Part shown: positions 1 through 64,000 of the stretch, piece by piece
How positions within the stretch are numbered: the stretch's first letter is position 1
How the letters are laid out: every line of letters starts with the position of its first letter
DNA from: Streptomyces sp. SPB162
GTDB taxonomy: Bacteria > Actinomycetota > Actinomycetes > Streptomycetales > Streptomycetaceae
DNA: 64,000 nt
Direction of reading: 5' to 3'
Assembly: GCF_029504575.1 (NCBI RefSeq)
Contig: NZ_JAQFII010000001.1
Span: 5,649,001 to 5,713,000 of the forward strand
Made by a program: the position numbers and the translations under genes
Notes under the pieces: model-generated
Database searches by the model: none
Seen by the model: the letters and a program-made list of their open reading frames with translations, nothing else
Told to the model about the DNA's origin: nothing

Positions 1-71
1 ACCCGGACCTGCGCAGCGCCCTGGAGAGCCTGGTCGACGCGGACCGCGAGGAGTACCTCGACAAGGGCTGA
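1..71 (+). CDS. recG: RecG ATP-dependent DNA helicase, C-terminal end (partial)
   Basis: Only the last 22 codons are present; the gene begins before the window. The frame ends PDLRSALESLVDADREEYLD followed by KG and a stop at 69-71. This resembles the C-terminus of actinobacterial RecG, the helicase that remodels stalled replication forks and Holliday junctions. The position just upstream of rsmD and coaD also fits the usual Streptomyces order. No domain is visible in so short a piece, so the name rests on the tail and synteny. Confidence 0.6.
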   Translation, partial: PDLRSALESLVDADREEYLDKG

Positions 72-121
72 GGCAAGGGCTGAGGCAAGGGCTGGGCAAG
101 GGCGGAGGCAAGGGCTGGGGA
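66..121 (+). repeat. short imperfect tandem repeat after recG
   Basis: A 12-base unit close to AGGCAAGGGCTG is repeated about four times directly after the recG stop, with the last copies degenerate. It looks like slippage expansion of the end of recG. No promoter or terminator is evident in it. Confidence 0.6.
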
Positions 122-224
122 GCAGGCCCAACGACCATGCTGAGCAGGTCGATTGTCAGTGGTCCCTGAGAGAATGGACGTAGTCCAAGTCGATGGACGT
201 CGACGGACCTTTGGGGGCAAAAGC

Positions 225-743
225 ATGTCGTTCCGTCATCTCAACGAACTGCCGCTCGGCGACAAGGTCTTCCGGATCGAGCTCGCCAGCGACGACGACA
301 CCAACGTCTCTCTCACCCTCTCCGGATGGAGTGAGGACGACCCCGACACCCTCCTCGCCTCAGGCGACCTGCGGCTGCCCATGGCGGACGTGCCGGCCCT
401 GCGGATCGCGCTCAACCGGGCGCTGCGCGCCCTCGCGCTCGTCGCCGACGTATCGGAGCCCATCCCCGACCGTGACGTGCTCAGGGAGCTGTTCCCCGGC
501 CACGGCGCCCCCTGGGTGCCGCAGCACGAGGAGGAGCTGTTGCGGCGCTTCCACGACAGCGAGACCGTCGCCCGGATAGCCGCCCGCTTCGGGCGGACCC
601 CGGACTCGGTCCGCACCAAACTGCGGGAGCTGGGGCACGACCCGCGGCGCCCGGAGTTCTGCCCGCCCGACGGCTGCCTGTCCTGGTCCCGCTACGCGTC
701 CACCGCGCTGGTGGGGGCGGTGGAGGAGCCCGGCAGGGAGTGA
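225..743 (+). CDS. hypothetical protein with HTH/SANT-like segment
   Basis: This encodes a 172-aa protein that I cannot name. The ATG at 225 is preferred because GGGGGC lies 8 bases upstream; an upstream TTG at 153 and ATG at 174 are in frame but lack a ribosome binding site. The first 85 residues are acidic and mixed alpha/beta in character. Around residues 93-131 (HEEELLRRFHDSETVARIAA and on) the pattern resembles a helix-turn-helix or SANT-like module that checks spacing between helices. The C-terminus has two cysteines (CPPDGC). It sits between recG and rsmD. A DNA-binding role is inference only. Confidence 0.7.
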   Translation: MSFRHLNELPLGDKVFRIELASDDDTNVSLTLSGWSEDDPDTLLASGDLRLPMADVPALRIALNRALRALALVADVSEPIPDRDVLRELFPGHGAPWVPQHEEELLRRFHDSETVARIAARFGRTPDSVRTKLRELGHDPRRPEFCPPDGCLSWSRYASTALVGAVEEPGRE

Positions 744-749
744 CTCCGT

Positions 750-791
750 ATCGTGGGGGAGCGGCGCCGCACAGCGCCGTTCCCCCACGAT
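750..791 (+). terminator. 18-bp stem-loop upstream of rsmD
   Basis: Bases 750-767 pair with 774-791 (18 pairs, one G-U) around the 6-base loop CGCACA. The hairpin lies between the stop of the preceding gene (743) and the rsmD ATG (813). It has no T-run. It may be a factor-independent terminator, an mRNA-stability element or an attenuator. It makes a GTG start at 753 unlikely because that codon would sit inside the stem. Confidence 0.6.
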
Positions 792-812
792 GTCGAGGAC
801 GTGAAGGACGAG

Positions 813-1900
<1,088 letters not shown>

Positions 1901-1957
1901 AGTTCTGCGTGTCCCGTCCGGACCCGGTCGGGCCCCGCTGAGGAAAGACTGACGCCC

Positions 1958-3034
1958 GTGGACGTGCAGAAGAAGCTCGACGAGATCGTCGCGGCCATCG
2001 AAGGCGCGCGGTCCATGCCGATGTCCGCCTCGTGCGTGGTCAACCGCGCCGAGCTGCTGAGCAGGCTCGAAGAGGTGCGCTCCGCGCTCCCCGACTCGCT
2101 GTCGCAGGCCGAGGCGCTCTTGGGCGGCCGTGAGCAGATGGTCGAGGAAGCCCGCCTCGAGGCGAACCGGATCATCGAGTCGGCGCACGCCGAGCGCGGT
2201 TCGATGATCTCGGACACCCAGATCGCCCGCCAGTCGCAGGACGAGGCGGAGCGCATCGTCGCCGAGGCCCGCCGCGAGGCGGAGGAGATCCGCGCCGAGG
2301 CCGACGACTACGTGGACAGCAAGCTGGCCAACTTCGAGGTCGTGCTCACCAAGACCATCGGCTCCGTCGACCGCGGCCGCGAGAAGCTGCTCGGCCAGGG
2401 CCCGGGGCTGGACGAGCAGGGCTACGAGGACGCGGACGCCCCCGAGCGCAGCGCCGACCCGGAGACGCTGCGGCGCCGGGCCGACGAGTACGTGGACACC
2501 AAGCTGGGCGCCTTCGAGGCGGTGCTCTCCAAGACCCTGGAGGCCGTCGGCCGCGGCCGGCTCAAGCTGACCGGCCACAGCGTCGCCGACGAGCTGGGCG
2601 CGCACATGGCGGCCCAGGACGCCGCGGAGGCGGCGGGCGGCCACCAGACCGACGCCGAGTTCATGGCGGGCCTGGCGGCCCCGGTCCCCGAACAGACCCA
2701 GCAGACGGACTACTCGTACGACGCGACGCCGGCCACGCAGGACTACGGATACCAGCAGGACTACGGCCAGCAGGCCGCCTACTCCGACCCGTACGCGGCC
2801 CAGCAACAGCAGCAGGGATACTCCGAGCAGGCCGGCTACGGCGGCTACCAGCAGGAGTACGGTCAGCAGACATACGCCGACCAGCAGGGCCAGTACCAGC
2901 AGCAGTCGTACGAGCAGCAGCACCAGCCCCAGCACCACCCGCACCACGAGCCCGCGGCGCTGGACGAGACCAGCCTCTTCGACACCGGCATGATCGATCT
3001 GAACCGGCTGCGGGAGCTGGAGCAGGGGCGCTGA
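1958..3034 (+). CDS. coiled-coil protein with duplicated motif and Q/Y-rich tail (ATP synthase B/DivIVA-like)
   Basis: This is a 358-aa soluble protein starting at GTG 1958, with GAGGAAAG about 10 bases upstream. Residues 45-120 are a charged coiled coil (EARLEANRIIESAHAERG, EAERIVAEARREAEEIRAEA) of the type often mislabelled ATP synthase B or DivIVA-like. A motif of about 30 residues occurs twice, near 117-150 (DDYVDSKLANFEVVLTKTIG) and 172-205 (DEYVDTKLGAFEAVLSKTLE). Residues 230-335 are a low-complexity Gln/Tyr/Gly region ending in a conserved-looking TGMIDLNRLRELE segment. Its position after coaD is conserved in Streptomyces. A role in envelope or division scaffolding is inference. Confidence 0.85.
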   Translation: MDVQKKLDEIVAAIEGARSMPMSASCVVNRAELLSRLEEVRSALPDSLSQAEALLGGREQMVEEARLEANRIIESAHAERGSMISDTQIARQSQDEAERIVAEARREAEEIRAEADDYVDSKLANFEVVLTKTIGSVDRGREKLLGQGPGLDEQGYEDADAPERSADPETLRRRADEYVDTKLGAFEAVLSKTLEAVGRGRLKLTGHSVADELGAHMAAQDAAEAAGGHQTDAEFMAGLAAPVPEQTQQTDYSYDATPATQDYGYQQDYGQQAAYSDPYAAQQQQQGYSEQAGYGGYQQEYGQQTYADQQGQYQQQSYEQQHQPQHHPHHEPAALDETSLFDTGMIDLNRLRELEQGR

Positions 3035-3135
3035 ACGCGCAGGTCACAGGGTTGCCCGAGGTGTCGGGCGGACGGTCGGCGGGGTGGCGCGAGGCGCTCC
3101 GCCGCCGTCGTGGCGCCGGGAGCGGGGTGGGCGAG

Positions 3136-3164
3136 TTGGGTCCTGCCCGCACGTCCAGTATCCT
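3136..3164 (+). promoter_or_regulatory. candidate housekeeping promoter for the DUF177-rpmF-rnc operon
   Basis: TTGGGT (3136-3141) and TATCCT (3159-3164) are separated by 17 bases. The second fits the TAnnnT pattern of -10 boxes and the first is a partial match to TTGACA. It sits in the 201-base gap before DUF177. Confidence 0.4.
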
Positions 3165-3235
3165 GACCATTCCAGCCGTGTAAATCACCGGCTCTTCGGG
3201 CTGCCCACCCTCCGGGGTGCAGGCATGCCGCACCG

Positions 3236-3856
3236 ATGAAAGAGGAAGCCCTGAAAACCCCCCGTCTCGACCACCGCGAGCCTCTCGTGTTCGACACGCA
3301 CGAGCTGGGTCGTCGTCCTGGTTCGATGCGGAAGGTCTCCCGTTCGGTGCCGGCACCCAAGGATCTCGGTATCGAGGTCATCGGGGTGCCCGAAGGCACG
3401 GCAGTACAGCTGGAGCTCCGACTGGAGTCGGTCATGGAAGGGGTACTTGTCACAGGTACCGTCCGTGCGCCGCTCTCGGGGGAGTGCGTAAGGTGTCTGG
3501 AGCCGTTCGAGCGCAAGCTCGACGCGGACTTCCAAGAGATGTACTCCTACCCCGACGCCGACACCCGGACCGCCCGCAAGGACGAAGCCGGTGACGACGC
3601 GGAGGAGGAGGACGTTCTCTTCCTCGAGGACGACCTGTTCGATCTCGAACCCGCGCTGCGGGACGCGGTGGTGCTCGCACTGCCGCTGCAGCCGGTGTGC
3701 CAGGAAGACTGCCCGGGACTGTGCTCCGATTGCGGAGAGCGGCTCGCGGACGACCCGGACCACCACCATGAGGTCGCCGACATCCGGTGGGCGGCCCTGC
3801 AGGAATTCAAGAAGAGCGGTGCCGACCAGGGCGCCGACGAGAACCAGGAGAAGTAG
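3236..3856 (+). CDS. YceD/DUF177 family protein
   Basis: The 206-aa product belongs to the DUF177 (YceD) family, almost always encoded just upstream of rpmF. It is thought to act in 23S rRNA or large-subunit maturation, but its biochemistry is not settled. Visible features are the core [11 protein letters not shown] (two cysteines), an acidic stretch, the [17 protein letters not shown] segment, and a Cys-rich [16 protein letters not shown] motif that probably binds zinc. The ATG at 3236 is used. An AGAGGA sequence just inside it means a CTG near 3251 is an alternative start. It ends two bases before rpmF. Confidence 0.9.
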
Positions 3857-3858
3857 CC

Positions 3859-4032
3859 GTGGCTGTTCCGAAGCGGAAGATGTCGCGCAGCAACACGCGC
3901 CACCGCCGTGCGCAGTGGAAGGCTGTTGCCGTGAGCCTGGTGGCGTGCGAGAGCTGCCACCAGCCGAAGCAGAGCCACATCGCGTGCCCGAGCTGCGGCA
4001 CGTACAACCGTCGTCAGGTCCTCGAGGTCTGA
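3859..4032 (+). CDS. rpmF: 50S ribosomal protein L32
   Basis: The 57-aa protein starts at GTG 3859 ([20 protein letters not shown]), the standard L32 N-terminus. It has two CxxC pairs, CESC and CPSC, so this is the zinc-binding C+ paralogue. It is part of the large ribosomal subunit. It lies between DUF177 and rnc with spacings of 2 and about 19 bases, consistent with one transcript. Confidence 0.97.
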
Positions 4033-4051
4033 TCGGCGGGTGACAGGCTCC

Positions 4052-4789
4052 ATGTCAGACGCCAAATCGCCGAAGCAGGCGCCGGCGGACACAGCCTGGT
4101 CTCACACGCTTCTGGAAGGGCGGCTCGGGTACTCACTCGAGCCCGCCCTTCTGGTGCGTGCGCTGACCCATCGTTCGTTCGCGTACGAGAACGGCGGTCT
4201 GCCCACCAACGAGCGGCTGGAGTTCCTCGGGGACTCCGTGCTGGGCCTGGTGGTCACGGACACGCTGTACCGCACCCACCCCGACCTGCCCGAAGGCCAG
4301 CTGGCCAAGTTGCGGGCCGCGGTGGTCAACTCTCGTGCGCTGGCGGAAGTGAGCCGCGACCTCGAACTGGGCGGATTCATCCGGCTGGGACGGGGCGAGG
4401 AAGGCACCGGCGGCCGGGACAAGGCATCGATCCTCGCGGACACCCTCGAGGCGGTCATCGGCGCGGTCTATCTGGACCAGGGTCTGGATGCCGCGTCGGA
4501 GTTCGTACACCGGCTCTTCGATCCGCTGATCGAGAAGTCGTCCAACCTCGGGGCGGGCCTGGACTGGAAGACCAGTCTCCAGGAGCTGACCGCGAGCGAG
4601 GGCCTGGGTGTGCCCGAGTACGTGGTCACCGAGTCGGGTCCCGACCACGAGAAGACCTTCACGGCTGCCGCCCGCGTCGGTGGTGTCGAGTACGGCGCCG
4701 GCACCGGCCGCAGCAAGAAGGAAGCAGAACAGCAGGCGGCCGAGGCCGCCTGGCGCGCGATCCGCGCATCCGCCTCGGCGGCCAGCTGA
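4052..4789 (+). CDS. rnc: ribonuclease III (AbsB)
   Basis: RNase III cleaves double-stranded RNA, including rRNA precursors. In S. coelicolor its orthologue is AbsB, which is needed for normal antibiotic production. The 245-aa protein has the endonuclease signature [16 protein letters not shown] (about 53-68) with the catalytic Glu and Asp, followed by [17 protein letters not shown]-terminal double-stranded RNA-binding domain starts at DWKTSLQEL and ends with [16 protein letters not shown]. The ATG at 4052 is preferred over an upstream GTG at 4040. It is followed by a stem-loop. Confidence 0.95.
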
Positions 4790-4806
4790 TCGCGTCACGT
4801 CAGAAC

Positions 4807-4835
4807 GAGCCCACCGACGATCAGTCGGTGGGCTC
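4807..4835 (+). terminator. stem-loop between rnc and mutM
   Basis: A perfect 11-bp inverted repeat, GAGCCCACCGA (4807-4817) with TCGGTGGGCTC (4825-4835), has a 7-base loop. There is no T-run, which is usual in this GC range. It could terminate or attenuate transcription before mutM. Confidence 0.65.
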
Positions 4836-4858
4836 GACGCGTACCCGGAGGAGTGGCG

Positions 4859-5725
4859 TTGCCCGAGCTGCCTGAGGTCGAAGTGGTCCGCATCGGTCTG
4901 GAGCGCTGGGTCAGCGGGCGCACCGTTGCGGACGCGGAGGTGCTGCACCCGCGCGCCGTCCGCCGGCACCTGGCGGGCGGCGAGGACTTCGCCGACCGGC
5001 TGTCCGGCGCGCTGATCGGCCCGGCCCGCCGCCGCGGCAAGTACCTGTGGCTGCCGCTCGACGGCACGACCGCGCTGCTCGGGCACCTCGGGATGAGCGG
5101 CCAGCTGCTGGTCCAGCCGCACGCCGCCCCCGACGAGACCCATTTGCGGATCCGGATCCGCTTCGACGACGCGCTCGGCACCGAGCTGCGCTTCGTCGAC
5201 CAGCGCACCTTCGGCGGCCTGTCGCTGCACGACACCGTGCCGGGCAGCCCGCTGGCGCTGCCGGTACCGCTCGCGCACATCGCGCCCGACCCGCTGGAGG
5301 ACGCCTTCGACGAGGAGGTCTTCCACGCCGCGCTGCGCCGTCGCCGGACCACGATCAAGCGCGCCCTGCTGGACCAGTCGCTGATCAGCGGGGTCGGCAA
5401 CATCTACGCGGACGAGGCGCTGTGGCGCTCGCGGCTGCACTACGAGCGGCCCACCGCGACGATGACCCGGCCCAGGACAGCCGAGCTGGTCACGCACATC
5501 CGCGAGGTGATGAGCGACGCGCTGGCGGCCGGCGGCACGAGTTTCGACAGCCTGTACGTGAACGTCAACGGCGAATCCGGCTACTTCGACCGGTCGCTGG
5601 ACGCGTACGGGCGGGAGAACGAGCCCTGCCGCCGCTGCGGCACCCCGATGCGCCGGCGCCCCTGGATGAACCGGTCCAGCTACTTCTGCCCGCGCTGCCA
5701 GCGCCCGCCGGTCATCGGTCGCTAG
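4859..5725 (+). CDS. mutM: formamidopyrimidine-DNA glycosylase
   Basis: MutM (Fpg) removes oxidised purines such as 8-oxoguanine and nicks the abasic site. The start is TTG 4859, because the enzyme needs an N-terminal proline after Met removal: the next codons read [10 protein letters not shown], giving catalytic Pro and Glu. GGAGGAG lies just upstream. The C-terminal zinc finger [12 protein letters not shown]...FCPRC is intact and the H2TH region contains [14 protein letters not shown]. The 288-aa length is normal. Its end overlaps the convergent HxlR gene by 14 bases. Confidence 0.95.
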
Positions 5726-6146
5726 AGCCGGTCCGCACAGTGGCGGCGTGCTGCGCGTCGTAGCTCTCCCGGGCGGCCAGCACCTCGGGCATCCGGCCCT
5801 CGACCAGGTGGATCAGGTCGAGCAGCCGGCGGGTGGTCTCCCGGCCCAGCTCGGTGAGGCGGTAGTCGACGCGCGGCGGGTTGGTCGTCTGCGCCTCGCG
5901 GTGCACCAGTCCGTCGCGCTCCAGGGCGTGCAGCGTCTGGGAGAGCATCTTCTCGCTCACCCCGGCGATCCGGCGGCGCAGCTCGTTGAAGCGCACGGTG
6001 TCCTCGCCGAGCGCGCCGAGCGTCAGGCTCCCCCAGCGGCCGGTGACGTGCTCCAGCGTGCCGCGGGAGGGGCAGTCGCGCGCGAAGACGTTGAACGGCA
6101 GCTGCGCGTCGTCCTGGGGGCCGCACGTACCGGTACGGGTGCTCAT
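5712..6146 (-). CDS. HxlR-family winged-helix regulator
   Basis: The 144-aa protein matches the HxlR type of winged-helix transcription factor. It has an N-terminal cysteine ([16 protein letters not shown]), the [20 protein letters not shown] recognition segment, and the beta wing [12 protein letters not shown]. Family members often sense electrophiles or redox change through the N-terminal cysteine and control a neighbouring gene. Here no obvious target is adjacent: the upstream gene is a CAP-domain protein on the same strand. The stop overlaps the end of mutM. Confidence 0.9.
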
Positions 6147-6222
6147 GGTGGGAGCGTACTCCCGGGTTGCGCTGACCCAGGGATTGCGCTTTCGAAAAGT
6201 CAGCCCTCCGGCTCTCCTTCTC

Positions 6223-7095
6223 CTAGAAGCCGAAGTCCTGCGTCCACCAGGGGCCGCCCGGCGCGTAGTGGACGCCTATGCCGAGGGTCTTGTAGTCGCA
6301 GTTCAGGATGTTGGCGCGGTGCCCCTCGCTGTTCATCCACGCGGTCATCACGGCCTCCGCGTCCGCTTGGCCGCGGGCGATGTTCTCCCCGCCCAGGCTG
6401 GTGACGCCGGCCGCCTTGGCCCGGTCCCAGGGGGTGTGGCCGTCCGGGTCGGTGTGGTCGAAGAAGCTCCGGATCGCCATGTCCTCGCTGAAGGCCTGGG
6501 CGAGCTTGCTCAGCGACGCGTCGGCGGTCACGGGGGCGCAGCCGACCTTGGCACGTTCGACGTTCACCAGGTTCAGCACCGCGGCCTGGGCCGTGACGGC
6601 CGAATCGGTCGGGCTGGGCGTCGGGGTCGCGGTGCGGGTCGGCGTCGGAGCGGGGGTGGTGGGCCGGGGGGTGACCGGCTTCCGGGTGGGTGTGACCTTG
6701 GGGGCCGGGGTGGTGCTGGGCGCGGCGGCCGAGGTCGGCGGCGTCGTCGTCCTGGGGGTGCTTCCGCGGGTCGTGGTGGGGCTGGTCGGTACGGAAGGGC
6801 GGCCGGTGCTCCGCGGGGAGGGGGAGCCGGTATCCGGCAGGTAGGGGCCGGACGAGCCGTCCGGCTGGGGGCGTGTCCCCCCGGGAATGTCGCCCTGGGC
6901 GGCGACGCCCCCCGGTGCTCCGTTCAGCGACGGCAGCAGCCCGGACGACATCGCGACGGCGCCCACGGCCAGAGCGGCGGACGACGCCAGCAGGCCGGTG
7001 CGAACGGCGCTGTGGCGTCGCCGCGGGCCGCGGTGGCCCCGGCGGTCCCGGGTCGGCGCGACGGCCTGGGTGGCATTGCGACTGTGGCGGCCCAT
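6223..7095 (-). CDS. secreted or anchored CAP-domain protein
   Basis: This 290-aa protein has an Arg-rich N-terminus followed by one hydrophobic segment (about 33-54), which could be a signal peptide or signal anchor. A long Pro/Thr/Ser linker (about 75-160) follows, then a CAP (SCP/PR1) domain. CAP hallmarks visible are LVNVERAKVGCAP, SEDMAIRSFFDHTDPDG, GENIARG and GHRANILNCDYKTLGIG. Bacterial CAP proteins are extracellular and their substrates are mostly unknown. No catalytic role should be assumed. It lies upstream of the HxlR gene on the same strand. Confidence 0.88.
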   Translation of the reverse strand: MGRHSRNATQAVAPTRDRRGHRGPRRRHSAVRTGLLASSAALAVGAVAMSSGLLPSLNGAPGGVAAQGDIPGGTRPQPDGSSGPYLPDTGSPSPRSTGRPSVPTSPTTTRGSTPRTTTPPTSAAAPSTTPAPKVTPTRKPVTPRPTTPAPTPTRTATPTPSPTDSAVTAQAAVLNLVNVERAKVGCAPVTADASLSKLAQAFSEDMAIRSFFDHTDPDGHTPWDRAKAAGVTSLGGENIARGQADAEAVMTAWMNSEGHRANILNCDYKTLGIGVHYAPGGPWWTQDFGF

Positions 7096-7217
7096 GTCTC
7101 GCTGTCCTCATCGTCGCGGATTAACCCGAACGGGTGAGTCCTGTTGCGCGCCGACTGTAGCGAATGACGCACGTGGCCGGAGTGAAGCGTGGGCAACTGA
7201 CGGGATAGCGTGCACAC

Positions 7218-7499
7218 ATGAACGAAAATGTCCGGCTTACGGCCTGGGTGCGCGGACGCGTCCAGGGCGTCGGCTTCCGCTGGTGGACCCGGGCCAACGC
7301 GATGCGCATCGGTGGCCTGGCGGGTTACGCCGGAAACCTCGCCGACGGCCGGGTGCAGGTGGTGGCCGAGGGGGACCGCGCGCAGTGCGAACAGTTGCTC
7401 GACTGGCTGGTGACGGGGGACACGCCCGGCCGCGTCGAGGGTGTCACGGAGATCTGGGGTCGGCCGCGCGGCGGGTACGACGGCTTCGAGATCCGCTGA
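7218..7499 (+). CDS. acyP: acylphosphatase
   Basis: The 93-aa enzyme hydrolyses acyl phosphates such as carbamoyl phosphate and 1,3-bisphosphoglycerate. The signature [11 protein letters not shown] places the catalytic arginine at R21, and GYAGNLADG places the catalytic asparagine at N40. Length and motifs are standard. It is monocistronic in appearance, divergent from the CAP gene, with 122 bases between them. Confidence 0.93.
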
Positions 7500-7842
7500 T
7501 CGTTACGCCTCGCGTACATGCCGTGTGCAATCGCCTACGGCAAGTACTCACCGGACAGTTGCCATATCCGGAGTGTCGTGCAAGGCTGCCGACATCGAGG
7601 ATGATCTCGACGCCCCACGGGCAGCCGCCGGCGCTCTTCCGCCGTGTTTTCTGAGGCTGACCCGATGGCTGGGCTGTGATCGTGTTGACCGTGTACCTAT
7701 TTGGTGAGACGCTGGAAGCCCCGCGCATCGTAGCCGTAATGCAACCTAAGCGGCGGCTTCGGCGCACCGCGCGGGTGCACATTCCCCTCACCCACGACCC
7801 TACCGCTCCCGGTCGGTCACTCAGCGTGGAGGACCATCAATC
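7500..7842. other. 343-base intergenic region without a convincing gene
   Basis: No open frame here has a ribosome binding site and family resemblance; the frames present are short and arginine-rich. The only regulatory hint is TTGACC at 7685-7690, a good -35 match, with a weak -10 (GACGCT at 7708-7713). It may serve the small gene at 7843 and smc. Confidence 0.5.
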
Positions 7843-8046
7843 ATGGCAAAGGCGCTTCTCGGTTATGTCGGCGGCCCCGACCCGCGACTCCTCGCCGAGA
7901 TGCGAAGGCTTCAGCAGCGCGTTCAGGATCTGGAATCCGAATTGGTTCGGATGCAGACGGAGAACGACGCGCTGACTGTGGCGTCGCACGAAGAGTCGCT
8001 GCTCAGCAGCATCGATGTATCGCGCGCGGAGCCCGTGCTCGCCTGA
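7843..8046 (+). CDS. small conserved coiled-coil protein upstream of smc
   Basis: A 67-aa protein begins at ATG 7843, with GGAGGACC about 8 bases upstream. Residues 16-45 (LLAEMRRLQQRVQDLESELV and on) form a leucine-heptad coiled coil. The start MAKALLGYVGGPDP is distinctive, and I recall similar small proteins upstream of smc in other streptomycetes. The function is unknown. It is followed by a strong stem-loop, so it may have its own transcript. Confidence 0.8.
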   Translation: MAKALLGYVGGPDPRLLAEMRRLQQRVQDLESELVRMQTENDALTVASHEESLLSSIDVSRAEPVLA

Positions 8047-8095
8047 TCCGGCCTGATCACCGGACGGGTGCCACGGCACCGCCAACGCATTGTGC

Positions 8096-8117
8096 AAGGG
8101 ACGCTTCGGCGTCCCTT
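8096..8117 (+). terminator. TTCG-capped stem-loop
   Basis: AAGGGACGC (8096-8104) pairs perfectly with GCGTCCCTT (8109-8117) around a stable TTCG tetraloop. This is a typical strong terminator hairpin after the small coiled-coil gene and before smc. Confidence 0.75.
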
Positions 8118-8221
8118 CGTCGTTCCGTCTTCATCCGCGGGCCCCCCGACGATCACTGTTCTCATGGTGTGCCCTGCACCTTCCCTGGTGAAACCGAACC
8201 CGGAAGGTAGAGTCCGACGGC

Positions 8222-11200
8222 GTGCACCTCAAGAGCCTCACGCTGCGTGGATTCAAATCCTTCGCCTCGGCCACGACGCTGCGCTTCGAGCCCGGCATCA
8301 CGTGTGTCGTGGGCCCCAACGGGTCCGGCAAGTCCAATGTGGTGGACGCGCTCTCCTGGGTCATGGGGGAGCAGGGGGCCAAGTCGCTGCGCGGCGGCAA
8401 GATGGAGGACGTCATCTTCGCCGGCACCACGGGGCGCCCGCCGCTGGGCCGCGCCGAGGTGTCCCTGACGATCGACAACTCCGACGGCGTGCTGCCCATC
8501 GAGTACGCCGAGGTCACCATCACGCGGATCATGTTCCGCAACGGTGGCAGCGAGTACCAGATCAACGGCGACACCTGCCGGCTGCTCGACATCCAGGAAC
8601 TGCTCTCCGACTCCGGCATCGGCCGCGAGATGCACGTCATCGTCGGCCAGGGCCAGCTCGACTCCGTCCTGCACGCCGATCCGATGGGCCGCCGCGCCTT
8701 CATCGAGGAGGCGGCCGGGGTGCTCAAGCACCGCAAGCGCAAGGAGAAGGCGCTGCGGAAGCTGGACGCGATGCAGGCCAATCTGGCGCGCGTGCAGGAC
8801 CTGACGAACGAACTGCGACGGCAGCTCAAGCCGCTGGGGCGGCAGGCGCAGGTCGCCCGGCGGGCCGCCGTCATACAGGCCGACCTGCGTGACGCCCGGC
8901 TGCGGCTGCTCGCCGACGACCTGGTCACCCTGCGCCGGGCGCTGAGTGCCGAGGTCGCCGACGAGGCGTCGCTCAAGGAGCGGCGGGACACGGTGGAACA
9001 GGACCTGGCCGCCGCGCTGCGGCGCGAGAGCGCGCTCGAGGAGCAGGTCAGGGCCCTCGCGCCGCACCTAGCCGACGCACAGGCGACCTGGTACGGCCTC
9101 TCCCAGCTCGCCGAACGCGTGCGCGGCACGATCGGACTGGCCGAGCAGCGGGTGCGGCACGCCACCGGCCAGCCCGCCGAGGAGCGGCGCGGCCGCGAGC
9201 CGGAGGACATGGAGCGGGAGGCGGCCCGGATCCGCGAGCAGGAGGCCGAGCTGACCGAGGCCCTCGACGCGGCGCGGCGGGCGCTGGAGGACACCGTCGA
9301 CCACCGCGCCGCCCTGGAGCAGCAGCTGGCGGCGGAGGAGCAGCGGCTGCGGTCCGCGGCGCGGGCGATCGCGGACCGCCGGGAGGGCCTCGCGCGGCTG
9401 CAGGGCCAGGTCAACGCGGCGCGCGGCCGGGCCGGTTCCGCGGAGGCGGAGATCGGCCGGCTCGCCACGGCCCGCGACGAGGCACGCGACCGCGCCGAGT
9501 CCGCGCAGGAGGAGTACGAGGAGCTCAAGGAGCGGGTGGACGGCCTGGAAGCGGACGACTCCGAACTGGAGGAGCGCCTGGCGGCCGCGACCCGCGAGCA
9601 GGCGGCGGCCGAGGAGGCGTTCTCGGCCGTCCGCGACGCGGCCACCGCGGCCGAGCGCGAGCGCGCCGCCCTCACCGCCCGGCGCGACGCGCTGGCACTC
9701 GGCCTGCGCCGCAAGGACGGCACCGGCGCGCTGCTCGCCGCCGGCGACCGGCTCACCGGTCTGCTCGGCCCCGCCGCGGAACTGCTCACCGTGGCACCGG
9801 GCTTCGAGATCCCGGTCGCCGCCGCCCTCGGCGCGGCGGCCGACGCCGTCGCCGTGTCGGGCCCTTCGGCCGCCGCCGACGCGCTCCGGCTGCTGCGCAA
9901 GGACGACGCAGGCCGGGCGGCGCTGGTGCTGGCGGACGGAACGGCGTCCGGCGGGTGGCCCGGCGCTTCCGGCGGCGGCACGTCCGCCCGCCACCCGGCC
10001 GACGGCCCCCGCTCGGCGACGCTGCCGCAGACCGCGGTGGCGACCGCGGTGCCGCACGCGCGCACCGCGACCGCCCCGCTGCCCGCGGGGGCGCGGCAGG
10101 CGGCCCCCCTGGTCGGCGGGCCCGGCGACCTGCTCCCCGCCGTGCACCGCATCCTGCGTGACACGGTCGTCGTGGAGAGCCTCGCCGACGCGGAGGAGCT
10201 CGTGGCGGCGCACCCGGAACTCACCGCGGTCACCGCCGACGGCGACGTGCTCGCCGCGCACTTCGCGCACGGCGGCTCCGCGGGCGTGCCCAGCCTGCTG
10301 GAGGTTCGTGCTGCCGTCGACGAGGCGGCCCGTGAGCTGGAGCGGGTGGCGGCGCTGTGCGAGTCCCTCGCGGGGGAGCAGCACGGGACGACGGAGCGGC
10401 GCGCGGCCTGCGCGCAGGCCGTGGACGCGCTGGCGCGGACGCGGCGGGCGGCGGAGAAGGAGAAGTCCGCGGTCGCCCAGCAGCTCGGGCGGCTGGCCGG
10501 TCAGGCGCGTGCCGCCGGGGGAGAGGCCGAGCGCAGCGCCGCCGCCGTGGGACGGGCCGAGGAGTCGCTGGCCGCGGCGATGGAGGAGTTCGAGGAGTTG
10601 TCGGTGCGGCTGGGGGAGGCCGTGGAGGCACCCGGTGAGGAGGAGCCCGACACCTCCGTGCGGGACCGGCTGTCCGCCGACGGGGCCAACGCGCGGCAGA
10701 CCGAGATGGAGGCGCGGCTCCAGCTGCGCACCCACGAGGAGCGGGTGAAGGGGCTGGCCGGGCGGGCGGACGCCTTGGACCGAGCGGCCCGCATCGAGCG
10801 TGAGACCCGGGCGCGTGCCGAGCAGCGCCGGGCCCGGCTGGAGTACGAGGCCCGGGTGGCGGGCGCGGTGCTGGCCGGTGCGCGCGCCCTGCTGGAGTAC
10901 GTGGCGGTGTCGCTCGCGCGCGCGGAGGCCGAACGGGGGGCGGCCGAGCGGGCCCGTGCGGAGCGTGAGGCGCAGCTGGGGGAGGAGCGCCGGCAGGGCC
11001 GGGAGCTCAAGGCCGAGCTGGACAAACTGACCGACTTCGTCCACAAGGGCGAGGTGCTGGGCGCCGAGAAGCGGCTGCGCATCGAGCAGTTGGAGACCCG
11101 GTCGCTGGAGGAGCACGGCATCGAGCCGTCCGGGCTGGTCGACGAGTACGGCCCGCACCACCTCGTGCCGCCGTCGCCCGCCGCGGAGGGCGAGGAGTTG

Positions 11201-11911
11201 CCCGAGGATCCGGAGCACCCGCGCAACCGGCCGAAGCCGTATCTGCGCGCGGAGCAGGAGAAGCGGCTGAAGGCCGCCGAGAAGGCGTACCAGCAGCTGG
11301 GGAAGGTCAACCCGCTGGCCCTGGAGGAGTTCTCCGCGCTGGAGGAGCGCCACAAGTTCCTGACCGAGCAGCTGGAGGACCTGAAGCGGACCCGGCTGGA
11401 TCTGCTGCAGGTCGTCAAGGAGGTCGACGAGCGCGTCGAGCAGGTCTTCTCGGCGGCTTACCACGACACGGCGCGGGAGTTCGAGGGCGTGTTCTCGCGG
11501 CTCTTCCCCGGTGGCGAGGGCCGGCTGATGCTGACAGACCCGGACAACATGCTCACTACAGGTGTGGAGGTTGAAGCGCGGCCGCCCGGGAAGAAGGTCA
11601 AGCGGTTGTCGCTGCTGTCGGGTGGTGAGCGCTCGCTGACGGCGGTGGCACTGCTGGTGTCGATCTTCAAGGCCCGGCCGAGTCCGTTCTACGTGATGGA
11701 CGAGGTCGAGGCGGCGCTGGACGACACGAACCTGCAGCGGCTGATCGGTCTCATGGAGGAGCTACAGGAGAGTTCACAGCTCGTCGTCATCACGCACCAG
11801 AAGCGGACGATGGAGGTCGCCGATGCCCTGTACGGCGTATCGATGCAGGGCGATGGGGTCTCCAAAGTGATCAGCCAGCGGTTGCGTGAGGGCAAGCGCA
11901 AGACGGCCTAG
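8222..11911 (+). CDS. smc: chromosome segregation protein SMC
   Basis: SMC is the ATPase core of condensin, which organises and segregates chromosomes. The 1229-aa protein starts at GTG 8222 with the Walker A GPNGSGKS at 31-38. Two long Glu/Arg/Ala-rich coiled coils flank a hinge, and the C-terminal head has the signature LSGGERSLTAVAL (about 1129-1141) and Walker B FYVMDEVEAALDD (about 1156-1168). Within the hinge, residues of about 573-625 form a Gly/Ala/Pro/Ser-rich low-complexity insertion. That makes the protein somewhat longer than the roughly 1190 aa I expect for the genus. Confidence 0.97.
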   Translation: MHLKSLTLRGFKSFASATTLRFEPGITCVVGPNGSGKSNVVDALSWVMGEQGAKSLRGGKMEDVIFAGTTGRPPLGRAEVSLTIDNSDGVLPIEYAEVTITRIMFRNGGSEYQINGDTCRLLDIQELLSDSGIGREMHVIVGQGQLDSVLHADPMGRRAFIEEAAGVLKHRKRKEKALRKLDAMQANLARVQDLTNELRRQLKPLGRQAQVARRAAVIQADLRDARLRLLADDLVTLRRALSAEVADEASLKERRDTVEQDLAAALRRESALEEQVRALAPHLADAQATWYGLSQLAERVRGTIGLAEQRVRHATGQPAEERRGREPEDMEREAARIREQEAELTEALDAARRALEDTVDHRAALEQQLAAEEQRLRSAARAIADRREGLARLQGQVNAARGRAGSAEAEIGRLATARDEARDRAESAQEEYEELKERVDGLEADDSELEERLAAATREQAAAEEAFSAVRDAATAAERERAALTARRDALALGLRRKDGTGALLAAGDRLTGLLGPAAELLTVAPGFEIPVAAALGAAADAVAVSGPSAAADALRLLRKDDAGRAALVLADGTASGGWPGASGGGTSARHPADGPRSATLPQTAVATAVPHARTATAPLPAGARQAAPLVGGPGDLLPAVHRILRDTVVVESLADAEELVAAHPELTAVTADGDVLAAHFAHGGSAGVPSLLEVRAAVDEAARELERVAALCESLAGEQHGTTERRAACAQAVDALARTRRAAEKEKSAVAQQLGRLAGQARAAGGEAERSAAAVGRAEESLAAAMEEFEELSVRLGEAVEAPGEEEPDTSVRDRLSADGANARQTEMEARLQLRTHEERVKGLAGRADALDRAARIERETRARAEQRRARLEYEARVAGAVLAGARALLEYVAVSLARAEAERGAAERARAEREAQLGEERRQGRELKAELDKLTDFVHKGEVLGAEKRLRIEQLETRSLEEHGIEPSGLVDEYGPHHLVPPSPAAEGEELPEDPEHPRNRPKPYLRAEQEKRLKAAEKAYQQLGKVNPLALEEFSALEERHKFLTEQLEDLKRTRLDLLQVVKEVDERVEQVFSAAYHDTAREFEGVFSRLFPGGEGRLMLTDPDNMLTTGVEVEARPPGKKVKRLSLLSGGERSLTAVALLVSIFKARPSPFYVMDEVEAALDDTNLQRLIGLMEELQESSQLVVITHQKRTMEVADALYGVSMQGDGVSKVISQRLREGKRKTA

Positions 11912-11990
11912 TCCTCCATTCATTCAATTGGTGAACTCAAGCGGGTGAGCTCTGTGCTCATCTGCGACAGAAGGCCCAGCAGACCCCCTG

Positions 11991-12018
11991 TTGACTTCGA
12001 AACTTGAAGGCATAGTCT
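11991..12018 (+). promoter_or_regulatory. candidate glcP promoter
   Basis: TTGACT (11991-11996) and TAGTCT (12013-12018) are 16 bases apart, about 110 bases upstream of the glcP start. This is one of the best matches to a vegetative promoter in the window. A small inverted repeat, CTTC...GAAG, overlaps the spacer and could bind a regulator. Confidence 0.5.
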
Positions 12019-12125
12019 CTGCAACGTCACTTTTACCTTCGAGTGGTGGCCGTCGGGTAGGCGGCTGACACTGAAGATCCAGTCCCTCACGCGAGGGGCT
12101 CACCGCCGAGCCCCAGGAGTCCACG

Positions 12126-13544
12126 TTGACCAGTACCGCACCCGTGGCCGGTCCCGAAGGCCGGCAGGCCCATCCGGAGCACCTCGGCCACGTCATCTTC
12201 ATCACCGCGGCCGCCGCCATGGGCGGCTTCCTGTTCGGCTACGACAGTGCCGTGATCAACGGCGCGGTCGAGGGCATCCGCGGCAAGTACGACATCGGCT
12301 CCGGCACCCTCGCCCAGGTCATCGCGATCGCCCTGATCGGCTGCGCCATCGGCGCCGCCACCGCCGGCCGGATCGCCGACCGCATCGGCCGTATCCGCGT
12401 CATGCAGATCGCCGCCACCCTCTTCACTGTCAGTGCGGTGGGCTCCGCGCTGCCGTTCGCCCTCTGGGACCTCGCCATGTGGCGCGTGTTCGGTGGTATC
12501 GCGATCGGTATGGCGTCGGTGATCGGCCCGGCGTACATCGCCGAGGTCTCCCCGCCCGCCTACCGCGGACGGCTCGGCTCCTTCCAGCAGGCCGCCATCG
12601 TGATCGGCATCGCCGTCTCGCAGCTCGTCAACTGGGGCCTGCTGAACGCGGCCGGCGGCGACCAGCGCGGGAAACTGCTGGGCCTGGAGGTCTGGCAGGT
12701 CATGCTCGGCGTGATGGTCGTCCCGGCGGTCATCTACGGGCTGCTGTCGTTCGCGATCCCCGAGTCGCCGCGCTTCCTGATCTCCGCCGGCAAGACCGCG
12801 CACGCCAAGAAGGTGCTCGCCGACGTCGAGGGCAAGGACGTCGACCTCGACGCACGGGTGGCGGAGATCGAGCACGCCATGCGCCGCGAGCACAAGTCGA
12901 CCTTCAGCGACCTGCTCGGCTCCCGGATGGGCTTCCTGCCGATCGTCTGGGTCGGCATCGGCCTCTCGGTCTTCCAGCAGCTCGTCGGCATCAACGTGGC
13001 GTTCTACTACTCGTCCACGCTGTGGCAGTCGGTCGGCATCGACCCGAGCAGCTCCTTCCTGTATTCGTTCACCACCTCGATCGTGAACATCATCGGCACC
13101 GTGATCGCGATGATCTTCGTCGACCGGATCGGCCGCAGGCCGCTCGCGCTGATCGGTTCCGCGGGCATGGCCGTCTCCCTGGCGCTGGAGGCCTGGGCCT
13201 TCTCCGCCAAGACCGCCGAAGGGACACTGCCGAACACCGAGGGCACCGTGGCGCTCATCGCCGCCCACGTCTTCGTGCTGTTCTTCGCCCTCTCGTGGGG
13301 TGTCGTGGTCTGGGTCTTCCTCGGCGAGATGTTCCCGAACCGGATCCGCGCTGCGGCGCTCGGCGTGGCGGCCTCCGCGCAGTGGATCGCCAACTGGGCG
13401 ATCACCGCGAGCTTCCCCAGCCTGGCGGACTGGAACCTGTCGGGGACGTACGTCATCTACGCCTGCTTCGCCCTGCTCTCGATCCCCTTCGTGCTCAAGT
13501 TCGTGAAGGAGACCAAGGGCAAGACGCTGGAGGAAATGGGCTAG
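12126..13544 (+). CDS. glcP: major facilitator sugar porter, probable glucose permease GlcP
   Basis: The 472-aa protein has 12 predicted membrane segments and sugar-porter motifs: FLFGYDSAVI in TM1, ADRIGRIR after TM2, PESPRFLI before the central loop, DRIGRRPL, and the C-terminal KETKGKTLEEM. Its length and its place next to smc match S. coelicolor GlcP, the main glucose/H+ symporter that supports carbon repression. The start is TTG 12126, with AGGAG six bases upstream. The TAG stop lies inside the terminal inverted repeat of a MITE-like element, so the original last codons may differ. Confidence 0.88.
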   Translation: MTSTAPVAGPEGRQAHPEHLGHVIFITAAAAMGGFLFGYDSAVINGAVEGIRGKYDIGSGTLAQVIAIALIGCAIGAATAGRIADRIGRIRVMQIAATLFTVSAVGSALPFALWDLAMWRVFGGIAIGMASVIGPAYIAEVSPPAYRGRLGSFQQAAIVIGIAVSQLVNWGLLNAAGGDQRGKLLGLEVWQVMLGVMVVPAVIYGLLSFAIPESPRFLISAGKTAHAKKVLADVEGKDVDLDARVAEIEHAMRREHKSTFSDLLGSRMGFLPIVWVGIGLSVFQQLVGINVAFYYSSTLWQSVGIDPSSSFLYSFTTSIVNIIGTVIAMIFVDRIGRRPLALIGSAGMAVSLALEAWAFSAKTAEGTLPNTEGTVALIAAHVFVLFFALSWGVVVWVFLGEMFPNRIRAAALGVAASAQWIANWAITASFPSLADWNLSGTYVIYACFALLSIPFVLKFVKETKGKTLEEMG

Positions 13545-13746
13545 GCCGTGTCTGACACATACCGGCGTCCGCCCGGAGGGCGGGGCCCGGGGCGTCTGGT
13601 GCGTGCGATCGCACGGCGGAGGGTCGCCCCTGTACTGGACGTACCGGGGCGGGCCCGACAACTGGGGGCCCCTCCCAGCGGTAGCTGGGGGAGCGCGCGC
13701 GTGCCAGACGTCCCAGGCCAGGCGGGATGTGTCAGACACGGCCTAG
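13541..13746. mobile_element. MITE-like non-coding element with 20-bp perfect terminal inverted repeats
   Basis: The 206-base stretch is bounded by CTAGGCCGTGTCTGACACAT (13541-13560) and its exact reverse complement (13727-13746). It has no open frame of interest. Internally there is a second hairpin, CTCCCAGC...GCTGGGGGAG, near 13673-13694. The outer CTAG at both ends could be a 4-bp target duplication of the kind made by IS5-group transposases (inference). I recall similar short repeats scattered between genes in Streptomyces. No transposase is encoded, so mobility would depend on one elsewhere. Confidence 0.8.
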
Positions 13747-13774
13747 AACCCGTCTTCGCGTCGCTGCCGCGTCC

Positions 13775-14758
13775 TCACGTGAGGCGCGGCAGCACCTGCT
13801 CCGCCAGCAGGTGCAGACTGCGCCAGCCCTCGTCGACCGGCATGCCCCCGCACAGGGGGTGCAGGACCAGACTCGCCTGGTCCCCGCCGGCCTCGGCGAG
13901 GGCGACGCATTCGTCGGGCGTGACGATCCGGTAGACCCCCTCCCGGCGGAGCTCCTCGACGCCGGTGGCGGCCGAGCGCACGGCGGAGTGGATGTCGGCC
14001 GACTGCCAGGAGGCGTACGTCCGCGCCTCGTGCAGCAGGTGCTCGCCGTACCGCGCCCAGGCGCGGTCGGGGTCCTCGGACAGGTGCAGCAGCGGGACCT
14101 TCGCCGGCGGCATCATGCACCAGCCCTCGGTGCCGTACTCGGCGAGCCGCTCCCGGTAGTACGCCTCCAGCTCGGGCAGGTACGCGCTGGGGAAGAGCGG
14201 CAGGCCGAGCCGGGCGGCGCGGCGGGCGGCCGCCCTGGAGCTGCCGCCGACCAGCAGCAGGGGATGGGGCCGCGTGAAGGGGCGCGGGGTGACCCGTACG
14301 GTCCTGCCGCGGTACTCGAAGGGCTCGCCGGTCCACGCGGTGAGCAGCGTCTCCAGGACCTCGTCCTGGAGCTTGCCGCGGTGCGTCCAGTCCCGGCCGT
14401 GCGCGTCGTACTCCGCCTGCCGGTAGCCGATGCCGGCCACGGTGACGAGGCGGCCGCCGCTGAGCAGGTCCAGGACGGCGATGTCCTCGGCCAGCCGCAG
14501 CGGATCGTAGAGCGGGCCGATCAGCGCGGACACGGTGACGGCGATCCGGCGGGTGGCGCCGAAGACCGCGCCCGCGAAGGTGAGGGGCGAGGGCAGCCAG
14601 CCGTTGGCGGCGCCGTGGTGCTCCTCGGTCTGGACGGTGTCGACGCCGCGGTCGTCCGCGTAGGCCGCCATCTCGAGGGCCGCCTTGTACCGGGCGCTGA
14701 GCGACGTCGGCTCCGCCGCGGGATCGACGAGGTTGAACCGGATGACCGTGACGGGCAT
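13775..14758 (-). CDS. LLM-class F420/flavin-dependent oxidoreductase
   Basis: The 327-aa protein matches luciferase-like monooxygenases. It has the N-terminal barrel strand VIRFNLVDP, TVQTEEHHGA (EEHH region), SALIGPLYDPLRLAEDIAVL, SGGRLVTVAGIGYRQAEYDA, and HPLLLVGGSSRAAARRAARL. Such enzymes oxidise or reduce small molecules with FMNH2 or F420; the substrate cannot be told. The ATG at 14758 has AAGGGGAG upstream on the minus strand. It lies immediately beyond the MITE-like element and is divergent from ftsY. A perfect palindrome is in its promoter region. Confidence 0.88.
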   Translation of the reverse strand: MPVTVIRFNLVDPAAEPTSLSARYKAALEMAAYADDRGVDTVQTEEHHGAANGWLPSPLTFAGAVFGATRRIAVTVSALIGPLYDPLRLAEDIAVLDLLSGGRLVTVAGIGYRQAEYDAHGRDWTHRGKLQDEVLETLLTAWTGEPFEYRGRTVRVTPRPFTRPHPLLLVGGSSRAAARRAARLGLPLFPSAYLPELEAYYRERLAEYGTEGWCMMPPAKVPLLHLSEDPDRAWARYGEHLLHEARTYASWQSADIHSAVRSAATGVEELRREGVYRIVTPDECVALAEAGGDQASLVLHPLCGGMPVDEGWRSLHLLAEQVLPRLT

Positions 14759-14802
14759 GGCGGAAGCTCCCCTTCGCCGGTGATGGGCCAGATGGACGCT
14801 AA

Positions 14803-14817
14803 CTGACGCAGCGTCAG
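14803..14817. promoter_or_regulatory. 15-bp palindrome CTGACGCAGCGTCAG, candidate repressor operator
   Basis: Seven bases on each side of a central A are perfectly complementary. It lies 45 bases upstream of the LLM oxidoreductase start and 117 bases before ftsY. Palindromes of this form are typical TetR-family operators. The cognate regulator is not evident beside it. Confidence 0.55.
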
Positions 14818-14933
14818 ATTGGTAGGGTCGGGCACGACGGGCCGGCACGACGGGCCGGCGCGCGGACCCCGGGGCCCCGCGCCGCCGCGCAGTGTCGCGG
14901 TCGGCGGCGACCGTGACCGATACTGGGGGCGAT

Positions 14934-16139
14934 ATGGAAACCGTCATCCTTGCTGTAGTCATCGCCCTGGTCGCGGTCGTCGCCGCCGGCGGACTGGTGG
15001 TCGGCAGCCGCCGCAAGAAGCAGCTGCCGCCCGCGCCGCCGAGCACGCCGACCATCACCACGCCGCCCGCCGAGCCAGGCGTCGGAGACGAAGCGGAGGT
15101 CCCACGGGACGAGCCGCGCCGGACGATCGAAGAGGTCGTCCTCCCCGACACGCCTGGCGCGCCCGATGCCGTGGAGGAGCTGCCGGCACCCGCGGCTCCC
15201 GAACTCGAACGGCCCGAACCCAGCGCCGGCCGCCTGGTGCGGCTGCGCTCCCGGCTGTCCCGGTCCCAGAACACGCTCGGTAAGGGGCTGCTCGCGCTGC
15301 TCTCCCGCGAGCACCTGGACGAGGACACCTGGGAGGAGATCGAGGACATCCTCATCACCGCCGACGTGGGTGTCGCTCCGACGCAGGAGCTGGTGGACCG
15401 GCTGCGCACCCGGGTGAAGGTGCTCGGCACCCGCACCCCCGCCGATCTGCGCGCCCTGCTCCGCGAAGAGCTGCTGACCCTGGTCGACCCCACGTTCGAC
15501 CGTGAGCTGCGGACCGAGAGCCACGAGACGACGCCGGCCGTCGTGCTGGTCGTCGGCGTCAACGGCACCGGCAAGACCACGACCACCGGCAAGCTCGCCC
15601 GCGTCCTGGTGGCCGACGGCCGCAGCGTGGTGCTCGGCGCGGCGGACACCTTCCGTGCCGCCGCCGCCGACCAGCTGCAGACCTGGGGCGAGCGGGTGGG
15701 CGCCCGTACCGTGCGCGGCCCCGAGGGCGGCGACCCGGCGTCAATCGCCTTCGACGCAGTGAAGGAAGGTATCTCCGCGGGTGCGGACACCGTCCTGATC
15801 GACACCGCGGGCCGGCTGCACACCAAGACCGGCCTGATGGACGAGCTGGGCAAGGTCAAGCGGGTCATCGAGAAGCACGGCCCGGTCGACGAGGTGCTGC
15901 TGGTGCTCGACGCGACCACCGGCCAGAACGGGCTGGTACAGGCCCGCGTCTTCGCCGAGGTGGTCGACATCACCGGCATCGTGCTGACCAAGCTGGACGG
16001 CACCGCCAAGGGCGGCATCGTGATCGCGGTCCAGCGCGAGCTGGGCGTGCCGGTGAAGCTGATCGGGCTGGGTGAGGGCGCGGACGATCTGGCGCCCTTC
16101 GAGCCGGAGGCGTTCGTCGACGCCCTCATCGGCGACTGA
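14934..16139 (+). CDS. ftsY: signal recognition particle receptor FtsY
   Basis: FtsY is the membrane docking GTPase for the SRP. The 401-aa form has an N-terminal hydrophobic helix (about 4-24), an acidic Pro-rich linker, and the NG domain. GTPase motifs seen are GVNGTGKTTT (about 208-217), ADTFRAAAADQL, DTAGRLHTK (about 289), TKLDGTAKGG (about 352) and GLGEGADDLAPF. ATG 14934 is used, with GGGGGC just upstream. The N-terminal transmembrane anchor is typical of actinobacterial FtsY. A strong terminator follows. Confidence 0.96.
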   Translation: METVILAVVIALVAVVAAGGLVVGSRRKKQLPPAPPSTPTITTPPAEPGVGDEAEVPRDEPRRTIEEVVLPDTPGAPDAVEELPAPAAPELERPEPSAGRLVRLRSRLSRSQNTLGKGLLALLSREHLDEDTWEEIEDILITADVGVAPTQELVDRLRTRVKVLGTRTPADLRALLREELLTLVDPTFDRELRTESHETTPAVVLVVGVNGTGKTTTTGKLARVLVADGRSVVLGAADTFRAAAADQLQTWGERVGARTVRGPEGGDPASIAFDAVKEGISAGADTVLIDTAGRLHTKTGLMDELGKVKRVIEKHGPVDEVLLVLDATTGQNGLVQARVFAEVVDITGIVLTKLDGTAKGGIVIAVQRELGVPVKLIGLGEGADDLAPFEPEAFVDALIGD

Positions 16140-16165
16140 CCCGCAGGCAGGTATCGAGCGGTTGT

Positions 16166-16207
16166 ATACGTAAGGGGCGCCCTCCCCCAAGGGCGCCCCT
16201 TACGTAT
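16166..16207 (+). terminator. 17-bp terminator hairpin after ftsY
   Basis: Bases 16166-16182 pair perfectly with 16191-16207 (core TACGTAAGGGGCGCCC) around an 8-base loop. It sits between ftsY and the convergent prim-pol-like gene, so it can terminate from either side. Confidence 0.85.
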
Positions 16208-16248
16208 CTCCCGCGCGGTGGTGGCTCCAGTGGCCGGCGGCCGACCCC

Positions 16249-16932
16249 TCAGCTCCGTACGAGCCAGCGGCCGGGCGCCAGGTCGCGGTGGCAGACGTAC
16301 GCCAGGGTGCCGAGCAGCAACCGGGCCTCGGGCGGCTGGTGGACCGAGTCGAGCAGCGGCGACCTCAGCCAGCGCACCGGGCCGAGCCCGCCGAGGTCGG
16401 ACGGCGGGGCGGTGACGTGGTCACCGAGGCCCAGGCAGCGCAGGTCGAGATCGGTGTCGTCCCAGCCCATCCGGTAGAGCAGGTGCGGAAGTTCGGCCGC
16501 GGCGCCCGGCGCGACGAAGAACTGCGCGCGGCCCGTCGGGGTGACCAGCACCGGGCCCAGTCGCAGCCCCATCCGCTCCAACCGCACCAGCGCGCGCCGC
16601 CCGGACTGCTCCGCCACGTCGATGACGTCGAAGGTCCGGCCCACCGGCAGTAGCAGGGCGGCTCCCGGCACTTGGTCCCAGGCCTCGTTGGCGTGCTCCA
16701 GAGTCGCGCCGGCCGGGATCTCGTCGGCGAACACCAGAGGATGCGCCCCCGGCTCCTTGCAGTCGGGATCACCGCACGAGCAGGCTCCACCGCCCCGGGC
16801 GGCGCGCGCCCCCGGTGTGACCGCCCACCCGCACAACCCCGTGTACTCCGCCACCGTGGTGCACGCCGTGGCGCGTCCTCTCCGGCGCGAGCCGGCCCGG
16901 ATATCCCGAATGCCGCCGATCGTGAAACCCAT
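16249..16932 (-). CDS. bifunctional primase/polymerase-like (prim-pol) domain protein
   Basis: The 227-aa protein resembles the N-terminal prim-pol domain group. It has TVAEYTGLCGWAVTPGARAA, the cysteine cluster CSCGDPDCKEPGAHP and LLLPVGRTFDVIDV. In longer prim-pol proteins these belong to an archaeo-eukaryotic primase-like fold often encoded by plasmids and phages. This stand-alone version is short, and I cannot identify a complete catalytic acid triad. DNA synthesis is therefore not assured. ATG 16932 has GGGGGTG upstream. It is divergent from nsdA. Confidence 0.7.
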   Translation of the reverse strand: MGFTIGGIRDIRAGSRRRGRATACTTVAEYTGLCGWAVTPGARAARGGGACSCGDPDCKEPGAHPLVFADEIPAGATLEHANEAWDQVPGAALLLPVGRTFDVIDVAEQSGRRALVRLERMGLRLGPVLVTPTGRAQFFVAPGAAAELPHLLYRMGWDDTDLDLRCLGLGDHVTAPPSDLGGLGPVRWLRSPLLDSVHQPPEARLLLGTLAYVCHRDLAPGRWLVRS

Positions 16933-17081
16933 GACACCCCCAACGGATCACAGTCGCCGATGGTTACGCCCCTGCCTGACCGGGGTGTGTCAAGTGAATC
17001 GTGTACAGCCGCAGAGGAGTTCATTCGAAGGGGTGGCGAATGGTGGCGTTTCCGCCGTGGCACTCGCCCGATGGGTGATCG

Positions 17082-17087
17082 TAGGAT
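17082..17087 (+). promoter_or_regulatory. candidate -10 box for nsdA
   Basis: TAGGAT matches the Streptomyces housekeeping -10 consensus. The best -35, TGGCAC at 17058-17063 with an 18-base spacer, is weak. It is 125 bases upstream of the nsdA start. Confidence 0.3.
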
Positions 17088-17211
17088 TACTTTCAGTTCG
17101 TGAGCGCCAGACATGCGTCCCCACCGGGTATGCCGGAGGCAAGGCGGCAGGGTTTGGGCTCAGCGGGCCTCGGCCGTAAGGGCGTTGGGCGACTCGGATG
17201 GGGGCCAACCG

Positions 17212-18672
17212 GTGGGCGGCACACAGGACAAGCAGCCCAACGCGCAGCTGAACTCGTGGTTCGTGCGCAGTGGCTGGTCGAAGGGTGAGTTGGCCCGGCA
17301 GGTCAACCGCAGGGCGCGGCAGATGGGCGCACACCACATCAGCACCGACACCTCCCGGGTGCGGCGCTGGCTCGACGGCGAGCAGCCGCGCGAGCCGATT
17401 CCGCGCATCATGTCCGAGCTGTTCTCCGAGCGGTTCGGCTGCGTGGTCCCGGTCGAGGACCTGGGACTGCGGTCGGCGCACCAGTCACCGTCGGAATCGG
17501 GCGTGGACCTGCCCTGGGCCGGCCCCCAGACGGTCCAGCTGATCAACGAGTTCTCCCGCAGCGACCTGATGCTCGGCCGCCGCGGCTTCCTCGGGGCCTC
17601 GTTGGCCCTCTCCGCGGGCCCGGCTCTCGTCGAGCCGATGCAGCGCTGGCTGGTGCCGCCCTCGCTCGGCGGCTTCCCGCCGCCGGTCACCGGCGCGCCC
17701 CGGGACACCGGCAACCGGCCGAACCGGCTGTCCGAGCCCGAACTGCAGCTGCTGGAGACCACCACGGTGATGTTCCGCACCTGGGACAGCCAGTGCGGTG
17801 GCGGGCTGCGCCGCAAGGCGGTCGTCGGCCAGCTACACGAGGTGACCGACCTGCTGCAGGAGTCGCACCCGGAAGCGGTCGCCACGCGGCTCTACCGCGT
17901 CACCGGGGACCTCGCGGCGCTGGCCGGCTGGATGAGCTACGACGTCGGGCTGCAGCCCACCGCGCAGAAGTACTTCGTGCTCGCCCTGCACGCCGCCAAG
18001 GAGGCAGCCGACCGTCCGCTGGGCGCGTTCATCCTCTCCAGCATGAGCCGCCAGATGATCCACCTGAACCGTCCGGACGACGCGCTGGAACTCATCCACC
18101 TCGCCCAGTACGGCAGCCGGGACACGGCCACCGCCACCACCCAGGCGATGCTGCACGCCGTCGAGGCCCGCGCCTACGCCAGCATGGGCCAGGTCAGCAA
18201 GTGCCACCGGGCCGTGCGGATGGCCGAGGACTCGTTCACCGACGCCCGCGCGGACGATGACCCGGACTGGATCAGCTTCTTCAACGAGGCCGAGCTGAAC
18301 GCGGAGAACGCCCACTCCTACCGCGACCTCGCCTACGTCGCCGGCCGCAGCTCCACCTACGCCTCGCTCGCCCACCCCGTGATGGAGCGGGCGGTCGAGC
18401 TCTTCGGCCAGGACCCCGTCCACCAGCGGGCGTACGCCCTCAACCTCATCGGCATGGCCACCGTCCACCTCCTCGAGCGGAACCCGGAGCAGGCCGCCGA
18501 CATGACGCACAAGGCCATCTCCGTGGCCAGAAAAGTACGCTCGGAACGGGTGAACACCCGGATCCGCAAGACCGCCGGCACCGCGATGCGCGACTTCGGA
18601 GACATCGCCGAGGTCATCGACCTCTCCGAGCGGCTGGCGGTCGAGCTCCCGGAAGTGGCCGAAACCGCATAG
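17212..18672 (+). CDS. nsdA: NsdA, negative regulator of differentiation
   Basis: NsdA represses sporulation and antibiotic synthesis in S. coelicolor. The 486-aa protein carries the family start region NSWFVRSGWSKGELARQVNR, then HHISTDTSRVRRWLDGEQPR, which resembles an HTH. The helical C-terminal half has TPR-like repeats (for example MLHAVEARAYASMGQVSKCH). GTG 17212 is chosen because GATGGGGG lies upstream and the protein then starts close to the known form. A hydrophobic stretch near 120-140 (GFLGASLALSAGPALVEP) looks like a twin-arginine-type segment but is internal. Confidence 0.9.
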   Translation: MGGTQDKQPNAQLNSWFVRSGWSKGELARQVNRRARQMGAHHISTDTSRVRRWLDGEQPREPIPRIMSELFSERFGCVVPVEDLGLRSAHQSPSESGVDLPWAGPQTVQLINEFSRSDLMLGRRGFLGASLALSAGPALVEPMQRWLVPPSLGGFPPPVTGAPRDTGNRPNRLSEPELQLLETTTVMFRTWDSQCGGGLRRKAVVGQLHEVTDLLQESHPEAVATRLYRVTGDLAALAGWMSYDVGLQPTAQKYFVLALHAAKEAADRPLGAFILSSMSRQMIHLNRPDDALELIHLAQYGSRDTATATTQAMLHAVEARAYASMGQVSKCHRAVRMAEDSFTDARADDDPDWISFFNEAELNAENAHSYRDLAYVAGRSSTYASLAHPVMERAVELFGQDPVHQRAYALNLIGMATVHLLERNPEQAADMTHKAISVARKVRSERVNTRIRKTAGTAMRDFGDIAEVIDLSERLAVELPEVAETA

Positions 18673-18812
18673 TCGGCGGCCCCCTCAGACCCCGGCCGCG
18701 GCAGTCCACCCGATCAGCTCGACTCGGCTCCCCCACGCCAGGTCAACCGGGTGGCTCCGCGGCCGGTCCCGTATACGGCGCCCGCGCCTGCCGGTGAGCG
18801 GTTCATCTTCAC

Positions 18813-18848
18813 GTAACACATGGGACTTCTTCGTCACCGCGTCGAAAC
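18813..18848 (+). promoter_or_regulatory. candidate GlnR box upstream of amtB
   Basis: GTCAC (18833-18837), six bases, then GAAAC (18844-18848) matches one half of the GlnR site pattern GTnAC-n6-GAAAC. A preceding GTAAC (18813-18817) plus six bases and a poor GACTT form a possible second half, but the two a-boxes are 20 rather than 22 bases apart. GlnR controls amtB-glnK-glnD in Streptomyces, so the site is expected here. Confidence 0.5.
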
Positions 18849-18950
18849 ACCCTGCGGCATCGGGCGAAACCCGACTGGGACAACCTCTGGGCGATAACCG
18901 GCCCACCCAGCACGGTCCCGCAGGGCCGCTCGGATGACGAGGAGACGCCG

Positions 18951-20638
<1,688 letters not shown>

Positions 20639-20696
20639 ACCCGGCCCCGCCCAGGCGGACCGGATCTTGCGACAAGCGCCCAGCGCTGGAGCACAC

Positions 20697-23178
20697 GTGA
20701 CGGAAAACGTCGAAGCGACAGCTCACGACGGAACCGAAGCCGGCACCCCCGAGGGTCCCGGCGGCTACGCGGCGGCCCGGCTGCGCCTCCTCAACGAGGA
20801 GACGCGGTCCGGGCCGCCGCGCCGTTCCGCCCTGTCGAAACTCACCGACGACTGGCTGGCGGGGCTCGCCGCGGGCGCGGCGGGGGAGACCGGCACCGCC
20901 GGATACGCCCTGGTCGCCGTCGGCGGCTACGGGCGCGGCGAACTGTCTCCACGCAGCGACCTCGACCTGCTGCTCCTCTACGACCCCTCCGTCGCCAAGG
21001 AGCGGGTCTCCGCGCTCGCCGACCGGATCTGGTACCCGGTCTGGGACCTGGGGCTGGATCTGGACCACTCGGTCCGCACCACCGCCGAGGCCCGTGCGAC
21101 GGCCGCCGAGGACCTCAAGGTCCAGCTCGGGCTGCTCGACGCCCGGCACATCGCGGGCGACCCGTCCCTCACCGCCGCCCTGCGCACGGCCACCCTGGCC
21201 GACTGGCGCAACCAGGCCCCCAAGCGGCTGCCCGCCCTGCACGAGCTGTGCCAGGAACGGGCGGAGCGCCAGGGGGAGCTCTCCTACCTCCTGGAACCCG
21301 ACCTCAAGGAGGCTAGGGGCGGGCTGCGCGACGCCACCGCGCTGCGCGCCGTCGCCGCGTCCTGGCTCGCCGACGCCCCCCGCGAAGGCCTGGAGGACGC
21401 CCGCACCCGGCTGCTGAACGCCCGCGACGCCCTGCACCTGGTCACCGGCCGCTCCACCGACCGGCTCGCCCTCCAGGAACAGGACCAGGTCGCCGAAGCC
21501 CTCGGCCTACTCGACGCCGACGCCCTGCTGCGCCAGGTCTACGAGGCCGCCCGGACCATCAGCTACGCGGCCGACGTCACCTGGCGCGAGGTCGGCCGCG
21601 TGCTGCGCTCCCGCGAGGCGCGCCCGCGCCGCCGCGGTCTCCTCGGCATCGGCCGATCCGGCCCCGCCGCCGCTCCCGCCGAGCGCACCCCGCTCGCCGA
21701 GGGAGTCGTCGAGCAGGAGGGCGAGGCCGTCCTGGCGCTGGCCGCGAAGCCCGAACGCGACCCCGTACTGCCGCTGCGCGCCGCCGCCGCGGCCGCGCAG
21801 GCCGGGCTGCCGCTGAGCCTGCACGCGGTGCGCCGGCTGGCCGCCGCCGCCCGGCCCCTGCCGGTGCCGTGGCCGGCCGAGGCCCGCGAACAACTGCTCA
21901 CGCTGCTCGGCGCGGGCGAGGCCACCGTCCAGGTCTGGGAGGCGCTGGAGGCCGAAGGGCTCATCACGCGGCTGCTGCCGGACTGGGAACGGGTCCGCTG
22001 CCGTCCGCAGCGCAACGCCGTCCACCGCTGGACGGTCGACCGGCACCTCGTCGAGACGGCGGTGCGCGCCTCCGGTCTCACCCGCCGCGTCGGCCGCCCC
22101 GACCTGCTGCTGATGGCTGCCCTCCTGCACGACATCGGCAAGGGCTGGCCGGGCGACCACAGCGAGGCCGGCGAGGTCATCGCGCGCGATGTCGCCGTCC
22201 GCCTCGGGTTCGACCCCGCCGACGTGGACACGCTGGCGCTGCTCGTCCGCCACCACCTGCTGCTCATCGAGACCGCGACCCGCCGCGACCTCGACGACCC
22301 GGTGACCGTGAAGGGCGTCGCCGACGTGGTGCGCGACAGCGGCACGCTGGAGCTGTTGCACGCGCTGACCGAGGCCGACGCGCTCGCCACCGGCCCCGCC
22401 GCGTGGAGCAACTGGCGCGCCTCGCTCCTGGCCGACCTGGTCAAACGCGTCGCGGAACTGCTCGCGGGCGGCGAGGTGCCGGAGCAGGGCCGCCGCCGAG
22501 ACGACGGCCGAGGAGGAACGCCTCGCCGTCGAGGCCGCCCGCACCGGCGGCCCGGTGCTCGCCCTCCATGCCCACGCGGAACCAGACCCCGAGGGTGGCG
22601 ATGACAGCACCCCCGAGCGGCTGGGCGTCGAGCTGCTGCTCGCCGTCCCGGATCTGCCCGGGCTGCTCGCCCAGGCCGCCGGCGTGCTCGCCCTGCACCG
22701 GCTCACCGTGCGCGCCGCCGACCTGCGGTCCGTCGACCCGATCGGGGAGGGGCCGGTGACGCTGCTCAACTGGCGGGTCTCGGCCGAGTACGGGGCGCTG
22801 CCGGAGGCCACCCGGCTCCGCGCCGACCTGGGGCGGGCCTTCGACGGCTCGCTCGACATCGAGGCCCGGCTCGCCGAACGCGAGGCGGCCTACCCGCGCC
22901 GCCGCGCGCTCGCCGCGCCGCCGCCCCGGGTGACGGTCGCCGCGGGCAGCTCCCAGGTGGCCACGGTCATCGAGGTCCGCGCCCAGGACGCCCCCGGGCT
23001 GCTGCACCGGATCGGCTACGCCCTGGCCGCGACGGGGGTGGACGTGCGGTCCGCCCACATCAGCACGCTCGGCGCCAACGCGGTCGACGCGTTCTACGTC
23101 GTCGGCGCGGACGGCGCTCCGCTGGGCGAAGTACGGGCGGCGGAGGTCGCCCGCGAGGTGGAGCGGGCGCTGCGCTGA
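20697..23178 (+). pseudogene. glnD: [protein-PII] nucleotidyltransferase GlnD, frameshifted in this sequence
   Basis: GlnD senses glutamine and modifies GlnK. From GTG 20697 the frame encodes the nucleotidyltransferase domain (GGYGRGELSPRSDLDLLL, about 75-92) and the HD domain (LLHDIGKGWPGDHSEAGE, about 476-493). At GGG 22487-22489 it shifts into an arginine-rich tail that stops at 22604. The +1 frame continues as AAAETTAEEERLAVEAARTG into two ACT domains and stops at 23178. Removing one G joins the halves into about 826 aa, the normal length. As given, the ACT glutamine sensors are lost. Whether this is a real mutation or a sequence error is unresolved. Confidence 0.85.
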
Positions 23179-23194
23179 GCCGTACGGTCGTCCG

Positions 23195-23228
23195 TCGCCG
23201 GGCAGGCTCAATCCCGCCTGCCCGGCGA
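23195..23228 (+). terminator. 13-bp stem-loop between glnD and ffh
   Basis: CGCCGGGCAGGC (23196-23207) pairs perfectly with GCCTGCCCGGCG (23216-23227), plus one outer T-A pair, around an 8-base loop. It likely ends the amtB-glnK-glnD transcript. Confidence 0.75.
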
Positions 23229-23299
23229 TGGAGGGCACACCAGCGGATACCCTGGGGGACGACTACCGCCAACCCCTGACGCGAGGACCCGCAACCACC

Positions 23300-24841
23300 G
23301 TGTTCGATACCCTCTCCGATCGCCTTGCAGCGACGTTCAAGAACCTCCGGGGCAAGGGCCGCCTCTCCGAGGCGGACATCGACGCCACCGCGCGCGAGAT
23401 CCGTATCGCCCTGCTGGAAGCGGACGTCGCGCTCCCGGTGGTCCGTGCGTTCATCAAGCAGGTCAAGGAGCGGGCTTCCGGCCTTGAGGTCTCGCAGGCG
23501 CTGAACCCGGCGCAGCAGGTCATCAAGATCGTCAACGAGGAGCTCGTCGGCATCCTCGGCGGCGAGACCCGCAGGGTCCGCTTCGCCAAGCAGCCGCCGA
23601 CCGTGATCATGCTCGCGGGTCTGCAGGGTGCCGGTAAGACCACCCTCGCCGGAAAGCTCGGCCTCTGGCTCAAGAGCCAGGGCCACGCCCCGCTGCTCGT
23701 CGCCTGCGACCTCCAGCGTCCGAACGCCGTGACCCAGCTCTCCGTCGTCGCGGAGCGCGCGGGCGTCGCGGTCTTCGCGCCCGAGGCGGGCAACGGCGTC
23801 GGCGACCCGGTCAAGGTCGCCCAGGACTCCATCGAGTTCGCGAAGTCCAAGCAGTACGACGTGGTCATCGTCGACACCGCCGGCCGGCTGGGTGTCGACG
23901 AGGAGCTGATGCGGCAGGCCGCCGACATCCGTGACGCGGTCAGCCCGGACGAGATCCTCTTCGTCGTCGACGCGATGATCGGCCAGGACGCGGTCAACAC
24001 CGCCGAGGCGTTCCGCGACGGCGTCGGCTTCGACGGTGTGGTGCTCTCCAAGCTCGACGGTGACGCCCGCGGTGGCGCCGCGCTCTCCATCGCGCACGTG
24101 ACCGGCAAGCAGATCATGTTCGCCTCCAACGGCGAGAAGCTCGACGAGTTCGACACCTTCCACCCGGACCGGATGGCGTCCCGCATCCTCGGCATGGGCG
24201 ACATGCTCAGCCTGATCGAGAAGGCCGAACAGACCTTCTCCCAGGCCGAGGCCCAGAAGATGGCCGAGAAACTGGCCAAGGGTCCGAAGGAGTTCACGCT
24301 CGACGACTTCCTGTCCCAGATGGAGCAGGTCCGCAAGATGGGCTCCATCTCCAAGCTGCTCGGCATGCTGCCGGGCATGGGGCAGATCAAGGACCAGATC
24401 GCCAATCTGGACGAGCGCGACGTGGACCGCACCGCCGCCATCATCAAGTCGATGACCCCGGCCGAGCGCCAGGACCCGACGATCCTCAACGGGTCGCGCC
24501 GGGCCCGCGTCGCCAAGGGTTCCGGCACCGAGGTCAGCGCCGTCAAGAACCTGGTCGAGCGCTTCTTCGAGGCCCGCAAGATGATGTCGCGGATGGCCCA
24601 GGGCGGCGGCATGCCCGGTATGCCGGGGATGCCCGGCATGGGTGGCAGCGGCAAGAAGAAGAAGCAGGTCAAGCAAGCCAAGGGCAAGCAGCGCAGCGGC
24701 AACCCGATGAAGCGCAAGGCGGAGGAGGCGGCCGAGGCCGCCCGCCGTGCCGAGCAGGCCGACAACCCCTTCGGCGCGGCCGCCGCTCCTGAGGCGCAGA
24801 ACTTCGAACTCCCCGACGAGTTCAAGAAGTTCATGGGCTGA
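23300..24841 (+). CDS. ffh: signal recognition particle protein Ffh
   Basis: Ffh binds 4.5S RNA and hydrophobic signal sequences and delivers ribosomes to FtsY. The 513-aa product starts at GTG 23300 (MFDTLSDRLAATFKNLRGKG). Its G domain shows GLQGAGKTT (about 106-114), DTAGRLGVDEEL and SKLDGDARGG, and the M domain has the Met-rich helices EFTLDDFLSQMEQVRKMGSI and KMMSRMAQGGG. The C-terminus carries a GMPGMPGMPGM repeat and a Lys-rich tail typical of Streptomyces. An upstream in-frame ATG at 23228 would add 24 unlikely residues. Confidence 0.96.
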   Translation: MFDTLSDRLAATFKNLRGKGRLSEADIDATAREIRIALLEADVALPVVRAFIKQVKERASGLEVSQALNPAQQVIKIVNEELVGILGGETRRVRFAKQPPTVIMLAGLQGAGKTTLAGKLGLWLKSQGHAPLLVACDLQRPNAVTQLSVVAERAGVAVFAPEAGNGVGDPVKVAQDSIEFAKSKQYDVVIVDTAGRLGVDEELMRQAADIRDAVSPDEILFVVDAMIGQDAVNTAEAFRDGVGFDGVVLSKLDGDARGGAALSIAHVTGKQIMFASNGEKLDEFDTFHPDRMASRILGMGDMLSLIEKAEQTFSQAEAQKMAEKLAKGPKEFTLDDFLSQMEQVRKMGSISKLLGMLPGMGQIKDQIANLDERDVDRTAAIIKSMTPAERQDPTILNGSRRARVAKGSGTEVSAVKNLVERFFEARKMMSRMAQGGGMPGMPGMPGMGGSGKKKKQVKQAKGKQRSGNPMKRKAEEAAEAARRAEQADNPFGAAAAPEAQNFELPDEFKKFMG

Positions 24842-24860
24842 CGCCTCTCACACCAACGGT

Positions 24861-24892
24861 CGGAGAACGCCCCCAGCCGGGGGCGTTCTCCG
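24861..24892 (+). terminator. 14-bp terminator hairpin after ffh
   Basis: CGGAGAACGCCCCC (24861-24874) pairs perfectly with GGGGGCGTTCTCCG (24879-24892) around a 4-base loop, immediately after the ffh stop. Confidence 0.85.
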
Positions 24893-24918
24893 CGTCCGGG
24901 GCATGATGGGATGGCGCC

Positions 24919-25434
24919 ATGCGCGTATCCATCCGAGAACCCCGTCCGGGCGACGCCGACGCGTACGCCACGGCCGTCCTGCGGTCCGCCGACCACCTGA
25001 GCCCGTGGAACCCGGTCGATCCGGACGGCTTCCACGAACTGCTGCGCCGCCAGGGCCCGTCGTTGCGCACCTTCCTGATCCTCAACGACGAGGACGGCGG
25101 CATCGTCGGCAAGGTCAACGTCGCGAACATCGTCCGGGCCCGGTTCCGCAACGGCGTTCTCGGCTACGACAGCTACCTGCCGTACGCGGGCACCGGCCGG
25201 ATGACCGAGGGCCTGCGGCAGGTCGTAGACCGCTGCTTCACCAGCTATCCCGACGGTCTCGGGCTGCACCGGCTGGAGATCAACGTGCAGCCGGACAACG
25301 GCCGCTCCCTCGCCATGGCCAAGCGGCTCGGCTTCCGCCACGAGGGCTTCTCGCCGCGCATGCTCTACCTGAACGACGACTGGCGCGACCACGAGCGCTT
25401 CGCCCTCACCGCCGAGGAGTGGCCCGGAGCCTGA
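24919..25434 (+). CDS. GNAT-family N-acetyltransferase (RimJ/RimL type)
   Basis: The 171-aa protein fits the acetyl-CoA-dependent GNAT fold of the RimJ/RimL group. It begins VSIREPRPGDADAYA and has VGKVNVANIVRARFRNGVLG, the acetyl-CoA loop region AGTGRMTEGLRQVVDRCF, and LHRLEINVQPDNGRSLAMA followed by KRLGFRHEG. Such enzymes acetylate N-termini of ribosomal proteins or small amines; the substrate is unknown. There is no clear ribosome binding site. A TGGGAT box 6 bases upstream hints at a leaderless message. Confidence 0.9.
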   Translation: MRVSIREPRPGDADAYATAVLRSADHLSPWNPVDPDGFHELLRRQGPSLRTFLILNDEDGGIVGKVNVANIVRARFRNGVLGYDSYLPYAGTGRMTEGLRQVVDRCFTSYPDGLGLHRLEINVQPDNGRSLAMAKRLGFRHEGFSPRMLYLNDDWRDHERFALTAEEWPGA

Positions 25435-25545
25435 CGGGCCCGGGAGCCGTGCGTCGTGTCCATCTCCTGCTGCTCCTGGCCGAAGCCCTTCACGGCGCAA
25501 CGGAAGTCGGCGGCGTGGTCGCGGCCCACTCGCGGAACGTACGGC

Positions 25546-27237
25546 CTATCCCTGGTCGGCCACGGGGCTCGCCGCGGGACTTGCCCCAGGGCTTGTCAGG
25601 GGACCTTCCACGGGGATCGTCGGGGGAACCGCCACGGCGGGATCCGCCGTGGGGCTCGTCGCGGGAGCGGCCGGGGTGTCCGTCGCGGCGGTGTCGACGG
25701 GCCAGCCCGGCGGCCGGCCGATGGCCGTGACGGTCGGCTGGAACTCCGCGAGCGTCGGGACGAACAGGGGAGATCCCCAGGTGCGCTGTGCCAGGGCGCG
25801 CATCGGGTCCATGATCCCGGTCGCCGTCTGCTGCTCCGTCTCGGCGTCCGGGTGGTCACACCAGACGTGCAGCGCCGCACCCCGGTTGCGCGTCGGGTCG
25901 GTGAGGGTGGCACCGGCCTGGAAGAGGTCGGTGTTCCAGGTCTCGTACATGTACTTGGTGTCGGGTTTGCTGCCGCCGTACACGTAGTACGTCGGGGTCC
26001 AGCTGGAGTTCATGACGGTGTGGCCCGCGGTGACGAGCTGCTGCGGTGTGAGGCCGTGGTTGAACCAGTGGTCGACGGTGATGTCGGTGTTCACGGCGAT
26101 CGTGCCGTCACCCGCCTTGATGCCGTCGTTCCACATCCGCATCGTCCTGCCGCCGGCCCGGACTATCGCGTCGGCCCAGTTGATGAAGCCGTAGTAGGTG
26201 TCCTTGGCGGTGGCTGCGGCCCCGTAGTGGTCGTGGGCGTAGCCGAGGAGCTGCGGGTAGTCCGCGTAGTTGGTGACGTACTCGTCCGCGCCCAGGTGCC
26301 AGTACCCGGCGGGGAACAGCGGCAGGTACTCGGTGATCAGGTCTTCGATGAGGCGGTAGGCCGCCGGGTTGGACAGGTCGATGTACTGGTTGCTGGGGGT
26401 GCCCGCGCTGTTGGTGAGCCGCAGCTCGGGGTGGGCGGTCAGCGTCGTGTTCATGTGACCCGGCACGTCGATCTCGGGCACGACGGTGACGTGGTAGCGG
26501 GCGGCGAGCGCGATGAGGTCGGTGATCTCCCGCTTCGAGTAGTGCTCGGCGGAGGTGACCTCGGGGTGGCTCGCGCTCTCCAACCGGAAGCCGTAGGTGT
26601 CGGACAGGTGCAGATGGAAGTAGTTCATCTTCAGATAGGCGAGGTCCCTGATCTGGCCCTGCAGAAAGGGCACGGTGAAGTACTTGCGCCCTACGTCGAC
26701 CATCAGCCCGCGCTCGGGCTTGGCGGGCCAGTCGCGGGCCGTCCCGGCGGGGATGGTGAGGGACTGCTTGAGGAGCTGGAGCACCGTACGGGTGCCGTAG
26801 AAGGCCCCGGCGTCGGTCCGCGCCTGGACGGTGACGTAGGGGGCGACGGTGAGGGCGTAGCCCTCGGCGCCGAGGGCGGTGTCCGTCGAGCCGAGCGTGA
26901 GGAAGAGGTCTCCCGCCCGCACGTCGGAGACCGGACCGCTGACGTGGCCGACGGCCCTTCCGGCGAACTGCGTCAGATCGTCGGCGAAGACCTGCCCGGT
27001 GGTGTCGAGCTCGGACGCGTACGCGCTGTCGGTGACGACCCGGCCGGCGGGGCCGAAGGTGTACGCGCCGCTGCCCGCGGTCCACTGCTGGAGGGCGGGG
27101 ATGGTGCGCGGCGCGGCGTCGGCGGCGTGCGCCGGCGCCTCCGCGAGCGGCACGGCGAGGGCGAGCAGCAGGCCGAGCAGCGCACCGAGAGCGGCGCCGG
27201 GCCCAGGGGAGAAGCGAGCGTGAGGGGAGGACCGCAT
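25546..27237 (-). CDS. secreted beta-N-acetylhexosaminidase (GH20)
   Basis: The 563-aa enzyme should cleave terminal N-acetylglucosamine from chitin oligomers or glycans outside the cell. It has a signal peptide (hydrophobic stretch about 15-35, cleavage near AHA-AD), a GH20b-like N-terminal domain, then the barrel with KPERGLMVDVGRKYFTV and MNYFHLHLSDTYGFRLE. The catalytic Asp-Glu pair is in WHLGADEY. The C-terminus is a Pro/Ala/Thr-rich tail. AGGAG lies about 9 bases upstream on the minus strand. No clear DasR site was found; ATCGTACGAT at 27275-27284 is a small palindrome in its promoter region. Confidence 0.93.
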   Translation of the reverse strand: MRSSPHARFSPGPGAALGALLGLLLALAVPLAEAPAHAADAAPRTIPALQQWTAGSGAYTFGPAGRVVTDSAYASELDTTGQVFADDLTQFAGRAVGHVSGPVSDVRAGDLFLTLGSTDTALGAEGYALTVAPYVTVQARTDAGAFYGTRTVLQLLKQSLTIPAGTARDWPAKPERGLMVDVGRKYFTVPFLQGQIRDLAYLKMNYFHLHLSDTYGFRLESASHPEVTSAEHYSKREITDLIALAARYHVTVVPEIDVPGHMNTTLTAHPELRLTNSAGTPSNQYIDLSNPAAYRLIEDLITEYLPLFPAGYWHLGADEYVTNYADYPQLLGYAHDHYGAAATAKDTYYGFINWADAIVRAGGRTMRMWNDGIKAGDGTIAVNTDITVDHWFNHGLTPQQLVTAGHTVMNSSWTPTYYVYGGSKPDTKYMYETWNTDLFQAGATLTDPTRNRGAALHVWCDHPDAETEQQTATGIMDPMRALAQRTWGSPLFVPTLAEFQPTVTAIGRPPGWPVDTAATDTPAAPATSPTADPAVAVPPTIPVEGPLTSPGASPAASPVADQG

Positions 27238-27404
27238 GGTCGAGAACTCCTGCCTGGGTGCCGGTTTTGACCTGATCGTACGATTTACTCCGGAAACGGC
27301 GCGAGCGGCGGCGGCATCGGAGTGGGCGTGCGCTGGGTCGGACGCGGGCAGGTCAGGCGGGCGCGAGGTCGCGCGCGGGCAGGGCAGGCATGCGCTGAAT
27401 GGGG

Positions 27405-27437
27405 GCGCTGAGTGGGACGGGCGCTGAGTGGGACGGG
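27405..27437. repeat. tandem GCGCTGAGTGGGACGGG repeat
   Basis: Two copies of the 17-base unit overlap by one base (27405-27421 and 27421-27437), with degenerate copies on both sides. They lie in the short gap between the hexosaminidase and methyltransferase genes. No function is evident. Confidence 0.6.
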
Positions 27438-27460
27438 TTCCGGGTGGGACGGGCGCCGGG

Positions 27461-28285
27461 TCAGACGCGGGCGACCACGTACCGGAAGACGTTCTCCATC
27501 CGCACCGTCCCGTCGGACCGCTGGTACGGATGCAGCGCCTCGGCCAGTTCCTTCTCCACCTGGTGCTCGTCGGTGGCCTCCGCGGCCGAGTCGAACAGGC
27601 CGGTGGAGAGCAGTCCGCGGACCGCGCTGTCCATGTCCGGGTAGCCGAAGGGGCAGGCCACCCGGCCGGAGCCGTCCGGACGCAGCCCGGCGTCCCGGGC
27701 CAGCTCCTCCAGGTCGTCGCGCCCGCTCAACCGGCTCCTGACCGGGTGCCCGCGCGGTTCCGCCGGCCGTGCCGCGACACACAGCACGCGGTAGGTGGCG
27801 CACCGCTCGGACGGGCCCCAGCCGGCCAGCACCACGGGACTGCCGCGCTCCGTGAGCCGGGCCGCCTCCTGCAGTTCGGGCCGCAGTTCGGCGCAGGGCG
27901 ACGCCGGATCCAGCGCCGTCACCATCGTGAACGGCGCACCCTTGCGGTCCGCCGGGCGCTCGGGTCCGCCGATCCGTAACGCGGCGCGGGTGTGGCGCCG
28001 GGTCGGCGCGCCCCACTGCGGTTCGGGGAGCAGCCGTTCCCGGGCCAGCGCGAGCCGTCGTTCGTCGCCGTCGCAGCCGGTGACGGTCGCCCCGCGGGCC
28101 GAGGCCATCAGCAGCGCGAGACCCGATCCGCAGTCGAGCCCGAGCAGGCGGGTGGAGGGGCCGACGTCGAGCCGGTCGTACACGGCGTCGTAGAGCGGTA
28201 CGAGCATCCGCTCCTGTATCTCGGCCCAGTCCCGCGCCCTGCGGTCGGCGCGCGTCCTGGATCCGCGAACGAGCGTGGTGGTCAT
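27461..28285 (-). CDS. class I SAM-dependent methyltransferase-like protein
   Basis: A 274-aa protein starts MTTTLVRGSRTRADRRARDW at ATG 28285. It has a Rossmann glycine-rich motif I, LLGLDCGSGLALLMASARGA, an acidic motif II (VTGCDGDERRLALARE) and a later FTMVTALDP strand. This is a plausible small-molecule methyltransferase; the substrate is unknown. The central part (ELQEAARLTERGSPVVLAGW) is consistent with the fold. A similar gene next to proS is familiar from Streptomyces. It is divergent from proS. Confidence 0.8.
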   Translation of the reverse strand: MTTTLVRGSRTRADRRARDWAEIQERMLVPLYDAVYDRLDVGPSTRLLGLDCGSGLALLMASARGATVTGCDGDERRLALARERLLPEPQWGAPTRRHTRAALRIGGPERPADRKGAPFTMVTALDPASPCAELRPELQEAARLTERGSPVVLAGWGPSERCATYRVLCVAARPAEPRGHPVRSRLSGRDDLEELARDAGLRPDGSGRVACPFGYPDMDSAVRGLLSTGLFDSAAEATDEHQVEKELAEALHPYQRSDGTVRMENVFRYVVARV

Positions 28286-28425
28286 CGGAGCCGCCCCAAT
28301 CAGCCGAGTCGCCGTCCTGGTGTGCCCCCCGGGTGCTTCGTGCATGTCCCCGAAAGCCAGACAACTCCGGTTTTGCGCTCCCGTCCAGAGGGCGGCCCGA
28401 TTCACGTCCGACGGTCATCGCCCCG

Positions 28426-28431
28426 TAACAT
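28426..28431 (+). promoter_or_regulatory. -10 box TAACAT for a probably leaderless proS transcript
   Basis: TAACAT ends seven bases before the proS ATG (28439), so transcription would begin at or next to the start codon. No ribosome binding site is present between them. The best -35, TTCACG at 28401, has a long 19-base spacer. Confidence 0.4.
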
Positions 28432-28438
28432 CGGCGGC

Positions 28439-29851
28439 ATGGCAAAGCCCCCCGTTCTCACGCCTCAGGCGGTCGACTTCCCCCGCTGGTACCAGGACCT
28501 GGTCAACAAGGCCGAACTGGCCGACAACGGCCCGGTGCGCGGCACGATGGTGATCCGGCCGTACGGATACGCCCTCTGGGAGCGGATGCAGCAGGAGATG
28601 GACGCGCGCATCAAGGACGCGGGCGCCCAGAACGCCTACTTCCCGCTCTTCATCCCGCAGTCGTACCTGACGCGCGAAGCCGAGCACGTGGAGGGCTTCG
28701 CCCCCGAGCTGGCGGTCGTCACCCACGGTGGCGGCAAGGAGTTGGAAGAGCCGATCGTCGTCCGGCCGACCTCCGAGACGATCATCAACGAGTACTTCTC
28801 CAAGTGGGTGCAGAGCTACCGGGACCTGCCCCTGCTGATCAATCAGTGGGCGAACGTCGTCCGCTGGGAGATGCGCCCGCGCGTCTTCCTGCGCACCACC
28901 GAGTTCCTCTGGCAGGAGGGCCACACCGCCCACGCCACCTACGACGACGCGCGCGCCTACGCCGCGCGGATCCACCGGGACGTGTACGCCGATTTCATGG
29001 TGAACGTCCTCGGTATCGACGTGGTGCTCGGTCGCAAGACCGCCAAGGAGCGTTTCGCCGGCGCCATCAACACCCTCACGCTCGAGGGGATGATGGGCGA
29101 CGGCAAGGCGCTGCAGATGGGCACCAGCCATGAGCTGGGTCAGAACTTCGCGAAGGCGTTCAACACCTCGTACCTGTCGGGCGAGGGCAAGCAGGAGCTC
29201 GTCTGGCAGACCTCGTGGGGCGTGTCGACCCGCATGGTCGGCGGCCTGATCATGTCCCACGGCGACGACAACGGCCTGCGCGTCCCGCCGCGGCTCGCCG
29301 CGGTGCAGGTGGTCGTGCTGGCCATCAAGGGCGACGACACCGTCATCGCCAAGGTGCACGAGATCGGCGACCGCCTCAAGGCGGCCGGGATCCGCGTCCA
29401 GGTGGACGCCCGCACCGACACGCCGTTCGGCCGCCGGGCGGTGGACTGGGAGCTCAAGGGCGTCCCGGTGCGGGTCGAGGTCGGTCCGCGCGACCTGGAG
29501 AACGGCACCGCGATGCTGGCCCGCCGGATCGCCGGGGGCAAGGAGCCGGTGGCGCTCGACGCGCTGGAGGCCCTGATCCCCAAGATCCTCGAAGAGGACC
29601 AGGCGCAGCTGCTGCGCGAGAGCCGGGAGCGGCGCGAGTCGCGCACCGTGGACGTGGCGACCATCGGGGAGGCGGCCGAGGCCGCCGCCACCGGCTGGGC
29701 CCGCATCCCGTGGGCCGACCTCGGCCCCGAGGGCGAGGCCAAGCTCGCCGAGCAGAGCGTCTCCGTGCGTTGCCTGATCGCCGAGGACGGCTCCGTGCCG
29801 GCCGACGACGACGCTCCGGGCACCATCGCGGTCGTCGCTCGCGCGTACTGA
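28439..29851 (+). CDS. proS: proline--tRNA ligase, archaeal/eukaryal type
   Basis: This class II synthetase charges tRNA-Pro. The 470-aa protein lacks the insertion domain of the long bacterial type and matches the archaeal/eukaryal (ProS3) form. It shows VDFPRWYQDLVNKAELADNG, motif 2-like VVRWEMRPRVFLRTTEFLWQ followed by EGHTAH, and the anticodon-binding domain GVPVRVEVGPRDLENG. The C-terminus SVSVRCLIAEDGS... is shortened and ends in AY. Streptomyces often carry two prolyl-tRNA synthetases. It appears leaderless. Confidence 0.93.
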   Translation: MAKPPVLTPQAVDFPRWYQDLVNKAELADNGPVRGTMVIRPYGYALWERMQQEMDARIKDAGAQNAYFPLFIPQSYLTREAEHVEGFAPELAVVTHGGGKELEEPIVVRPTSETIINEYFSKWVQSYRDLPLLINQWANVVRWEMRPRVFLRTTEFLWQEGHTAHATYDDARAYAARIHRDVYADFMVNVLGIDVVLGRKTAKERFAGAINTLTLEGMMGDGKALQMGTSHELGQNFAKAFNTSYLSGEGKQELVWQTSWGVSTRMVGGLIMSHGDDNGLRVPPRLAAVQVVVLAIKGDDTVIAKVHEIGDRLKAAGIRVQVDARTDTPFGRRAVDWELKGVPVRVEVGPRDLENGTAMLARRIAGGKEPVALDALEALIPKILEEDQAQLLRESRERRESRTVDVATIGEAAEAAATGWARIPWADLGPEGEAKLAEQSVSVRCLIAEDGSVPADDDAPGTIAVVARAY

Positions 29852-30163
29852 GTCCACGTATCGGACTCGCGTACTCACGACCCACGTATCGGACTCGCGT
29901 ACTGAGTCCCTGTACGGCGTGCGCGTACCGGCCGGTCGCCGCCGGTCGCTGACGGTCCTCCGTCGGTGGCCCACGGTAGCTGGCCGGAAACGGGCGTAGG
30001 TTTTAGGTGTTACGTCCCGAGTTCGGGGCGGGTGTTCGGATCCTCCACTATCCTCCGCTCCCGCCCCGCGCCGGACGCATCCTCCGGAACTGACCGATGA
30101 GTGCAAATTATTTGGGGTGTCCCGGAATCGGAACACTGGGCCACCCCGGCTCGTTGATACGGC
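29852..30163. other. 312-base intergenic region with short direct repeats
   Basis: No gene was recognised. A 21-base unit (29855-29875, repeated exactly at 29883-29903) follows the proS stop, and the end of proS itself matches part of it, suggesting local duplication of the proS 3' end. The heptamer ATCCTCC occurs at 30040, 30050 and 30079. A locally AT-rich patch near 30104-30116 may hold a promoter for the next gene. Confidence 0.55.
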
Positions 30164-30761
30164 GTGAGCACGACACCACCAGTTCTCGCCGCCGAGCTGG
30201 CAGTCGCGTGGGCCGACATTCAACGGCACCACCCCGAACTGCCGGATCTGGCCGCGCCAGAGTCCCTTATCGGAGAGTCCTCGTCCGCCTGCGGGAATCG
30301 AGCTCTCCTTCGAAAGGCTGCTCCACGAGGCCGTGCACGGAGTCGCCGCAGCACGCGGCGTCCGTGACACGTCGCGAGCCGGCCGCTACCATAACCGCCG
30401 TTTTCTGGCGATCGCTGACGAATTGGGCCTCGACCACTCCGAGGAGCCGCATCCCAGCAGCGGCTTCTCTCTGGTCGGTCTGCGCCCTGACACCAAGAAG
30501 CGCTATCGAGCCACCATCGACCGGCTGCACCGGGCCCTGAAGGCGCACACGGTCGCGACCACCGCGGACACCGCCCGCAGTTTCCGCGGCCCGGCCGCGC
30601 GGCACGGCTCGTCCGGCGGGGGAGTGCGCGTCAAGGCCGTGTGCGACTGCGGGCGCAACGTCCGCGTCGTGCCGTCGGTCCTCGCCCAGGCGCCGATCAT
30701 GTGCGGTGCCTGCGGGCAGGCGTTCCGCATCCCGGAGGTCGTCGGCGCCGGCGTCGGGTGA
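30164..30761 (+). pseudogene. SprT-like zinc metalloprotease, frameshifted
   Basis: From GTG 30164 the frame reads MSTTPPVLAAELAVAWADIQ up to SSSACG, then breaks. The other frame continues as IELSFERLLHEAVHGVAAA with an HExxH zinc motif, GRYHNRRFLAIADELGL and a C-terminal zinc ribbon (CDCG...CGACG). Deleting one G from GGG at 30293-30295 joins them into 198 aa. SprT-like proteins are putative metalloproteases; the eukaryotic relative SPRTN removes DNA-protein crosslinks. As given, the second part could only start internally at GTG 30333, inside the active site. Confidence 0.75.
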
Positions 30762-30821
30762 GGTGAGCCGAAGCCACCGGGGCCTTTCGTGATCCGCCGG
30801 ACAGGCGCTGGGCCACTCCGG

Positions 30822-30851
30822 TTAGCCGGGCGTGTCACCGTGTGGCAGAAT
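30822..30851 (+). promoter_or_regulatory. candidate promoter of the rpsP operon
   Basis: TTAGCC (30822-30827) and CAGAAT (30846-30851) are 18 bases apart, upstream of rpsP by about 135 bases. The match is moderate. Confidence 0.3.
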
Positions 30852-30987
30852 AGCCAGCTGAGAACTCGACAGCCGTGCAGGAACCCTCTCTCCTTCGGCT
30901 GACGAATCCGCTGGGCGCACGAATCCCACAACCCCACGTGGGTGTTTGCCGTGCCCAACCTCGTCAATTCCAGGAGAACCCACTCCC

Positions 30988-31446
30988 GTGGCAGTCAAGA
31001 TCAAGCTGAAGCGTCTGGGCAAGATCCGTTCGCCTCACTACCGCATCGTCATCGCCGACTCCCGTACCCGCCGTGACGGCCGGGCCATCGAGGAGATCGG
31101 CCTGTACCACCCGGTGCAGAACCCCTCGCGCATCGAGGTCGACACCGAGCGTGTCCAGTACTGGCTGGGTGTCGGCGCGCAGCCGACCGAGCCCGTGATG
31201 GCCATCCTCAAGGTCACCGGCGACTGGCAGAAGTTCAAGGGCCTGCCGGCCCCGGCCCCGATGCTCGTCGCCGAGCCGAAGGCCGACAAGCGGATCCTCT
31301 TCGAGGCCGCTGCCAAGGACGCCGGCAACGAGCCCAAGGGTGAGGCCATCACCCCGAAGGCCAAGAAGGCGGAGAAGGCCGAGAAGAAGGCCGATGACGC
31401 TGTCGAGGCCCCCGTTGAGGCCCCGGCCGAGACCACCGAGGCCTGA
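30988..31446 (+). CDS. rpsP: 30S ribosomal protein S16
   Basis: The 152-aa S16 starts at GTG 30988 ([20 protein letters not shown]), with AGGAG upstream. It is a small-subunit assembly protein. The first 85 residues are the conserved fold. The Lys/Ala/Glu-rich C-terminal tail (about 115-152) is an actinobacterial extension. It opens the rpsP-khpA-rimM-trmD-rplS cluster, a widely conserved ribosome-maturation operon. Confidence 0.97.
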
Positions 31447-31448
31447 GC

Positions 31449-31688
31449 ATGCTCGAGGAGGCTCTCGAGCACCTCGTGAAGGGCATCGTCGACAATCCCG
31501 ATGATGTGCAGGTGTCCGCGAAGACCCTGCGCCGCGGGAGCGTCCTCGAGGTCCGGGTGCACCCGGACGACCTCGGCAAGGTGATCGGCCGCAACGGCCG
31601 CACCGCACGCGCTTTGCGTACTGTCGTGGGCGCCCTCGGTGGCCGTGGCATCCGCGTCGACCTCGTCGACGTGGATCAGGTCCGCTGA
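31449..31688 (+). CDS. khpA: KH-domain RNA-binding protein KhpA
   Basis: The 79-aa protein begins two bases after rpsP. Its KH domain contains the GxxG loop in LGKVIGRNGRTARALRTVV. KhpA-type proteins bind RNA, often with KhpB/Jag. The start MLEEALEHLVKGIVDNPDDV is typical, and the rpsP-khpA-rimM order is conserved. Confidence 0.93.
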   Translation: MLEEALEHLVKGIVDNPDDVQVSAKTLRRGSVLEVRVHPDDLGKVIGRNGRTARALRTVVGALGGRGIRVDLVDVDQVR

Positions 31689-31783
31689 GACCAATGCAGT
31701 ACCGGCACGGGCCGGGGGCGGCGATTGCCGGCTCCGGCCCGTTGTCGCGTTCCAGGACATTCTTTGAGTGAAGGGCAAGCAGA

Positions 31784-32320
31784 GTGCAGCTGGTAGTCGG
31801 CCGGATCGGGCGCGCCCACGGCATCAAGGGCGAGGTCACCGTCGAGGTGCGCACCGACGAGCCGGAGGTGCGGCTCGGCCCGGGCGCGGTGCTGGCCACG
31901 GACCCGGCCACCGCCGGGCCGCTGACCATCGAGTCCGGCAAGGTGCACAGCGGACGTCTGCTGCTGCGCTTCGAGGGCGTGCACGACCGCACCGCCGCCG
32001 AGGCGCTGCGCAACACCCTGCTGATCGCCGAGGTGGACCCGGCGGAGCTGCCCGAGGACCCCGAGGAGTTCTACGACCACCAGCTGGTCGACCTCGACGT
32101 GGTGACCGTGGACGGTACGGAGGTCGGCCGCATCCTGGAGATCTCGCACCTGCCGGGCCAGGACCTGCTGATCGTCGAGCGCCCCGACGGCACCGAGGTG
32201 ATGATCCCGTTCGTCAGCGAGATCGTCCCGGAGATCGACCTGGAGAACCAGCGCGCCGTGATCGACCCGCCGCCCGGCCTGCTCAACGAGGCCGAGGGCC
32301 GAGGTCGCGAGTGCCCGTGA
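31784..32320 (+). CDS. rimM: 16S rRNA processing protein RimM
   Basis: RimM assists 30S maturation by binding S19 and the 16S 3' domain. The N-terminal RimM domain ([20 protein letters not shown]) and the C-terminal PRC barrel ([36 protein letters not shown]) are complete. As read, the protein is 178 aa and ends GRGRECP. Deleting one G from GGG 32296-32298 instead gives an acidic tail ending at 32384, with TGA overlapping the trmD ATG and about 199 aa. That arrangement looks more natural, so the annotated end is doubtful. The start is GTG 31784. Confidence 0.88.
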
Positions 32321-32383
32321 GGCCGACGGCGCCGAGGCTGCCGACGCGGGCGACGGCCGTGACGGCGCCGACGGCACCGCCTG

Positions 32384-33202
32384 ATGCGCATCGACGTCAT
32401 CACGATCTTCCCTGAGTACCTGGAACCGCTGAACGTGTCGCTGGTCGGCAAGGCGCGGGCCCGCGGGCAGCTCGACGTGCGCGTCCACAACCTGCGGGAC
32501 TGGACCCACGACCGGCACAACACCGTGGACGACAGCCCCTTCGGCGGCGGTCCCGGCATGGTGATGAAGCCCGAGCCGTGGGGTGAGGCACTGGACGCGG
32601 TGACCGCGGAGGCGGAAGAGGGTGAGCGGCGGCCCGTGCTGGTCGTCCCGACGCCCAGCGGTCTGCCGTTCACCCAGGAACTGGCCGTCGAACTGTCCGA
32701 GCGGCCCTGGCTGGTCTTCACGCCCGCCCGCTACGAGGGCATCGACCGGCGGGTCATCGAGGAGTACGGCGACCGTTTCGACGTCCGCGAGGTCTCGATC
32801 GGCGACTACGTCCTGGCCGGTGGCGAGGCCCCGGTCCTGGTGATCGTCGAGGCGGTGGCCCGGCTGCTGCCCGGCGTGCTCGGCAACGCCGAGTCCCACC
32901 GCGACGACTCCTTCGCGCCCGGCGCGATGGCCGACCTCCTGGAGGGGCCGGTCTACACGAAGCCGCCCGTCTGGCGGGAGCGCGAGGTGCCCGAGGTGCT
33001 GCTGAGCGGCCACCACGGCAAGGTCGCGCGCTTCCGCCGCGACGAGGCCTTCCGCCGTACCACCGCCAACCGGCCGGACCTGATCGAGCGCTGCGACCCC
33101 GCCGCCCTCGACAAGGCCGACCGCGCTCTGCTGGCCGAGCTGGGCTGGGAAGAGCTGCCGGACGGCCGATTTGGGCGCTCGGCCTCCGCCGTGGAAGAAT
33201 AG
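32384..33202 (+). CDS. trmD: tRNA (guanine(37)-N(1))-methyltransferase
   Basis: TrmD methylates G37 of tRNAs to prevent frameshifting. The 272-aa protein starts [20 protein letters not shown] and shows [32 protein letters not shown] and the trefoil-knot SAM site [11 protein letters not shown]. The C-terminal domain contains [10 protein letters not shown] and [16 protein letters not shown]. The length is normal. It follows rimM and precedes rplS. Confidence 0.96.
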
Positions 33203-33336
33203 CCGCCTGCTGTACGTCCGGCGGCGCCCCTGCCACAGGGGGACCGACGCTCGCCCGACGGAGCGGCATTCCGAATCATCATCACGACCGTTCCGCCGAT
33301 GACCTGTGGCATGGGCGAAGGAAGCAGAAGATCTTC

Positions 33337-33684
33337 ATGCATATTCTCGACTCCATCGACAACGCGTCGAAGCGTGACGACGTCCCGGCGTTCCGCCCCG
33401 GTGACACCATCAACGTCCACGTGCGCGTCATCGAGGGCACCCGCTCGCGTGTGCAGCAGTTCAAGGGCGTAGTCGTCCGCCGCCAGGGCGCCGGCGTCCG
33501 CGAGACCTTCACGGTCCGCAAGGTCAGCTTCAGCGTCGGCGTCGAGCGTACCTTCCCGGTGCACAGCCCGATCTTCGAGAAGATCGAGATCGTGACCCGC
33601 GGTGACGTCCGTCGCGCCAAGCTGTACTACCTCCGTGAGCTGCGCGGCAAGGCCGCGAAGATCAAGGAGAAGCGCGACAACTGA
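33337..33684 (+). CDS. rplS: 50S ribosomal protein L19
   Basis: The 115-aa L19 reads [20 protein letters not shown] and contains the family signature around [20 protein letters not shown]. It sits at the 30S-50S interface. GAAGGAAG upstream of ATG 33337 provides the ribosome binding site. A 134-base leader with small hairpins (for example 33202-33225) separates it from trmD. Confidence 0.96.
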
Positions 33685-33702
33685 GTCCGTCGCGGGGCCG
33701 TA

Positions 33703-33708
33703 TAGGCT
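33703..33708 (+). promoter_or_regulatory. candidate -10 TAGGCT of sipW
   Basis: TAGGCT lies nine bases before the sipW ATG, with no ribosome binding site between. A partial -35, CTGAGT (33681-33686), is 16 bases further up, overlapping the rplS stop. It suggests a leaderless or near-leaderless sip operon transcript. Confidence 0.35.
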
Positions 33709-33717
33709 CTCCGCTCG

Positions 33718-34428
33718 ATGGACACGGACGCAGGACCTTCGGAGCGCGATCGCTCTTCCACTGCTGAACAGCAGGGGGAGCAGCGGTCGCGCTTCGCTGT
33801 GTACCCGTCGTCCGTCCCCCCGTGGTGGTCAGTGGCCCGCTGGTGGCGTACGGCGCTGCCGGCCGTGGCCTGCGTGGCCGCCCTGTTCCTGGTGAACGCC
33901 TTCCTGGTGCAGCCGTTCCTCGTTCCGAGCGCATCGATGGAGGGGACGCTGCAGATCGGGGACCGGGTGCTGGTGAACAAGCTGGCCTACCGTTTCGGCC
34001 GGGTGCCGGAGCGGGGCGACATCGTCGTCTTTGACGGTGACGGATCGTTCCTCCAGACCGGCGGGACCGATTATGTAAAGCGGGTGATCGGTATTGGCGG
34101 GGACCGGGTCACTTGTTGCGACGCGCTGGGCAGACTCATGGTGAACGGTCATTCGCTGGACGAGGGATATCTGTATCCGGGCGATACACCGTCCCGAGTA
34201 CCGTTCGACATCCAAGTGCCGGCAGGGAGGCTGTGGGTGATGGGTGACCACCGTGACGACTCCCGGGATTCGCGGGATCACCTCGGCGAGCCCGGCGGCG
34301 GCACCGTCCCGCTGGACGAGGTGATCGGGCGGGCCGACTGGATCGGCTGGCCGATCGGGCGGATGCGGTCCCTGGACCGTCCGGCGGTCTTCGCCGCCGT
34401 GCCAGGACCGGGTCGGGGCCGTGGGTAA
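33718..34428 (+). CDS. sipW: type I signal peptidase SipW
   Basis: The first of four signal peptidases in the cluster, 236 aa. It cleaves signal peptides at the outer membrane face. One N-terminal membrane segment (about 46-66) precedes the catalytic Ser box VPSASMEGTL (S73) and the Lys box DYVKRVIGIGGD (K121). The GDHRDDSRDSRDH box is present. No C-terminal membrane anchor is evident. It overlaps sipX by 8 bases. The cluster order matches that described in S. lividans. Confidence 0.92.
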   Translation: MDTDAGPSERDRSSTAEQQGEQRSRFAVYPSSVPPWWSVARWWRTALPAVACVAALFLVNAFLVQPFLVPSASMEGTLQIGDRVLVNKLAYRFGRVPERGDIVVFDGDGSFLQTGGTDYVKRVIGIGGDRVTCCDALGRLMVNGHSLDEGYLYPGDTPSRVPFDIQVPAGRLWVMGDHRDDSRDSRDHLGEPGGGTVPLDEVIGRADWIGWPIGRMRSLDRPAVFAAVPGPGRGRG

Positions 34429-35683
34429 CCGCGGCAGGCCGCGGTACGGGCACCACCGGCCGGGGCGGGGTTCCGGCGGAGGGCGTGGCTCCGGCAGCGG
34501 CTCGCGCGATGGTCTCCAGGGCGGCTCCGGCAGCTCCCACGGTCCCTCCGATGCCGGCTCGGCGCCGCGCGGCGGCCCCACCCGGGCGGAGCGGCGCAAG
34601 CTGGCCCGCAAGGTCAAGCGCAAGCGGCGCCGATCGGCGGCGCGCGAGGTGCCGCTGCTGCTCGTCGTGGCACTGCTGATCGCCCTGGTGCTCAAGACGT
34701 TCCTGCTGCAGGCGTTCGTCATCCCGTCCGGTTCGATGGAGCAGACGATCAGGATCAGCGACCGGGTGCTGGTCGACAAGTTGACTCCGTGGTTCGGCAG
34801 CACGCCGCAGCGCGGCGACGTCGTGGTCTTCAAGGACCCGGGCGGCTGGCTGGCGAACGAGCCCAAGGCCAAGCCGGATCCGGTGGTGGTCAAGCAGGTG
34901 AAGGAGTTCTTCACCTTCATCGGGCTGCTGCCGTCCTCGGGCGAACAGGACCTGATCAAGCGGGTGGTCGCGGTCGGCGGGGACACCGTCAAGTGCTGCG
35001 GCAAGGACGGCCGGATCACCGTCAACGGCACTCCGTTGACCGAGCCGTACATCAATCCGGGGGACACGCCCTCGATCTCGCAGTTCAGCGTGAAGGTGCC
35101 GGTCGGGCGGGTGTGGGTGATGGGGGACCACCGCTCCAACTCGGCGGACTCCCGTTTCCACATGGACCAGCCTGGTCAGGGGACGGTGCCGCTGGATCTC
35201 GTGGTGGGCCGGGCGTTCGTCATCGCGTGGCCGCTGGCCCACTGGCGCAAACTGGAGGAACCGGGGACGTACGCCTCGGTGCCCGACGCGCGGCCGACGG
35301 GCGCGAGTGCGCTGGAACCGCCGACTAAGGTGGGCACGGCCAACAATGGGCAAGGAACGACCCACCCCCCGATTCCTGCGGAACTCCCGCTCGTTATGGG
35401 AGTGGTGGGCCTGCGTCAGTCTTGGCGCAGGCGGCAGCGTGGAATGAGGAGTGAACGTGGGGGACCTGGCGGTCGGCGCACGATCCGGATCCGGCGAGCC
35501 CGAAGACGGGGACATCCCGGCGGGCTCTGTCCAGAAGACGGCGGGCGGCGGCGCGGCCCCCGATGCGGGGCACGAGAACGAGTCCGGACACGAACCACCC
35601 GCACCGCGGTCCGGGTCGGGGTCCGGTGGTGGCGAGGACGGGAACGGGAACGGAGACGGCGGTGCGGCGGGCAGGCGCGGTAG
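34421..35683 (+). CDS. sipX: type I signal peptidase SipX
   Basis: This 420-aa peptidase has a Gly/Arg-rich N-terminal tail and a membrane segment near 77-97. The catalytic Ser is S105 (IPSGSMEQTI), the Lys is K180 (DLIKRVVAVGGD), and GDHRSNSADSRFH follows. The last 75 or so residues are Arg-rich and overlap the sipY coding region by over 220 bases. Removing one G from GGG near 35407-35409 would end the gene at 35447, right before sipY. The true C-terminus is therefore uncertain, while the catalytic domain is intact. Confidence 0.85.
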   Translation: MGNRGRPRYGHHRPGRGSGGGRGSGSGSRDGLQGGSGSSHGPSDAGSAPRGGPTRAERRKLARKVKRKRRRSAAREVPLLLVVALLIALVLKTFLLQAFVIPSGSMEQTIRISDRVLVDKLTPWFGSTPQRGDVVVFKDPGGWLANEPKAKPDPVVVKQVKEFFTFIGLLPSSGEQDLIKRVVAVGGDTVKCCGKDGRITVNGTPLTEPYINPGDTPSISQFSVKVPVGRVWVMGDHRSNSADSRFHMDQPGQGTVPLDLVVGRAFVIAWPLAHWRKLEEPGTYASVPDARPTGASALEPPTKVGTANNGQGTTHPPIPAELPLVMGVVGLRQSWRRRQRGMRSERGGPGGRRTIRIRRARRRGHPGGLCPEDGGRRRGPRCGARERVRTRTTRTAVRVGVRWWRGRERERRRRCGGQAR

Positions 35684-36488
35684 GCGCGGCAGGCCGGAGC
35701 GCAAGCAGCGGTCGTTCTGGAAGGAGCTGCCGCTGCTCATCGGCATCGCGCTGGTACTGGCGCTGCTGATCAAGACCTTCCTGGTGCAGGCGTTCTCCAT
35801 CCCGTCGGACTCGATGCAGAACACCCTGCAGGAGGGCGACCGGGTTCTGGTGGACAAGCTGACCCCGTGGTTCGGCTCCGAGCCCGACCGCGGCGAGGTC
35901 GTCGTCTTCCACGACCCGGGCGGCTGGCTGCCCGAGAACCCGCCGCCCAGCGGCAACGCGGTGTCGCGGGGTCTGCAGTCGGCCCTCAGCTTCATCGGCC
36001 TGATGCCCTCCGCGCAGGAGAAGGACCTGATCAAGCGGGTCATCGGCGTGGGTGGCGACACCGTGGAGTGCAACGGGACGGGTCCGCTGAAGGTGAACGG
36101 CAAGGCGCTCGTCGAGCCGTACGTCTACCCGGACAACACCCCGTGCACGATGGACAAGCCGTTCAAGGTGACGGTGCCCAAGGACCACATCTGGGTGATG
36201 GGCGACCACCGGCAGAACTCGCTGGACTCGCGGTACCACATGGATCAGCCGGGCAACGGCTACGTCCCGCTCGACGACGTGGTCGGCCGTGCCTTCGTGA
36301 AGGCCTGGCCCATCAACCGCTGGGGCATGCTGCCCGTCCCCGACACCTTCGACCAGCCGGGGATCAACGCGGCGGGCGCCGCCCTGCCGGCCACCGCCGG
36401 TCTGGTGGGTGCGGTTCCGCTGGTGCTGATGCGCCGGCGTCGGCTGACCCGCAAGGGCGCCGAGGCCGCTGAGGGCTCCGCGGGCTGA
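35457..36488 (+). CDS. sipY: type I signal peptidase SipY
   Basis: A 343-aa signal peptidase starting at GTG 35457, six bases after a TGAGGAG site; GTG 35451 is an alternative. The acidic Gly/Asn-rich N-terminus is followed by a membrane segment (about 95-110), the Ser box IPSDSMQNTL (S119), the Lys box DLIKRVIGVGGD (K193) and GDHRQNSLDSRYH. A second hydrophobic segment (AALPATAGLVGAVPLVLM) ends in Arg/Lys, giving a C-terminal anchor. Confidence 0.9.
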   Translation: MGDLAVGARSGSGEPEDGDIPAGSVQKTAGGGAAPDAGHENESGHEPPAPRSGSGSGGGEDGNGNGDGGAAGRRGRRGRPERKQRSFWKELPLLIGIALVLALLIKTFLVQAFSIPSDSMQNTLQEGDRVLVDKLTPWFGSEPDRGEVVVFHDPGGWLPENPPPSGNAVSRGLQSALSFIGLMPSAQEKDLIKRVIGVGGDTVECNGTGPLKVNGKALVEPYVYPDNTPCTMDKPFKVTVPKDHIWVMGDHRQNSLDSRYHMDQPGNGYVPLDDVVGRAFVKAWPINRWGMLPVPDTFDQPGINAAGAALPATAGLVGAVPLVLMRRRRLTRKGAEAAEGSAG

Positions 36489-36577
36489 CCGTGGGGCGGC
36501 CTGCCCGGCGGTGTGGTCGTCGGCCATGCGCGGGACGTGTGGGACTCGTGCGAGTCGCAAATGCCTGCCGGGGAGTG

Positions 36578-36607
36578 CTGACCGCGGCAGGTACCGGCGG
36601 GTAGGGT
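36578..36607 (+). promoter_or_regulatory. sipZ promoter, probably leaderless
   Basis: CTGACC (36578-36583) and a perfect TAGGGT (36602-36607) are 18 bases apart. The -10 box ends eight bases before the sipZ ATG, so the transcript likely starts at the AUG. This agrees with reports that sipZ heads a separate operon. Confidence 0.55.
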
Positions 36608-36615
36608 GCGGGTCC

Positions 36616-37350
36616 ATGAGCAGCAGCACTTCCACGAGCAGCAGCGCGATACGCAAGGATGACGGCCGGCTCGGACGCGTACTGTCCGGGCTCGCCGTCG
36701 CCATCGGCTGCGCGCTGTTCCTGGGCGGCTTCGCCTGGGGAGCCGTGACCTACCGGCCCTACACCGTCCCGACCCAGTCCATGCAGCCGACCGTGGAGCC
36801 GGGAGACCGGATCCTGGCGCAGCGTGTGGACGGCTCGGACGTGCGGCGCGGCGACATCGTGGTCTTCCATGACCAGCTGTGGGGCAGCGCGACGCTCGTC
36901 AAGCGCGTCGTCGGGGTGGACGGCGACGTCATCAGCTGCTGCGACAAGCAGGGCCGGATGCTCGTCAACGGCAAACCGGTCGAGGAGAGCTACCTGCTGA
37001 ACGGCGGACCGGCGTCGATGACGCCCTTCGAGACCACGGTTCCCAAGGGGCAGCTCTTCCTCCTCGGTGACAACCGGCTCGAGTCGCTCGACTCCCGTGT
37101 GCACATGACCGGCGGCGACACCGGTACGGTGCCGCGCGGGGCGGTCAAGGCCCGGGTGGACGCGGTGGCGTGGCCGCTGGGGCGGCTCGGCATGGTGGAC
37201 CGGGCCGAGAACTTCTCCGCGCTGCCCGGCGGCGTCTCCCAGCCGGGGCCGCTGCGCTGGATCACCATCGCGGTGTTCGCCGGAATGGCGCTGATCCTCG
37301 GCGGTGCGGCGCACGGCCCGATCGCCCGCGGGCTGCGCCGCCGCCGGTGA
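36616..37350 (+). CDS. sipZ: type I signal peptidase SipZ
   Basis: The 244-aa peptidase starts at ATG 36616, just downstream of a strong promoter. An N-terminal membrane helix (about 25-45) is followed by the Ser box VPTQSMQPTV (S55), the Lys box LVKRVVGVDGD (K96) and GDNRLESLDSRVH. A C-terminal helix (ITIAVFAGMALILGGAA) plus an Arg-rich end forms a second anchor. The stop overlaps the GTG of the Nudix gene as GTGA. Confidence 0.92.
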   Translation: MSSSTSTSSSAIRKDDGRLGRVLSGLAVAIGCALFLGGFAWGAVTYRPYTVPTQSMQPTVEPGDRILAQRVDGSDVRRGDIVVFHDQLWGSATLVKRVVGVDGDVISCCDKQGRMLVNGKPVEESYLLNGGPASMTPFETTVPKGQLFLLGDNRLESLDSRVHMTGGDTGTVPRGAVKARVDAVAWPLGRLGMVDRAENFSALPGGVSQPGPLRWITIAVFAGMALILGGAAHGPIARGLRRRR

Positions 37351-37829
37351 CCAGGCGCCGCGCGGCCCGCGTCGTCCTGCTGGATCCCGCCGACCGCATC
37401 CTGCTGCTGCACGGCCACGAACCGGCCGACCCCTCGACGACCTGGTGGTTCACCCCGGGCGGCGGGGTCGAGGACGGCGAGAGCCTGGAGGCGGCGGCCC
37501 GCCGGGAACTGGCCGAGGAGACCGGGATGACCTCGGTGGACCTGGGGCCGGTGCTGTGGGAGCGGACCTGTTCCTTCATGTTCGACGGGCGCCGCTGGGA
37601 GCAGGACGAGTGGTACTACCTGGCGCGAACGGGGACCACGGAATTCGACACCGCGGGGCACACCGAACTGGAGCGGCGCAGCGTCACCGGGCTTCGGTGG
37701 TGGACCTGCGAGGAACTTCTGTCCTCTCGTGAGACGGTGTACCCGATCAGGCTCGCCGGGCTGCTGCGTACGCTGCTCGACGAAGGACCCCCACAATTCC
37801 CGATCCCCCTGGGGACGGAGCGTGACTGA
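37347..37829 (+). CDS. Nudix hydrolase
   Basis: A 160-aa Nudix protein hydrolysing nucleoside diphosphate-linked substrates. The Nudix box GGGVEDGESLEAAARRELAE followed by ETGM is complete (Gx5Ex7REUxEExGU). It is coupled to sipZ by a GTGA overlap. The substrate is unknown; nearby residues WERTCSFMFDGRRWEQDEWY do not identify it. The same neighbour pair occurs in S. coelicolor as I recall it. Confidence 0.93.
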   Translation: MTRRRAARVVLLDPADRILLLHGHEPADPSTTWWFTPGGGVEDGESLEAAARRELAEETGMTSVDLGPVLWERTCSFMFDGRRWEQDEWYYLARTGTTEFDTAGHTELERRSVTGLRWWTCEELLSSRETVYPIRLAGLLRTLLDEGPPQFPIPLGTERD

Positions 37830-37868
37830 CGCACAATGGGGGGACGTACGGCTGAAGGGGAACATGCG

Positions 37869-38195
37869 ATGAGCGCCGAGGACCTCGAGAAGTACGAGAC
37901 CGAGATGGAGCTGAAGCTCTACCGGGAGTACCGCGATGTCGTCGGGTTGTTCAAATATGTGATCGAGACCGAGCGGCGTTTCTACCTGACCAACGATTAC
38001 GAGATGCAGGTGCACTCGGTTCAGGGCGAGGTCTTCTTCGAGGTGTCCATGGCCGACGCCTGGGTGTGGGACATGTACCGACCGGCCCGCTTCGTGAAGC
38101 AGGTCCGGGTCCTCACTTTCAAGGACGTGAACATCGAAGAGCTGAACAAGGCCGATCTCGACCTCGCGTCCGACGAGGCGGGCTTCAACAGCTGA
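37869..38195 (+). CDS. DUF2469 family protein
   Basis: A 108-aa acidic protein of the actinobacterial DUF2469 family, reading MSAEDLEKYETEMELKLYRE and RFYLTNDYEMQVHSVQGEVF. Function unknown. The ATG at 37869 has AAGGGG upstream, and an in-frame start at 37836 is less likely. The gene is conserved next to yraN. Confidence 0.9.
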   Translation: MSAEDLEKYETEMELKLYREYRDVVGLFKYVIETERRFYLTNDYEMQVHSVQGEVFFEVSMADAWVWDMYRPARFVKQVRVLTFKDVNIEELNKADLDLASDEAGFNS

Positions 38196-38239
38196 CCGGG
38201 TGCGCCGACCGGGGCGGCCCGTGAACCGGGTTGTCCGGG

Positions 38240-38248
38240 TTATCCACA
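38240..38248 (+). promoter_or_regulatory. perfect DnaA box TTATCCACA
   Basis: A 9-base match to the strict DnaA box consensus lies in the DUF2469-yraN gap. DnaA boxes outside the origin can titrate DnaA or place it as a transcription factor. Confidence 0.5.
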
Positions 38249-38273
38249 GGTAGGTTCAAGATCATCCGAAGTG

Positions 38274-38308
38274 CACCACCTCCGTCACAGTGAGTGGCGG
38301 AGGTGGTG
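38274..38308 (+). promoter_or_regulatory. hairpin sequestering the yraN ribosome binding site
   Basis: CACCACCTCCG (38274-38284) pairs perfectly with CGGAGGTGGTG (38298-38308) across a 13-base loop. The GGAGG at 38299-38303, the ribosome binding site for GTG 38312, is inside the stem. Confidence 0.55.
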
Positions 38309-38311
38309 TGC

Positions 38312-38671
38312 GTGAACGCACGAGCAGCCCGGGGCAGGTATGGCGAGGAGCTGGCGGTCCGCTGGCTCACCACGGCGGGCCTGAGGGTTCTGGAACGGAA
38401 CTGGCGGTGCCGCCGCGGCGAGGTGGACATCGTCGCGTCGGAGGGCGACGCGCTGGTGATGTGCGAGGTGAAGACCCGCACCGGGGGTGACTACGAGCAC
38501 CCCATGGCGGCCGTCACCCCGCGCAAGGCGGAACGGCTGCGGCTGCTCGCGGAGTACTGGCTCAGCGAGCACGGCGACCCGCCCTCGGGCGGGGTGCGGA
38601 TCGACCTCGTGGGCGTGGTTCTGCCCGGCCGCGGAGCGGCCCGGGTCGAGCATGTGCGGGGGGTGGCCTGA
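38312..38671 (+). CDS. yraN: UPF0102/YraN family protein
   Basis: A 119-aa protein with an endonuclease-like fold: [20 protein letters not shown], then [20 protein letters not shown] and [20 protein letters not shown] (ExK core). Cellular role unproven. GTG 38312 is preferred because GGAGG lies 8 bases upstream; the earlier GTG 38294 is inside a hairpin. The stop overlaps the comM ATG as TGATG. Confidence 0.9.
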
Positions 38672-39780
38672 TGGGCTTCGCCCGTACCTGCTCGGTGGCC
38701 CTGGTCGGTGTGGAGGGCGTGGTCGTCGAGGTTCAGGCCGACCTCGAGCCGGGGCTCGCCGCGTTCACCCTCGTCGGACTGCCCGACAAGAGCCTGAGCG
38801 AGAGCCGCGACCGCGTCCGGGCGGCGATCGTGAACAGCGGCGAGACATGGCCGCAGAAGAAACTCACGGTGGGCCTCAGTCCCGCCTCGGTCCCCAAGAG
38901 CGGCAGCGGCTTCGACCTCGGAGTCGCGTGCGCGGTCCTGGCCGCCAACGAACGGATCGCGCCCCTGACCATCGCCGACCTGGTGATGATCGGCGAGCTG
39001 GGTCTCGACGGCCGGGTGCGGCCGGTCCGCGGTGTGCTGCCCGCCGTCCTCGCCGCCGCCGACGCCGGATACCGGCAGGTGGTCGTTCCCGAACGCACCG
39101 CGGCCGAGGCCTCGCTCGTCCCGGGAGTCTCGGTGCTCGGCATCCGCACCCTGCGCCAGCTCATCGCGATCCTCAACGACGAGGCGGTCCCGGAGGAGAC
39201 GGCGGACCGGGACGAGGGGCGCCCCGACCCCCTCCTTGCCGGGCTCGCGGTGCCCGGCGCCGGCATCGGCACCGGAGTCTCCGACCGGCAGGTGCTCCCC
39301 GACCTGTCCGACGTCGCGGGCCAGCACACCGCCCGGCGCGCCCTGGAGATCTCCGCGGCCGGCGGCCATCACCTGTACCTGAAGGGCCCGCCGGGTGCGG
39401 GCAAAACCATGCTGGCCGAGCGGCTGGCTGGCCTTCTGCCGCGGCTCACCGCCCAGGAGTCGCTGGAGGTGACGGCGGTGCACTCGGTGGCCGGGATCCT
39501 CCCTCCGGGCAAACCGCTGGTCGACACCCCGCCGTACTGCGCCCCGCACCACTCGGCGACCATGCCCTCCATCATCGGCGGCGGCAGCGGTCTGCCCCGG
39601 CCGGGCGCGGTCTCCCTGGCTCACCGCGGGGTGCTCTTCCTGGACGAGGCGCCGGAGTTCAGCGGCCGGGTGCTCGACGCGATGCGCCAGCCGCTGGAGT
39701 CGGGGCATGTCGTGGTGGCCCGTTCCGCGGGAGTGATGCGGCTGCCCGCGCGCTTCCTGCTCGTCCTCGGTTGTGCATAG
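38671..39780 (+). pseudogene. comM: ComM/YifB AAA+ ATPase, N-terminal fragment (interrupted by element)
   Basis: The first 366 codons encode the Lon-protease-like N-terminal domain and most of the Mg-chelatase-like ATPase. Walker A is GPPGAGKTMLAERL and Walker B is GVLFLDEAPEF. The native frame runs to 39768, ending LLVL; the element then adds GCA and a stop at 39778. The missing part is at 47173-47688. ComM is a helicase that promotes recombination of incoming DNA in transformable bacteria. The split falls just before the conserved ANPCPCG motif and likely inactivates the protein. Confidence 0.92.
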
Positions 39781-39796
39781 GCGGTCACTGACCGGT
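39769..39796 (+). other. left end of the island with subterminal palindrome
   Basis: GGTTGTG (39769-39775) is the terminal inverted repeat. CGGTCACTGACCG (39782-39794) is a perfect 13-base palindrome, probably a recombinase arm or core-binding site. It lies between the end of comM and the first recombinase ATG. Confidence 0.6.
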
Positions 39797-39809
39797 GTAG
39801 CTTCCGCCG

Positions 39810-41318
39810 ATGCGGATCGAATCGACGTGGACAGTGCACTTCGCCAGCCGGGACTTACCCGAGCTTGAGGACGTGCCTCCCTACCTGTACGAAGCCCGGG
39901 AGGGGTGCGTTTCGTGGCTGGATGAGGCAGGGGTTCCCGACGGGCTGCCGTACCTGCTCTCACCGCGTTTCGAGTACGACGTGGTGCTCAACTCGTACTT
40001 CTTTCAGGCGAATCTGCTGACCGCCCCGTGGAACAGCAACGCGAACCGAGCGCGAGCGCTGGCCCGCTTCTGCGGCTTTTTGCACGTCGCGCGCGGAGGG
40101 AAGTCGTGGCGGCAGGCCACGGAGGCTGATCACATCGCATTCCACCAGTGGCGGCGGCGCGACGAGGCCGGGCCACGGGTCGAGGGCGATACCTGGAACC
40201 AGGAAGTCGCCCTCGTTAACCAGTTCTTCGAGTGGGCGGTCCGCAAGGGACATGTGACGGAAAACCCTATTCCACAGCGTCTGGCCAAGCCCGGTCCGCC
40301 GGGCACGGTGCTGGGCCCTCGCGCGTCGGCGACGGTGCCTGCCACCTATGCGCACGACGAGAACGGCGAGCGCATTGAGTGGATGCCGCCGCGGACCTAC
40401 CGGCTCTGGCGGGACGTCGGACTCCGTGGCTATGGTCCGGACGGACTGCCGTCCGGTCACTTCCGGGGCCGGTGGGCCTCTCGCAACACGGCCTTCTCCG
40501 ACCTGATGGTGCGCACGGGAGAGCGCCTGACCGAACAGTCATGCCTCTCCGTCTTCGAGGTTCCCTCCCGCACCGATGTGACTGGCTACCAGCGCTTTTG
40601 GCTGCCGGGAGCCATCGCGAAGAACTTCTCTGCGCGCTGGGTTTACGTCCCGCACAGCATGGTGCTGGACATCGCCGACTACGTGCAGTGGGACCGGGCG
40701 GACGCCGTGGAGCGGGCCCAGGCGGCGGGCCGCTACCAGCGCATCCGCCGTCCCTTGGTGATCAGCGACCCGGACCGGCCGGAGGTCGTCCACGCGCTGT
40801 CTGCCAGCGGGATCACACGGATGCGGCTGAGCGACCTGACCCCGGCCGAGCGCTACCGGCTGCTGCGGGAGACGGACAAAGGACTGGAGCCGGCGATGCT
40901 CTGGCTGACCGAGGACGGCATGCCGATGTCGGTCTCGGGCTGGAAGGCCATGTTCACCACGGCCAACGAACGCTGCCGCGCGGCCGGTCTTGACCTCGCG
41001 GCCCACGCCCACCTATTGCGTCACACGTTCGCGGTCGTCACCCTCGAACAACTTCAGCGCGCCCACATCGCCCAGCTCGGCGCGATGAATCAGTACCAGC
41101 GCGGCCACTACGTGAGGATCTTCGGGGACCCGTTGGACTGGGTCCGCCGCAGACTCGGACACCGGTCGATCCTCACCACTTTGATCTATCTGCACGCCTT
41201 GCAGGAGTTGGAGATGGAGACTCGCATGGCGTTGGTCCCCGACGTCTGGGAGGACCCGCGCGACACCCCGCTGGCCCAGCTCGGGGACGACGCCCTCGCC
41301 CCGGGAGTCGAGGAATGA
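39810..41318 (+). CDS. tyrosine recombinase 1 of the trio
   Basis: A 502-aa site-specific integrase with an N-terminal SAM-like DNA-binding domain (about 70-150; RARALARFCGFLHVARGGKS) and a C-terminal catalytic domain. Active-site residues visible are R239 (TGERLTEQ), H401-x-x-R404 (HLLRHTFAVV), H451 (RRRLGHRSILTT) and the nucleophile Y460 (LIYLHAL). All are present, so it looks active. Its stop overlaps the next ATG as ATGA (41315-41318), implying coupled translation. Tn554 TnpA is the likely counterpart. Confidence 0.88.
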   Translation: MRIESTWTVHFASRDLPELEDVPPYLYEAREGCVSWLDEAGVPDGLPYLLSPRFEYDVVLNSYFFQANLLTAPWNSNANRARALARFCGFLHVARGGKSWRQATEADHIAFHQWRRRDEAGPRVEGDTWNQEVALVNQFFEWAVRKGHVTENPIPQRLAKPGPPGTVLGPRASATVPATYAHDENGERIEWMPPRTYRLWRDVGLRGYGPDGLPSGHFRGRWASRNTAFSDLMVRTGERLTEQSCLSVFEVPSRTDVTGYQRFWLPGAIAKNFSARWVYVPHSMVLDIADYVQWDRADAVERAQAAGRYQRIRRPLVISDPDRPEVVHALSASGITRMRLSDLTPAERYRLLRETDKGLEPAMLWLTEDGMPMSVSGWKAMFTTANERCRAAGLDLAAHAHLLRHTFAVVTLEQLQRAHIAQLGAMNQYQRGHYVRIFGDPLDWVRRRLGHRSILTTLIYLHALQELEMETRMALVPDVWEDPRDTPLAQLGDDALAPGVEE

Positions 41319-43228
41319 GGCGCGCGGGACGCGGAAGTACGGGACCTGGCCGGCGGGCCGCCCTGCCCCAGGGGGACTACGCCGTCCCGGCCACCCCGGC
41401 GGGGAATCCGGACCTGGTTGTCGACTTCCACGGCGACGACGGCCGGAAGGGCCGGTTCGACTGCGGCACCCGGCCGTTGCCCGACTGGCGCCCCGCGCTG
41501 GCCGCGGCCTTCGCCCAGCGGACCGGTCCCGACGGCGGTCGACGCACGCTGTCTTCGGCCACCAGCGCCTGGCAGAGCCTGGGCCGACTGATGCGCTTCC
41601 TGGCGAAGCTACCCGTCCCGCCGGCGAGGCCGCAGGACCTGACCAGCAAGCACCTGGAAGCCTTCCTTGACGCTCGCGCCGAGTCTGCACCGACGACCGT
41701 CACGACCGACCTCCGCGAGATCCACTCGCTGTTCGTCCTTCCCGGGATCGCCCCTCTGATCAGCCCGGACGCCACGGACTGCCTGAAGCGACGCCTGCCG
41801 GACACGAGGATCAAGAAGAAGGCCCGCCAAGCGACGTCCGAGAAGCGGCCAAAGACCGACACGGTGGGCTACTCCGACGGTGAACTGGCCCGGCTCATGG
41901 CCGCTCTGCGAGCGGACTGCGCACGCATCCGCAATCGCATCGCCGCTGGTGAGGAGCTGTTGCGGCGCTTTCAGGAGGAACCGCAGACGCTCAGCGAAGA
42001 GCAACGGGCAGAGGGCCAGCAGCTGGCGCACATGGCTGCCACCGGCGAGGTCCCCTCGTTCCCCGGGCCGGTCCATGAAGCGCTGCCCGAACGCCTGGCC
42101 TGGGCGGGTCGGCTGTTTCTGACGCTGGATGACTTGGTGCCTCTCCTGCTGCTGATGGCTGCCCTGGCCGAGCGCAACGGCGAGACCGTCAAGGAGCTTC
42201 CGGCCCGGCACCGCGTCTTGGAGGGGAAGGCGGTGGAGGTCCGGGTGGTCAAGCGGCGCCGTGGTCCGAAGCGGTGGTTCGAGACGGTCACCTGGGAGAT
42301 CGGTCCGGCGAATCGGCAGCTGCACACCGCCGGGGGCTTCTACCTGCTGCTGCTTCAACTCGCTGCCCGCAGCAGGCAGTTCTGCGAGTCGGATCTCGCG
42401 GTCTGCGTCTGGCGCCACGGCACGAGAGCCGGAGTTCAGGGCCGGGAGGAACATTGCGCCCCGTTCGCGCGGTCGCTGCAAGGAGTAACCCTGCTGATGC
42501 CGCGCTGGGCCGCTGACAGACCACGTCCGCTGCTGGCCGACCCCGGGCCCGGCGGCGAACGGGTTCCGCTCCAGGTGACCTTCAACCGGCTCAAGACCAG
42601 CATGGAAGTGCGGCGGACCAAGCGGATGGGCGGCCATCTGCCGTCAGCAGCGAAGAGCAACACCATGGCGGTCCTGTTCCGCCACTACCTCAGCGGTGAT
42701 CCCGTGATCACCGAATGGGCTGAGGAAGTCCTCGGCGAGGCACTGGTCGATGCCGAACAGGCCGCTCTGCACGCCCACCAGCAGGCCCTCAAGATCGCCG
42801 GGAACACGTTGAAAGTCGTCTCGGGTCCGGTCAGCCCGGAGAGCCTGACGGCTGCGGGTCTGGATCCGGAGACCGCCGAACAAGCAGCGGCCGGCCAGCT
42901 GGACACCGGTTGGACGGCCTGCACGGACCATGATCACCACCCGGTCACTGAGGCCCCTTGCCAGGTCACCTTCCTGGACTGCTTCCACTGCGGCAACTGC
43001 TTGATCACCCGCGACCACCTGCCTCACCTGCTCGGTCTGCTGGACGCCCTCGTGGCTCGCCGCAGGCATCTGTCAGTCGACGACTGGTGGAAACGCTACG
43101 GGCCCGCCTGGGCGGCGATCCGCCGCGACATCCTCGCCAAATTCACCCCGGCCGAGGTGAAGAAGGCGGCGGCAGCCAAGGCCACCGACGACCTGCTGGA
43201 CCTGACCGAGAACCCGTGGGAGCTGTGA
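41315..43228 (+). CDS. tyrosine recombinase-like protein 2 of the trio
   Basis: A 637-aa recombinase relative. An N-terminal SAM-like region (about 80-160; SAWQSLGRLMRFLAKLPVPP) precedes a catalytic-like domain with R287 (ALAERNGETVKEL) and a late SNTMAVLFRHYLSGD segment (R456-H457-Y458). The C-terminal third has a possible metal site (CQVTFLDCFHCGNC) and conserved DHLPHLLGLL. The compact RHY box differs from standard recombinases, so catalytic competence is uncertain. It overlaps recombinase 1 by 4 bases and recombinase 3 by 1 base. Confidence 0.8.
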   Translation: MRRAGRGSTGPGRRAALPQGDYAVPATPAGNPDLVVDFHGDDGRKGRFDCGTRPLPDWRPALAAAFAQRTGPDGGRRTLSSATSAWQSLGRLMRFLAKLPVPPARPQDLTSKHLEAFLDARAESAPTTVTTDLREIHSLFVLPGIAPLISPDATDCLKRRLPDTRIKKKARQATSEKRPKTDTVGYSDGELARLMAALRADCARIRNRIAAGEELLRRFQEEPQTLSEEQRAEGQQLAHMAATGEVPSFPGPVHEALPERLAWAGRLFLTLDDLVPLLLLMAALAERNGETVKELPARHRVLEGKAVEVRVVKRRRGPKRWFETVTWEIGPANRQLHTAGGFYLLLLQLAARSRQFCESDLAVCVWRHGTRAGVQGREEHCAPFARSLQGVTLLMPRWAADRPRPLLADPGPGGERVPLQVTFNRLKTSMEVRRTKRMGGHLPSAAKSNTMAVLFRHYLSGDPVITEWAEEVLGEALVDAEQAALHAHQQALKIAGNTLKVVSGPVSPESLTAAGLDPETAEQAAAGQLDTGWTACTDHDHHPVTEAPCQVTFLDCFHCGNCLITRDHLPHLLGLLDALVARRRHLSVDDWWKRYGPAWAAIRRDILAKFTPAEVKKAAAAKATDDLLDLTENPWEL

Positions 43229-45321
43229 TGTCCTTGCTGACCTTCGCCGGCGCCGAGCCGGACCGGACCTCGTTGGACGCCAACCCGTTCGTCCTGCACG
43301 CACGGCAGTTGCGTCCCGAATTCCGGCTTGAGGACACCGCACGCTTCGACGCCGACGTCTGGCCGCTGACGCCGGTGCTGCTGAAGAACCAGAGCCGGCA
43401 GATGAGCCTGAGATTCGTACGCATCCCTGCCCGCTTCCGGGTCGTGATCAAGGAAATCTGCTACGGCATGTTGTCCGGCCCGCTGCCGCCGGGCGAAGAC
43501 TGGCCGGCGCCCGAGAGCGTCTACGCGTGGTTCGGGGAGATCATCCGTTTCCTGGACTGGATGGAGGCCCGTCCCACGGTCCTTCGCGACCTGACCGGAG
43601 ACGACCTGCTGGACTACCAGCGGTTTCTGACCACCGTCCTGAAGAAGGAGGGCGGCCGGACGCGGGCGCGGGCAGCGGTCCGCCAGTTCTGGCGGTGGCG
43701 GACCGTGCTCACGGCCGACCGTCTCCGCTTTGACCCGCGGCACGTCGACGGCTGGGGCGAGTCCAAGTCCCGGTCGAGGGCGGGGGAGAACTCCACCTCC
43801 CGGATTCCCGAACAGGTCCTCGGTCCGCTGTTCGCCTGGGCCCTGCGGTTCATCGACGAGTTCTCGCCGGACATCCTGACCGCCGTCGATGCCTGGCGCC
43901 AACGCCGCGGGGATAGGTCAGGCCCAGGCTTCCACCAGAGCAGAAACCTGCGGCAGGCCCTTGGCGCACTGCTGGACGAACACGTTGCCGCCGGCCGAGC
44001 GCTGCCCGGACTGGACGGCAAACTGAACAAGCTGCACCTCGCACGGACCCTTGGATGTTCACGGGCCTCACTGGACCACCACCGTGACTTGATCGACGAG
44101 GCAGTCGCGGCCGTCGGCATCTCCGCGACCACGTTCTTCGCGATCCCCATCACCCTGGATGCGGACGGCAGGCCATGGGTCGAGGGCATCGCCACCCACC
44201 ACACCCACCGCAACAGCCTTGCCGCACTGGCACGGCACCTGCATATCGCCTGCTACATCGTCATCGCCTACCTCTCCGGCATGCGCGACAGCGAGATCAA
44301 GCACCTCCGCCGAGGCTGCCTCACCATCGAGCGCGACGAAGATCAGATCCCTTACCGCTGGAAGATCAACAGCCTCGCCTTCAAAGGCGAGGACGACGCC
44401 GCAGGAGTCCCGGCGACCTGGAGCGTCGGCGAACCCGTTGCCCGAGCCGTCACCGCTCTGGAACGGCTGCACCGCCCGGACGTCCACGTCCTGATGTCCT
44501 GCACGGACTTCAGTCCCGGCAGCCTTGACCGCAAGGCCACCGAGCGAGCCCTGACCAACTCCTCCACCAACACCCAGCTCAACGAATTCGTGGCCTGGGT
44601 GAACGACTACTGCTCGCAGCACGAGCGAGCCGACGCCGTCCCTCAGGTCAACCGGCGAACCTTCCGACTCGTGACCTCGCAGTTCAGGCGAACGCTGGCC
44701 TGGTTCATCGCCCGCCGCCCAGGCGGCACGATCGCCGGCGCCCTTGCCTACCGCCACCACAGCGTTCAAGTCTTCGAAGGCTATGCAGGAACCAGCGAGG
44801 CCGGATTCCGGGCGGAGGTCGAAAGCGAACAAGCCCTCGCCCGAGGCGAGCACCTCATGGCCATGATCGACGCTCACGAGCACACCGCGCTGAGCGGACC
44901 GGCCGCAGAAGAGGCCGCCGAGCGGCTGGAAGCGTTCGGCCACCGGGCTCGCTTCCAGGGGCAGGTCGCCCTCGACGAGCGCCGACTCCAGCGGATCATG
45001 GAGCGGCACGAGCCCGCGATCTATCCCGGGAAGTACGTCACCTGCGTCCACGACCACACCAAGGCCCTCTGCGAAAAGGCTCGCCGAGGCCGGTCAGAAG
45101 GCCTTCCTGACCACGGCGCATGCCGCCCACTCTCCTGCCGCAACGTCGCCCTCACGCCCGCGAACATCGCCGCCTGGCAGAAGGAGATCCACCGCATCGA
45201 ACGCCGCCTCAAGACCCGGCGCATCATGCCGCCCCTCCTGCGACACCGGCTCATCGAACGACGGGACGAGATCGTCGCCTTCCTCGCCCGCAACACCCCG
45301 CACCTGGAGGCGACCGCATGA
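43228..45321 (+). CDS. tyrosine recombinase 3 of the trio
   Basis: A 697-aa recombinase starting at ATG 43228 (MSLLTFAGAEPDRTSLDANP), with GTG 43225 as an alternative. It has an N-terminal DNA-binding domain (about 90-160) and a catalytic domain with R353 (SGMRDSEIKHLR), Q485-x-R487 (SQFRRTLAWF; Gln at the usual His), H510/H511 (YRHHSVQVF) and Y519 (GYAG). The C-terminus has several cysteines (CVHDHTKALC, CRPLSC) resembling Tn554 TnpB-type tails. Its stop overlaps the DUF6262 ATG as ATGA. Confidence 0.85.
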   Translation: MSLLTFAGAEPDRTSLDANPFVLHARQLRPEFRLEDTARFDADVWPLTPVLLKNQSRQMSLRFVRIPARFRVVIKEICYGMLSGPLPPGEDWPAPESVYAWFGEIIRFLDWMEARPTVLRDLTGDDLLDYQRFLTTVLKKEGGRTRARAAVRQFWRWRTVLTADRLRFDPRHVDGWGESKSRSRAGENSTSRIPEQVLGPLFAWALRFIDEFSPDILTAVDAWRQRRGDRSGPGFHQSRNLRQALGALLDEHVAAGRALPGLDGKLNKLHLARTLGCSRASLDHHRDLIDEAVAAVGISATTFFAIPITLDADGRPWVEGIATHHTHRNSLAALARHLHIACYIVIAYLSGMRDSEIKHLRRGCLTIERDEDQIPYRWKINSLAFKGEDDAAGVPATWSVGEPVARAVTALERLHRPDVHVLMSCTDFSPGSLDRKATERALTNSSTNTQLNEFVAWVNDYCSQHERADAVPQVNRRTFRLVTSQFRRTLAWFIARRPGGTIAGALAYRHHSVQVFEGYAGTSEAGFRAEVESEQALARGEHLMAMIDAHEHTALSGPAAEEAAERLEAFGHRARFQGQVALDERRLQRIMERHEPAIYPGKYVTCVHDHTKALCEKARRGRSEGLPDHGACRPLSCRNVALTPANIAAWQKEIHRIERRLKTRRIMPPLLRHRLIERRDEIVAFLARNTPHLEATA

Positions 45322-45728
45322 CCCGCCAACTCGCAGTCCCCTCAGAACTCAGGGTCCGCGCCGTCCTCGAAGAGCTCCGACGACAGGCAGCCGACGAAGG
45401 CAAGGCCCCCAGCGTCCTCGCCCTGGCCAGGAAGCTCGGCTTGAGCAACACGACGTTCCGCCGCCACTTCCCCCACATCGCTCGCGAGGTCACCGAGAGC
45501 CGATCCTCGTCAGGCGGCTCCTCCGGCGAGGAGCGTCAAAGCCGGCTCGACATGGTCGTCGCGAGAAACGCCAAGCTCAAGATCGCCAATCGAACCCTCA
45601 AAGGACATCTGAAGCTTGCTGCGGCCCAGATCCAACGCCTCGCTTCTGAGAACGCACAGCTACGGCAAGCACTGGAAGCGTCCGCCAAGGTCACCCACAT
45701 CGGCCCAGCTCGGCAACCACGACCCTGA
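45318..45728 (+). CDS. DUF6262/TnpC-like accessory protein
   Basis: The 136-aa protein has an HTH-like N-terminal half (SVLALARKLGLSNTTFRRHF) and a C-terminal coiled coil (NRTLKGHLKLAAAQIQRLAS). This plan matches DUF6262 proteins, which accompany recombinase trios, and the small TnpC of Tn554 that influences transposition orientation and efficiency. It is translationally coupled to recombinase 3 by a 4-base overlap. No catalytic motif is seen. Confidence 0.82.
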   Translation: MTRQLAVPSELRVRAVLEELRRQAADEGKAPSVLALARKLGLSNTTFRRHFPHIAREVTESRSSSGGSSGEERQSRLDMVVARNAKLKIANRTLKGHLKLAAAQIQRLASENAQLRQALEASAKVTHIGPARQPRP

Positions 45729-45790
45729 AAGGTCAACGTTTGAAACTATGAGCACCAAATGATCTCGCAGCACACCGATCGGAGAGGCGC

Positions 45791-47116
45791 ATGGGGGACA
45801 CCTGGGGCCTGATGCTGGGCGACAGACAGATCAGGATGGGGAAGAACGAGACGCCTGCCAAGCTGATGACGGTCTTCCGTGAGGAAGACAAGTACCTGCA
45901 CCTCGAATGGGCTCAGCGCGTCGACGAGGTCAACGCGCGTGATGAGACAGCGTGGGGCGAGCTCGACGATTTCGAGGGCTTCGACCATCGCGAGCTCTTC
46001 GGTTACCGGACCACAGTCCAGACGATCATGGCCCGTCTCAAGCTGATGGGCTTCGATCCCGATCGATGCAGCCAAGAGATGATCAAGGATCTCGAAGGCG
46101 TCAACGAGGATGACATCGAGGACGGTCTCCTTGTGCTCAGGGGTCGTCCCACACGCGAGCGCAAGGAGGAGATCTGTCATCGGGTCTCTGCCGCCGAGGT
46201 CCTGGACACGGGGATCGCGGCCTATCACAAGCGAGCGGAGGCCTTCGGGAACTGGAAAGTGGGGGACGGTCTCATAAAGCTGGCCGAGCTGGATGAAATT
46301 TGCGTTTCGCAGCTGGACTTCTTCTTTGATGACCTTGCAGTCGATCCGAGGCTTTTCCTTGCTCTGATCCTTCGCTCTCAGGATCCTAAAGAGGTACTAC
46401 AGCTCGACCTGAGCCAGCTCCTCATGGCTGGCTACTTTGAGAGCAGCGAGGCGGTCTCGACCGAGGCCCTCCAGCAGCTGCGAGATGAGACGGCGAGCAG
46501 TGGACCCATCATCGTCATCACCGAGGGGAAGTACGACTCCCGTGTCCTGGGCCGGGCGCTACCTATCGTCAGGCCCGACATCGCTGGCTACTTCGCCTTC
46601 TGGGACCTTGAGGAGACCAAGGCAGCCGGCGGGACGGACCGGGTGGTCGCCAACCTCAGGAGCTTCGCAGCCGCAGGTGTGATGAACCGTGTCATCGCCC
46701 TCGTCGATAACGATGCGGCTGGACTGGCTGCACTGAAGACCTTGGCCAACCCGGCACTTCCCAAGAACTACATCGCTCGCAATCTGCCCGATCTGGACTA
46801 CGCGCGCGCTTATCCAACCCACGGGCCTTCGGGCCCAGGCCAGGACGACGTCAACGGCCGAGCATGCTCCGTCGAGTTCTACTTCGGCCTGGAGTGCCTC
46901 ATCGGCCCTGACGGAAATCCCGTCCCCATCCAGTGGACATCGCTGAACAAATCGGTGAACACATGGCAGGGAGAGCTGCAGAACAAGCGCTACGTCGAAG
47001 AGAGGATCGATGCCCTGCTTGACGCTGCGGAAGCTGGACAGGTGCCACTGGACGAGCGCTGGGATCCCCTTCGGGAGATCGCGCAGATCCTCATCGATGC
47101 TGCCCAGAGCCGGTAG
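45791..47116 (+). CDS. HEPN/Toprim N-terminal-domain protein, putative defence nuclease
   Basis: The 441-aa cargo protein starts MGDTWGLMLGDRQIRMGKNE and continues LMTVFREEDKYL, matching the HEPN/Toprim-associated N-terminal domain. The C-terminal half is Toprim-like: E245 in VITEGKYDSRVL and D306-x-D308 in ALVDNDAAGLAAL. Toprim nucleases occur in OLD-type and other anti-phage systems, so a defence or abortive-infection role is a fair inference, not shown. GGAGAGGCGC precedes ATG 45791. The gene is less GC-biased than its neighbours, which suggests transfer. Confidence 0.8.
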   Translation: MGDTWGLMLGDRQIRMGKNETPAKLMTVFREEDKYLHLEWAQRVDEVNARDETAWGELDDFEGFDHRELFGYRTTVQTIMARLKLMGFDPDRCSQEMIKDLEGVNEDDIEDGLLVLRGRPTRERKEEICHRVSAAEVLDTGIAAYHKRAEAFGNWKVGDGLIKLAELDEICVSQLDFFFDDLAVDPRLFLALILRSQDPKEVLQLDLSQLLMAGYFESSEAVSTEALQQLRDETASSGPIIVITEGKYDSRVLGRALPIVRPDIAGYFAFWDLEETKAAGGTDRVVANLRSFAAAGVMNRVIALVDNDAAGLAALKTLANPALPKNYIARNLPDLDYARAYPTHGPSGPGQDDVNGRACSVEFYFGLECLIGPDGNPVPIQWTSLNKSVNTWQGELQNKRYVEERIDALLDAAEAGQVPLDERWDPLREIAQILIDAAQSR

Positions 47117-47135
47117 TCGCATCCGGCACTGTCAG

Positions 47136-47170
47136 CGGTCAACGGTCAGCTCCAAACCATAGCCACAACC
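47136..47170 (+). other. right end of the island with direct CGGTCA repeats
   Basis: Two direct CGGTCA copies (47136-47141, 47143-47148) lie inside the right terminal repeat CACAACC (47164-47170). The same hexamer forms the left palindrome, so these are likely recombinase-binding sites arranged differently at the two ends. Confidence 0.55.
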
Positions 47171-47172
47171 TC

Positions 47173-47688
47173 GCGGCGAACCCCTGTCCGTGCGGTCGGC
47201 ATTCGCTGCTGGGGCTGGGGTGCGACTGCTCGCCGGCCGCGGTCCGCCGGTACCAGGCGAGGCTGTCCGGGCCGCTCCTGGATCGGGTGGATCTCCGGGT
47301 CCAGGTCGAGGCGGTGACCCGTACCGAACTGATCGAGGGAGCCGCGGGCTCCGAGCCGACGGCGCGGGTCGCGGACCGGGTGCGGCTGGCGAGGGAACGG
47401 GCGACGGCGCGGTACGCGGAGACTCCGTGGCGGACCAACAGCGAGGTGCCCGGCCATGAGCTGCGCACGCGCTGGCAGGTGGGCCCGGCCGGGTTGCGGG
47501 AGGCCGAGAGGGACATGGAGCGCGGCCTGCTCACCGCCCGGGGGCTGGACCGCGTCCTGAGGGTGGCCTGGACGATCGCGGACCTCGCGGGCGCCGAGCG
47601 GCCCGGCCCGCCGGAGATGGCCGAGGCCCTGCAACTGCGGACCGGCATCTCCCGCGGTGTGCCGGCCGTCGCGGGAGGTGGTGGCTGA
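47173..47688 (+). pseudogene. comM: ComM/YifB C-terminal fragment
   Basis: This frame continues comM exactly where the N-terminal fragment stops: AANPCPCGRHSLLGLGCDCS, then RRYQARLSGPLLDRVDLRVQ and the C-terminal Mg-chelatase-related domain to the stop at 47688. It has no start codon of its own with a good ribosome binding site. The stop overlaps the dprA ATG (TGATG), so dprA was coupled to comM before the insertion. Confidence 0.92.
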
Positions 47689-48914
47689 TGGCGGTCTACG
47701 ACGTCGGTGCTGTTGGCGACGGGTGTGACGGGTACGACATCGGTGCCGCGGTTCCTGGTGGCGAAGTCCGTGGCGTCGGTGACGAGGAGCGGCTGTCGCG
47801 AGCCGCGCTGACCCGGATCGCCGACCCGGGCGACGAGACCATGGGCGCGTGGCTGCGGGACCGCGACCCGCGGGAGGTGGTGACGGACGTCCTGGCCGGG
47901 GTACCGCTGCCGGGAGCGAGCGAGCAGCGGATGGCCGGGTACCGGATCCGGGCCGGAGCGCTGGACCCGGCGGCCGACCTGGCCGCGATCGACGCACTCG
48001 GCGGGCGCTTCGTGTGTCCGGGCGACGCTGACTGGCCGGCGCAGCTGGACGATCTCGGCGTCGGACGGCCCTACGGCTTGTGGGTGCGGGGGAGACCGAA
48101 GCTGCGGATGTGGGCCCTGCGGTCGGTCGCGGTGGTGGGCGCCAGGGCCTGTACGGACTACGGCGCCCATATGGCGGCCAGACTGGGCGCGGGGCTGGCC
48201 GAGGCGGGCTGGGTGGTGGTGTCCGGCGCCGCGTACGGGGTGGACGGGGCGGCCCACAGGGGCGCGCTGTCGGCGACCGGAGGGACTATCGCGGTGCTCG
48301 CCTGCGGCGCGGATGTGCCCTATCCGCCGGGGCACGCCGCCCTGATCTCCCGGATCGCGGAACAGGGCCTGATCGTTGGGGAGTTGCCACCGGGCTCCCA
48401 CCCGACCCGCAGCAGGTTCGTGCTCCGCAACCGCGTCATCGCCGCCCTCACACGCGGCACGGTGGTGGTCGAGGCACAGCACCGCAGCGGCTCGCTGATC
48501 ACCGCGCGGTACGCCCGTGAGCTGGGACGGCTGACGATGGGCGTGCCGGGCCCGTGCACCTCGGGCCTTTCGGCGGGCGTGCACGAACTGCTGCGCAACG
48601 AGGCGGCGCTGGTGACCGACGCGGCGGAGGTCGTCGAGATGGTCGGCCGGATCGGCGGTGACCTGGCGCCCGAGCGGATTGGTCCGGTGCTGGCAAGGGA
48701 CCTGCTGGAGGCCGATGCCACGCGGGTGCTGGAGGCGCTGCCCGCCCGGGGTGGCGCCGGCGTTGAGCAGATCGCCCGCACCTCGGGCACCCGAAAGGAC
48801 GACACGCTCGGACGCCTCTACGAGTTGCAGGCGCTGGGCTTTGTGGAACGGGACGGAGAACGATGGAAGTTGACGCGTTTCCCCCGGAACCGGCCGGTTC
48901 CCCGGGCCGGGTGA
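47688..48914 (+). CDS. dprA: DNA processing protein DprA/Smf
   Basis: DprA loads RecA onto single-stranded DNA during natural transformation. The 408-aa protein has the Rossmann core: SVAVVGARACTDYGAHMA, VSGAAYGVDGAAHRGALSA, GGTIAVLACGADVPYPPGH, and the FVLRNRVIAALTRGTVVVEA segment typical of the family (RNRxIA). A C-terminal winged-helix-like domain follows. The start ATG overlaps the comM stop. After the comM insertion its expression must rely on read-through or an island promoter. Confidence 0.95.
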   Translation: MAVYDVGAVGDGCDGYDIGAAVPGGEVRGVGDEERLSRAALTRIADPGDETMGAWLRDRDPREVVTDVLAGVPLPGASEQRMAGYRIRAGALDPAADLAAIDALGGRFVCPGDADWPAQLDDLGVGRPYGLWVRGRPKLRMWALRSVAVVGARACTDYGAHMAARLGAGLAEAGWVVVSGAAYGVDGAAHRGALSATGGTIAVLACGADVPYPPGHAALISRIAEQGLIVGELPPGSHPTRSRFVLRNRVIAALTRGTVVVEAQHRSGSLITARYARELGRLTMGVPGPCTSGLSAGVHELLRNEAALVTDAAEVVEMVGRIGGDLAPERIGPVLARDLLEADATRVLEALPARGGAGVEQIARTSGTRKDDTLGRLYELQALGFVERDGERWKLTRFPRNRPVPRAG

Positions 48915-49180
48915 CCCGGTCAACACGGAGCATCTCAAGGGAAGGTGGTTGACCTGCGGCAATCGGGTGAAGCGGTGTGGAGTCGGCGCAGGGAATGCAT
49001 GCTTGCTCAACATTCCCTCGCGGGGACTCGCCGTGGACTCGCACCCCCGAACCCCTCAGCGGAACGTATCTGCGCATGCCCCACACGGAAGTCGTAGCAA
49101 TAAGCGACACTATGGTCACGCTACGCTCCCATTGACTCCATTTTCCGCCTACGTCTCGGCAGAACGGCACAAGAGGACGC

Positions 49181-50017
49181 ATGCCCCAGCATCCCCCCGG
49201 GCCGGACCGGGCCACGGCGGCCACCGCCGCGCGCAGTGTCCCCCGTCCCGCCGGCCCCACCGCGCTCGACGCGCTGTGGCGGACCTACAAGTCCACGGCG
49301 GACGCGAAGCTCCGGGAGCAGCTGATCCTGCACTACTCGCCGCTGGTGAAGTACGTCGCGGGGCGGGTCAGCGTCGGTCTGCCCGCCAACGTCGAGCAGG
49401 CCGACTTCGTCTCCTCGGGGGTCTTCGGGCTCATCGATGCCATCGAGAAGTTCGACCCGGAACGGGCGATCAAGTTCGAGACGTACGCGATCACCCGGAT
49501 CCGCGGCGCGATGATCGACGAACTGCGGGCGCTGGACTGGATCCCGCGCTCCGTGCGCCAGAAGGCGCGGGCGGTGGAGCGGGCCTACGCCACCCTGGAG
49601 GCCTCGCTGCGGCGCACCCCCAGCGAGTCCGAGGTCGCCGCCGAGCTGGGCGTCCCCCTGGAGGAGCTGCACGGAGTGTTCAGCGCGTTGTCGCTGGCGA
49701 ACGTGGTGGCGCTTGAGGAGCTGCTGCACGTCGGCGGTGACAGCGGTGACCGGCTCAGCCTGGGCGACACCCTGGAGGACACCGGCGCCGACAACCCGGT
49801 GGAGGTCGCGGAGGACCGCGAGCTGCGCCGGCTGTTGGCGCGCGCGGTGAACACCCTCCCGGAGCGCGAGAAGACCGTCGTGACGCTCTACTACTACGAG
49901 GGGCTCACCCTCGCCGAGATCGGCTCGGTGCTCGGTGTCACGGAGAGCCGGGTCAGCCAGATCCACACCAAATCGGTGCTCCAGTTGCGCGCGAAGCTGG
50001 CGGACGTCGGTCGCTGA
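49181..50017 (+). CDS. whiG: RNA polymerase sigma factor WhiG
   Basis: WhiG is the FliA-type sigma factor that commits aerial hyphae to sporulation. The 278-aa protein has region 2 ([40 protein letters not shown]), region 3 and region 4 ([39 protein letters not shown]). AGAGGA lies five bases before ATG 49181. The 266-base upstream gap holds a weak TATGGT -10-like box at 49111 but no convincing -35. Confidence 0.96.
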
Positions 50018-50031
50018 CGTCGGCCACCGCC

Positions 50032-50037
50032 TACAGT
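50032..50037 (+). promoter_or_regulatory. -10 box TACAGT of the TetR gene
   Basis: TACAGT ends six bases before the GTG at 50044, so the transcript is probably leaderless. No good -35 was found; the region overlaps the end of whiG. Confidence 0.3.
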
Positions 50038-50043
50038 GGACGG

Positions 50044-50661
50044 GTGCCCAGGATTCGAGCGGCCTCGGTGGCCGAGCACCGGACGATGCAGCGCGACGCC
50101 CTGCTGGACGCCGCCCGATCCCTCCTGACCGAAGGCGGCACGGAGGCGCTGACTTTCCCCGCCCTGGCCGAGCGCACCGGCCTCGCGCGCTCGTCCGTCT
50201 ACGAGTACTTCCGGTCCCGGGCGGCCGTCGTCGAGGCACTGTGCTCCGTCGACTTCCCGGTCTGGGCCGCCGAGGTCGAGGCGGCGATGGAGGCCGCCGA
50301 CGGCGCCGGCGCCAAGATCGAGGCGTATGTACGCAGCCAGCTCACGCTGGTCGGGGACCGGCGGCACCGTGCCGTGGTGGCCATCTCGGCGGGCGAGCTG
50401 GACGCCGGGGCCCGCGAGAAGATCCGCGCGGCGCACGGCGGTCTGGTCGCCATGGTGGTCGAGGCGCTGGGCGACCTCGGACACGAGGAGCCGCGCCTGA
50501 CGGCCATGCTGCTGCAGGGCGTCGTGGACGCCGCGGTGCGGCGGATCGAGCTGGGCGCCGCCGAGGTCCCGGACCGGATCGTCGAGGCCGCGGTCGCGAT
50601 GGCGTTGCACGGAGTGCGGAGCCCCGCCTCGGACCCGGCGTCCGTCCCCGACGTCGCGTAG
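50044..50661 (+). CDS. TetR-family transcriptional regulator
   Basis: The 205-aa repressor has the N-terminal TetR HTH (RDALLDAARSLLTEGGTEAL, ALAERTGLARSSVYEYFRSR) and an effector domain of low conservation. Its target is not obvious; no operator-like palindrome was found right next to it. It starts at GTG 50044, 26 bases after whiG, and ends convergent with the M23 gene. Confidence 0.92.
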   Translation: MPRIRAASVAEHRTMQRDALLDAARSLLTEGGTEALTFPALAERTGLARSSVYEYFRSRAAVVEALCSVDFPVWAAEVEAAMEAADGAGAKIEAYVRSQLTLVGDRRHRAVVAISAGELDAGAREKIRAAHGGLVAMVVEALGDLGHEEPRLTAMLLQGVVDAAVRRIELGAAEVPDRIVEAAVAMALHGVRSPASDPASVPDVA

Positions 50662-51271
50662 CCACGGCAGCAGCACCGACTCGCGGCTCGGGAACGCCGA
50701 ACACCGGCAGCAGCCGGGACCGGCCGCCGCGCTTCATCCAGTCCGGCAGCAGGGTCAGCGGGTCGAGGTAGACGTCCCCGCGCAACAACCCCCAGTGCAG
50801 ACAGCCCGCCGGGCAGTGCCACGGCCCGTGCTCCAGCACCCCCACCCGGCGGCCCGCGGCCACCTCGTCACCCACCGCGACCAGGGCCCGCACCGGCTCA
50901 TAGGTGGTGCGCCGCCCGTCCGGCAGCAGCACCGAGACCACGTCGACGCCTCCCACCGGACCGGCGAACGACACCCTCCCCGGCGCGGCCGACCGCACCG
51001 GAGTGCCCGGCCCCGCGCGGAGGTCCACTCCCCGGTGCCCGCTGCCCCACGGAGACGAGGGTGGCTCGAACCCGCGCTCCACCACCGGCGGTCCGCCGTC
51101 ACGGCCGCCGACCGGCCAGCTCCGGGCGTCGGGCGCGGGCACCTCGGCAGGTCTGCCGGAGCCAGCGCCCGGCAGCGGTACGACGAAGGCCAGCGCGGTG
51201 AGCACGGAGAGGCACAGCGGCAGAATCAGCGGGAGAACGGGGGAAGGAACCATGCTCCGACGGTCCCGCAT
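50342..51271 (-). CDS. M23-family peptidase-like secreted protein
   Basis: From ATG 51271 (MRDRRSMVPSPVLPL) a signal peptide leads into an M23-like domain: SSPWGSGHRGVDLRAGPGTP, TTYEPVRALVAVGDEVAAGR and CLHWGLLRGDVYLDPLTLLP. The HxxD and HWG motifs of lysostaphin-type peptidases are visible, so cell-wall hydrolysis is plausible. After SRLLPVFGVPEPRV the frame runs on for about 110 Arg/Pro-rich residues, antisense to the TetR gene. That tail is suspect, and the natural end may be near 50680. ATG 51253 is an alternative start. Confidence 0.75.
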   Translation of the reverse strand: MRDRRSMVPSPVLPLILPLCLSVLTALAFVVPLPGAGSGRPAEVPAPDARSWPVGGRDGGPPVVERGFEPPSSPWGSGHRGVDLRAGPGTPVRSAAPGRVSFAGPVGGVDVVSVLLPDGRRTTYEPVRALVAVGDEVAAGRRVGVLEHGPWHCPAGCLHWGLLRGDVYLDPLTLLPDWMKRGGRSRLLPVFGVPEPRVGAAAVATRRRGRTPGPRRGSALRATPSRPRPRRSGPGPRRRPARSAAPRRPRRPAAAWPSGAAPRVRGRPAPRPPWRPDRRAPRGSSRGPRRPARPPRWPPRHGAAGPRPA

Positions 51272-51303
51272 TCCGGCCGCCAAAGACGATCATGGGTGCG
51301 GCC

Positions 51304-51312
51304 TGTGGATAA
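51304..51312 (-). promoter_or_regulatory. perfect DnaA box (TTATCCACA on the minus strand)
   Basis: TGTGGATAA at 51304-51312 is the exact reverse complement of the strict DnaA box. It lies in the divergent gap between the M23 gene and rpsB, about 215 bases before the rpsB ATG. Confidence 0.5.
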
Positions 51313-51356
51313 ACCTGGGGCTCGAGAAGCTGTCGTTCCGCACTCCGCCGGTCACG

Positions 51357-51362
51357 TACACT
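51357..51362 (+). promoter_or_regulatory. candidate -10 box of rpsB
   Basis: TACACT fits the -10 pattern, about 165 bases before rpsB. No strong -35 was found, so this is a tentative site with a long leader. Confidence 0.3.
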
Positions 51363-51527
51363 TTCCCTGGCGATCCGGGTCACTGGATCGACTTCGCACG
51401 CCCCGCCACCGACTTCCTCGTGAAGGGTGGCCGCGCCCCTCGGTCCCTCGTGGCACGGCGCGTCGGGGCGTCAGGCGCGACGGCCGTCCGGCCGCCGCGA
51501 TAACCGAGTATCTCAAGGAGCGCGGCC

Positions 51528-52466
<939 letters not shown>

Positions 52467-52491
52467 GGCTCCGCCTTCCAGTACGCGTGAC

Positions 52492-52519
52492 GACGGCGGG
52501 GGCTTCTGCCCCCGCCGTC
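52492..52519 (+). terminator. 12-bp terminator-like hairpin between rpsB and tsf
   Basis: GACGGCGGGGGC (52492-52503) pairs perfectly with GCCCCCGCCGTC (52508-52519), loop TTCT. It probably reduces read-through from rpsB into tsf. Confidence 0.8.
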
Positions 52520-52564
52520 CACCCGTAGATCAACCGACTCTCATCGGGAAGAGACCTAACGACC

Positions 52565-53401
52565 ATGGCGAACTTCACCGCCGCTGACGTCAAGAAGCTC
52601 CGCGAGCTGACTGCCGCCGGCATGATGGACTGCAAGAACGCTCTCGTAGAGGCCGAAGGCGACCTGGACAAGGCCGTCGACATCCTCCGCGTCAAGGGCC
52701 AGAAGGGCGTCACCAAGCGCGAAGGCCGTTCGGCCTCCAACGGTGCCGTCGTCTCCCTGATCGCGGACGGCGCTTCCGAGGGTGTCCTCCTCGAGCTCAA
52801 CTGCGAGACCGACTTCGTCGCGAAGGGTGACAAGTTCGTCACCGTCGCCGACGCGCTGGCCGCGCACGTCGCCGCCACCAAGCCCGCCGACCTCGAGGCG
52901 CTGCTCGCCTCCGAGATCAAGGACGGCCAGACCGTCCAGGCGTTCGTCGACGAGGCCAACGCCACCCTCGGCGAGAAGATCGTGCTGAGCCGCTTCGCGC
53001 AGTTCACCGACGGCTACGTCGCCTCCTACCTGCACCGCACCAGCCCGGACCTGCCCCCGCAGGTCGGCGTGCTGGTCGAGCTGGACAAGGAGAACGCGCA
53101 GGTCGCGAAGGACGTCGCGCAGCACATCGCCGCGTTCTCGCCGCTCTACCTGTCCCGCGAGGACATCCCCGCCGACGTGCTCGAGAACGAGCGCCGCGTC
53201 GCCGAGGCCACCGCGCGCGAGGAGGGCAAGCCGGAGGCCGCGCTCGCCCGCATCGTCGAGGGCCGCGTCACGGGCTACGTCAAGGAGAACTCCGTCCTTG
53301 AGCAGTCCTTCGCGAAGGACAGCAAGAAGACCGTCCAGAAGGTTCTGGACGAGGCCGGTGTCACGCTGAAGCGCTTCGCGCGTTTCCGCGTCGGCGTCTG
53401 A
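52565..53401 (+). CDS. tsf: translation elongation factor Ts
   Basis: EF-Ts recharges EF-Tu with GTP. The 278-aa protein begins [20 protein letters not shown] with the UBA-like N-terminal domain and the signature [20 protein letters not shown], then the core [15 protein letters not shown]. The length and ending ([10 protein letters not shown]) are normal. Confidence 0.97.
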
Positions 53402-53441
53402 GCCAGCCAGCGAATGACCGACGACCCCGCTAGGGTCGGAC

Positions 53442-53468
53442 GCGGTCGGCCGCCCGCCGGCCGACCGC
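53442..53468 (+). terminator. 11-bp hairpin after tsf
   Basis: GCGGTCGGCCG (53442-53452) pairs perfectly with CGGCCGACCGC (53458-53468). It is followed closely by a second hairpin before pyrH. Confidence 0.7.
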
Positions 53469-53481
53469 AGTAGTGACGAGG

Positions 53482-53528
53482 AGGCCATTGCCGTAGAGGG
53501 AACCCACGTGGACCCACGGCAATGGCCT
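53482..53528 (+). promoter_or_regulatory. 13-bp hairpin in the pyrH leader
   Basis: AGGCCATTGCCGT (53482-53494) pairs perfectly with ACGGCAATGGCCT (53516-53528) around a 21-base loop. It ends 27 bases before the pyrH ATG. With the preceding hairpin it may form an attenuator or tandem terminator. A GTG in the loop (53508) is in frame with pyrH. Confidence 0.65.
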
Positions 53529-53555
53529 TCTTCGTACGCGCATGAGGAGATCTCC

Positions 53556-54353
53556 ATGGATGAGGGCGCCGACAAGGCCGCCGACAAGGCCAGCGACTCC
53601 GGAACGGGCACCGCGCCCGGCACCGGAACCCCGCGGAGCCGGTACCTGCTGAAGTTGTCCGGCGAGGCCTTCGCCGGAGGCGGCGGACTGGGCGTCGACC
53701 CGGACGTCGTCCACGCGATCGCCCGCGAGATCGCCGCCGTCGTCCAAGAGGGCTACGAGATCGCCATCGTCATCGGCGGTGGCAACTTCTTCCGCGGCGC
53801 CGAGCTCCAGCAGCGTGGCATGGACCGGGCCCGCTCGGACTACATGGGCATGCTCGGCACCGTCATGAACTGCCTCGCCCTCCAGGACTTCCTGGAGAAG
53901 GAAGGCATCGAGACCCGCGTGCAGACCGCCATCACGATGGGCCAGGTCGCCGAGCCGTACATCCCGCTGCGCGCCGTGCGGCACCTGGAGAAGGGCCGCG
54001 TCGTCATCTTCGGCGCCGGTATGGGCATGCCGTACTTCTCCACCGACACCACCGCCGCGCAGCGCGCCCTGGAGATCGACGCCCAGGCGCTGCTCATGGG
54101 CAAGAACGGGGTGGACGGGGTCTACGACTCCGACCCCAAGCACAACCCGGACGCGGTCAAGTACGACGCCTTGGAGTACAGCGAGGTCATCTCGCGGGAC
54201 CTCAAGGTCGCCGACGCCACCGCGATCACCCTGTGCCGCGACAACAAGCTGCCGATCCTCGTCTTCGAACTGCTCGCCGAGGGCAACATCTCGCGAGCCG
54301 TAAAGGGTGAGAAGATCGGCACGCTCGTCAACGACCAGGGGACGCGGGCCTAA
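53556..54353 (+). CDS. pyrH: UMP kinase
   Basis: PyrH makes UDP from UMP and ATP. The 265-aa enzyme starts at ATG 53556 (GAGGAGA five bases upstream) with a low-complexity Ala/Gly/Thr N-terminus, then [15 protein letters not shown] (ATP-binding strand and loop), [14 protein letters not shown], and [17 protein letters not shown]. It is an amino acid kinase-fold hexamer, typically regulated by GTP and UTP. An upstream GTG at 53508 lies inside a hairpin. Confidence 0.95.
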
Positions 54354-54451
54354 CCGCCCGCACCGGGGATGGACAACAGGCTGCCGGTCGGACACCGTGC
54401 AGGAAAGACGCGCGCAGGGGCCAGGCTCTGCCTTCTGAAAACCAGGAGCAC

Positions 54452-55012
54452 ATGGTGATTGAAGAGACCCTCCTCGAGGCCGAGGAGAAGATGGAGAAGG
54501 CCGTCATCGTCGCGAAGGACGACTTCGCCGCGATCCGCACCGGCCGTGCGCACCCCGCGATGTTCAACAAGATCGTGGCCGAGTACTACGGCGCCATCAC
54601 GCCGATCAACCAGCTGGCCTCCTTCTCGGTGCCGGAGCCCCGGATGGCCGTGGTCTCCCCCTTCGACGTCAGCGCGCTGCGCAACATCGAAGAGGCGATC
54701 CGCAACTCCGACCTCGGCGTCAACCCGAGCAACGACGGCCGCATCATCCGGGTGGTGTTCCCGCAGCTGACCGAGGAGCGCCGCAAGGACTACATCAAGG
54801 TCGCCAGGACCAAGGGCGAGGACGCGAAGATCTCGATCCGCGCCGTCCGCCGCAAGGCCAAGGAGACGCTGGACAAGCTCGTCAAGGACGGCGAGTCCGG
54901 TGAGGACGACGTGCGCCGCGCCGAGAAGGAGCTCGACGACACGACGAGCAAGTACGCGGCCCAGATCGACGAGCTGCTCAAGCACAAGGAAGCCGAGCTG
55001 CTCGAGGTCTGA
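54452..55012 (+). CDS. frr: ribosome recycling factor
   Basis: Frr splits post-termination ribosomes with EF-G. The 186-aa protein has the expected three-helix/two-domain layout: [57 protein letters not shown] and a helical C-terminus ([12 protein letters not shown]). AGGAG precedes ATG 54452. Confidence 0.97.
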
Positions 55013-55023
55013 CGCACCGCTGC

Positions 55024-55105
55024 GACCAGGCGGTCCGACCCGACGTTCTCTTCCGGGGGGTGACCCCCGCACCCCCCGCCAGAACACCAGGCCGGTCGCC
55101 TGGTC
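55024..55105 (+). promoter_or_regulatory. nested hairpins between frr and cdsA
   Basis: GACCAGGCG (55024-55032) pairs with CGCCTGGTC (55097-55105), enclosing GGGGGGT (55055-55061) paired with ACCCCCC (55071-55077). The structure could terminate frr transcripts or act in the cdsA leader. Confidence 0.5.
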
Positions 55106-55132
55106 CTGATCGACAACGCGAGGCGAAACTCA

Positions 55133-56114
55133 GTGAACGACTCCTCCTGGAGTGCCACGCCGCGCTCCGGCCACTGGGAAGCGCCGGCGGGGGGACCGGG
55201 CGACGGCTCGGCGGGTTTCGCGCAGGATGCGCTCGACGCAGCGCAGACTCGTCGTATGCCGCCTGAGCCGTCACCGGAACCCGTCCCGCCCGTGAAGAAG
55301 TCCGCAGGCCGCAACCTGCCGGCCGCGATAGGGGTCGGCGTCGGTATGGGCGCGGTGATCGTCGCGTCGCTCTTCATCGTCAAGGGCCGCCTTCGTCGGC
55401 GTGGTGGCGCTCGCCGTCGTCGTCGGCCTGTGGGAGCTCACCTCCCGGCTCGCCGAGAAGAAGGCAATCCGGATCCCGCTCGTACCCCTCGTGGTCGGCG
55501 GCGTCGCCATGGTCGTGGCGGGCTACGCGCGCGGCGCCGAGGGCGCGTGGGTCGCCGTGGCCCTCACCTCGCTCGCCATCCTCGTGTGGCGGATGACCGA
55601 GCCGCCGGAGAACTACCTGCGGGATGTCACCGCGGGCATCTTCGCCGCCTTCTACGTGCCCTTCCTCGCCACCTTCGTGTCGATGATGCTCGCCGCGGAC
55701 GACGGCCCCTGGCGGGTCCTCGTCTTCCTGCTGCTCACGGTGATCAGTGACACAGGCGCCTACGCCGTCGGCTGGCGCTTCGGCCGCCGCCTCCTCGCCC
55801 CCCGCATCAGCCCCGGCAAGACCCGCGCCGGCCTCTTCGGCGCCATCGCCTTCGCCATGACGGCCGGCGCCCTGTCGATGCAGTACCTGATCGACGGCGG
55901 CAAGTGGTGGCAGGGCCTGATCCTGGGCCTCGTCGCCGCGGTCAGCGCCACCCTGGGCGACCTGGGCGAATCCATGATCAAGCGCGACCTGGGCATCAAG
56001 GACATGGGCACCCTCCTCCCCGGCCACGGCGGCATCATGGACCGCCTCGACTCCCTCCTCCCCACAGCCCCAGTGGTCTGGCTCCTCCTGGTCATCTTCG
56101 TGGGCACGGGCTGA
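55133..56114 (+). pseudogene. cdsA: phosphatidate cytidylyltransferase CdsA, frameshifted in this sequence
   Basis: CdsA makes CDP-diacylglycerol, the precursor of acidic phospholipids. From GTG 55133 the frame encodes a hydrophilic N-terminus and the first membrane helix (AAIGVGVGMGAVIVASLFIV), then breaks at GGG 55384-55386. The +1 frame continues AAFVGVVALAVVVGLWELTS through further helices to the signature SMIKRDLGIKDMGTLLPGHG and stops at 56114. Deleting one G gives about 326 aa, the expected length. Since cdsA is normally essential, sequence error is more likely than true loss. Confidence 0.87.
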
Positions 56115-56153
56115 CCTCGGTACAGGTCCGAGGCCAGCCCGCCTGTCCAGGTG

Positions 56154-57347
56154 TCAGAGCAGCGGCTGGTCTTTCAGGCGCATGCGCTCTAGCCAGTCGG
56201 CGTAGCGCCACTCCAAGGCCTCTTGGCGAGGTGGGTGTGGCAGATCGCGCAGGTGTGGCGTCGTGATCCCCAGCTCTTCGAGCGTGGGGCCTTGGGGTCG
56301 GGGTATCACCGACAGCGTGTGCGGCTCGATGCCGAAGAGGTGGGCGTCAAAAGCTCGATGGAGCGCGGCGTTCAGTGGGAGACCGTTGCGCGGGTCGTCA
56401 GTGCCGTCCTGCGCAACGGGACGCAGGTGTGCCGCTTCCAGCATCTCCGGTACAGCGATGCCGGAAAGTGGGCAGCGCGGGAAGTAGCGCTGAAAAACCT
56501 GGAGCTTAAAGCGCGCCTGCCCCGGGCGGACGCGGACATTGCGTCGCGCCTGCCTGCTCCGGCTCCCCGTCAGCGTGAACGGCACCTCGTCTGAATGGTC
56601 CGCGCGCAGGATCTGCTGAGGTGGGGACTGGCCGTAAGTCAGGAGGAAGGTCCTGCTTTCGTCCTGCCAGCCTTCCACCCAGGCGAGCTGAACGATCCGT
56701 ACGTTGGACTGCGGAGTCGGCTTTGCTATGACGAAGATCGGCAGCTCGAGCTCTGCTGCGGCTTTCGTCGCGGCGATTTCGGAGTCGTCCCGCCCGGCGG
56801 GGCGCCGGGTCAGCGGGTACTGGTAGAGGGCGCCGTCCTCGCTCAGATCGTCCGGGTAATGCTCACCGCTGTGCATCACCCCCACGGTGATTCCGCCCTT
56901 ACGCAAGAGGCTGGTGCGCTTGCTGTCGACCCAAATGCCTTGACCTCCCGCGAACGCGTCGAAAGCGCGGTAGGCGCTGGGAGAAACGCGGGTCAGGTCT
57001 TCTTCGGTCTCCTGCAGGTGCTTCCAGACGGCGAGGCGCCAGGCGAGCTCGCCCTCGACCGTCGTAGGGCGGCCATCAACGATGGTGAAACCAAGATCCG
57101 ACAGCATTTTGTTGCTACGGGCTCGACCGCCGCTGATCACTTGCGCAGCCGCTACATCTCGCTGATGACCGCCACCAAAGGCCACATTGGCAATCGCCTT
57201 AGCGTCATACAGGCGGCCGTCGAGCTGCAGGTAGTACTGACGAGCTCGTGAAAAGCCGTGCTCCTTCAAGAAGCTGTCACGGCCGCTGGCCTTGAACTCT
57301 TCAACAGCCTTCAAGACGGAATCGGCGTCCGATAGAACCGTGCTCAT
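56154..57347 (-). CDS. ScoMcrA-like HNH restriction endonuclease
   Basis: The 397-aa protein starts at ATG 57347 with GGAGGGGG upstream. Its N-terminal head (KAVEEFKASGRDSFLKEHGF, YYLQLDGRLYDAKAIANVAF) matches the head domain of ScoMcrA, the S. coelicolor enzyme that cuts methylated and phosphorothioate DNA. A middle domain follows (GGITVGVMHSGEHYPDDLSE). The C-terminus is an HNH nuclease: CPLSGIAVPEMLEAAHLRPV and NGLPLNAALHRAFDAHLFGI. A modification-dependent restriction role is likely by family. It sits between cdsA and rlmN. Confidence 0.82.
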   Translation of the reverse strand: MSTVLSDADSVLKAVEEFKASGRDSFLKEHGFSRARQYYLQLDGRLYDAKAIANVAFGGGHQRDVAAAQVISGGRARSNKMLSDLGFTIVDGRPTTVEGELAWRLAVWKHLQETEEDLTRVSPSAYRAFDAFAGGQGIWVDSKRTSLLRKGGITVGVMHSGEHYPDDLSEDGALYQYPLTRRPAGRDDSEIAATKAAAELELPIFVIAKPTPQSNVRIVQLAWVEGWQDESRTFLLTYGQSPPQQILRADHSDEVPFTLTGSRSRQARRNVRVRPGQARFKLQVFQRYFPRCPLSGIAVPEMLEAAHLRPVAQDGTDDPRNGLPLNAALHRAFDAHLFGIEPHTLSVIPRPQGPTLEELGITTPHLRDLPHPPRQEALEWRYADWLERMRLKDQPLL

Positions 57348-57480
57348 GGTTCCCCCTCCATGGTGAGCCCACTTACGGAGGACAGTACGTGGCGGGTCTG
57401 ACACCCGCTGTTCCTCGGTAGAACTGTCAGAAGAACGGTGTCCCCGACCTACCTGGGACGTCTGCGACACTGGTAGGACC

Positions 57481-58587
57481 ATGCCTGTACCCGGAGAACT
57501 TACTTTTGCCGTGCCGCGTGGGGCCAAGAAGCCCCCGCGGCATCTCGCCGACATGACTCCTGCCGAGCGACGGGAGGCCGTTGTCGAGTTGGGCGAGAAG
57601 CCGTTCCGTGCGAAGCAGCTGTCGCAGCACTACTTCGCGCGGTATGACGATGATCGCGCGGCCTGGACGGATATTCCGGCGGCGTCGCGCGACAAGCTCG
57701 CGGACGGGCTGCTGCCCGAGATGATGTCGGTCGTGCGGCACATCAGCTGTGACAACGACACGACGCGCAAGACGCTGTGGCGGCTGTTCGACGGGACACT
57801 CGTCGAGTCGGTGCTGATGCGGTACCCGGATCGGGTCACCATGTGCATCAGTTCGCAGGCCGGGTGCGGGATGAACTGTCCGTTCTGTGCGACGGGGCAG
57901 GCGGGGCTCGATCGGAACCTGTCGACGGCCGAGATCGTGCACCAGATCGTGGCCGGGATGAAGTCGCTGCGCGACGGTGAGATCCCCGGTGGGCCTGCCC
58001 GGCTGAGCAACATCGTGTTCATGGGCATGGGCGAGCCGCTGGCGAACTACAACCGCGTCATCGGGTCGATCCGCAGGCTGACGGACCCGGAGCCGGACGG
58101 GTTGGGGCTGTCGCAGCGGGGAATCACCGTGTCGACGGTCGGGCTCGTGCCCGCGATGCTGCGGTTCGCCGACGAGGGGTTCAAGTGCCGGCTCGCGGTG
58201 TCGCTGCACGCTCCGGATGACGAGCTGCGCGACACCCTGGTGCCGGTCAACACCCGGTGGAAGGTGCGCGAGGTGCTGGACGCCGCGTGGCACTATGCCG
58301 AGGTGTCCGGGCGGCGGATCTCCATCGAGTACGCGCTGATCAAGGACATCAACGACCAGGCGTGGCGGGCGGACCTGCTCGGGCGGCTGCTCAAGGGCAA
58401 GCGCGTGCATGTGAACCTCATCCCGCTCAACCCGACTCCCGGGTCGAAGTGGACGGCGTCGCGGCCCGAGGACGAGCGGGCGTTCGTACGGATGCTGGAG
58501 TCGCACGGCGTGCCGGTGACCGTTCGTGACACACGTGGGAGCGAGATCGACGGAGCGTGTGGGCAGCTGGCGGCCTCCGAAGGCTGA
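57481..58587 (+). CDS. rlmN: dual-specificity RNA methyltransferase RlmN
   Basis: RlmN is a radical-SAM enzyme methylating A2503 of 23S rRNA and A37 of some tRNAs. The 368-aa protein has the CxxxCxxC cluster in [30 protein letters not shown], and the C-terminal region around [12 protein letters not shown] with the conserved cysteine. The start [20 protein letters not shown] at ATG 57481 gives normal length, and GGTAGGACC lies just upstream. Confidence 0.95.
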
Positions 58588-58616
58588 GGGCCGGCGCGCT
58601 GCTATCGTGGCGCTCG

Positions 58617-58622
58617 TAGATT
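58617..58622 (+). promoter_or_regulatory. candidate -10 box upstream of the TPP riboswitch
   Basis: TAGATT lies about 20 bases before the riboswitch aptamer. No convincing -35 is present. Confidence 0.3.
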
Positions 58623-58640
58623 CGTACAAATGAACATTTC

Positions 58641-58741
58641 CGACAGGGGAGCGCACCAGCGCTGAGAGTGCGGCCACCGGCGAAGCCGGTGCGGCCGCAG
58701 ACCCTCGGACCTGATCCGGGTAATGCCGGCGTAGGGAGTCA
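58641..58741 (+). promoter_or_regulatory. TPP riboswitch (THI element)
   Basis: The conserved aptamer segments are in order: GGGGAGC, GCTGAGAGTGCGG (CTGAGA at 58662-58667), a P3 arm (CACCGGC-GAA-GCCGGTG), GACCCT, and CCTGATCCGGGTAATGCCGG with CGTAGGGAGT. The GGGAG at 58734-58738, ten bases before the thiB ATG (58749), is both the aptamer's 3' end and the apparent ribosome binding site. Thiamine pyrophosphate binding would hide it and stop translation. Confidence 0.95.
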
Positions 58742-58748
58742 ACCGCTC

Positions 58749-59843
58749 ATGAACACCAACCTTCGGCGCGCCGCGACGGCCGTCGTGGCCACCGCCCTCG
58801 GCGCGACGGCGCTCGCCGCCTGCGGCGGCTCCGACGACAAGGCCGACGGCGCGAAGGCGGCGACGTCCAAGACCGTCACCCTCGTCAGCCATGACTCCTT
58901 CGCGGCCTCGCCGGCCGTGCTCAAGGCGTTCACCCAGCAGACCGGCTACACCGTCAAGGTGCTGGCCGGCGGTGACGCGGGAGCGGCCGTCAACCAGGCG
59001 ATCCTGTCGAAGGGGCACCCGCAGGGCGACGTCTTCTTCGGTGTCGACAACACGCTGCTGTCGAGGGCCCTCGACAACGACCTGTTCACGCCGTACGAGG
59101 CCAAGGGCCTGGACCAGGTCCCGGCCGCGCTGCAGCTCGACAAGGCGAAGCACCGGGTCACCCCGATCGACTCCGGCGACGTCTGCGTCAACTACGACCG
59201 CAAGTACTTCGACGAGCACAAGCTGGCCGTGCCGGCGACCTTCGACGACCTGGTCAAGCCGGAGTACAAGAACCTGCTGGTCACGGAGAACGCGGCGACG
59301 TCCTCCCCGGGCCTCGCCTTCCAGCTCGGCACGATCGCGAAGTACGGCGCCGACGGCTGGCAGGAGTACTGGAAGAAGCTCAAGGCCAATGGCGTCGAGG
59401 TCGTCGACGGCTGGGAGCAGGCGTACAACGACCGCTTCTCCGGCTCGGCCGGCGGCAAGGGCAAGGGCGACAAGCCGCTCGTCGTCTCGTACGCCTCCAG
59501 CCCGCCCGCCGAGGTGCTGGGCGTCAAGCCGCAGCCGGCGCAGGGGCCGACCGGCGTCGCGACCGGCACGTGCTTCCGGCAGATCGAGTTCGCGGGGCTG
59601 CTCAAGGGCGGCACGAACGACGCGGGCGGCAAGGCGCTGCTGGACTTCCTGCTGAGCAAGACGTTCCAGCAGGACATGCCGCTGCAGATGTTCGTGAACC
59701 CGGCCCGGCAGGACGCGGCGCTGCCCGCCGAGTTCACCAAGTACGGCGTGAAGATCGACACCCCGCCCACCGTGGCGCCCGACGAGATCGCCAAGAACCG
59801 TGACCAGTGGGTCAAGGCATGGTCCTCGCTCGTTCTCAAGTAG
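58749..59843 (+). CDS. thiB: thiamine ABC transporter substrate-binding lipoprotein
   Basis: A 364-aa lipoprotein with a signal peptide ending in the lipobox TALAACGG; the Cys would be lipidated. It continues as an extracytoplasmic solute-binding protein of the thiamine/iron group: VTLVSHDSFAASPAVLKAF, DVFFGVDNTLLSRALDNDLF and SGDVCVNYDRKYFDEH. Specificity for thiamine follows from the TPP riboswitch directly upstream. It heads a thiB-thiP-thiQ operon. Confidence 0.94.
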   Translation: MNTNLRRAATAVVATALGATALAACGGSDDKADGAKAATSKTVTLVSHDSFAASPAVLKAFTQQTGYTVKVLAGGDAGAAVNQAILSKGHPQGDVFFGVDNTLLSRALDNDLFTPYEAKGLDQVPAALQLDKAKHRVTPIDSGDVCVNYDRKYFDEHKLAVPATFDDLVKPEYKNLLVTENAATSSPGLAFQLGTIAKYGADGWQEYWKKLKANGVEVVDGWEQAYNDRFSGSAGGKGKGDKPLVVSYASSPPAEVLGVKPQPAQGPTGVATGTCFRQIEFAGLLKGGTNDAGGKALLDFLLSKTFQQDMPLQMFVNPARQDAALPAEFTKYGVKIDTPPTVAPDEIAKNRDQWVKAWSSLVLK

Positions 59844-61507
59844 CCACCGGTCGGTTCCCGCGCGCCGCCGCGGTGCGGCTCGGCCTGATGGCCGTGCCCA
59901 CCGCGTTCTTCGCGGTCTTCTTCGCCTATCCGGTGGCCGCCATCGTCACCCGCGGCCTGCGGGACGGCGGCCGGTGGCGGTTGGGCCGGATCGGCGAGGT
60001 GCTGACCGACCCGGAGATCCTGCGGGTGCTGTGGTTCACCGCGTGGCAGGCGGTCGTGTCGACCGGGCTGACGCTGCTGGTCGCGCTGCCGGCGGCGTAC
60101 GTCTTCGCCCGCTTCGAGTTTCCCGGCAAGCGGCTGTTGCGGGCGGTGGTGGCGGTGCCGTTCGTGCTGCCCACGGTCGTGGTCGGATCGGCGTTCCTGG
60201 CGCTGCTGGGCCGCGGCGGCCTGCTCGACGACCTGTGGGGTGTGCGGCTGGACACCACCGTCTGGGCGATCCTGCTCGCGCACGTCTTCTTCAACTTCGG
60301 CGTGGTCGTCCGGTCCGTCGGCGGGCTGTGGTCCCAGCTCGACCCGCGCCAGGAGGAGGCCGCGCGGGTCCTGGGCGCCGGCCGCTTCGAGGCGTGGCGC
60401 CGGGTGACACTGCCGGCCCTGGGGCCGGCCGTGGCCGCGGCCTCGCTGATGGTCTTCCTCTTCACCTTCACGTCCTTCGGCGTGATCCAGATCCTCGGCG
60501 GCCCGAAGTACTCCACGCTCGAAGTGGAGATCTACCAGCAGACCGCGCAGTTCCTCGATCTGCCGACGGCCGCGGTGCTCACGCTGGTGCAGTTCGCGGC
60601 GGTCGCCACGATCCTCGCGCTGCACGCGTGGACGGTGCGCCGCCGGGAGAGCACGCTGCGGCTCGTCGACGCCGCCCACACCTCGCGCCGCCCGCGCGGC
60701 GCCGCCCAGTGGGCGCTGCTGTGGGCGGTGCTGGCCGTGATCGTCCTGCTGATCCTGGTGCCGCTCGGCGTCCTGGTGACGCGTTCGCTGGACGGTCCCG
60801 ACGGCTACGGCCTCGCCTTCTACCGGGCGTTGCTGAAGGTCCCCGAGACCGGCGGAACGTTCGTCGTCGCGCCGATCGAAGCGGTCGGGAACTCCCTGGA
60901 GTACGCGGCGGTGGCCACGCTCATCGCGCTGCTGGTGGGCGGCCTCGCCGCCGCCGCGCTCACCCGGCGCGCCGGCAGACTGGTGCGCGGCTTCGACGCG
61001 CTGCTGATGCTGCCGCTGGGCACGTCCGCGGTGACCGTCGGGTTCGGCTTCCTCATCACCCTCGACGAGCCCCCGCTGGACCTGCGGTCGACGTGGCTGC
61101 TGGTGCCGCTCGCGCAGGCCCTGGTGGGTGTGCCGTTCGTGGTCCGCACGATGCTGCCCGTGCTGCGCGCGGTCGACCAGCGGCTGCGTGAGGCGGCGGC
61201 GGTGCTGGGCGCCTCGCCGTGGCGGGCCTGGCGCGAGGTGGACCTGCCGCTGGTGCGGCGCGCGCTGCTGATCGCGGCGGGCTTCGCGTTCGCCGTCTCG
61301 CTCGGCGAGTTCGGCGCGACCGTCTTCATCGCGCGACCCGACAACCCGACCCTGCCGGTGGCGGTGGCCCGGCTCCTCGGACGCGCCGGGGAGCTCAACT
61401 ACGGGCAGGCGATGGCTCTGAGCACCGTCCTGATGCTGGTGTGCGCGGGCGCGCTGCTGGCACTGGAGCGGCTGCGCACCGACCGTTCAGGATCAGGAGA
61501 GTTCTAG
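59819..61507 (+). CDS. thiP: thiamine ABC transporter permease
   Basis: The 562-aa permease has two fused halves of about six helices each. Each half carries an EAA-type loop (QEEAARVLGAGRFEAWRRVT near 180-200, REAAAVLGASPWRAWREVDL near 460-480). This is the ThiP layout. ATG 59819 overlaps the end of thiB by 25 bases; an upstream GTG at 59807 is possible. It ends directly before thiQ. Confidence 0.93.
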   Translation: MVLARSQVATGRFPRAAAVRLGLMAVPTAFFAVFFAYPVAAIVTRGLRDGGRWRLGRIGEVLTDPEILRVLWFTAWQAVVSTGLTLLVALPAAYVFARFEFPGKRLLRAVVAVPFVLPTVVVGSAFLALLGRGGLLDDLWGVRLDTTVWAILLAHVFFNFGVVVRSVGGLWSQLDPRQEEAARVLGAGRFEAWRRVTLPALGPAVAAASLMVFLFTFTSFGVIQILGGPKYSTLEVEIYQQTAQFLDLPTAAVLTLVQFAAVATILALHAWTVRRRESTLRLVDAAHTSRRPRGAAQWALLWAVLAVIVLLILVPLGVLVTRSLDGPDGYGLAFYRALLKVPETGGTFVVAPIEAVGNSLEYAAVATLIALLVGGLAAAALTRRAGRLVRGFDALLMLPLGTSAVTVGFGFLITLDEPPLDLRSTWLLVPLAQALVGVPFVVRTMLPVLRAVDQRLREAAAVLGASPWRAWREVDLPLVRRALLIAAGFAFAVSLGEFGATVFIARPDNPTLPVAVARLLGRAGELNYGQAMALSTVLMLVCAGALLALERLRTDRSGSGEF

Positions 61508-62545
61508 ATGACGTCCTCGACTCCACTCCTGCGGCTCGACGCCGTGACGGTCCGCTTCGGGAAGCACGCGGCGCTGGACGCCGTGGACCTGGAGGTCGCC
61601 GCGCACGAGACGGTGTGCGTCCTGGGCCCCAGCGGCAGCGGCAAGTCCACCCTGCTGCGCGCGGTGGCCGGGCTGCAGGCGGTCGACGCCGGCCGGGTGC
61701 TGCTGGACGGCCGCGACCAGGCGGGCGTTCCCACCCACCGGCGCGGCCTGGGCCTGATGTTCCAGGACCACCAGCTCTTCCCGCAGCGGGACGTCGGCGG
61801 CAACGTCGCCTTCGGACTGCGGATGCGCGGGACGCGCCGCGACGAGGCGGAGCGCACGGTCTCCCGGCTGCTCGACATGGTGGGCCTGCCCGGCGCACAG
61901 CGGCGCGCGATCGCCGCGCTCTCCGGCGGTGAGCAGCAGCGCGTGGCGCTGGCCCGCGCGCTGGCCCCCGAGCCGAAACTACTGATGCTGGACGAGCCGC
62001 TCGGCCAGCTCGACCGGGGACTGCGCGAGCGGCTCGTCGTCGAACTGCGCCGGCTGTTCGCACGGCTCGGCACGACCGTGCTGGCCGTCACCCACGACCA
62101 GGGCGAGGCGTTCGCGCTCGCCGACCGCGTCGTGGTCATGCGCGACGGCCTGATCGCGCAGAGCGGCACCCCGCTGGAGGTGTGGCAGCGGCCCGCGTCC
62201 GAGTTCGTGGCCCGCTTCCTCGGCTTCGACAACGTCGTCGGGGCGACCGTGCTCGGCGAGGCGGCCGACACCCCGTGGGGCAAGGTGCCGGTGCAGCCGG
62301 GCGCGCCCCAGGGGGCGTGCCGGCTGCTGGTCCGCCCCGCCGGGGTGCGGCTGACCGGCGTCCGCGACGGGCTGCCCTGCACGGTGACGGCCAGGACGTT
62401 CCGCGGCGACCTCGTCACCCTGCTGCTGCGCCCGGCGGACGGACCGCCGCTCGAGGCGGCCTGCTCGCTGCGGGACGCGCCGGAGACCGGCACCGAGGTG
62501 GGCGTCACGTTCAGCGCTCAGGACGTCGTGGTCCTCAGCCCGTAG
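61508..62545 (+). CDS. thiQ: thiamine ABC transporter ATP-binding protein
   Basis: The 345-aa ATPase has Walker A LGPSGSGKST (40-48), the Q-loop region LMFQDHQLFPQRDVGGNVAF, the signature LSGGEQQRVALARAL, Walker B LLMLDEPLGQLD and the switch His in VTHDQGEAF. A C-terminal TOBE-like domain extends it beyond a minimal ThiQ. It powers the ThiBP importer. Its end overlaps the convergent LOG gene by 11 bases. Confidence 0.93.
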   Translation: MTSSTPLLRLDAVTVRFGKHAALDAVDLEVAAHETVCVLGPSGSGKSTLLRAVAGLQAVDAGRVLLDGRDQAGVPTHRRGLGLMFQDHQLFPQRDVGGNVAFGLRMRGTRRDEAERTVSRLLDMVGLPGAQRRAIAALSGGEQQRVALARALAPEPKLLMLDEPLGQLDRGLRERLVVELRRLFARLGTTVLAVTHDQGEAFALADRVVVMRDGLIAQSGTPLEVWQRPASEFVARFLGFDNVVGATVLGEAADTPWGKVPVQPGAPQGACRLLVRPAGVRLTGVRDGLPCTVTARTFRGDLVTLLLRPADGPPLEAACSLRDAPETGTEVGVTFSAQDVVVLSP

Positions 62546-63665
62546 CGGCTGCCGTGAGCCGGGCCAGTGCGTCCGGGGCCTCGTCGACGGAGTCGACCAG
62601 GGCGATACGGGCCGCCATGGGGCGGTCCTTCGCCAGCGCCTGGAGCAGGGGCCAGGTGGGCAGGTCACGGGTCCAGTGCTCGCGGTTCACCAGCACCATC
62701 GGGGTCGGGACGCCCCGGGACCCGTAGTAGTTCGGCGTCGCGTTGTCGAAGATCTCCTGGACGGTGCCGGCCGCGCCCGGCAGGAAGACCACGCCCGCGG
62801 TGCAGCGGGCCAGCAGGCCGTCCTCGCGGATCGCGTTGGCGAAGTACTTGGCGATGTGCGAGGCGAACGCGTTCGGCGGCTCGTGGCCGTAGAACCACGT
62901 CGGGACGCCTACGGACGTGCCGCCGTCCGGCCAGCGCTCCCGGACGGCGAACGCGGCCGACGCCCAGTCGCCGATCGACGGTGTGAACAGGGGCGCCTTC
63001 GCCACCGTGCGCAGCGCCTCGCCGAGCACCTCGTCCGCGAACGGGGCCGTGTAAGCGCCCAGGTTCGCCGCCTCCATGGCGCCGGGGCCGCCCCCGGTGG
63101 CGACGGTCAGCCCCGAGCGGGCCAGCGTCCGGCCGAGGAGGGCGGCGCCCGCGTACGCGTCGTTGCCGCGCTCCATGGCGTGGCCGCCCATCACGCCGAC
63201 CACCCGCTCGCCGGTGAGGAGTTCGTCGAGCGCGTCCGAGACGGCGTCGTCGTGGATGCTCCGCAGCATTGACGCGAGTATGTCGCCGTCCGCCCGGGTC
63301 CGCTGGAGCCACTCGTAGGCGCGGGCGTCCGGCGTCGTCGCGTACCCCGCGGCCAGCCCGTCGTAGAGCGACTGCGGTGTGTACAGCGAGCCGCGGTACG
63401 GATCGAACGGCAGGTACGGGACCGGCGGGAAGACCATCGCCCCGCGCGCCCGCACATGGGCGAGGGCCTCGGGCTCCATGGGGCAGCCGAGGAACACCGC
63501 CTCCGCCGGGTCCAGGGCCAGCAGCGCGGCGGTACGGTCCGTCAGGTCGACGGCCTGCAGGCGGTATCCGGCGAGCGAGCCGGTGGCGGCCACCCGGTCG
63601 AACTCCTCGGGTGATTCGATCTCGCGGTCAGGGGCGCCGCTGTGCGGCGTGGTATCGGTCAGCAC
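62535..63665 (-). CDS. LOG-family protein (lysine decarboxylase-like/nucleotide phosphoribohydrolase-like)
   Basis: The 376-aa protein belongs to the LOG superfamily. It has GVMGGHAMERGNDAYAGAAL, ATGGGPGAMEAANLGAY and FLPGAAGTVQEIFDN, a variant of the PGGxGTxxE nucleotide-binding motif. Small LOG proteins release cytokinin-type bases from nucleotides; this larger form may have another substrate. The GTG start at 63665 is preceded by a minus-strand TAGGGT six bases away, so it is probably leaderless. Confidence 0.88.
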   Translation of the reverse strand: MLTDTTPHSGAPDREIESPEEFDRVAATGSLAGYRLQAVDLTDRTAALLALDPAEAVFLGCPMEPEALAHVRARGAMVFPPVPYLPFDPYRGSLYTPQSLYDGLAAGYATTPDARAYEWLQRTRADGDILASMLRSIHDDAVSDALDELLTGERVVGVMGGHAMERGNDAYAGAALLGRTLARSGLTVATGGGPGAMEAANLGAYTAPFADEVLGEALRTVAKAPLFTPSIGDWASAAFAVRERWPDGGTSVGVPTWFYGHEPPNAFASHIAKYFANAIREDGLLARCTAGVVFLPGAAGTVQEIFDNATPNYYGSRGVPTPMVLVNREHWTRDLPTWPLLQALAKDRPMAARIALVDSVDEAPDALARLTAAATG

Positions 63666-63671
63666 GGGTGA

Positions 63672-63677
63672 ACCCTA
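63672..63677 (-). promoter_or_regulatory. -10 box TAGGGT of the LOG gene
   Basis: On the minus strand TAGGGT ends six bases before the GTG start, implying a leaderless transcript. No good -35 was seen. Confidence 0.45.
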
Positions 63678-63710
63678 AGGGCTGTCCCGTCATCCCGGCC
63701 GCGGCACGGC

Positions 63711-64000
63711 TCAGACCCCCAGCGGCGAGGCCGCGAGTTGCGCGATGAGGGCGGTCACCGGGACGACCACTGCCAGCACCGTCGCGCAGCGCAGGCCGAC
63801 GGCGCCGCGCAGCAGGCGCGCGGAGGCGCCGAGTTGGACGAGGGCGGCGGTGGAGTGCTCGCGGGTGCGCCGGGCTTCGAGTGCGGCGGTGAGCACCGTC
63901 GCGAGCGCGCACAGGACGATCAGGGCGGCGGCGAAGCCGGTGAGTGGGCCGAGCCTCCGGTCGCCGGTGCCGTAGAGCTGCGACGCGGCCAGCCCCCCGG
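63711..64000 (-). CDS. membrane protein C-terminal fragment (partial, FtsX-like permease?)
   Basis: The frame is open from the window edge to the stop at 63711, 96 codons. It contains two hydrophobic helices (LTGFAAALIVLCALATVLTA and TVLAVVVPVTALIAQLAASP) separated by a charged stretch, ALEARRTREHSTAALVQLGA. This pattern resembles the last helices of FtsX-like ABC permeases, but the identification is weak without the rest. The start lies outside the window. Confidence 0.6.
   Translation of the reverse strand, partial: GGLAASQLYGTGDRRLGPLTGFAAALIVLCALATVLTAALEARRTREHSTAALVQLGASARLLRGAVGLRCATVLAVVVPVTALIAQLAASPLGV

Follow-up and report, generated by a model that had tools for sequence, protein, structure and literature searches.

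A probable site-specific transposon of the GInt/SE kind in the comM gene of a Streptomyces

What kind of unit splits the comM gene of Streptomyces sp. SPB162? The window, that is, the whole stretch of 64,000 nucleotides analysed here, comes from a genome of two contigs and 7.2 Mb, and its comM gene is divided by five genes, called A to E below. An earlier note on this DNA had proposed a distinct family, nearest to Tn554 and RIT elements, that combines three tyrosine recombinases with a TnpC-like protein and moves defence genes. From its genes, ends and relatives, we consider the interval very probably a complete tyrosine-recombinase transposon with a specific insertion site, of the kind known as GInts and SEs (strand-biased circularizing integrative elements), belonging to an actinobacterial branch.

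Limits and target of the comM insertion

The features of the region are listed below (window coordinates; strand, with a dot where none applies; description and basis).

38671..39764; +; 5' part of comM, interrupted (ORF translation; in-frame join to the 3' part)
39765..39770;.; left 6-bp spacer CCTCGG (register set by four elements whose two 6-bp spacers are the same)
39771..39793;.; left end, TTGTG arm and palindrome GGTCACTGACC at 39783-39793 (architecture common to the left ends of related elements)
39810..41318; +; gene A, active-looking tyrosine recombinase, 502 aa, GinA/IntA-like (Pfam integrase and SAM-like domains; invariant catalytic residues)
41315..43228; +; gene B, putative degenerate tyrosine recombinase, 637 aa, Tfp/GinC-like role (catalytic positions replaced; weak AF2-model match to XerH and Cre)
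43228..45321; +; gene C, large active-looking tyrosine recombinase, 697 aa, IntB-like (R353, K386, R487, H510 and Y519 invariant)
45318..45728; +; gene D, predicted small helper, 136 aa, DUF6262/TnpC/GinD/Srap-like (weak DUF6262 match; located after C in related elements)
45791..47116; +; gene E, cargo, putative HEPN/Toprim-associated nuclease, 441 aa (Toprim residues invariant; weak fold match)
47137..47168;.; right end GGTCAACGGTCAGC ... AACCATAGCCACAA (motif and spacing common to the right ends of related elements)
47169..47174;.; right 6-bp spacer CCTCGC (identical to a common empty-site sequence)
47175..47689; +; 3' part of comM, resuming at ...ANPCPCG (joined ORF of 537 aa)

The window element is a unit with defined ends, inserted precisely in comM. 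It spans 7,398 bp (39771-47168) between CCTCGG on the left and CCTCGC on the right; the interval delimited earlier, 39769-47172, stands as a unit, with its bounds moved to these positions. The left end is formed by TTGTGCATAGG followed by the palindrome GGTCACTGACC, the right end by GGTCAACGGTCAGC followed by AACCATAGCCACAA. The overlaps described previously, of 4 (A/B), 1 (B/C) and 4 (C/D) bases, are exact on coordinates, and no RNA family or tRNA gene was found in the region of the element.

Joining the flanks (38671-39764 with 47169 onward) restores a ComM of 537 aa, whose alignment with the intact ComM of its nearest genus mate is gap-free (95.9% identity over 536 residues). No second ComM match occurs in the host genome, and with the gap-free restored frame this bears out the proposed insertion inside comM. 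In the intact comM of relatives, the insertion spot reads [GC]CT[GC]GC in 38 of 41 cases, the empty-site reference being the comM of related species, with the same 20 genomes serving as relatives of three comM-inserted genomes. The left spacer is one base off this consensus; the right one is a common empty-site sequence. Two other elements, Tn6022 and Tsy, use comM as well; they enter it at the Walker B region (PMC10293859), whose codons lie, by codon count, about 125 bp upstream of the window element's insertion.

Seven elements share this comM position: that of the window and those of genomes G232, G229, G217, G385, G111 and G356. The left-type end always faces the 5' half of comM. Relative to this end the operon is reversed in G111 and G356, whose boundaries are one-sided, no far end being found within 20 kb. 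Compared with the empty sites of related species, five comM elements have a spacer that deviates from the native sequence on the A side and one that agrees with it on the cargo side; in the two flipped ones the native spacer stands at the left-type end. No copy of comM was found as cargo in the comM elements whose cargo is seen in full.

Two active-looking recombinases and a degenerate partner

Gene A encodes a canonical tyrosine recombinase, with Pfam integrase and SAM-like domains and with R235, K271, H401, R404, H451 and Y460 present without exception in the alignment of its homologues. No phage record encodes A. For C, Pfam gives a very weak SAM-like match only; R353, K386, R487, H510 and Y519 are invariant among aligned homologues, and the box-II histidine is not conserved. 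Both A and C thus look catalytically competent from their residues.

Is B a third enzyme of this class? It has no sequence-family match. Its catalytic positions, read by eye from the alignment, show N288 in place of Arg I, K427 in place of Arg II and N449 in place of the box-III histidine, with Tyr458 kept; the most distant aligned row (Agrobacterium) has a histidine at box III and an arginine in box II. An AF2 model of B (mean pLDDT 78), built from an alignment without the plasmid-collection sequences, retrieves only tyrosine recombinases as its top PDB matches, the best being XerH and Cre, at weak scores (best E 0.13, probability 0.85). In profile comparisons B matches C over the N-terminal region only, and B does not match A. 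On residues and model together, B reads as a degenerate tyrosine recombinase, with weak fold support. Because the catalytic residues are kept in A and C and mostly lost in B, the trio appears to comprise two active-looking enzymes and one degenerate partner; the three recombinases of the earlier note therefore stand as a trio, with catalytic competence apparent in two. D is, by its sequence, probably a small DUF6262/TnpC-like protein (the DUF6262 match is weak, under the Pfam cut-off), and no zinc-finger N-terminal region was seen in A, B or C.

The element might also be a relic, once mobile and now inert, as direct signs of activity are absent. However, genes and ends are intact, the catalytic residues of A and C are all kept, as far as alignment can tell, and G232, from another genus of the family, has all five genes at 91-97% identity in the same comM position. 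We regard a relic as improbable.

Relatives, ends and targets

With one genome sampled per species, a relative of C is found in 58 of 395 Streptomycetaceae genomes (single-protein search, E<=1e-30), and 3 of 396 genomes are positive in a phylum-wide sample (profile search, E<=1e-40). Given these two counts, the branch seems concentrated in Streptomycetaceae. Relatives of C also occur on plasmids of Streptomyces, Kitasatospora, Prauserella and Rhodococcus. In profile searches, 60 of 71 sampled C-bearing loci, a set that includes some near-identical records, have A and then B ahead of C, and D is detected at 41 of them. The mobility genes thus co-occur as a block, as had been expected; a search for loci where they never occur together, or where flanks are inconsistent, turned up co-occurrence and common ends. 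Outside the phylum, a Klebsiella pneumoniae plasmid has a block of four genes that the profiles of A to D match one for one in the same order, and on a Pseudomonas aeruginosa plasmid those of A to C match a block, again in order. On inspection, the second gene of both blocks also lacks the first arginine. These two blocks may be GInts or SEs.

Both ends could be delimited in 14 elements of 6.0 to 14.3 kb. Their typical ends are TTRTG...GGWCAnTGWCC on the left and GGWCAACGGWCA...CAYAA on the right, with some variation; by half-site the elements fall into two sets, GGTCA and GGACA, with the two ends changing in step. Four elements have the same 6-bp spacer left and right (CTTGGG, GCTGCA, CTACAC and CTTCGG), which fixes the crossover at 6 bp. 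In three others the spacers match at five of six positions, and in seven at fewer; imperfect spacers are likewise common in GInts and SEs.

Flank translations and annotations identify targets other than comM: ku, the KxDG motif of an ATP-dependent DNA ligase (three elements), a TnsB-like transposase, a HAD-like gene and an HNH gene. In the ku case (G029), the joined flanks give a Ku frame of 299 aa, and the element carries an intact Ku (Pfam Ku, 67% identical) whose DNA is changed at the attachment site. Similarly, a Prauserella element whose target is an HNH gene has another gene of that type beside D. Two elements thus bear an intact homologue of the gene that they interrupt, a new point for these elements; Tn552-II resembles them in carrying a gene like its target (PMC12486829).

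Variable cargo and the defence question

Cargo in the delimited elements ranges from 0 to about 7.5 kb. At the lower extreme, the right end follows D by 6 nt (L073) or 25 nt (L124). Pfam recognises among the cargo an S1-domain protein, Ku, SUKH, DUF4262, DUF7919, a sigma-factor-like protein and HNH. Delimited elements thus share ends and vary in cargo, in keeping with the view of a single mobile unit with separable cargo in comM.

Among homologues of E, the cargo of the window element, the Toprim residues TEGxxD and DND are invariant and no HEPN Rx4-6H motif is conserved. The Pfam matches of E, HEPN_Toprim_N and Toprim, are both weak and under the cut-off, and Foldseek returns a weak Toprim match (2fcj, probability 0.91, E 0.21). 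Many of its relatives on plasmids are annotated as HEPN/Toprim-associated. The HEPN/Toprim N-terminal domain has been tied to defence contexts (PMC3710099). A defence role is plausible for this putative nuclease. The wider claim, that the family moves defence genes in general, is not supported: cargo is mixed or absent, E alone is defence-like, and PADLOC finds no match for E or for ten other cargo proteins. Defence cargo as a rule is rejected on this last result.

Could E belong to the transposition machinery instead? It accompanies D at nearly constant spacing in the elements or remnants of the window, G232 and G303 (the last with D and the end of C). However, there are bare elements, and elements with other genes in its place; E also occurs without the trio in G193 (96% identical), G256, G229 and G059, and is found by itself close to a chromosome end and on plasmids. 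Since elements without E exist, we give this role for E almost no credence and retain it as separable cargo, as first proposed.

Comparison with known recombinase elements

The Tn554 family (TnpA, TnpB, TnpC; PMC12486829 for Tn552-II) resembles our branch in its two active recombinases, small helper and short spacer carried along, but the branch has a third, degenerate recombinase, B, and does not target radC. RIT elements (RitA, RitB, RitC) likewise have three adjacent recombinase genes. However, these measure 315-410 aa in the archetype and all keep the catalytic tyrosine, with no fourth gene and with 34-bp inverted repeats, whereas here D is present and B lacks most catalytic residues; a RIT-like third gene is weakly matched from C only (E 2e-5). 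Tsy (YRec, HTH, TnsF; PMC10293859) is also a tyrosine-recombinase transposon found in comM without a classical transposase, but it has two recombinases, one with a zinc-finger N-terminus, targets the Walker B region and differs in its gene set and sizes. Identity with any of the three was rejected on gene content and sizes.

Three recombinases and a TnpC-like protein already define GInts (PMC5385486) and SEs (PMC10214605), and the element therefore does not found a distinct family nearest to Tn554 or RIT. In a GInt, ginA and ginB are active, ginC lacks catalytic residues, ginD is a TnpC-like helper, and all are required for excision and integration (PMC5385486). GInts, also called the Tn6571 family, have been reported with defence systems in Escherichia coli (PMC10121019). 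The window element and its relatives resemble GInts in how many genes they have and of which kinds, in an operon placed at one end with variable cargo past the fourth gene, and in site-specific insertion with imperfect flanking spacers. That the window element is a GInt in the strict sense nevertheless seems rather unlikely to us: the degenerate recombinase is the third in GInts and the second here, and our third keeps R, K, R, H and Y, that is, all catalytic residues but the box-II histidine. In addition, Actinobacteria are absent from the hosts in PMC5385486, and cargo here is smaller (0-7.5 kb).

SEs have the order intA-tfp-intB-srap with a degenerate second recombinase, and a 6-bp spacer and footprint (PMC9345347, PMC10214605). 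The fit to our element is close: overlapping genes for an active, a degenerate, a large active recombinase and a small helper, few fixed targets, a split attB that is retained, and inverted-repeat arms at the joint around a 6-bp spacer. It is thus possible, if somewhat doubtful, that the element is an SE in an unreported host phylum, moving by strand-biased copy-out. However, SEs have been reported only from Gammaproteobacteria. Moreover, their rule puts the native 6 bp at the intA end and the donor 6 bp opposite, and the five comM elements with a non-native A side and a native cargo side, judged against empty sites of related species, reverse it. Given the SE-like order and spacer, the GInt-like gene content and the mismatch in spacer side, we place the element as an actinobacterial variant of the GInt/SE kind. 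Its kind is therefore known, as assigned by gene content, order and spacers as described for GInts and SEs, and its branch is actinobacterial; our literature search found no GInt or SE described from Actinobacteria.

A working model

We favour a transposon because the ends are exact, 6-bp spacers flank them, ComM is restored on joining, and the same position holds the G232 copy and five more comM elements. The reading is further supported by the A-B-C order at 60 of the 71 loci, the common ends and variable or absent cargo of the 14 elements, and the ordered profile matches of A to C to both plasmid blocks (of D to that of K. pneumoniae only). Recombination at the two ends would be the work of A and C, with B (degenerate) and D (the helper) as assisting proteins; the subterminal GGWCA half-sites may be bound by B or by D. 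Cuts by A and C 6 bp apart would yield a circular form with CAYAA and TTRTG arms around the 6-bp spacer, and recombination of this form into one fixed comM position would inactivate comM. The gene after D would be exchangeable cargo, here the putative Toprim nuclease, which could give the host protection against phage or help to keep the element stable.

A probable second transposon inserted in C-type genes

In G232, gene C is itself interrupted by an insert of 6.9 kb with genes for a tyrosine recombinase (Pfam) and for a large CxxC-rich protein, which has a recombinase-like C-terminus and no Pfam match and is TnsF-like by inspection. On this inspection, the insert would be a Tsy-like element. 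G232 has three such copies (large proteins at least 99.8% identical) and G158 one (91% identical), and all four interrupt C-type recombinase genes at GMRxxE codons, three residues past the catalytic arginine; this repeated insertion is a second new point. Insertion in three genes of G232 and one of G158 is unlikely to be chance and points to a putative specificity. More distant Tsy-like elements (L250, L251) lie in yraN, adjoining comM.

Taken more widely, it is fairly probable that Actinobacteria own a large SE/GInt-type branch that homes into genes for recombination and repair (comM, ku, DNA ligase, transposase) at conserved codons, that some members carry an intact homologue of the broken gene with a changed attachment site, and that the branch is preyed on by a Tsy-like transposon homing into the GMRxxE codons of the large recombinase gene. 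The SE/GInt kind would thereby extend to a phylum from which we found no report in the literature. Base-level limits for 14 elements open the ends, the 6-bp spacer and the function of the degenerate recombinase to direct tests. Several types of comM-directed element (Tn6022, Tsy and the branch described here) converge on one gene. If true, the rescue of a target gene by cargo and the targeting of one transposon's recombinase by another would offer models of damage limitation and of mutual parasitism.

Spacers of the comM elements

Five elements inserted in comM (those of the window, L074, L077, L079 and L080) share one spacer pattern: the spacer on the side of recombinase gene A differs from the native comM sequence, that is, the 6 bp found at the insertion spot in intact comM of related species, whereas the cargo-side spacer agrees with it. 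The spacers compared in the window were:

39765-39770, A-side spacer
47169-47174, cargo-side spacer

This pattern is the reverse of the SE/Tn554 rule, which for SEs puts the native 6 bp beside the intA end.

Related elements and their variants

A subgroup of three loci, L083, L084 (G111 and G356) and L082 (G323), has a partial second B-like gene upstream of A. The left-type end adjoins the helper gene D in G111 and G356, so the operon lies inverted between its ends.

Two related elements carry an intact homologue of the gene they interrupt:

L081 (G029:C1:7389500-7409400), about 2680-11607, reverse strand, in ku
L123 (plasmid of Prauserella marina), about 11300-25000, within a gene for an HNH endonuclease

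The L081 element has identical 6-bp spacers and, among its cargo, an intact ku gene (67% identical) with different attachment-site DNA. An intact HNH gene is the first cargo gene of the L123 element.

C-type recombinase genes are themselves interrupted by a Tsy-like transposon encoding a YRec and a zinc-finger TnsF-like protein, inserted at the GMRxxE catalytic-arginine codons in all four clean cases, three of the copies coming from one genome:

L074 (G232), 7504-14362
L155, 3642-7413
L242, 6172-9943
L243 (G158), 7138-10897

Repeated insertion around comM

More distant Tsy-like elements (L250 and L251, from G179 and G269; TnsF-like protein about 42% identical) split not comM itself but the adjoining yraN, around codon 50. 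Divergent second trio elements directly adjoin the comM-inserted ones in two genomes:

G232, L074 1-2027 with L155, beside comM codon 53
G229, L077 11340-16620, just 3' of the comM 3' part

With these second elements, the comM region has been struck repeatedly.

Follow-up and report, generated by a model that had tools for sequence, protein, structure and literature searches.

A site-specific mobile element of about 7.4 kb interrupts comM (yifB) on the chromosome of Streptomyces sp. SPB162, within the 64-kb stretch of DNA that was analysed here (the window). Four overlapping recombination genes fill positions 39810 to 45728 of the comM element. The element and its target site comprised the following features:

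38671..39769, + strand: 5' part of comM/yifB, encoding a Mg-chelatase-like AAA ATPase (flanks join into one open frame)
39765..39770, + strand: left 6-bp core/spacer CCTCGG, bordering the left terminal motif TTGTGCA on its outer side (compared with the right CCTCGC and with the related element L007)
39771..47168, + strand: mobile element (empty site rebuilt exactly; orthologous element at the same comM position in L007)
39810..41318, + strand: tyrosine recombinase 1, 502 aa, intA/ginA/tnpA-like (Pfam Phage_integrase, 3.8e-6; SAM-like, 7.1e-6)
41315..43228, + strand: second recombination protein, 637 aa, without a recognisable domain (alignment with three relatives)
43225..45321, + strand: large tyrosine recombinase, 698 aa (weak SAM-like match; alignment with three relatives)
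45318..45728, + strand: fourth recombination protein, small (136 aa), DUF6262-like and TnpC/GinD/Srap-like (PF19776 DUF6262, E 7.5e-5)
47169..47174, + strand: right 6-bp core/spacer CCTCGC, attR (compared with the left spacer and with L007)
47175..47688, + strand: 3' part of comM (PF13335 Mg_chelatase_C, E 1.7e-26)

The termini of the element are imperfect inverted repeats, TTGTGCA... on the left and ...GCCACAA on the right. When the flanks at 38671-39769 and 47174-47688 were joined at the common CCTCG, an exact comM frame was obtained, which reads ...FLLVLAANPCPCG.... The comM stretch was contiguous in all 18 of the other same-genus genomes searched, and the SPB162 genome matched in two pieces. 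Comparison thus shows a past insertion of the carrier element into comM. Close upstream of comM, at 33718-37350 of the window, four tandem signal peptidase I-like genes were recognised by eye from their translations.

Among the recombination proteins, tyrosine recombinase 1 has the full catalytic set R239, H401, R404, H451, and Y460, which is kept in its relatives, and the large recombinase retains R354...R488...H511...Y520. Pfam and NCBIfam scans of the second protein gave no significant match, and its alignment with the three relatives showed that the catalytic arginine positions are unconserved. Domain matches in the 136-aa protein indicated a helix-turn-helix (HTH) followed by a coiled coil. 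Matches to recombinase 1 were found in 14 of 61 genomes, SPB162's included, and most of these were much diverged.

Judged from its genes and junctions, the carrier is best explained as a site-specific four-gene tyrosine-recombinase element of the Tn554/GInt/SE type. It has in common with GInts (PMC5385486), SEs (PMC10214605), and Tn554 the presence of several tyrosine recombinases and a small HTH/coiled-coil protein, as well as site-specific insertion, a retained split target, a short junction spacer, and cargo right after the fourth gene; it differs from them in its actinobacterial host and its comM target. SEs have been reported in Gammaproteobacteria only (PMC10214605). Compared by layout, the intA-tfp-intB-srap order and the 6-bp spacer of SEs fit the comM element. 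In GInts, the third recombinase lacks catalytic residues, whereas in the comM element, again compared by layout, it is the second protein that looks degenerate, which is the SE order.

Related elements at comM and elsewhere

In Streptomyces sp. AC555_RSS877 (L007), comM is occupied at the same site by an element that contains all four recombination genes and the same cargo gene, with identities to the window of 59% for TnpA, 50% for TnpB, 54% for TnpC, 48% for the DUF6262 protein, and 50% for the cargo. Its spacer is GCTGGC at both ends, its cargo gene directly follows the fourth gene, as in the window, and further cargo is present on both sides. The 5' part of recombinase 1 is duplicated in L007 (907-1413 and 3991-4500), with a stretch of about 2.5 kb that includes a DUF2382/PRC-barrel gene between the copies, and this duplication suggests a nested or tandem insertion at comM. 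A 283-aa gene, absent from the window, lies directly 3' of the Toprim gene in L007 (11477-12328) and in another homologue locus, L006 (11448-12296), with 88% identity between the two copies. It had no Pfam or PADLOC match and was weakly similar (E ~1e-4) to a gene at 7618-8445 of L068, a Xanthomonas citri plasmid, which is the second gene downstream from the Toprim homologue there; the 283-aa protein may be an optional partner or else a second effector.

Two related elements, L034 and L039, appear to be without the Toprim cargo and have other neighbours. In L034 (G045:C1), a Ku gene (4247-5140) comes directly after the DUF6262-like gene of the recombinase operon, and in L039 (G037:C368), a 1515-aa nSTAND1-WD40 protein is encoded downstream of the operon (5983-10530), with a Tn3 transposase fragment between. 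The nSTAND1-WD40 protein may be another cargo, also of a defence type, in this element family. In addition, a comM fragment of 32-38 residues (around residues 53-84) adjoins a distant recombinase operon in L017 (G004:C11, about 2980-3090), and that genome also has an intact comM elsewhere (C233).

Domains and active site of the cargo protein

The cargo gene and the two domains of its product were delimited as follows:

45791..47116, + strand: cargo gene, HEPN/Toprim-NTD1 plus Toprim protein, 441 aa (open reading frame, homologues, PF18871, model)
45791..46498, + strand: HEPN/Toprim-NTD1 domain, residues 1-236, putative sensor (PF18871 via homologues; profile-profile match)
46499..47113, + strand: Toprim nuclease domain, residues 237-441 (AlphaFold2 model; VIA-align to Retron Eco2, Z 9.4; conservation)

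The gene starts with an ATG after GGAGAGG, and the N-terminal MGDxW..LGE is common to the homologues. A previous sequence-only reading had described this gene as the only cargo of a mobile element, with lower GC than its surroundings, and both points held: everything in 39810-45728 is a recombination gene, the cargo gene is the sole gene between 45728 and the right end of the element at 47168, and its GC content of 0.610 is the lowest in the window (mean, 0.703; SD, 0.032). The 1326-bp windows of equally low GC, 8 of 1254, all overlapped the cargo gene. Pairwise dN/dS was about 0.18-0.4, with about 0.18 for L006-L007 and with synonymous sites saturated in distant pairs, implying that the gene is maintained by purifying selection.

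The same reading had matched the N-terminus to the HEPN/Toprim-associated domain, and this proved right by way of the homologues, the window sequence alone being insignificant (PF18871 E 0.016, 15.6 bits, below the cut-off of 25). The full-length homologues in L006 (49% identical; 25.7 bits) and L008 (46%; 32.9 bits) were over the curated PF18871 cut-off, and 22 of the 24 homologues matched at E <= 0.1, the best at 2.9e-57. A profile-profile alignment (hhalign) of the actinobacterial with the proteobacterial branch gave a probability of 95% and an E value of 2.6e-8. With the window protein alone, Pfam, NCBIfam, and PADLOC scans were insignificant or empty; a direct PF18871 search of three genomes missed the window gene itself and so cannot show absence. 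When the N-terminal domain was folded alone (pLDDT 81.5), the structure search returned nothing above Z 3.8, a result that does not show a new fold. A reading of the domain as a HEPN RNase was rejected, since no conserved R-x(4-6)-H motif was present in the N-terminal part of the 24 homologues.

The AlphaFold2 model of the cargo protein (pLDDT 82.6, pTM 0.79) has a C-terminal Toprim fold. Its best structural match was the Retron-Eco2 Toprim RNase (Z 9.3-9.4, rmsd 3.3-3.4, 164-166 residues, 18% identity), and Foldseek also ranked this structure first (E 4.6e-3, prob 0.96). The comparison with OLD/AriB-type nucleases that had been proposed from the sequence therefore placed Retron-Eco2 nearest, followed by weaker matches to OLD (Z 6.9), T7 primase (6.8), PARIS AriB (6.7), GajA (6.4), and RNase M5 (5.7); a common arrangement may account for Z values below 8, from which the Eco2 match stands out. 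Searches of PDB sequences, in which the family profile and three of its members served as queries, gave no meaningful match, and a BFVD fold search gave nothing convincing.

Five acidic residues, E245, D249, D306, D308, and E362, were invariant in all 24 homologues, in keeping with the earlier statement that the C-terminus keeps E245 and D306/D308. K399 was kept in 23 of the 23 homologues that reach that far, and position 360 was S in 16 homologues and A in 6, the window protein having S360-x-E362. In Eco2, the ligands of metal A are E374/D460/D462, those of metal B are D378/S513/E515, and K562 is catalytic; defence is lost when these residues are mutated, and the Toprim domain has RNase activity in isolation (PMC12405507). 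E245, D249 (at the same +4 spacing), D306/D308, S360-x-E362, and K399 of the window protein fit E374, D378, D460/D462, S513-x-E515, and K562 of Eco2, respectively. By this alignment of motifs, the window protein apparently has the whole Eco2-type two-metal nuclease site, in which K399 can be read as the counterpart of K562 by pattern rather than by residue-level superposition.

The HEPN/Toprim-NTD1 plus TOPRIM architecture was described in 2013 and was predicted to have a role in biological conflicts and defence (Anantharaman et al. 2013, PMC3710099). The window protein has the same two-domain order as that PF18871 family, with a ~240-aa alpha+beta N-terminal domain and a Toprim C-terminus, but it represents a diverged actinobacterial branch, falls below the cut-off alone, and is carried by a recombinase element within comM. 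The Retron-Eco2 (Ec67) RT-Toprim effector (PMC12405507) is the closest solved Toprim fold and shares the metal-site pattern E, D(+4), DxD, SxE, K; unlike it, the window protein is without a reverse transcriptase (RT) or msDNA, and its N-terminal half is an unrelated domain. No RT domain was found in the cargo protein, and the RT-Toprim PADLOC model had no match in the SPB162 genome. PARIS AriB shares the Toprim two-metal nuclease fold but requires the AriA ABC ATPase as sensor, and there is no ATPase gene within the comM element. OLD and Gabija GajA share a Toprim nuclease domain with an E/DxD site but carry a fused ABC ATPase; the cargo protein has none, its 441 aa giving no match to an ATPase domain and its N-terminal 236 residues being of the PF18871 type. 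Identities as OLD (no ATPase), a retron (no RT), and PARIS (no AriA) were each rejected for the cargo protein. It joins a known, apparently uncharacterised family, on a carrier that is unusual. PADLOC 2.0.0 has no model for this family, and no functional test of any HEPN/Toprim-NTD1 plus Toprim member was found in the open-licence literature.

Distribution and neighbourhoods of homologues

Homologues were present on 48 of 72,556 plasmids, and an alignment search recovered 8 IMG/VR viral contigs with a homologue; a viral-contig search with the single window protein gave no match. Portal, terminase, or tape-measure genes lay near the homologue in the five viral contigs checked, and the Aeromonas homologue belongs to a Mu-like prophage, in which it is encoded on the opposite strand. 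Within the class, a homologue was found in 6 of 394 genomes and not in the other 388, and besides SPB162, 3 of 24 same-genus genomes had one (not found in 21), implying that the gene is accessory. Homologues were also located at apparent Streptomyces chromosome ends. The homologues at G021:C1:15634-16290 and G021:C1:6857097-6857753 (L003 and L005) and at G399:C1:4023-4688 are very near contig ends that resemble the ends of linear chromosomes, and the matching copies at both ends of G021 are probably terminal repeats.

Several neighbourhoods contained defence genes. One same-genus genome has the homologue beside Avs2 (PADLOC 2.2e-241), and the neighbours on plasmids included the following: AbiE; a three-component ABC system with SIR2; an AAA ATPase and UvrD helicase pair with AbiJ-NTD4; AbiEii with a cytosine methyltransferase; and Fic. 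A toxin-antitoxin (TA) or defence gene was present in about 6 of 17 distinct annotated plasmid contexts. For eight plasmids, such a gene was found around the homologue in 6 of 8, against 1 of 8 matched segments, a comparison that carries no statistic because six of the plasmids had been picked as positive. Some homologues had no recognisable defence neighbour in the contexts examined. Housekeeping contexts with no mobile or defence link had been named as an outcome that would speak against a defence role; the homologues were instead on plasmids, in prophages, and in other mobile or defence contexts. A structure lacking the Toprim fold had been named as another such outcome, and the predicted structure has that fold. 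No conserved partner gene was found across the contexts examined, and the cargo protein therefore probably acts alone.

Proposed function and alternative readings

The Toprim fold and the mobile and defence contexts support the sequence-only reading of the gene as a candidate anti-phage effector, defence itself being inferred. On the evidence of sequence comparison and the structural model, the cargo is probably a mobile single-protein phage-defence effector, with its nuclease activity, substrate, and trigger as predictions. In the proposed mechanism, it would be a single-polypeptide sensor-effector with HEPN/Toprim-NTD1 fused to a Toprim nuclease. The N-terminal domain would keep the nuclease silent and would respond to a phage-derived cue, freeing the nuclease, which would cut cellular nucleic acid. 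Cleavage would then halt translation or growth, the infection would be aborted, and the comM element would benefit by the protection of its host. Sensing is a role that we infer for the N-terminal domain, which had no detected structural relative. Since Retron-Eco2, the nearest fold, and AriB both cut RNA, RNA (perhaps tRNA) is slightly favoured as the substrate; the fold alone is unable to decide between RNA and DNA, and a DNA target is also plausible.

A defence nuclease that instead cuts DNA in the manner of OLD and GajA, restricting phage or plasmid DNA, seems less likely. The OLD C-terminal region and GajA are also matched by the model, the Toprim domains of both act on DNA (PMC12405507, PMC12409363), and some homologues are near DNA-targeting systems; the top fold match is nevertheless an RNase, and the window has no fused or adjacent ABC ATPase of the OLD/GajA kind. 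We consider it unlikely that the gene has a selfish role in maintenance or exclusion, acting in addiction, anti-plasmid function, or superinfection exclusion and mainly serving the element over broad phage defence. It is kept by the orthologous element at the same comM site (L007), occurs as a lone gene on plasmids and in prophages, and would resemble the addiction and restriction-modification cargo that GInts often bear (PMC5385486), but no antitoxin gene adjoins it in the window, and the lack of a conserved partner across contexts also argues against this role.

That the gene is a fifth core recombination gene and not cargo is very improbable: its position after the fourth gene is the same in both comM elements found, but most homologues are without such recombinases, characterised GInts and SEs require four genes only (PMC5385486, PMC10214605), and the reading was rejected on the plasmid contexts and on L034 and L039, which appear to be without the gene. 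Least probable of all is a housekeeping RNA- or DNA-processing enzyme like RNase M5 or primase, with which the Toprim fold is shared, given the sparse distribution of the gene in its genus and class and its occurrence on plasmids and prophages.

Beyond the defence effector at this locus, a wider reading is offered tentatively, as a possibility rather than an expectation: the homologues may form a stand-alone defence family that is widespread and whose single protein unites a new sensor domain with an Eco2-type Toprim RNase, in place of the RT/msDNA control of the retron. Plasmids and prophages would spread this family, as would, among actinomycetes, a comM-targeting SE-like element. If the protein works as proposed, an architecture catalogued in 2013 would become a testable single-gene defence system that PADLOC 2.0.0 misses. 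Eco2-type Toprim nucleases would then be governed by quite different sensors, and a comM-targeting recombinase element would be documented as one that carries defence genes among actinomycetes.
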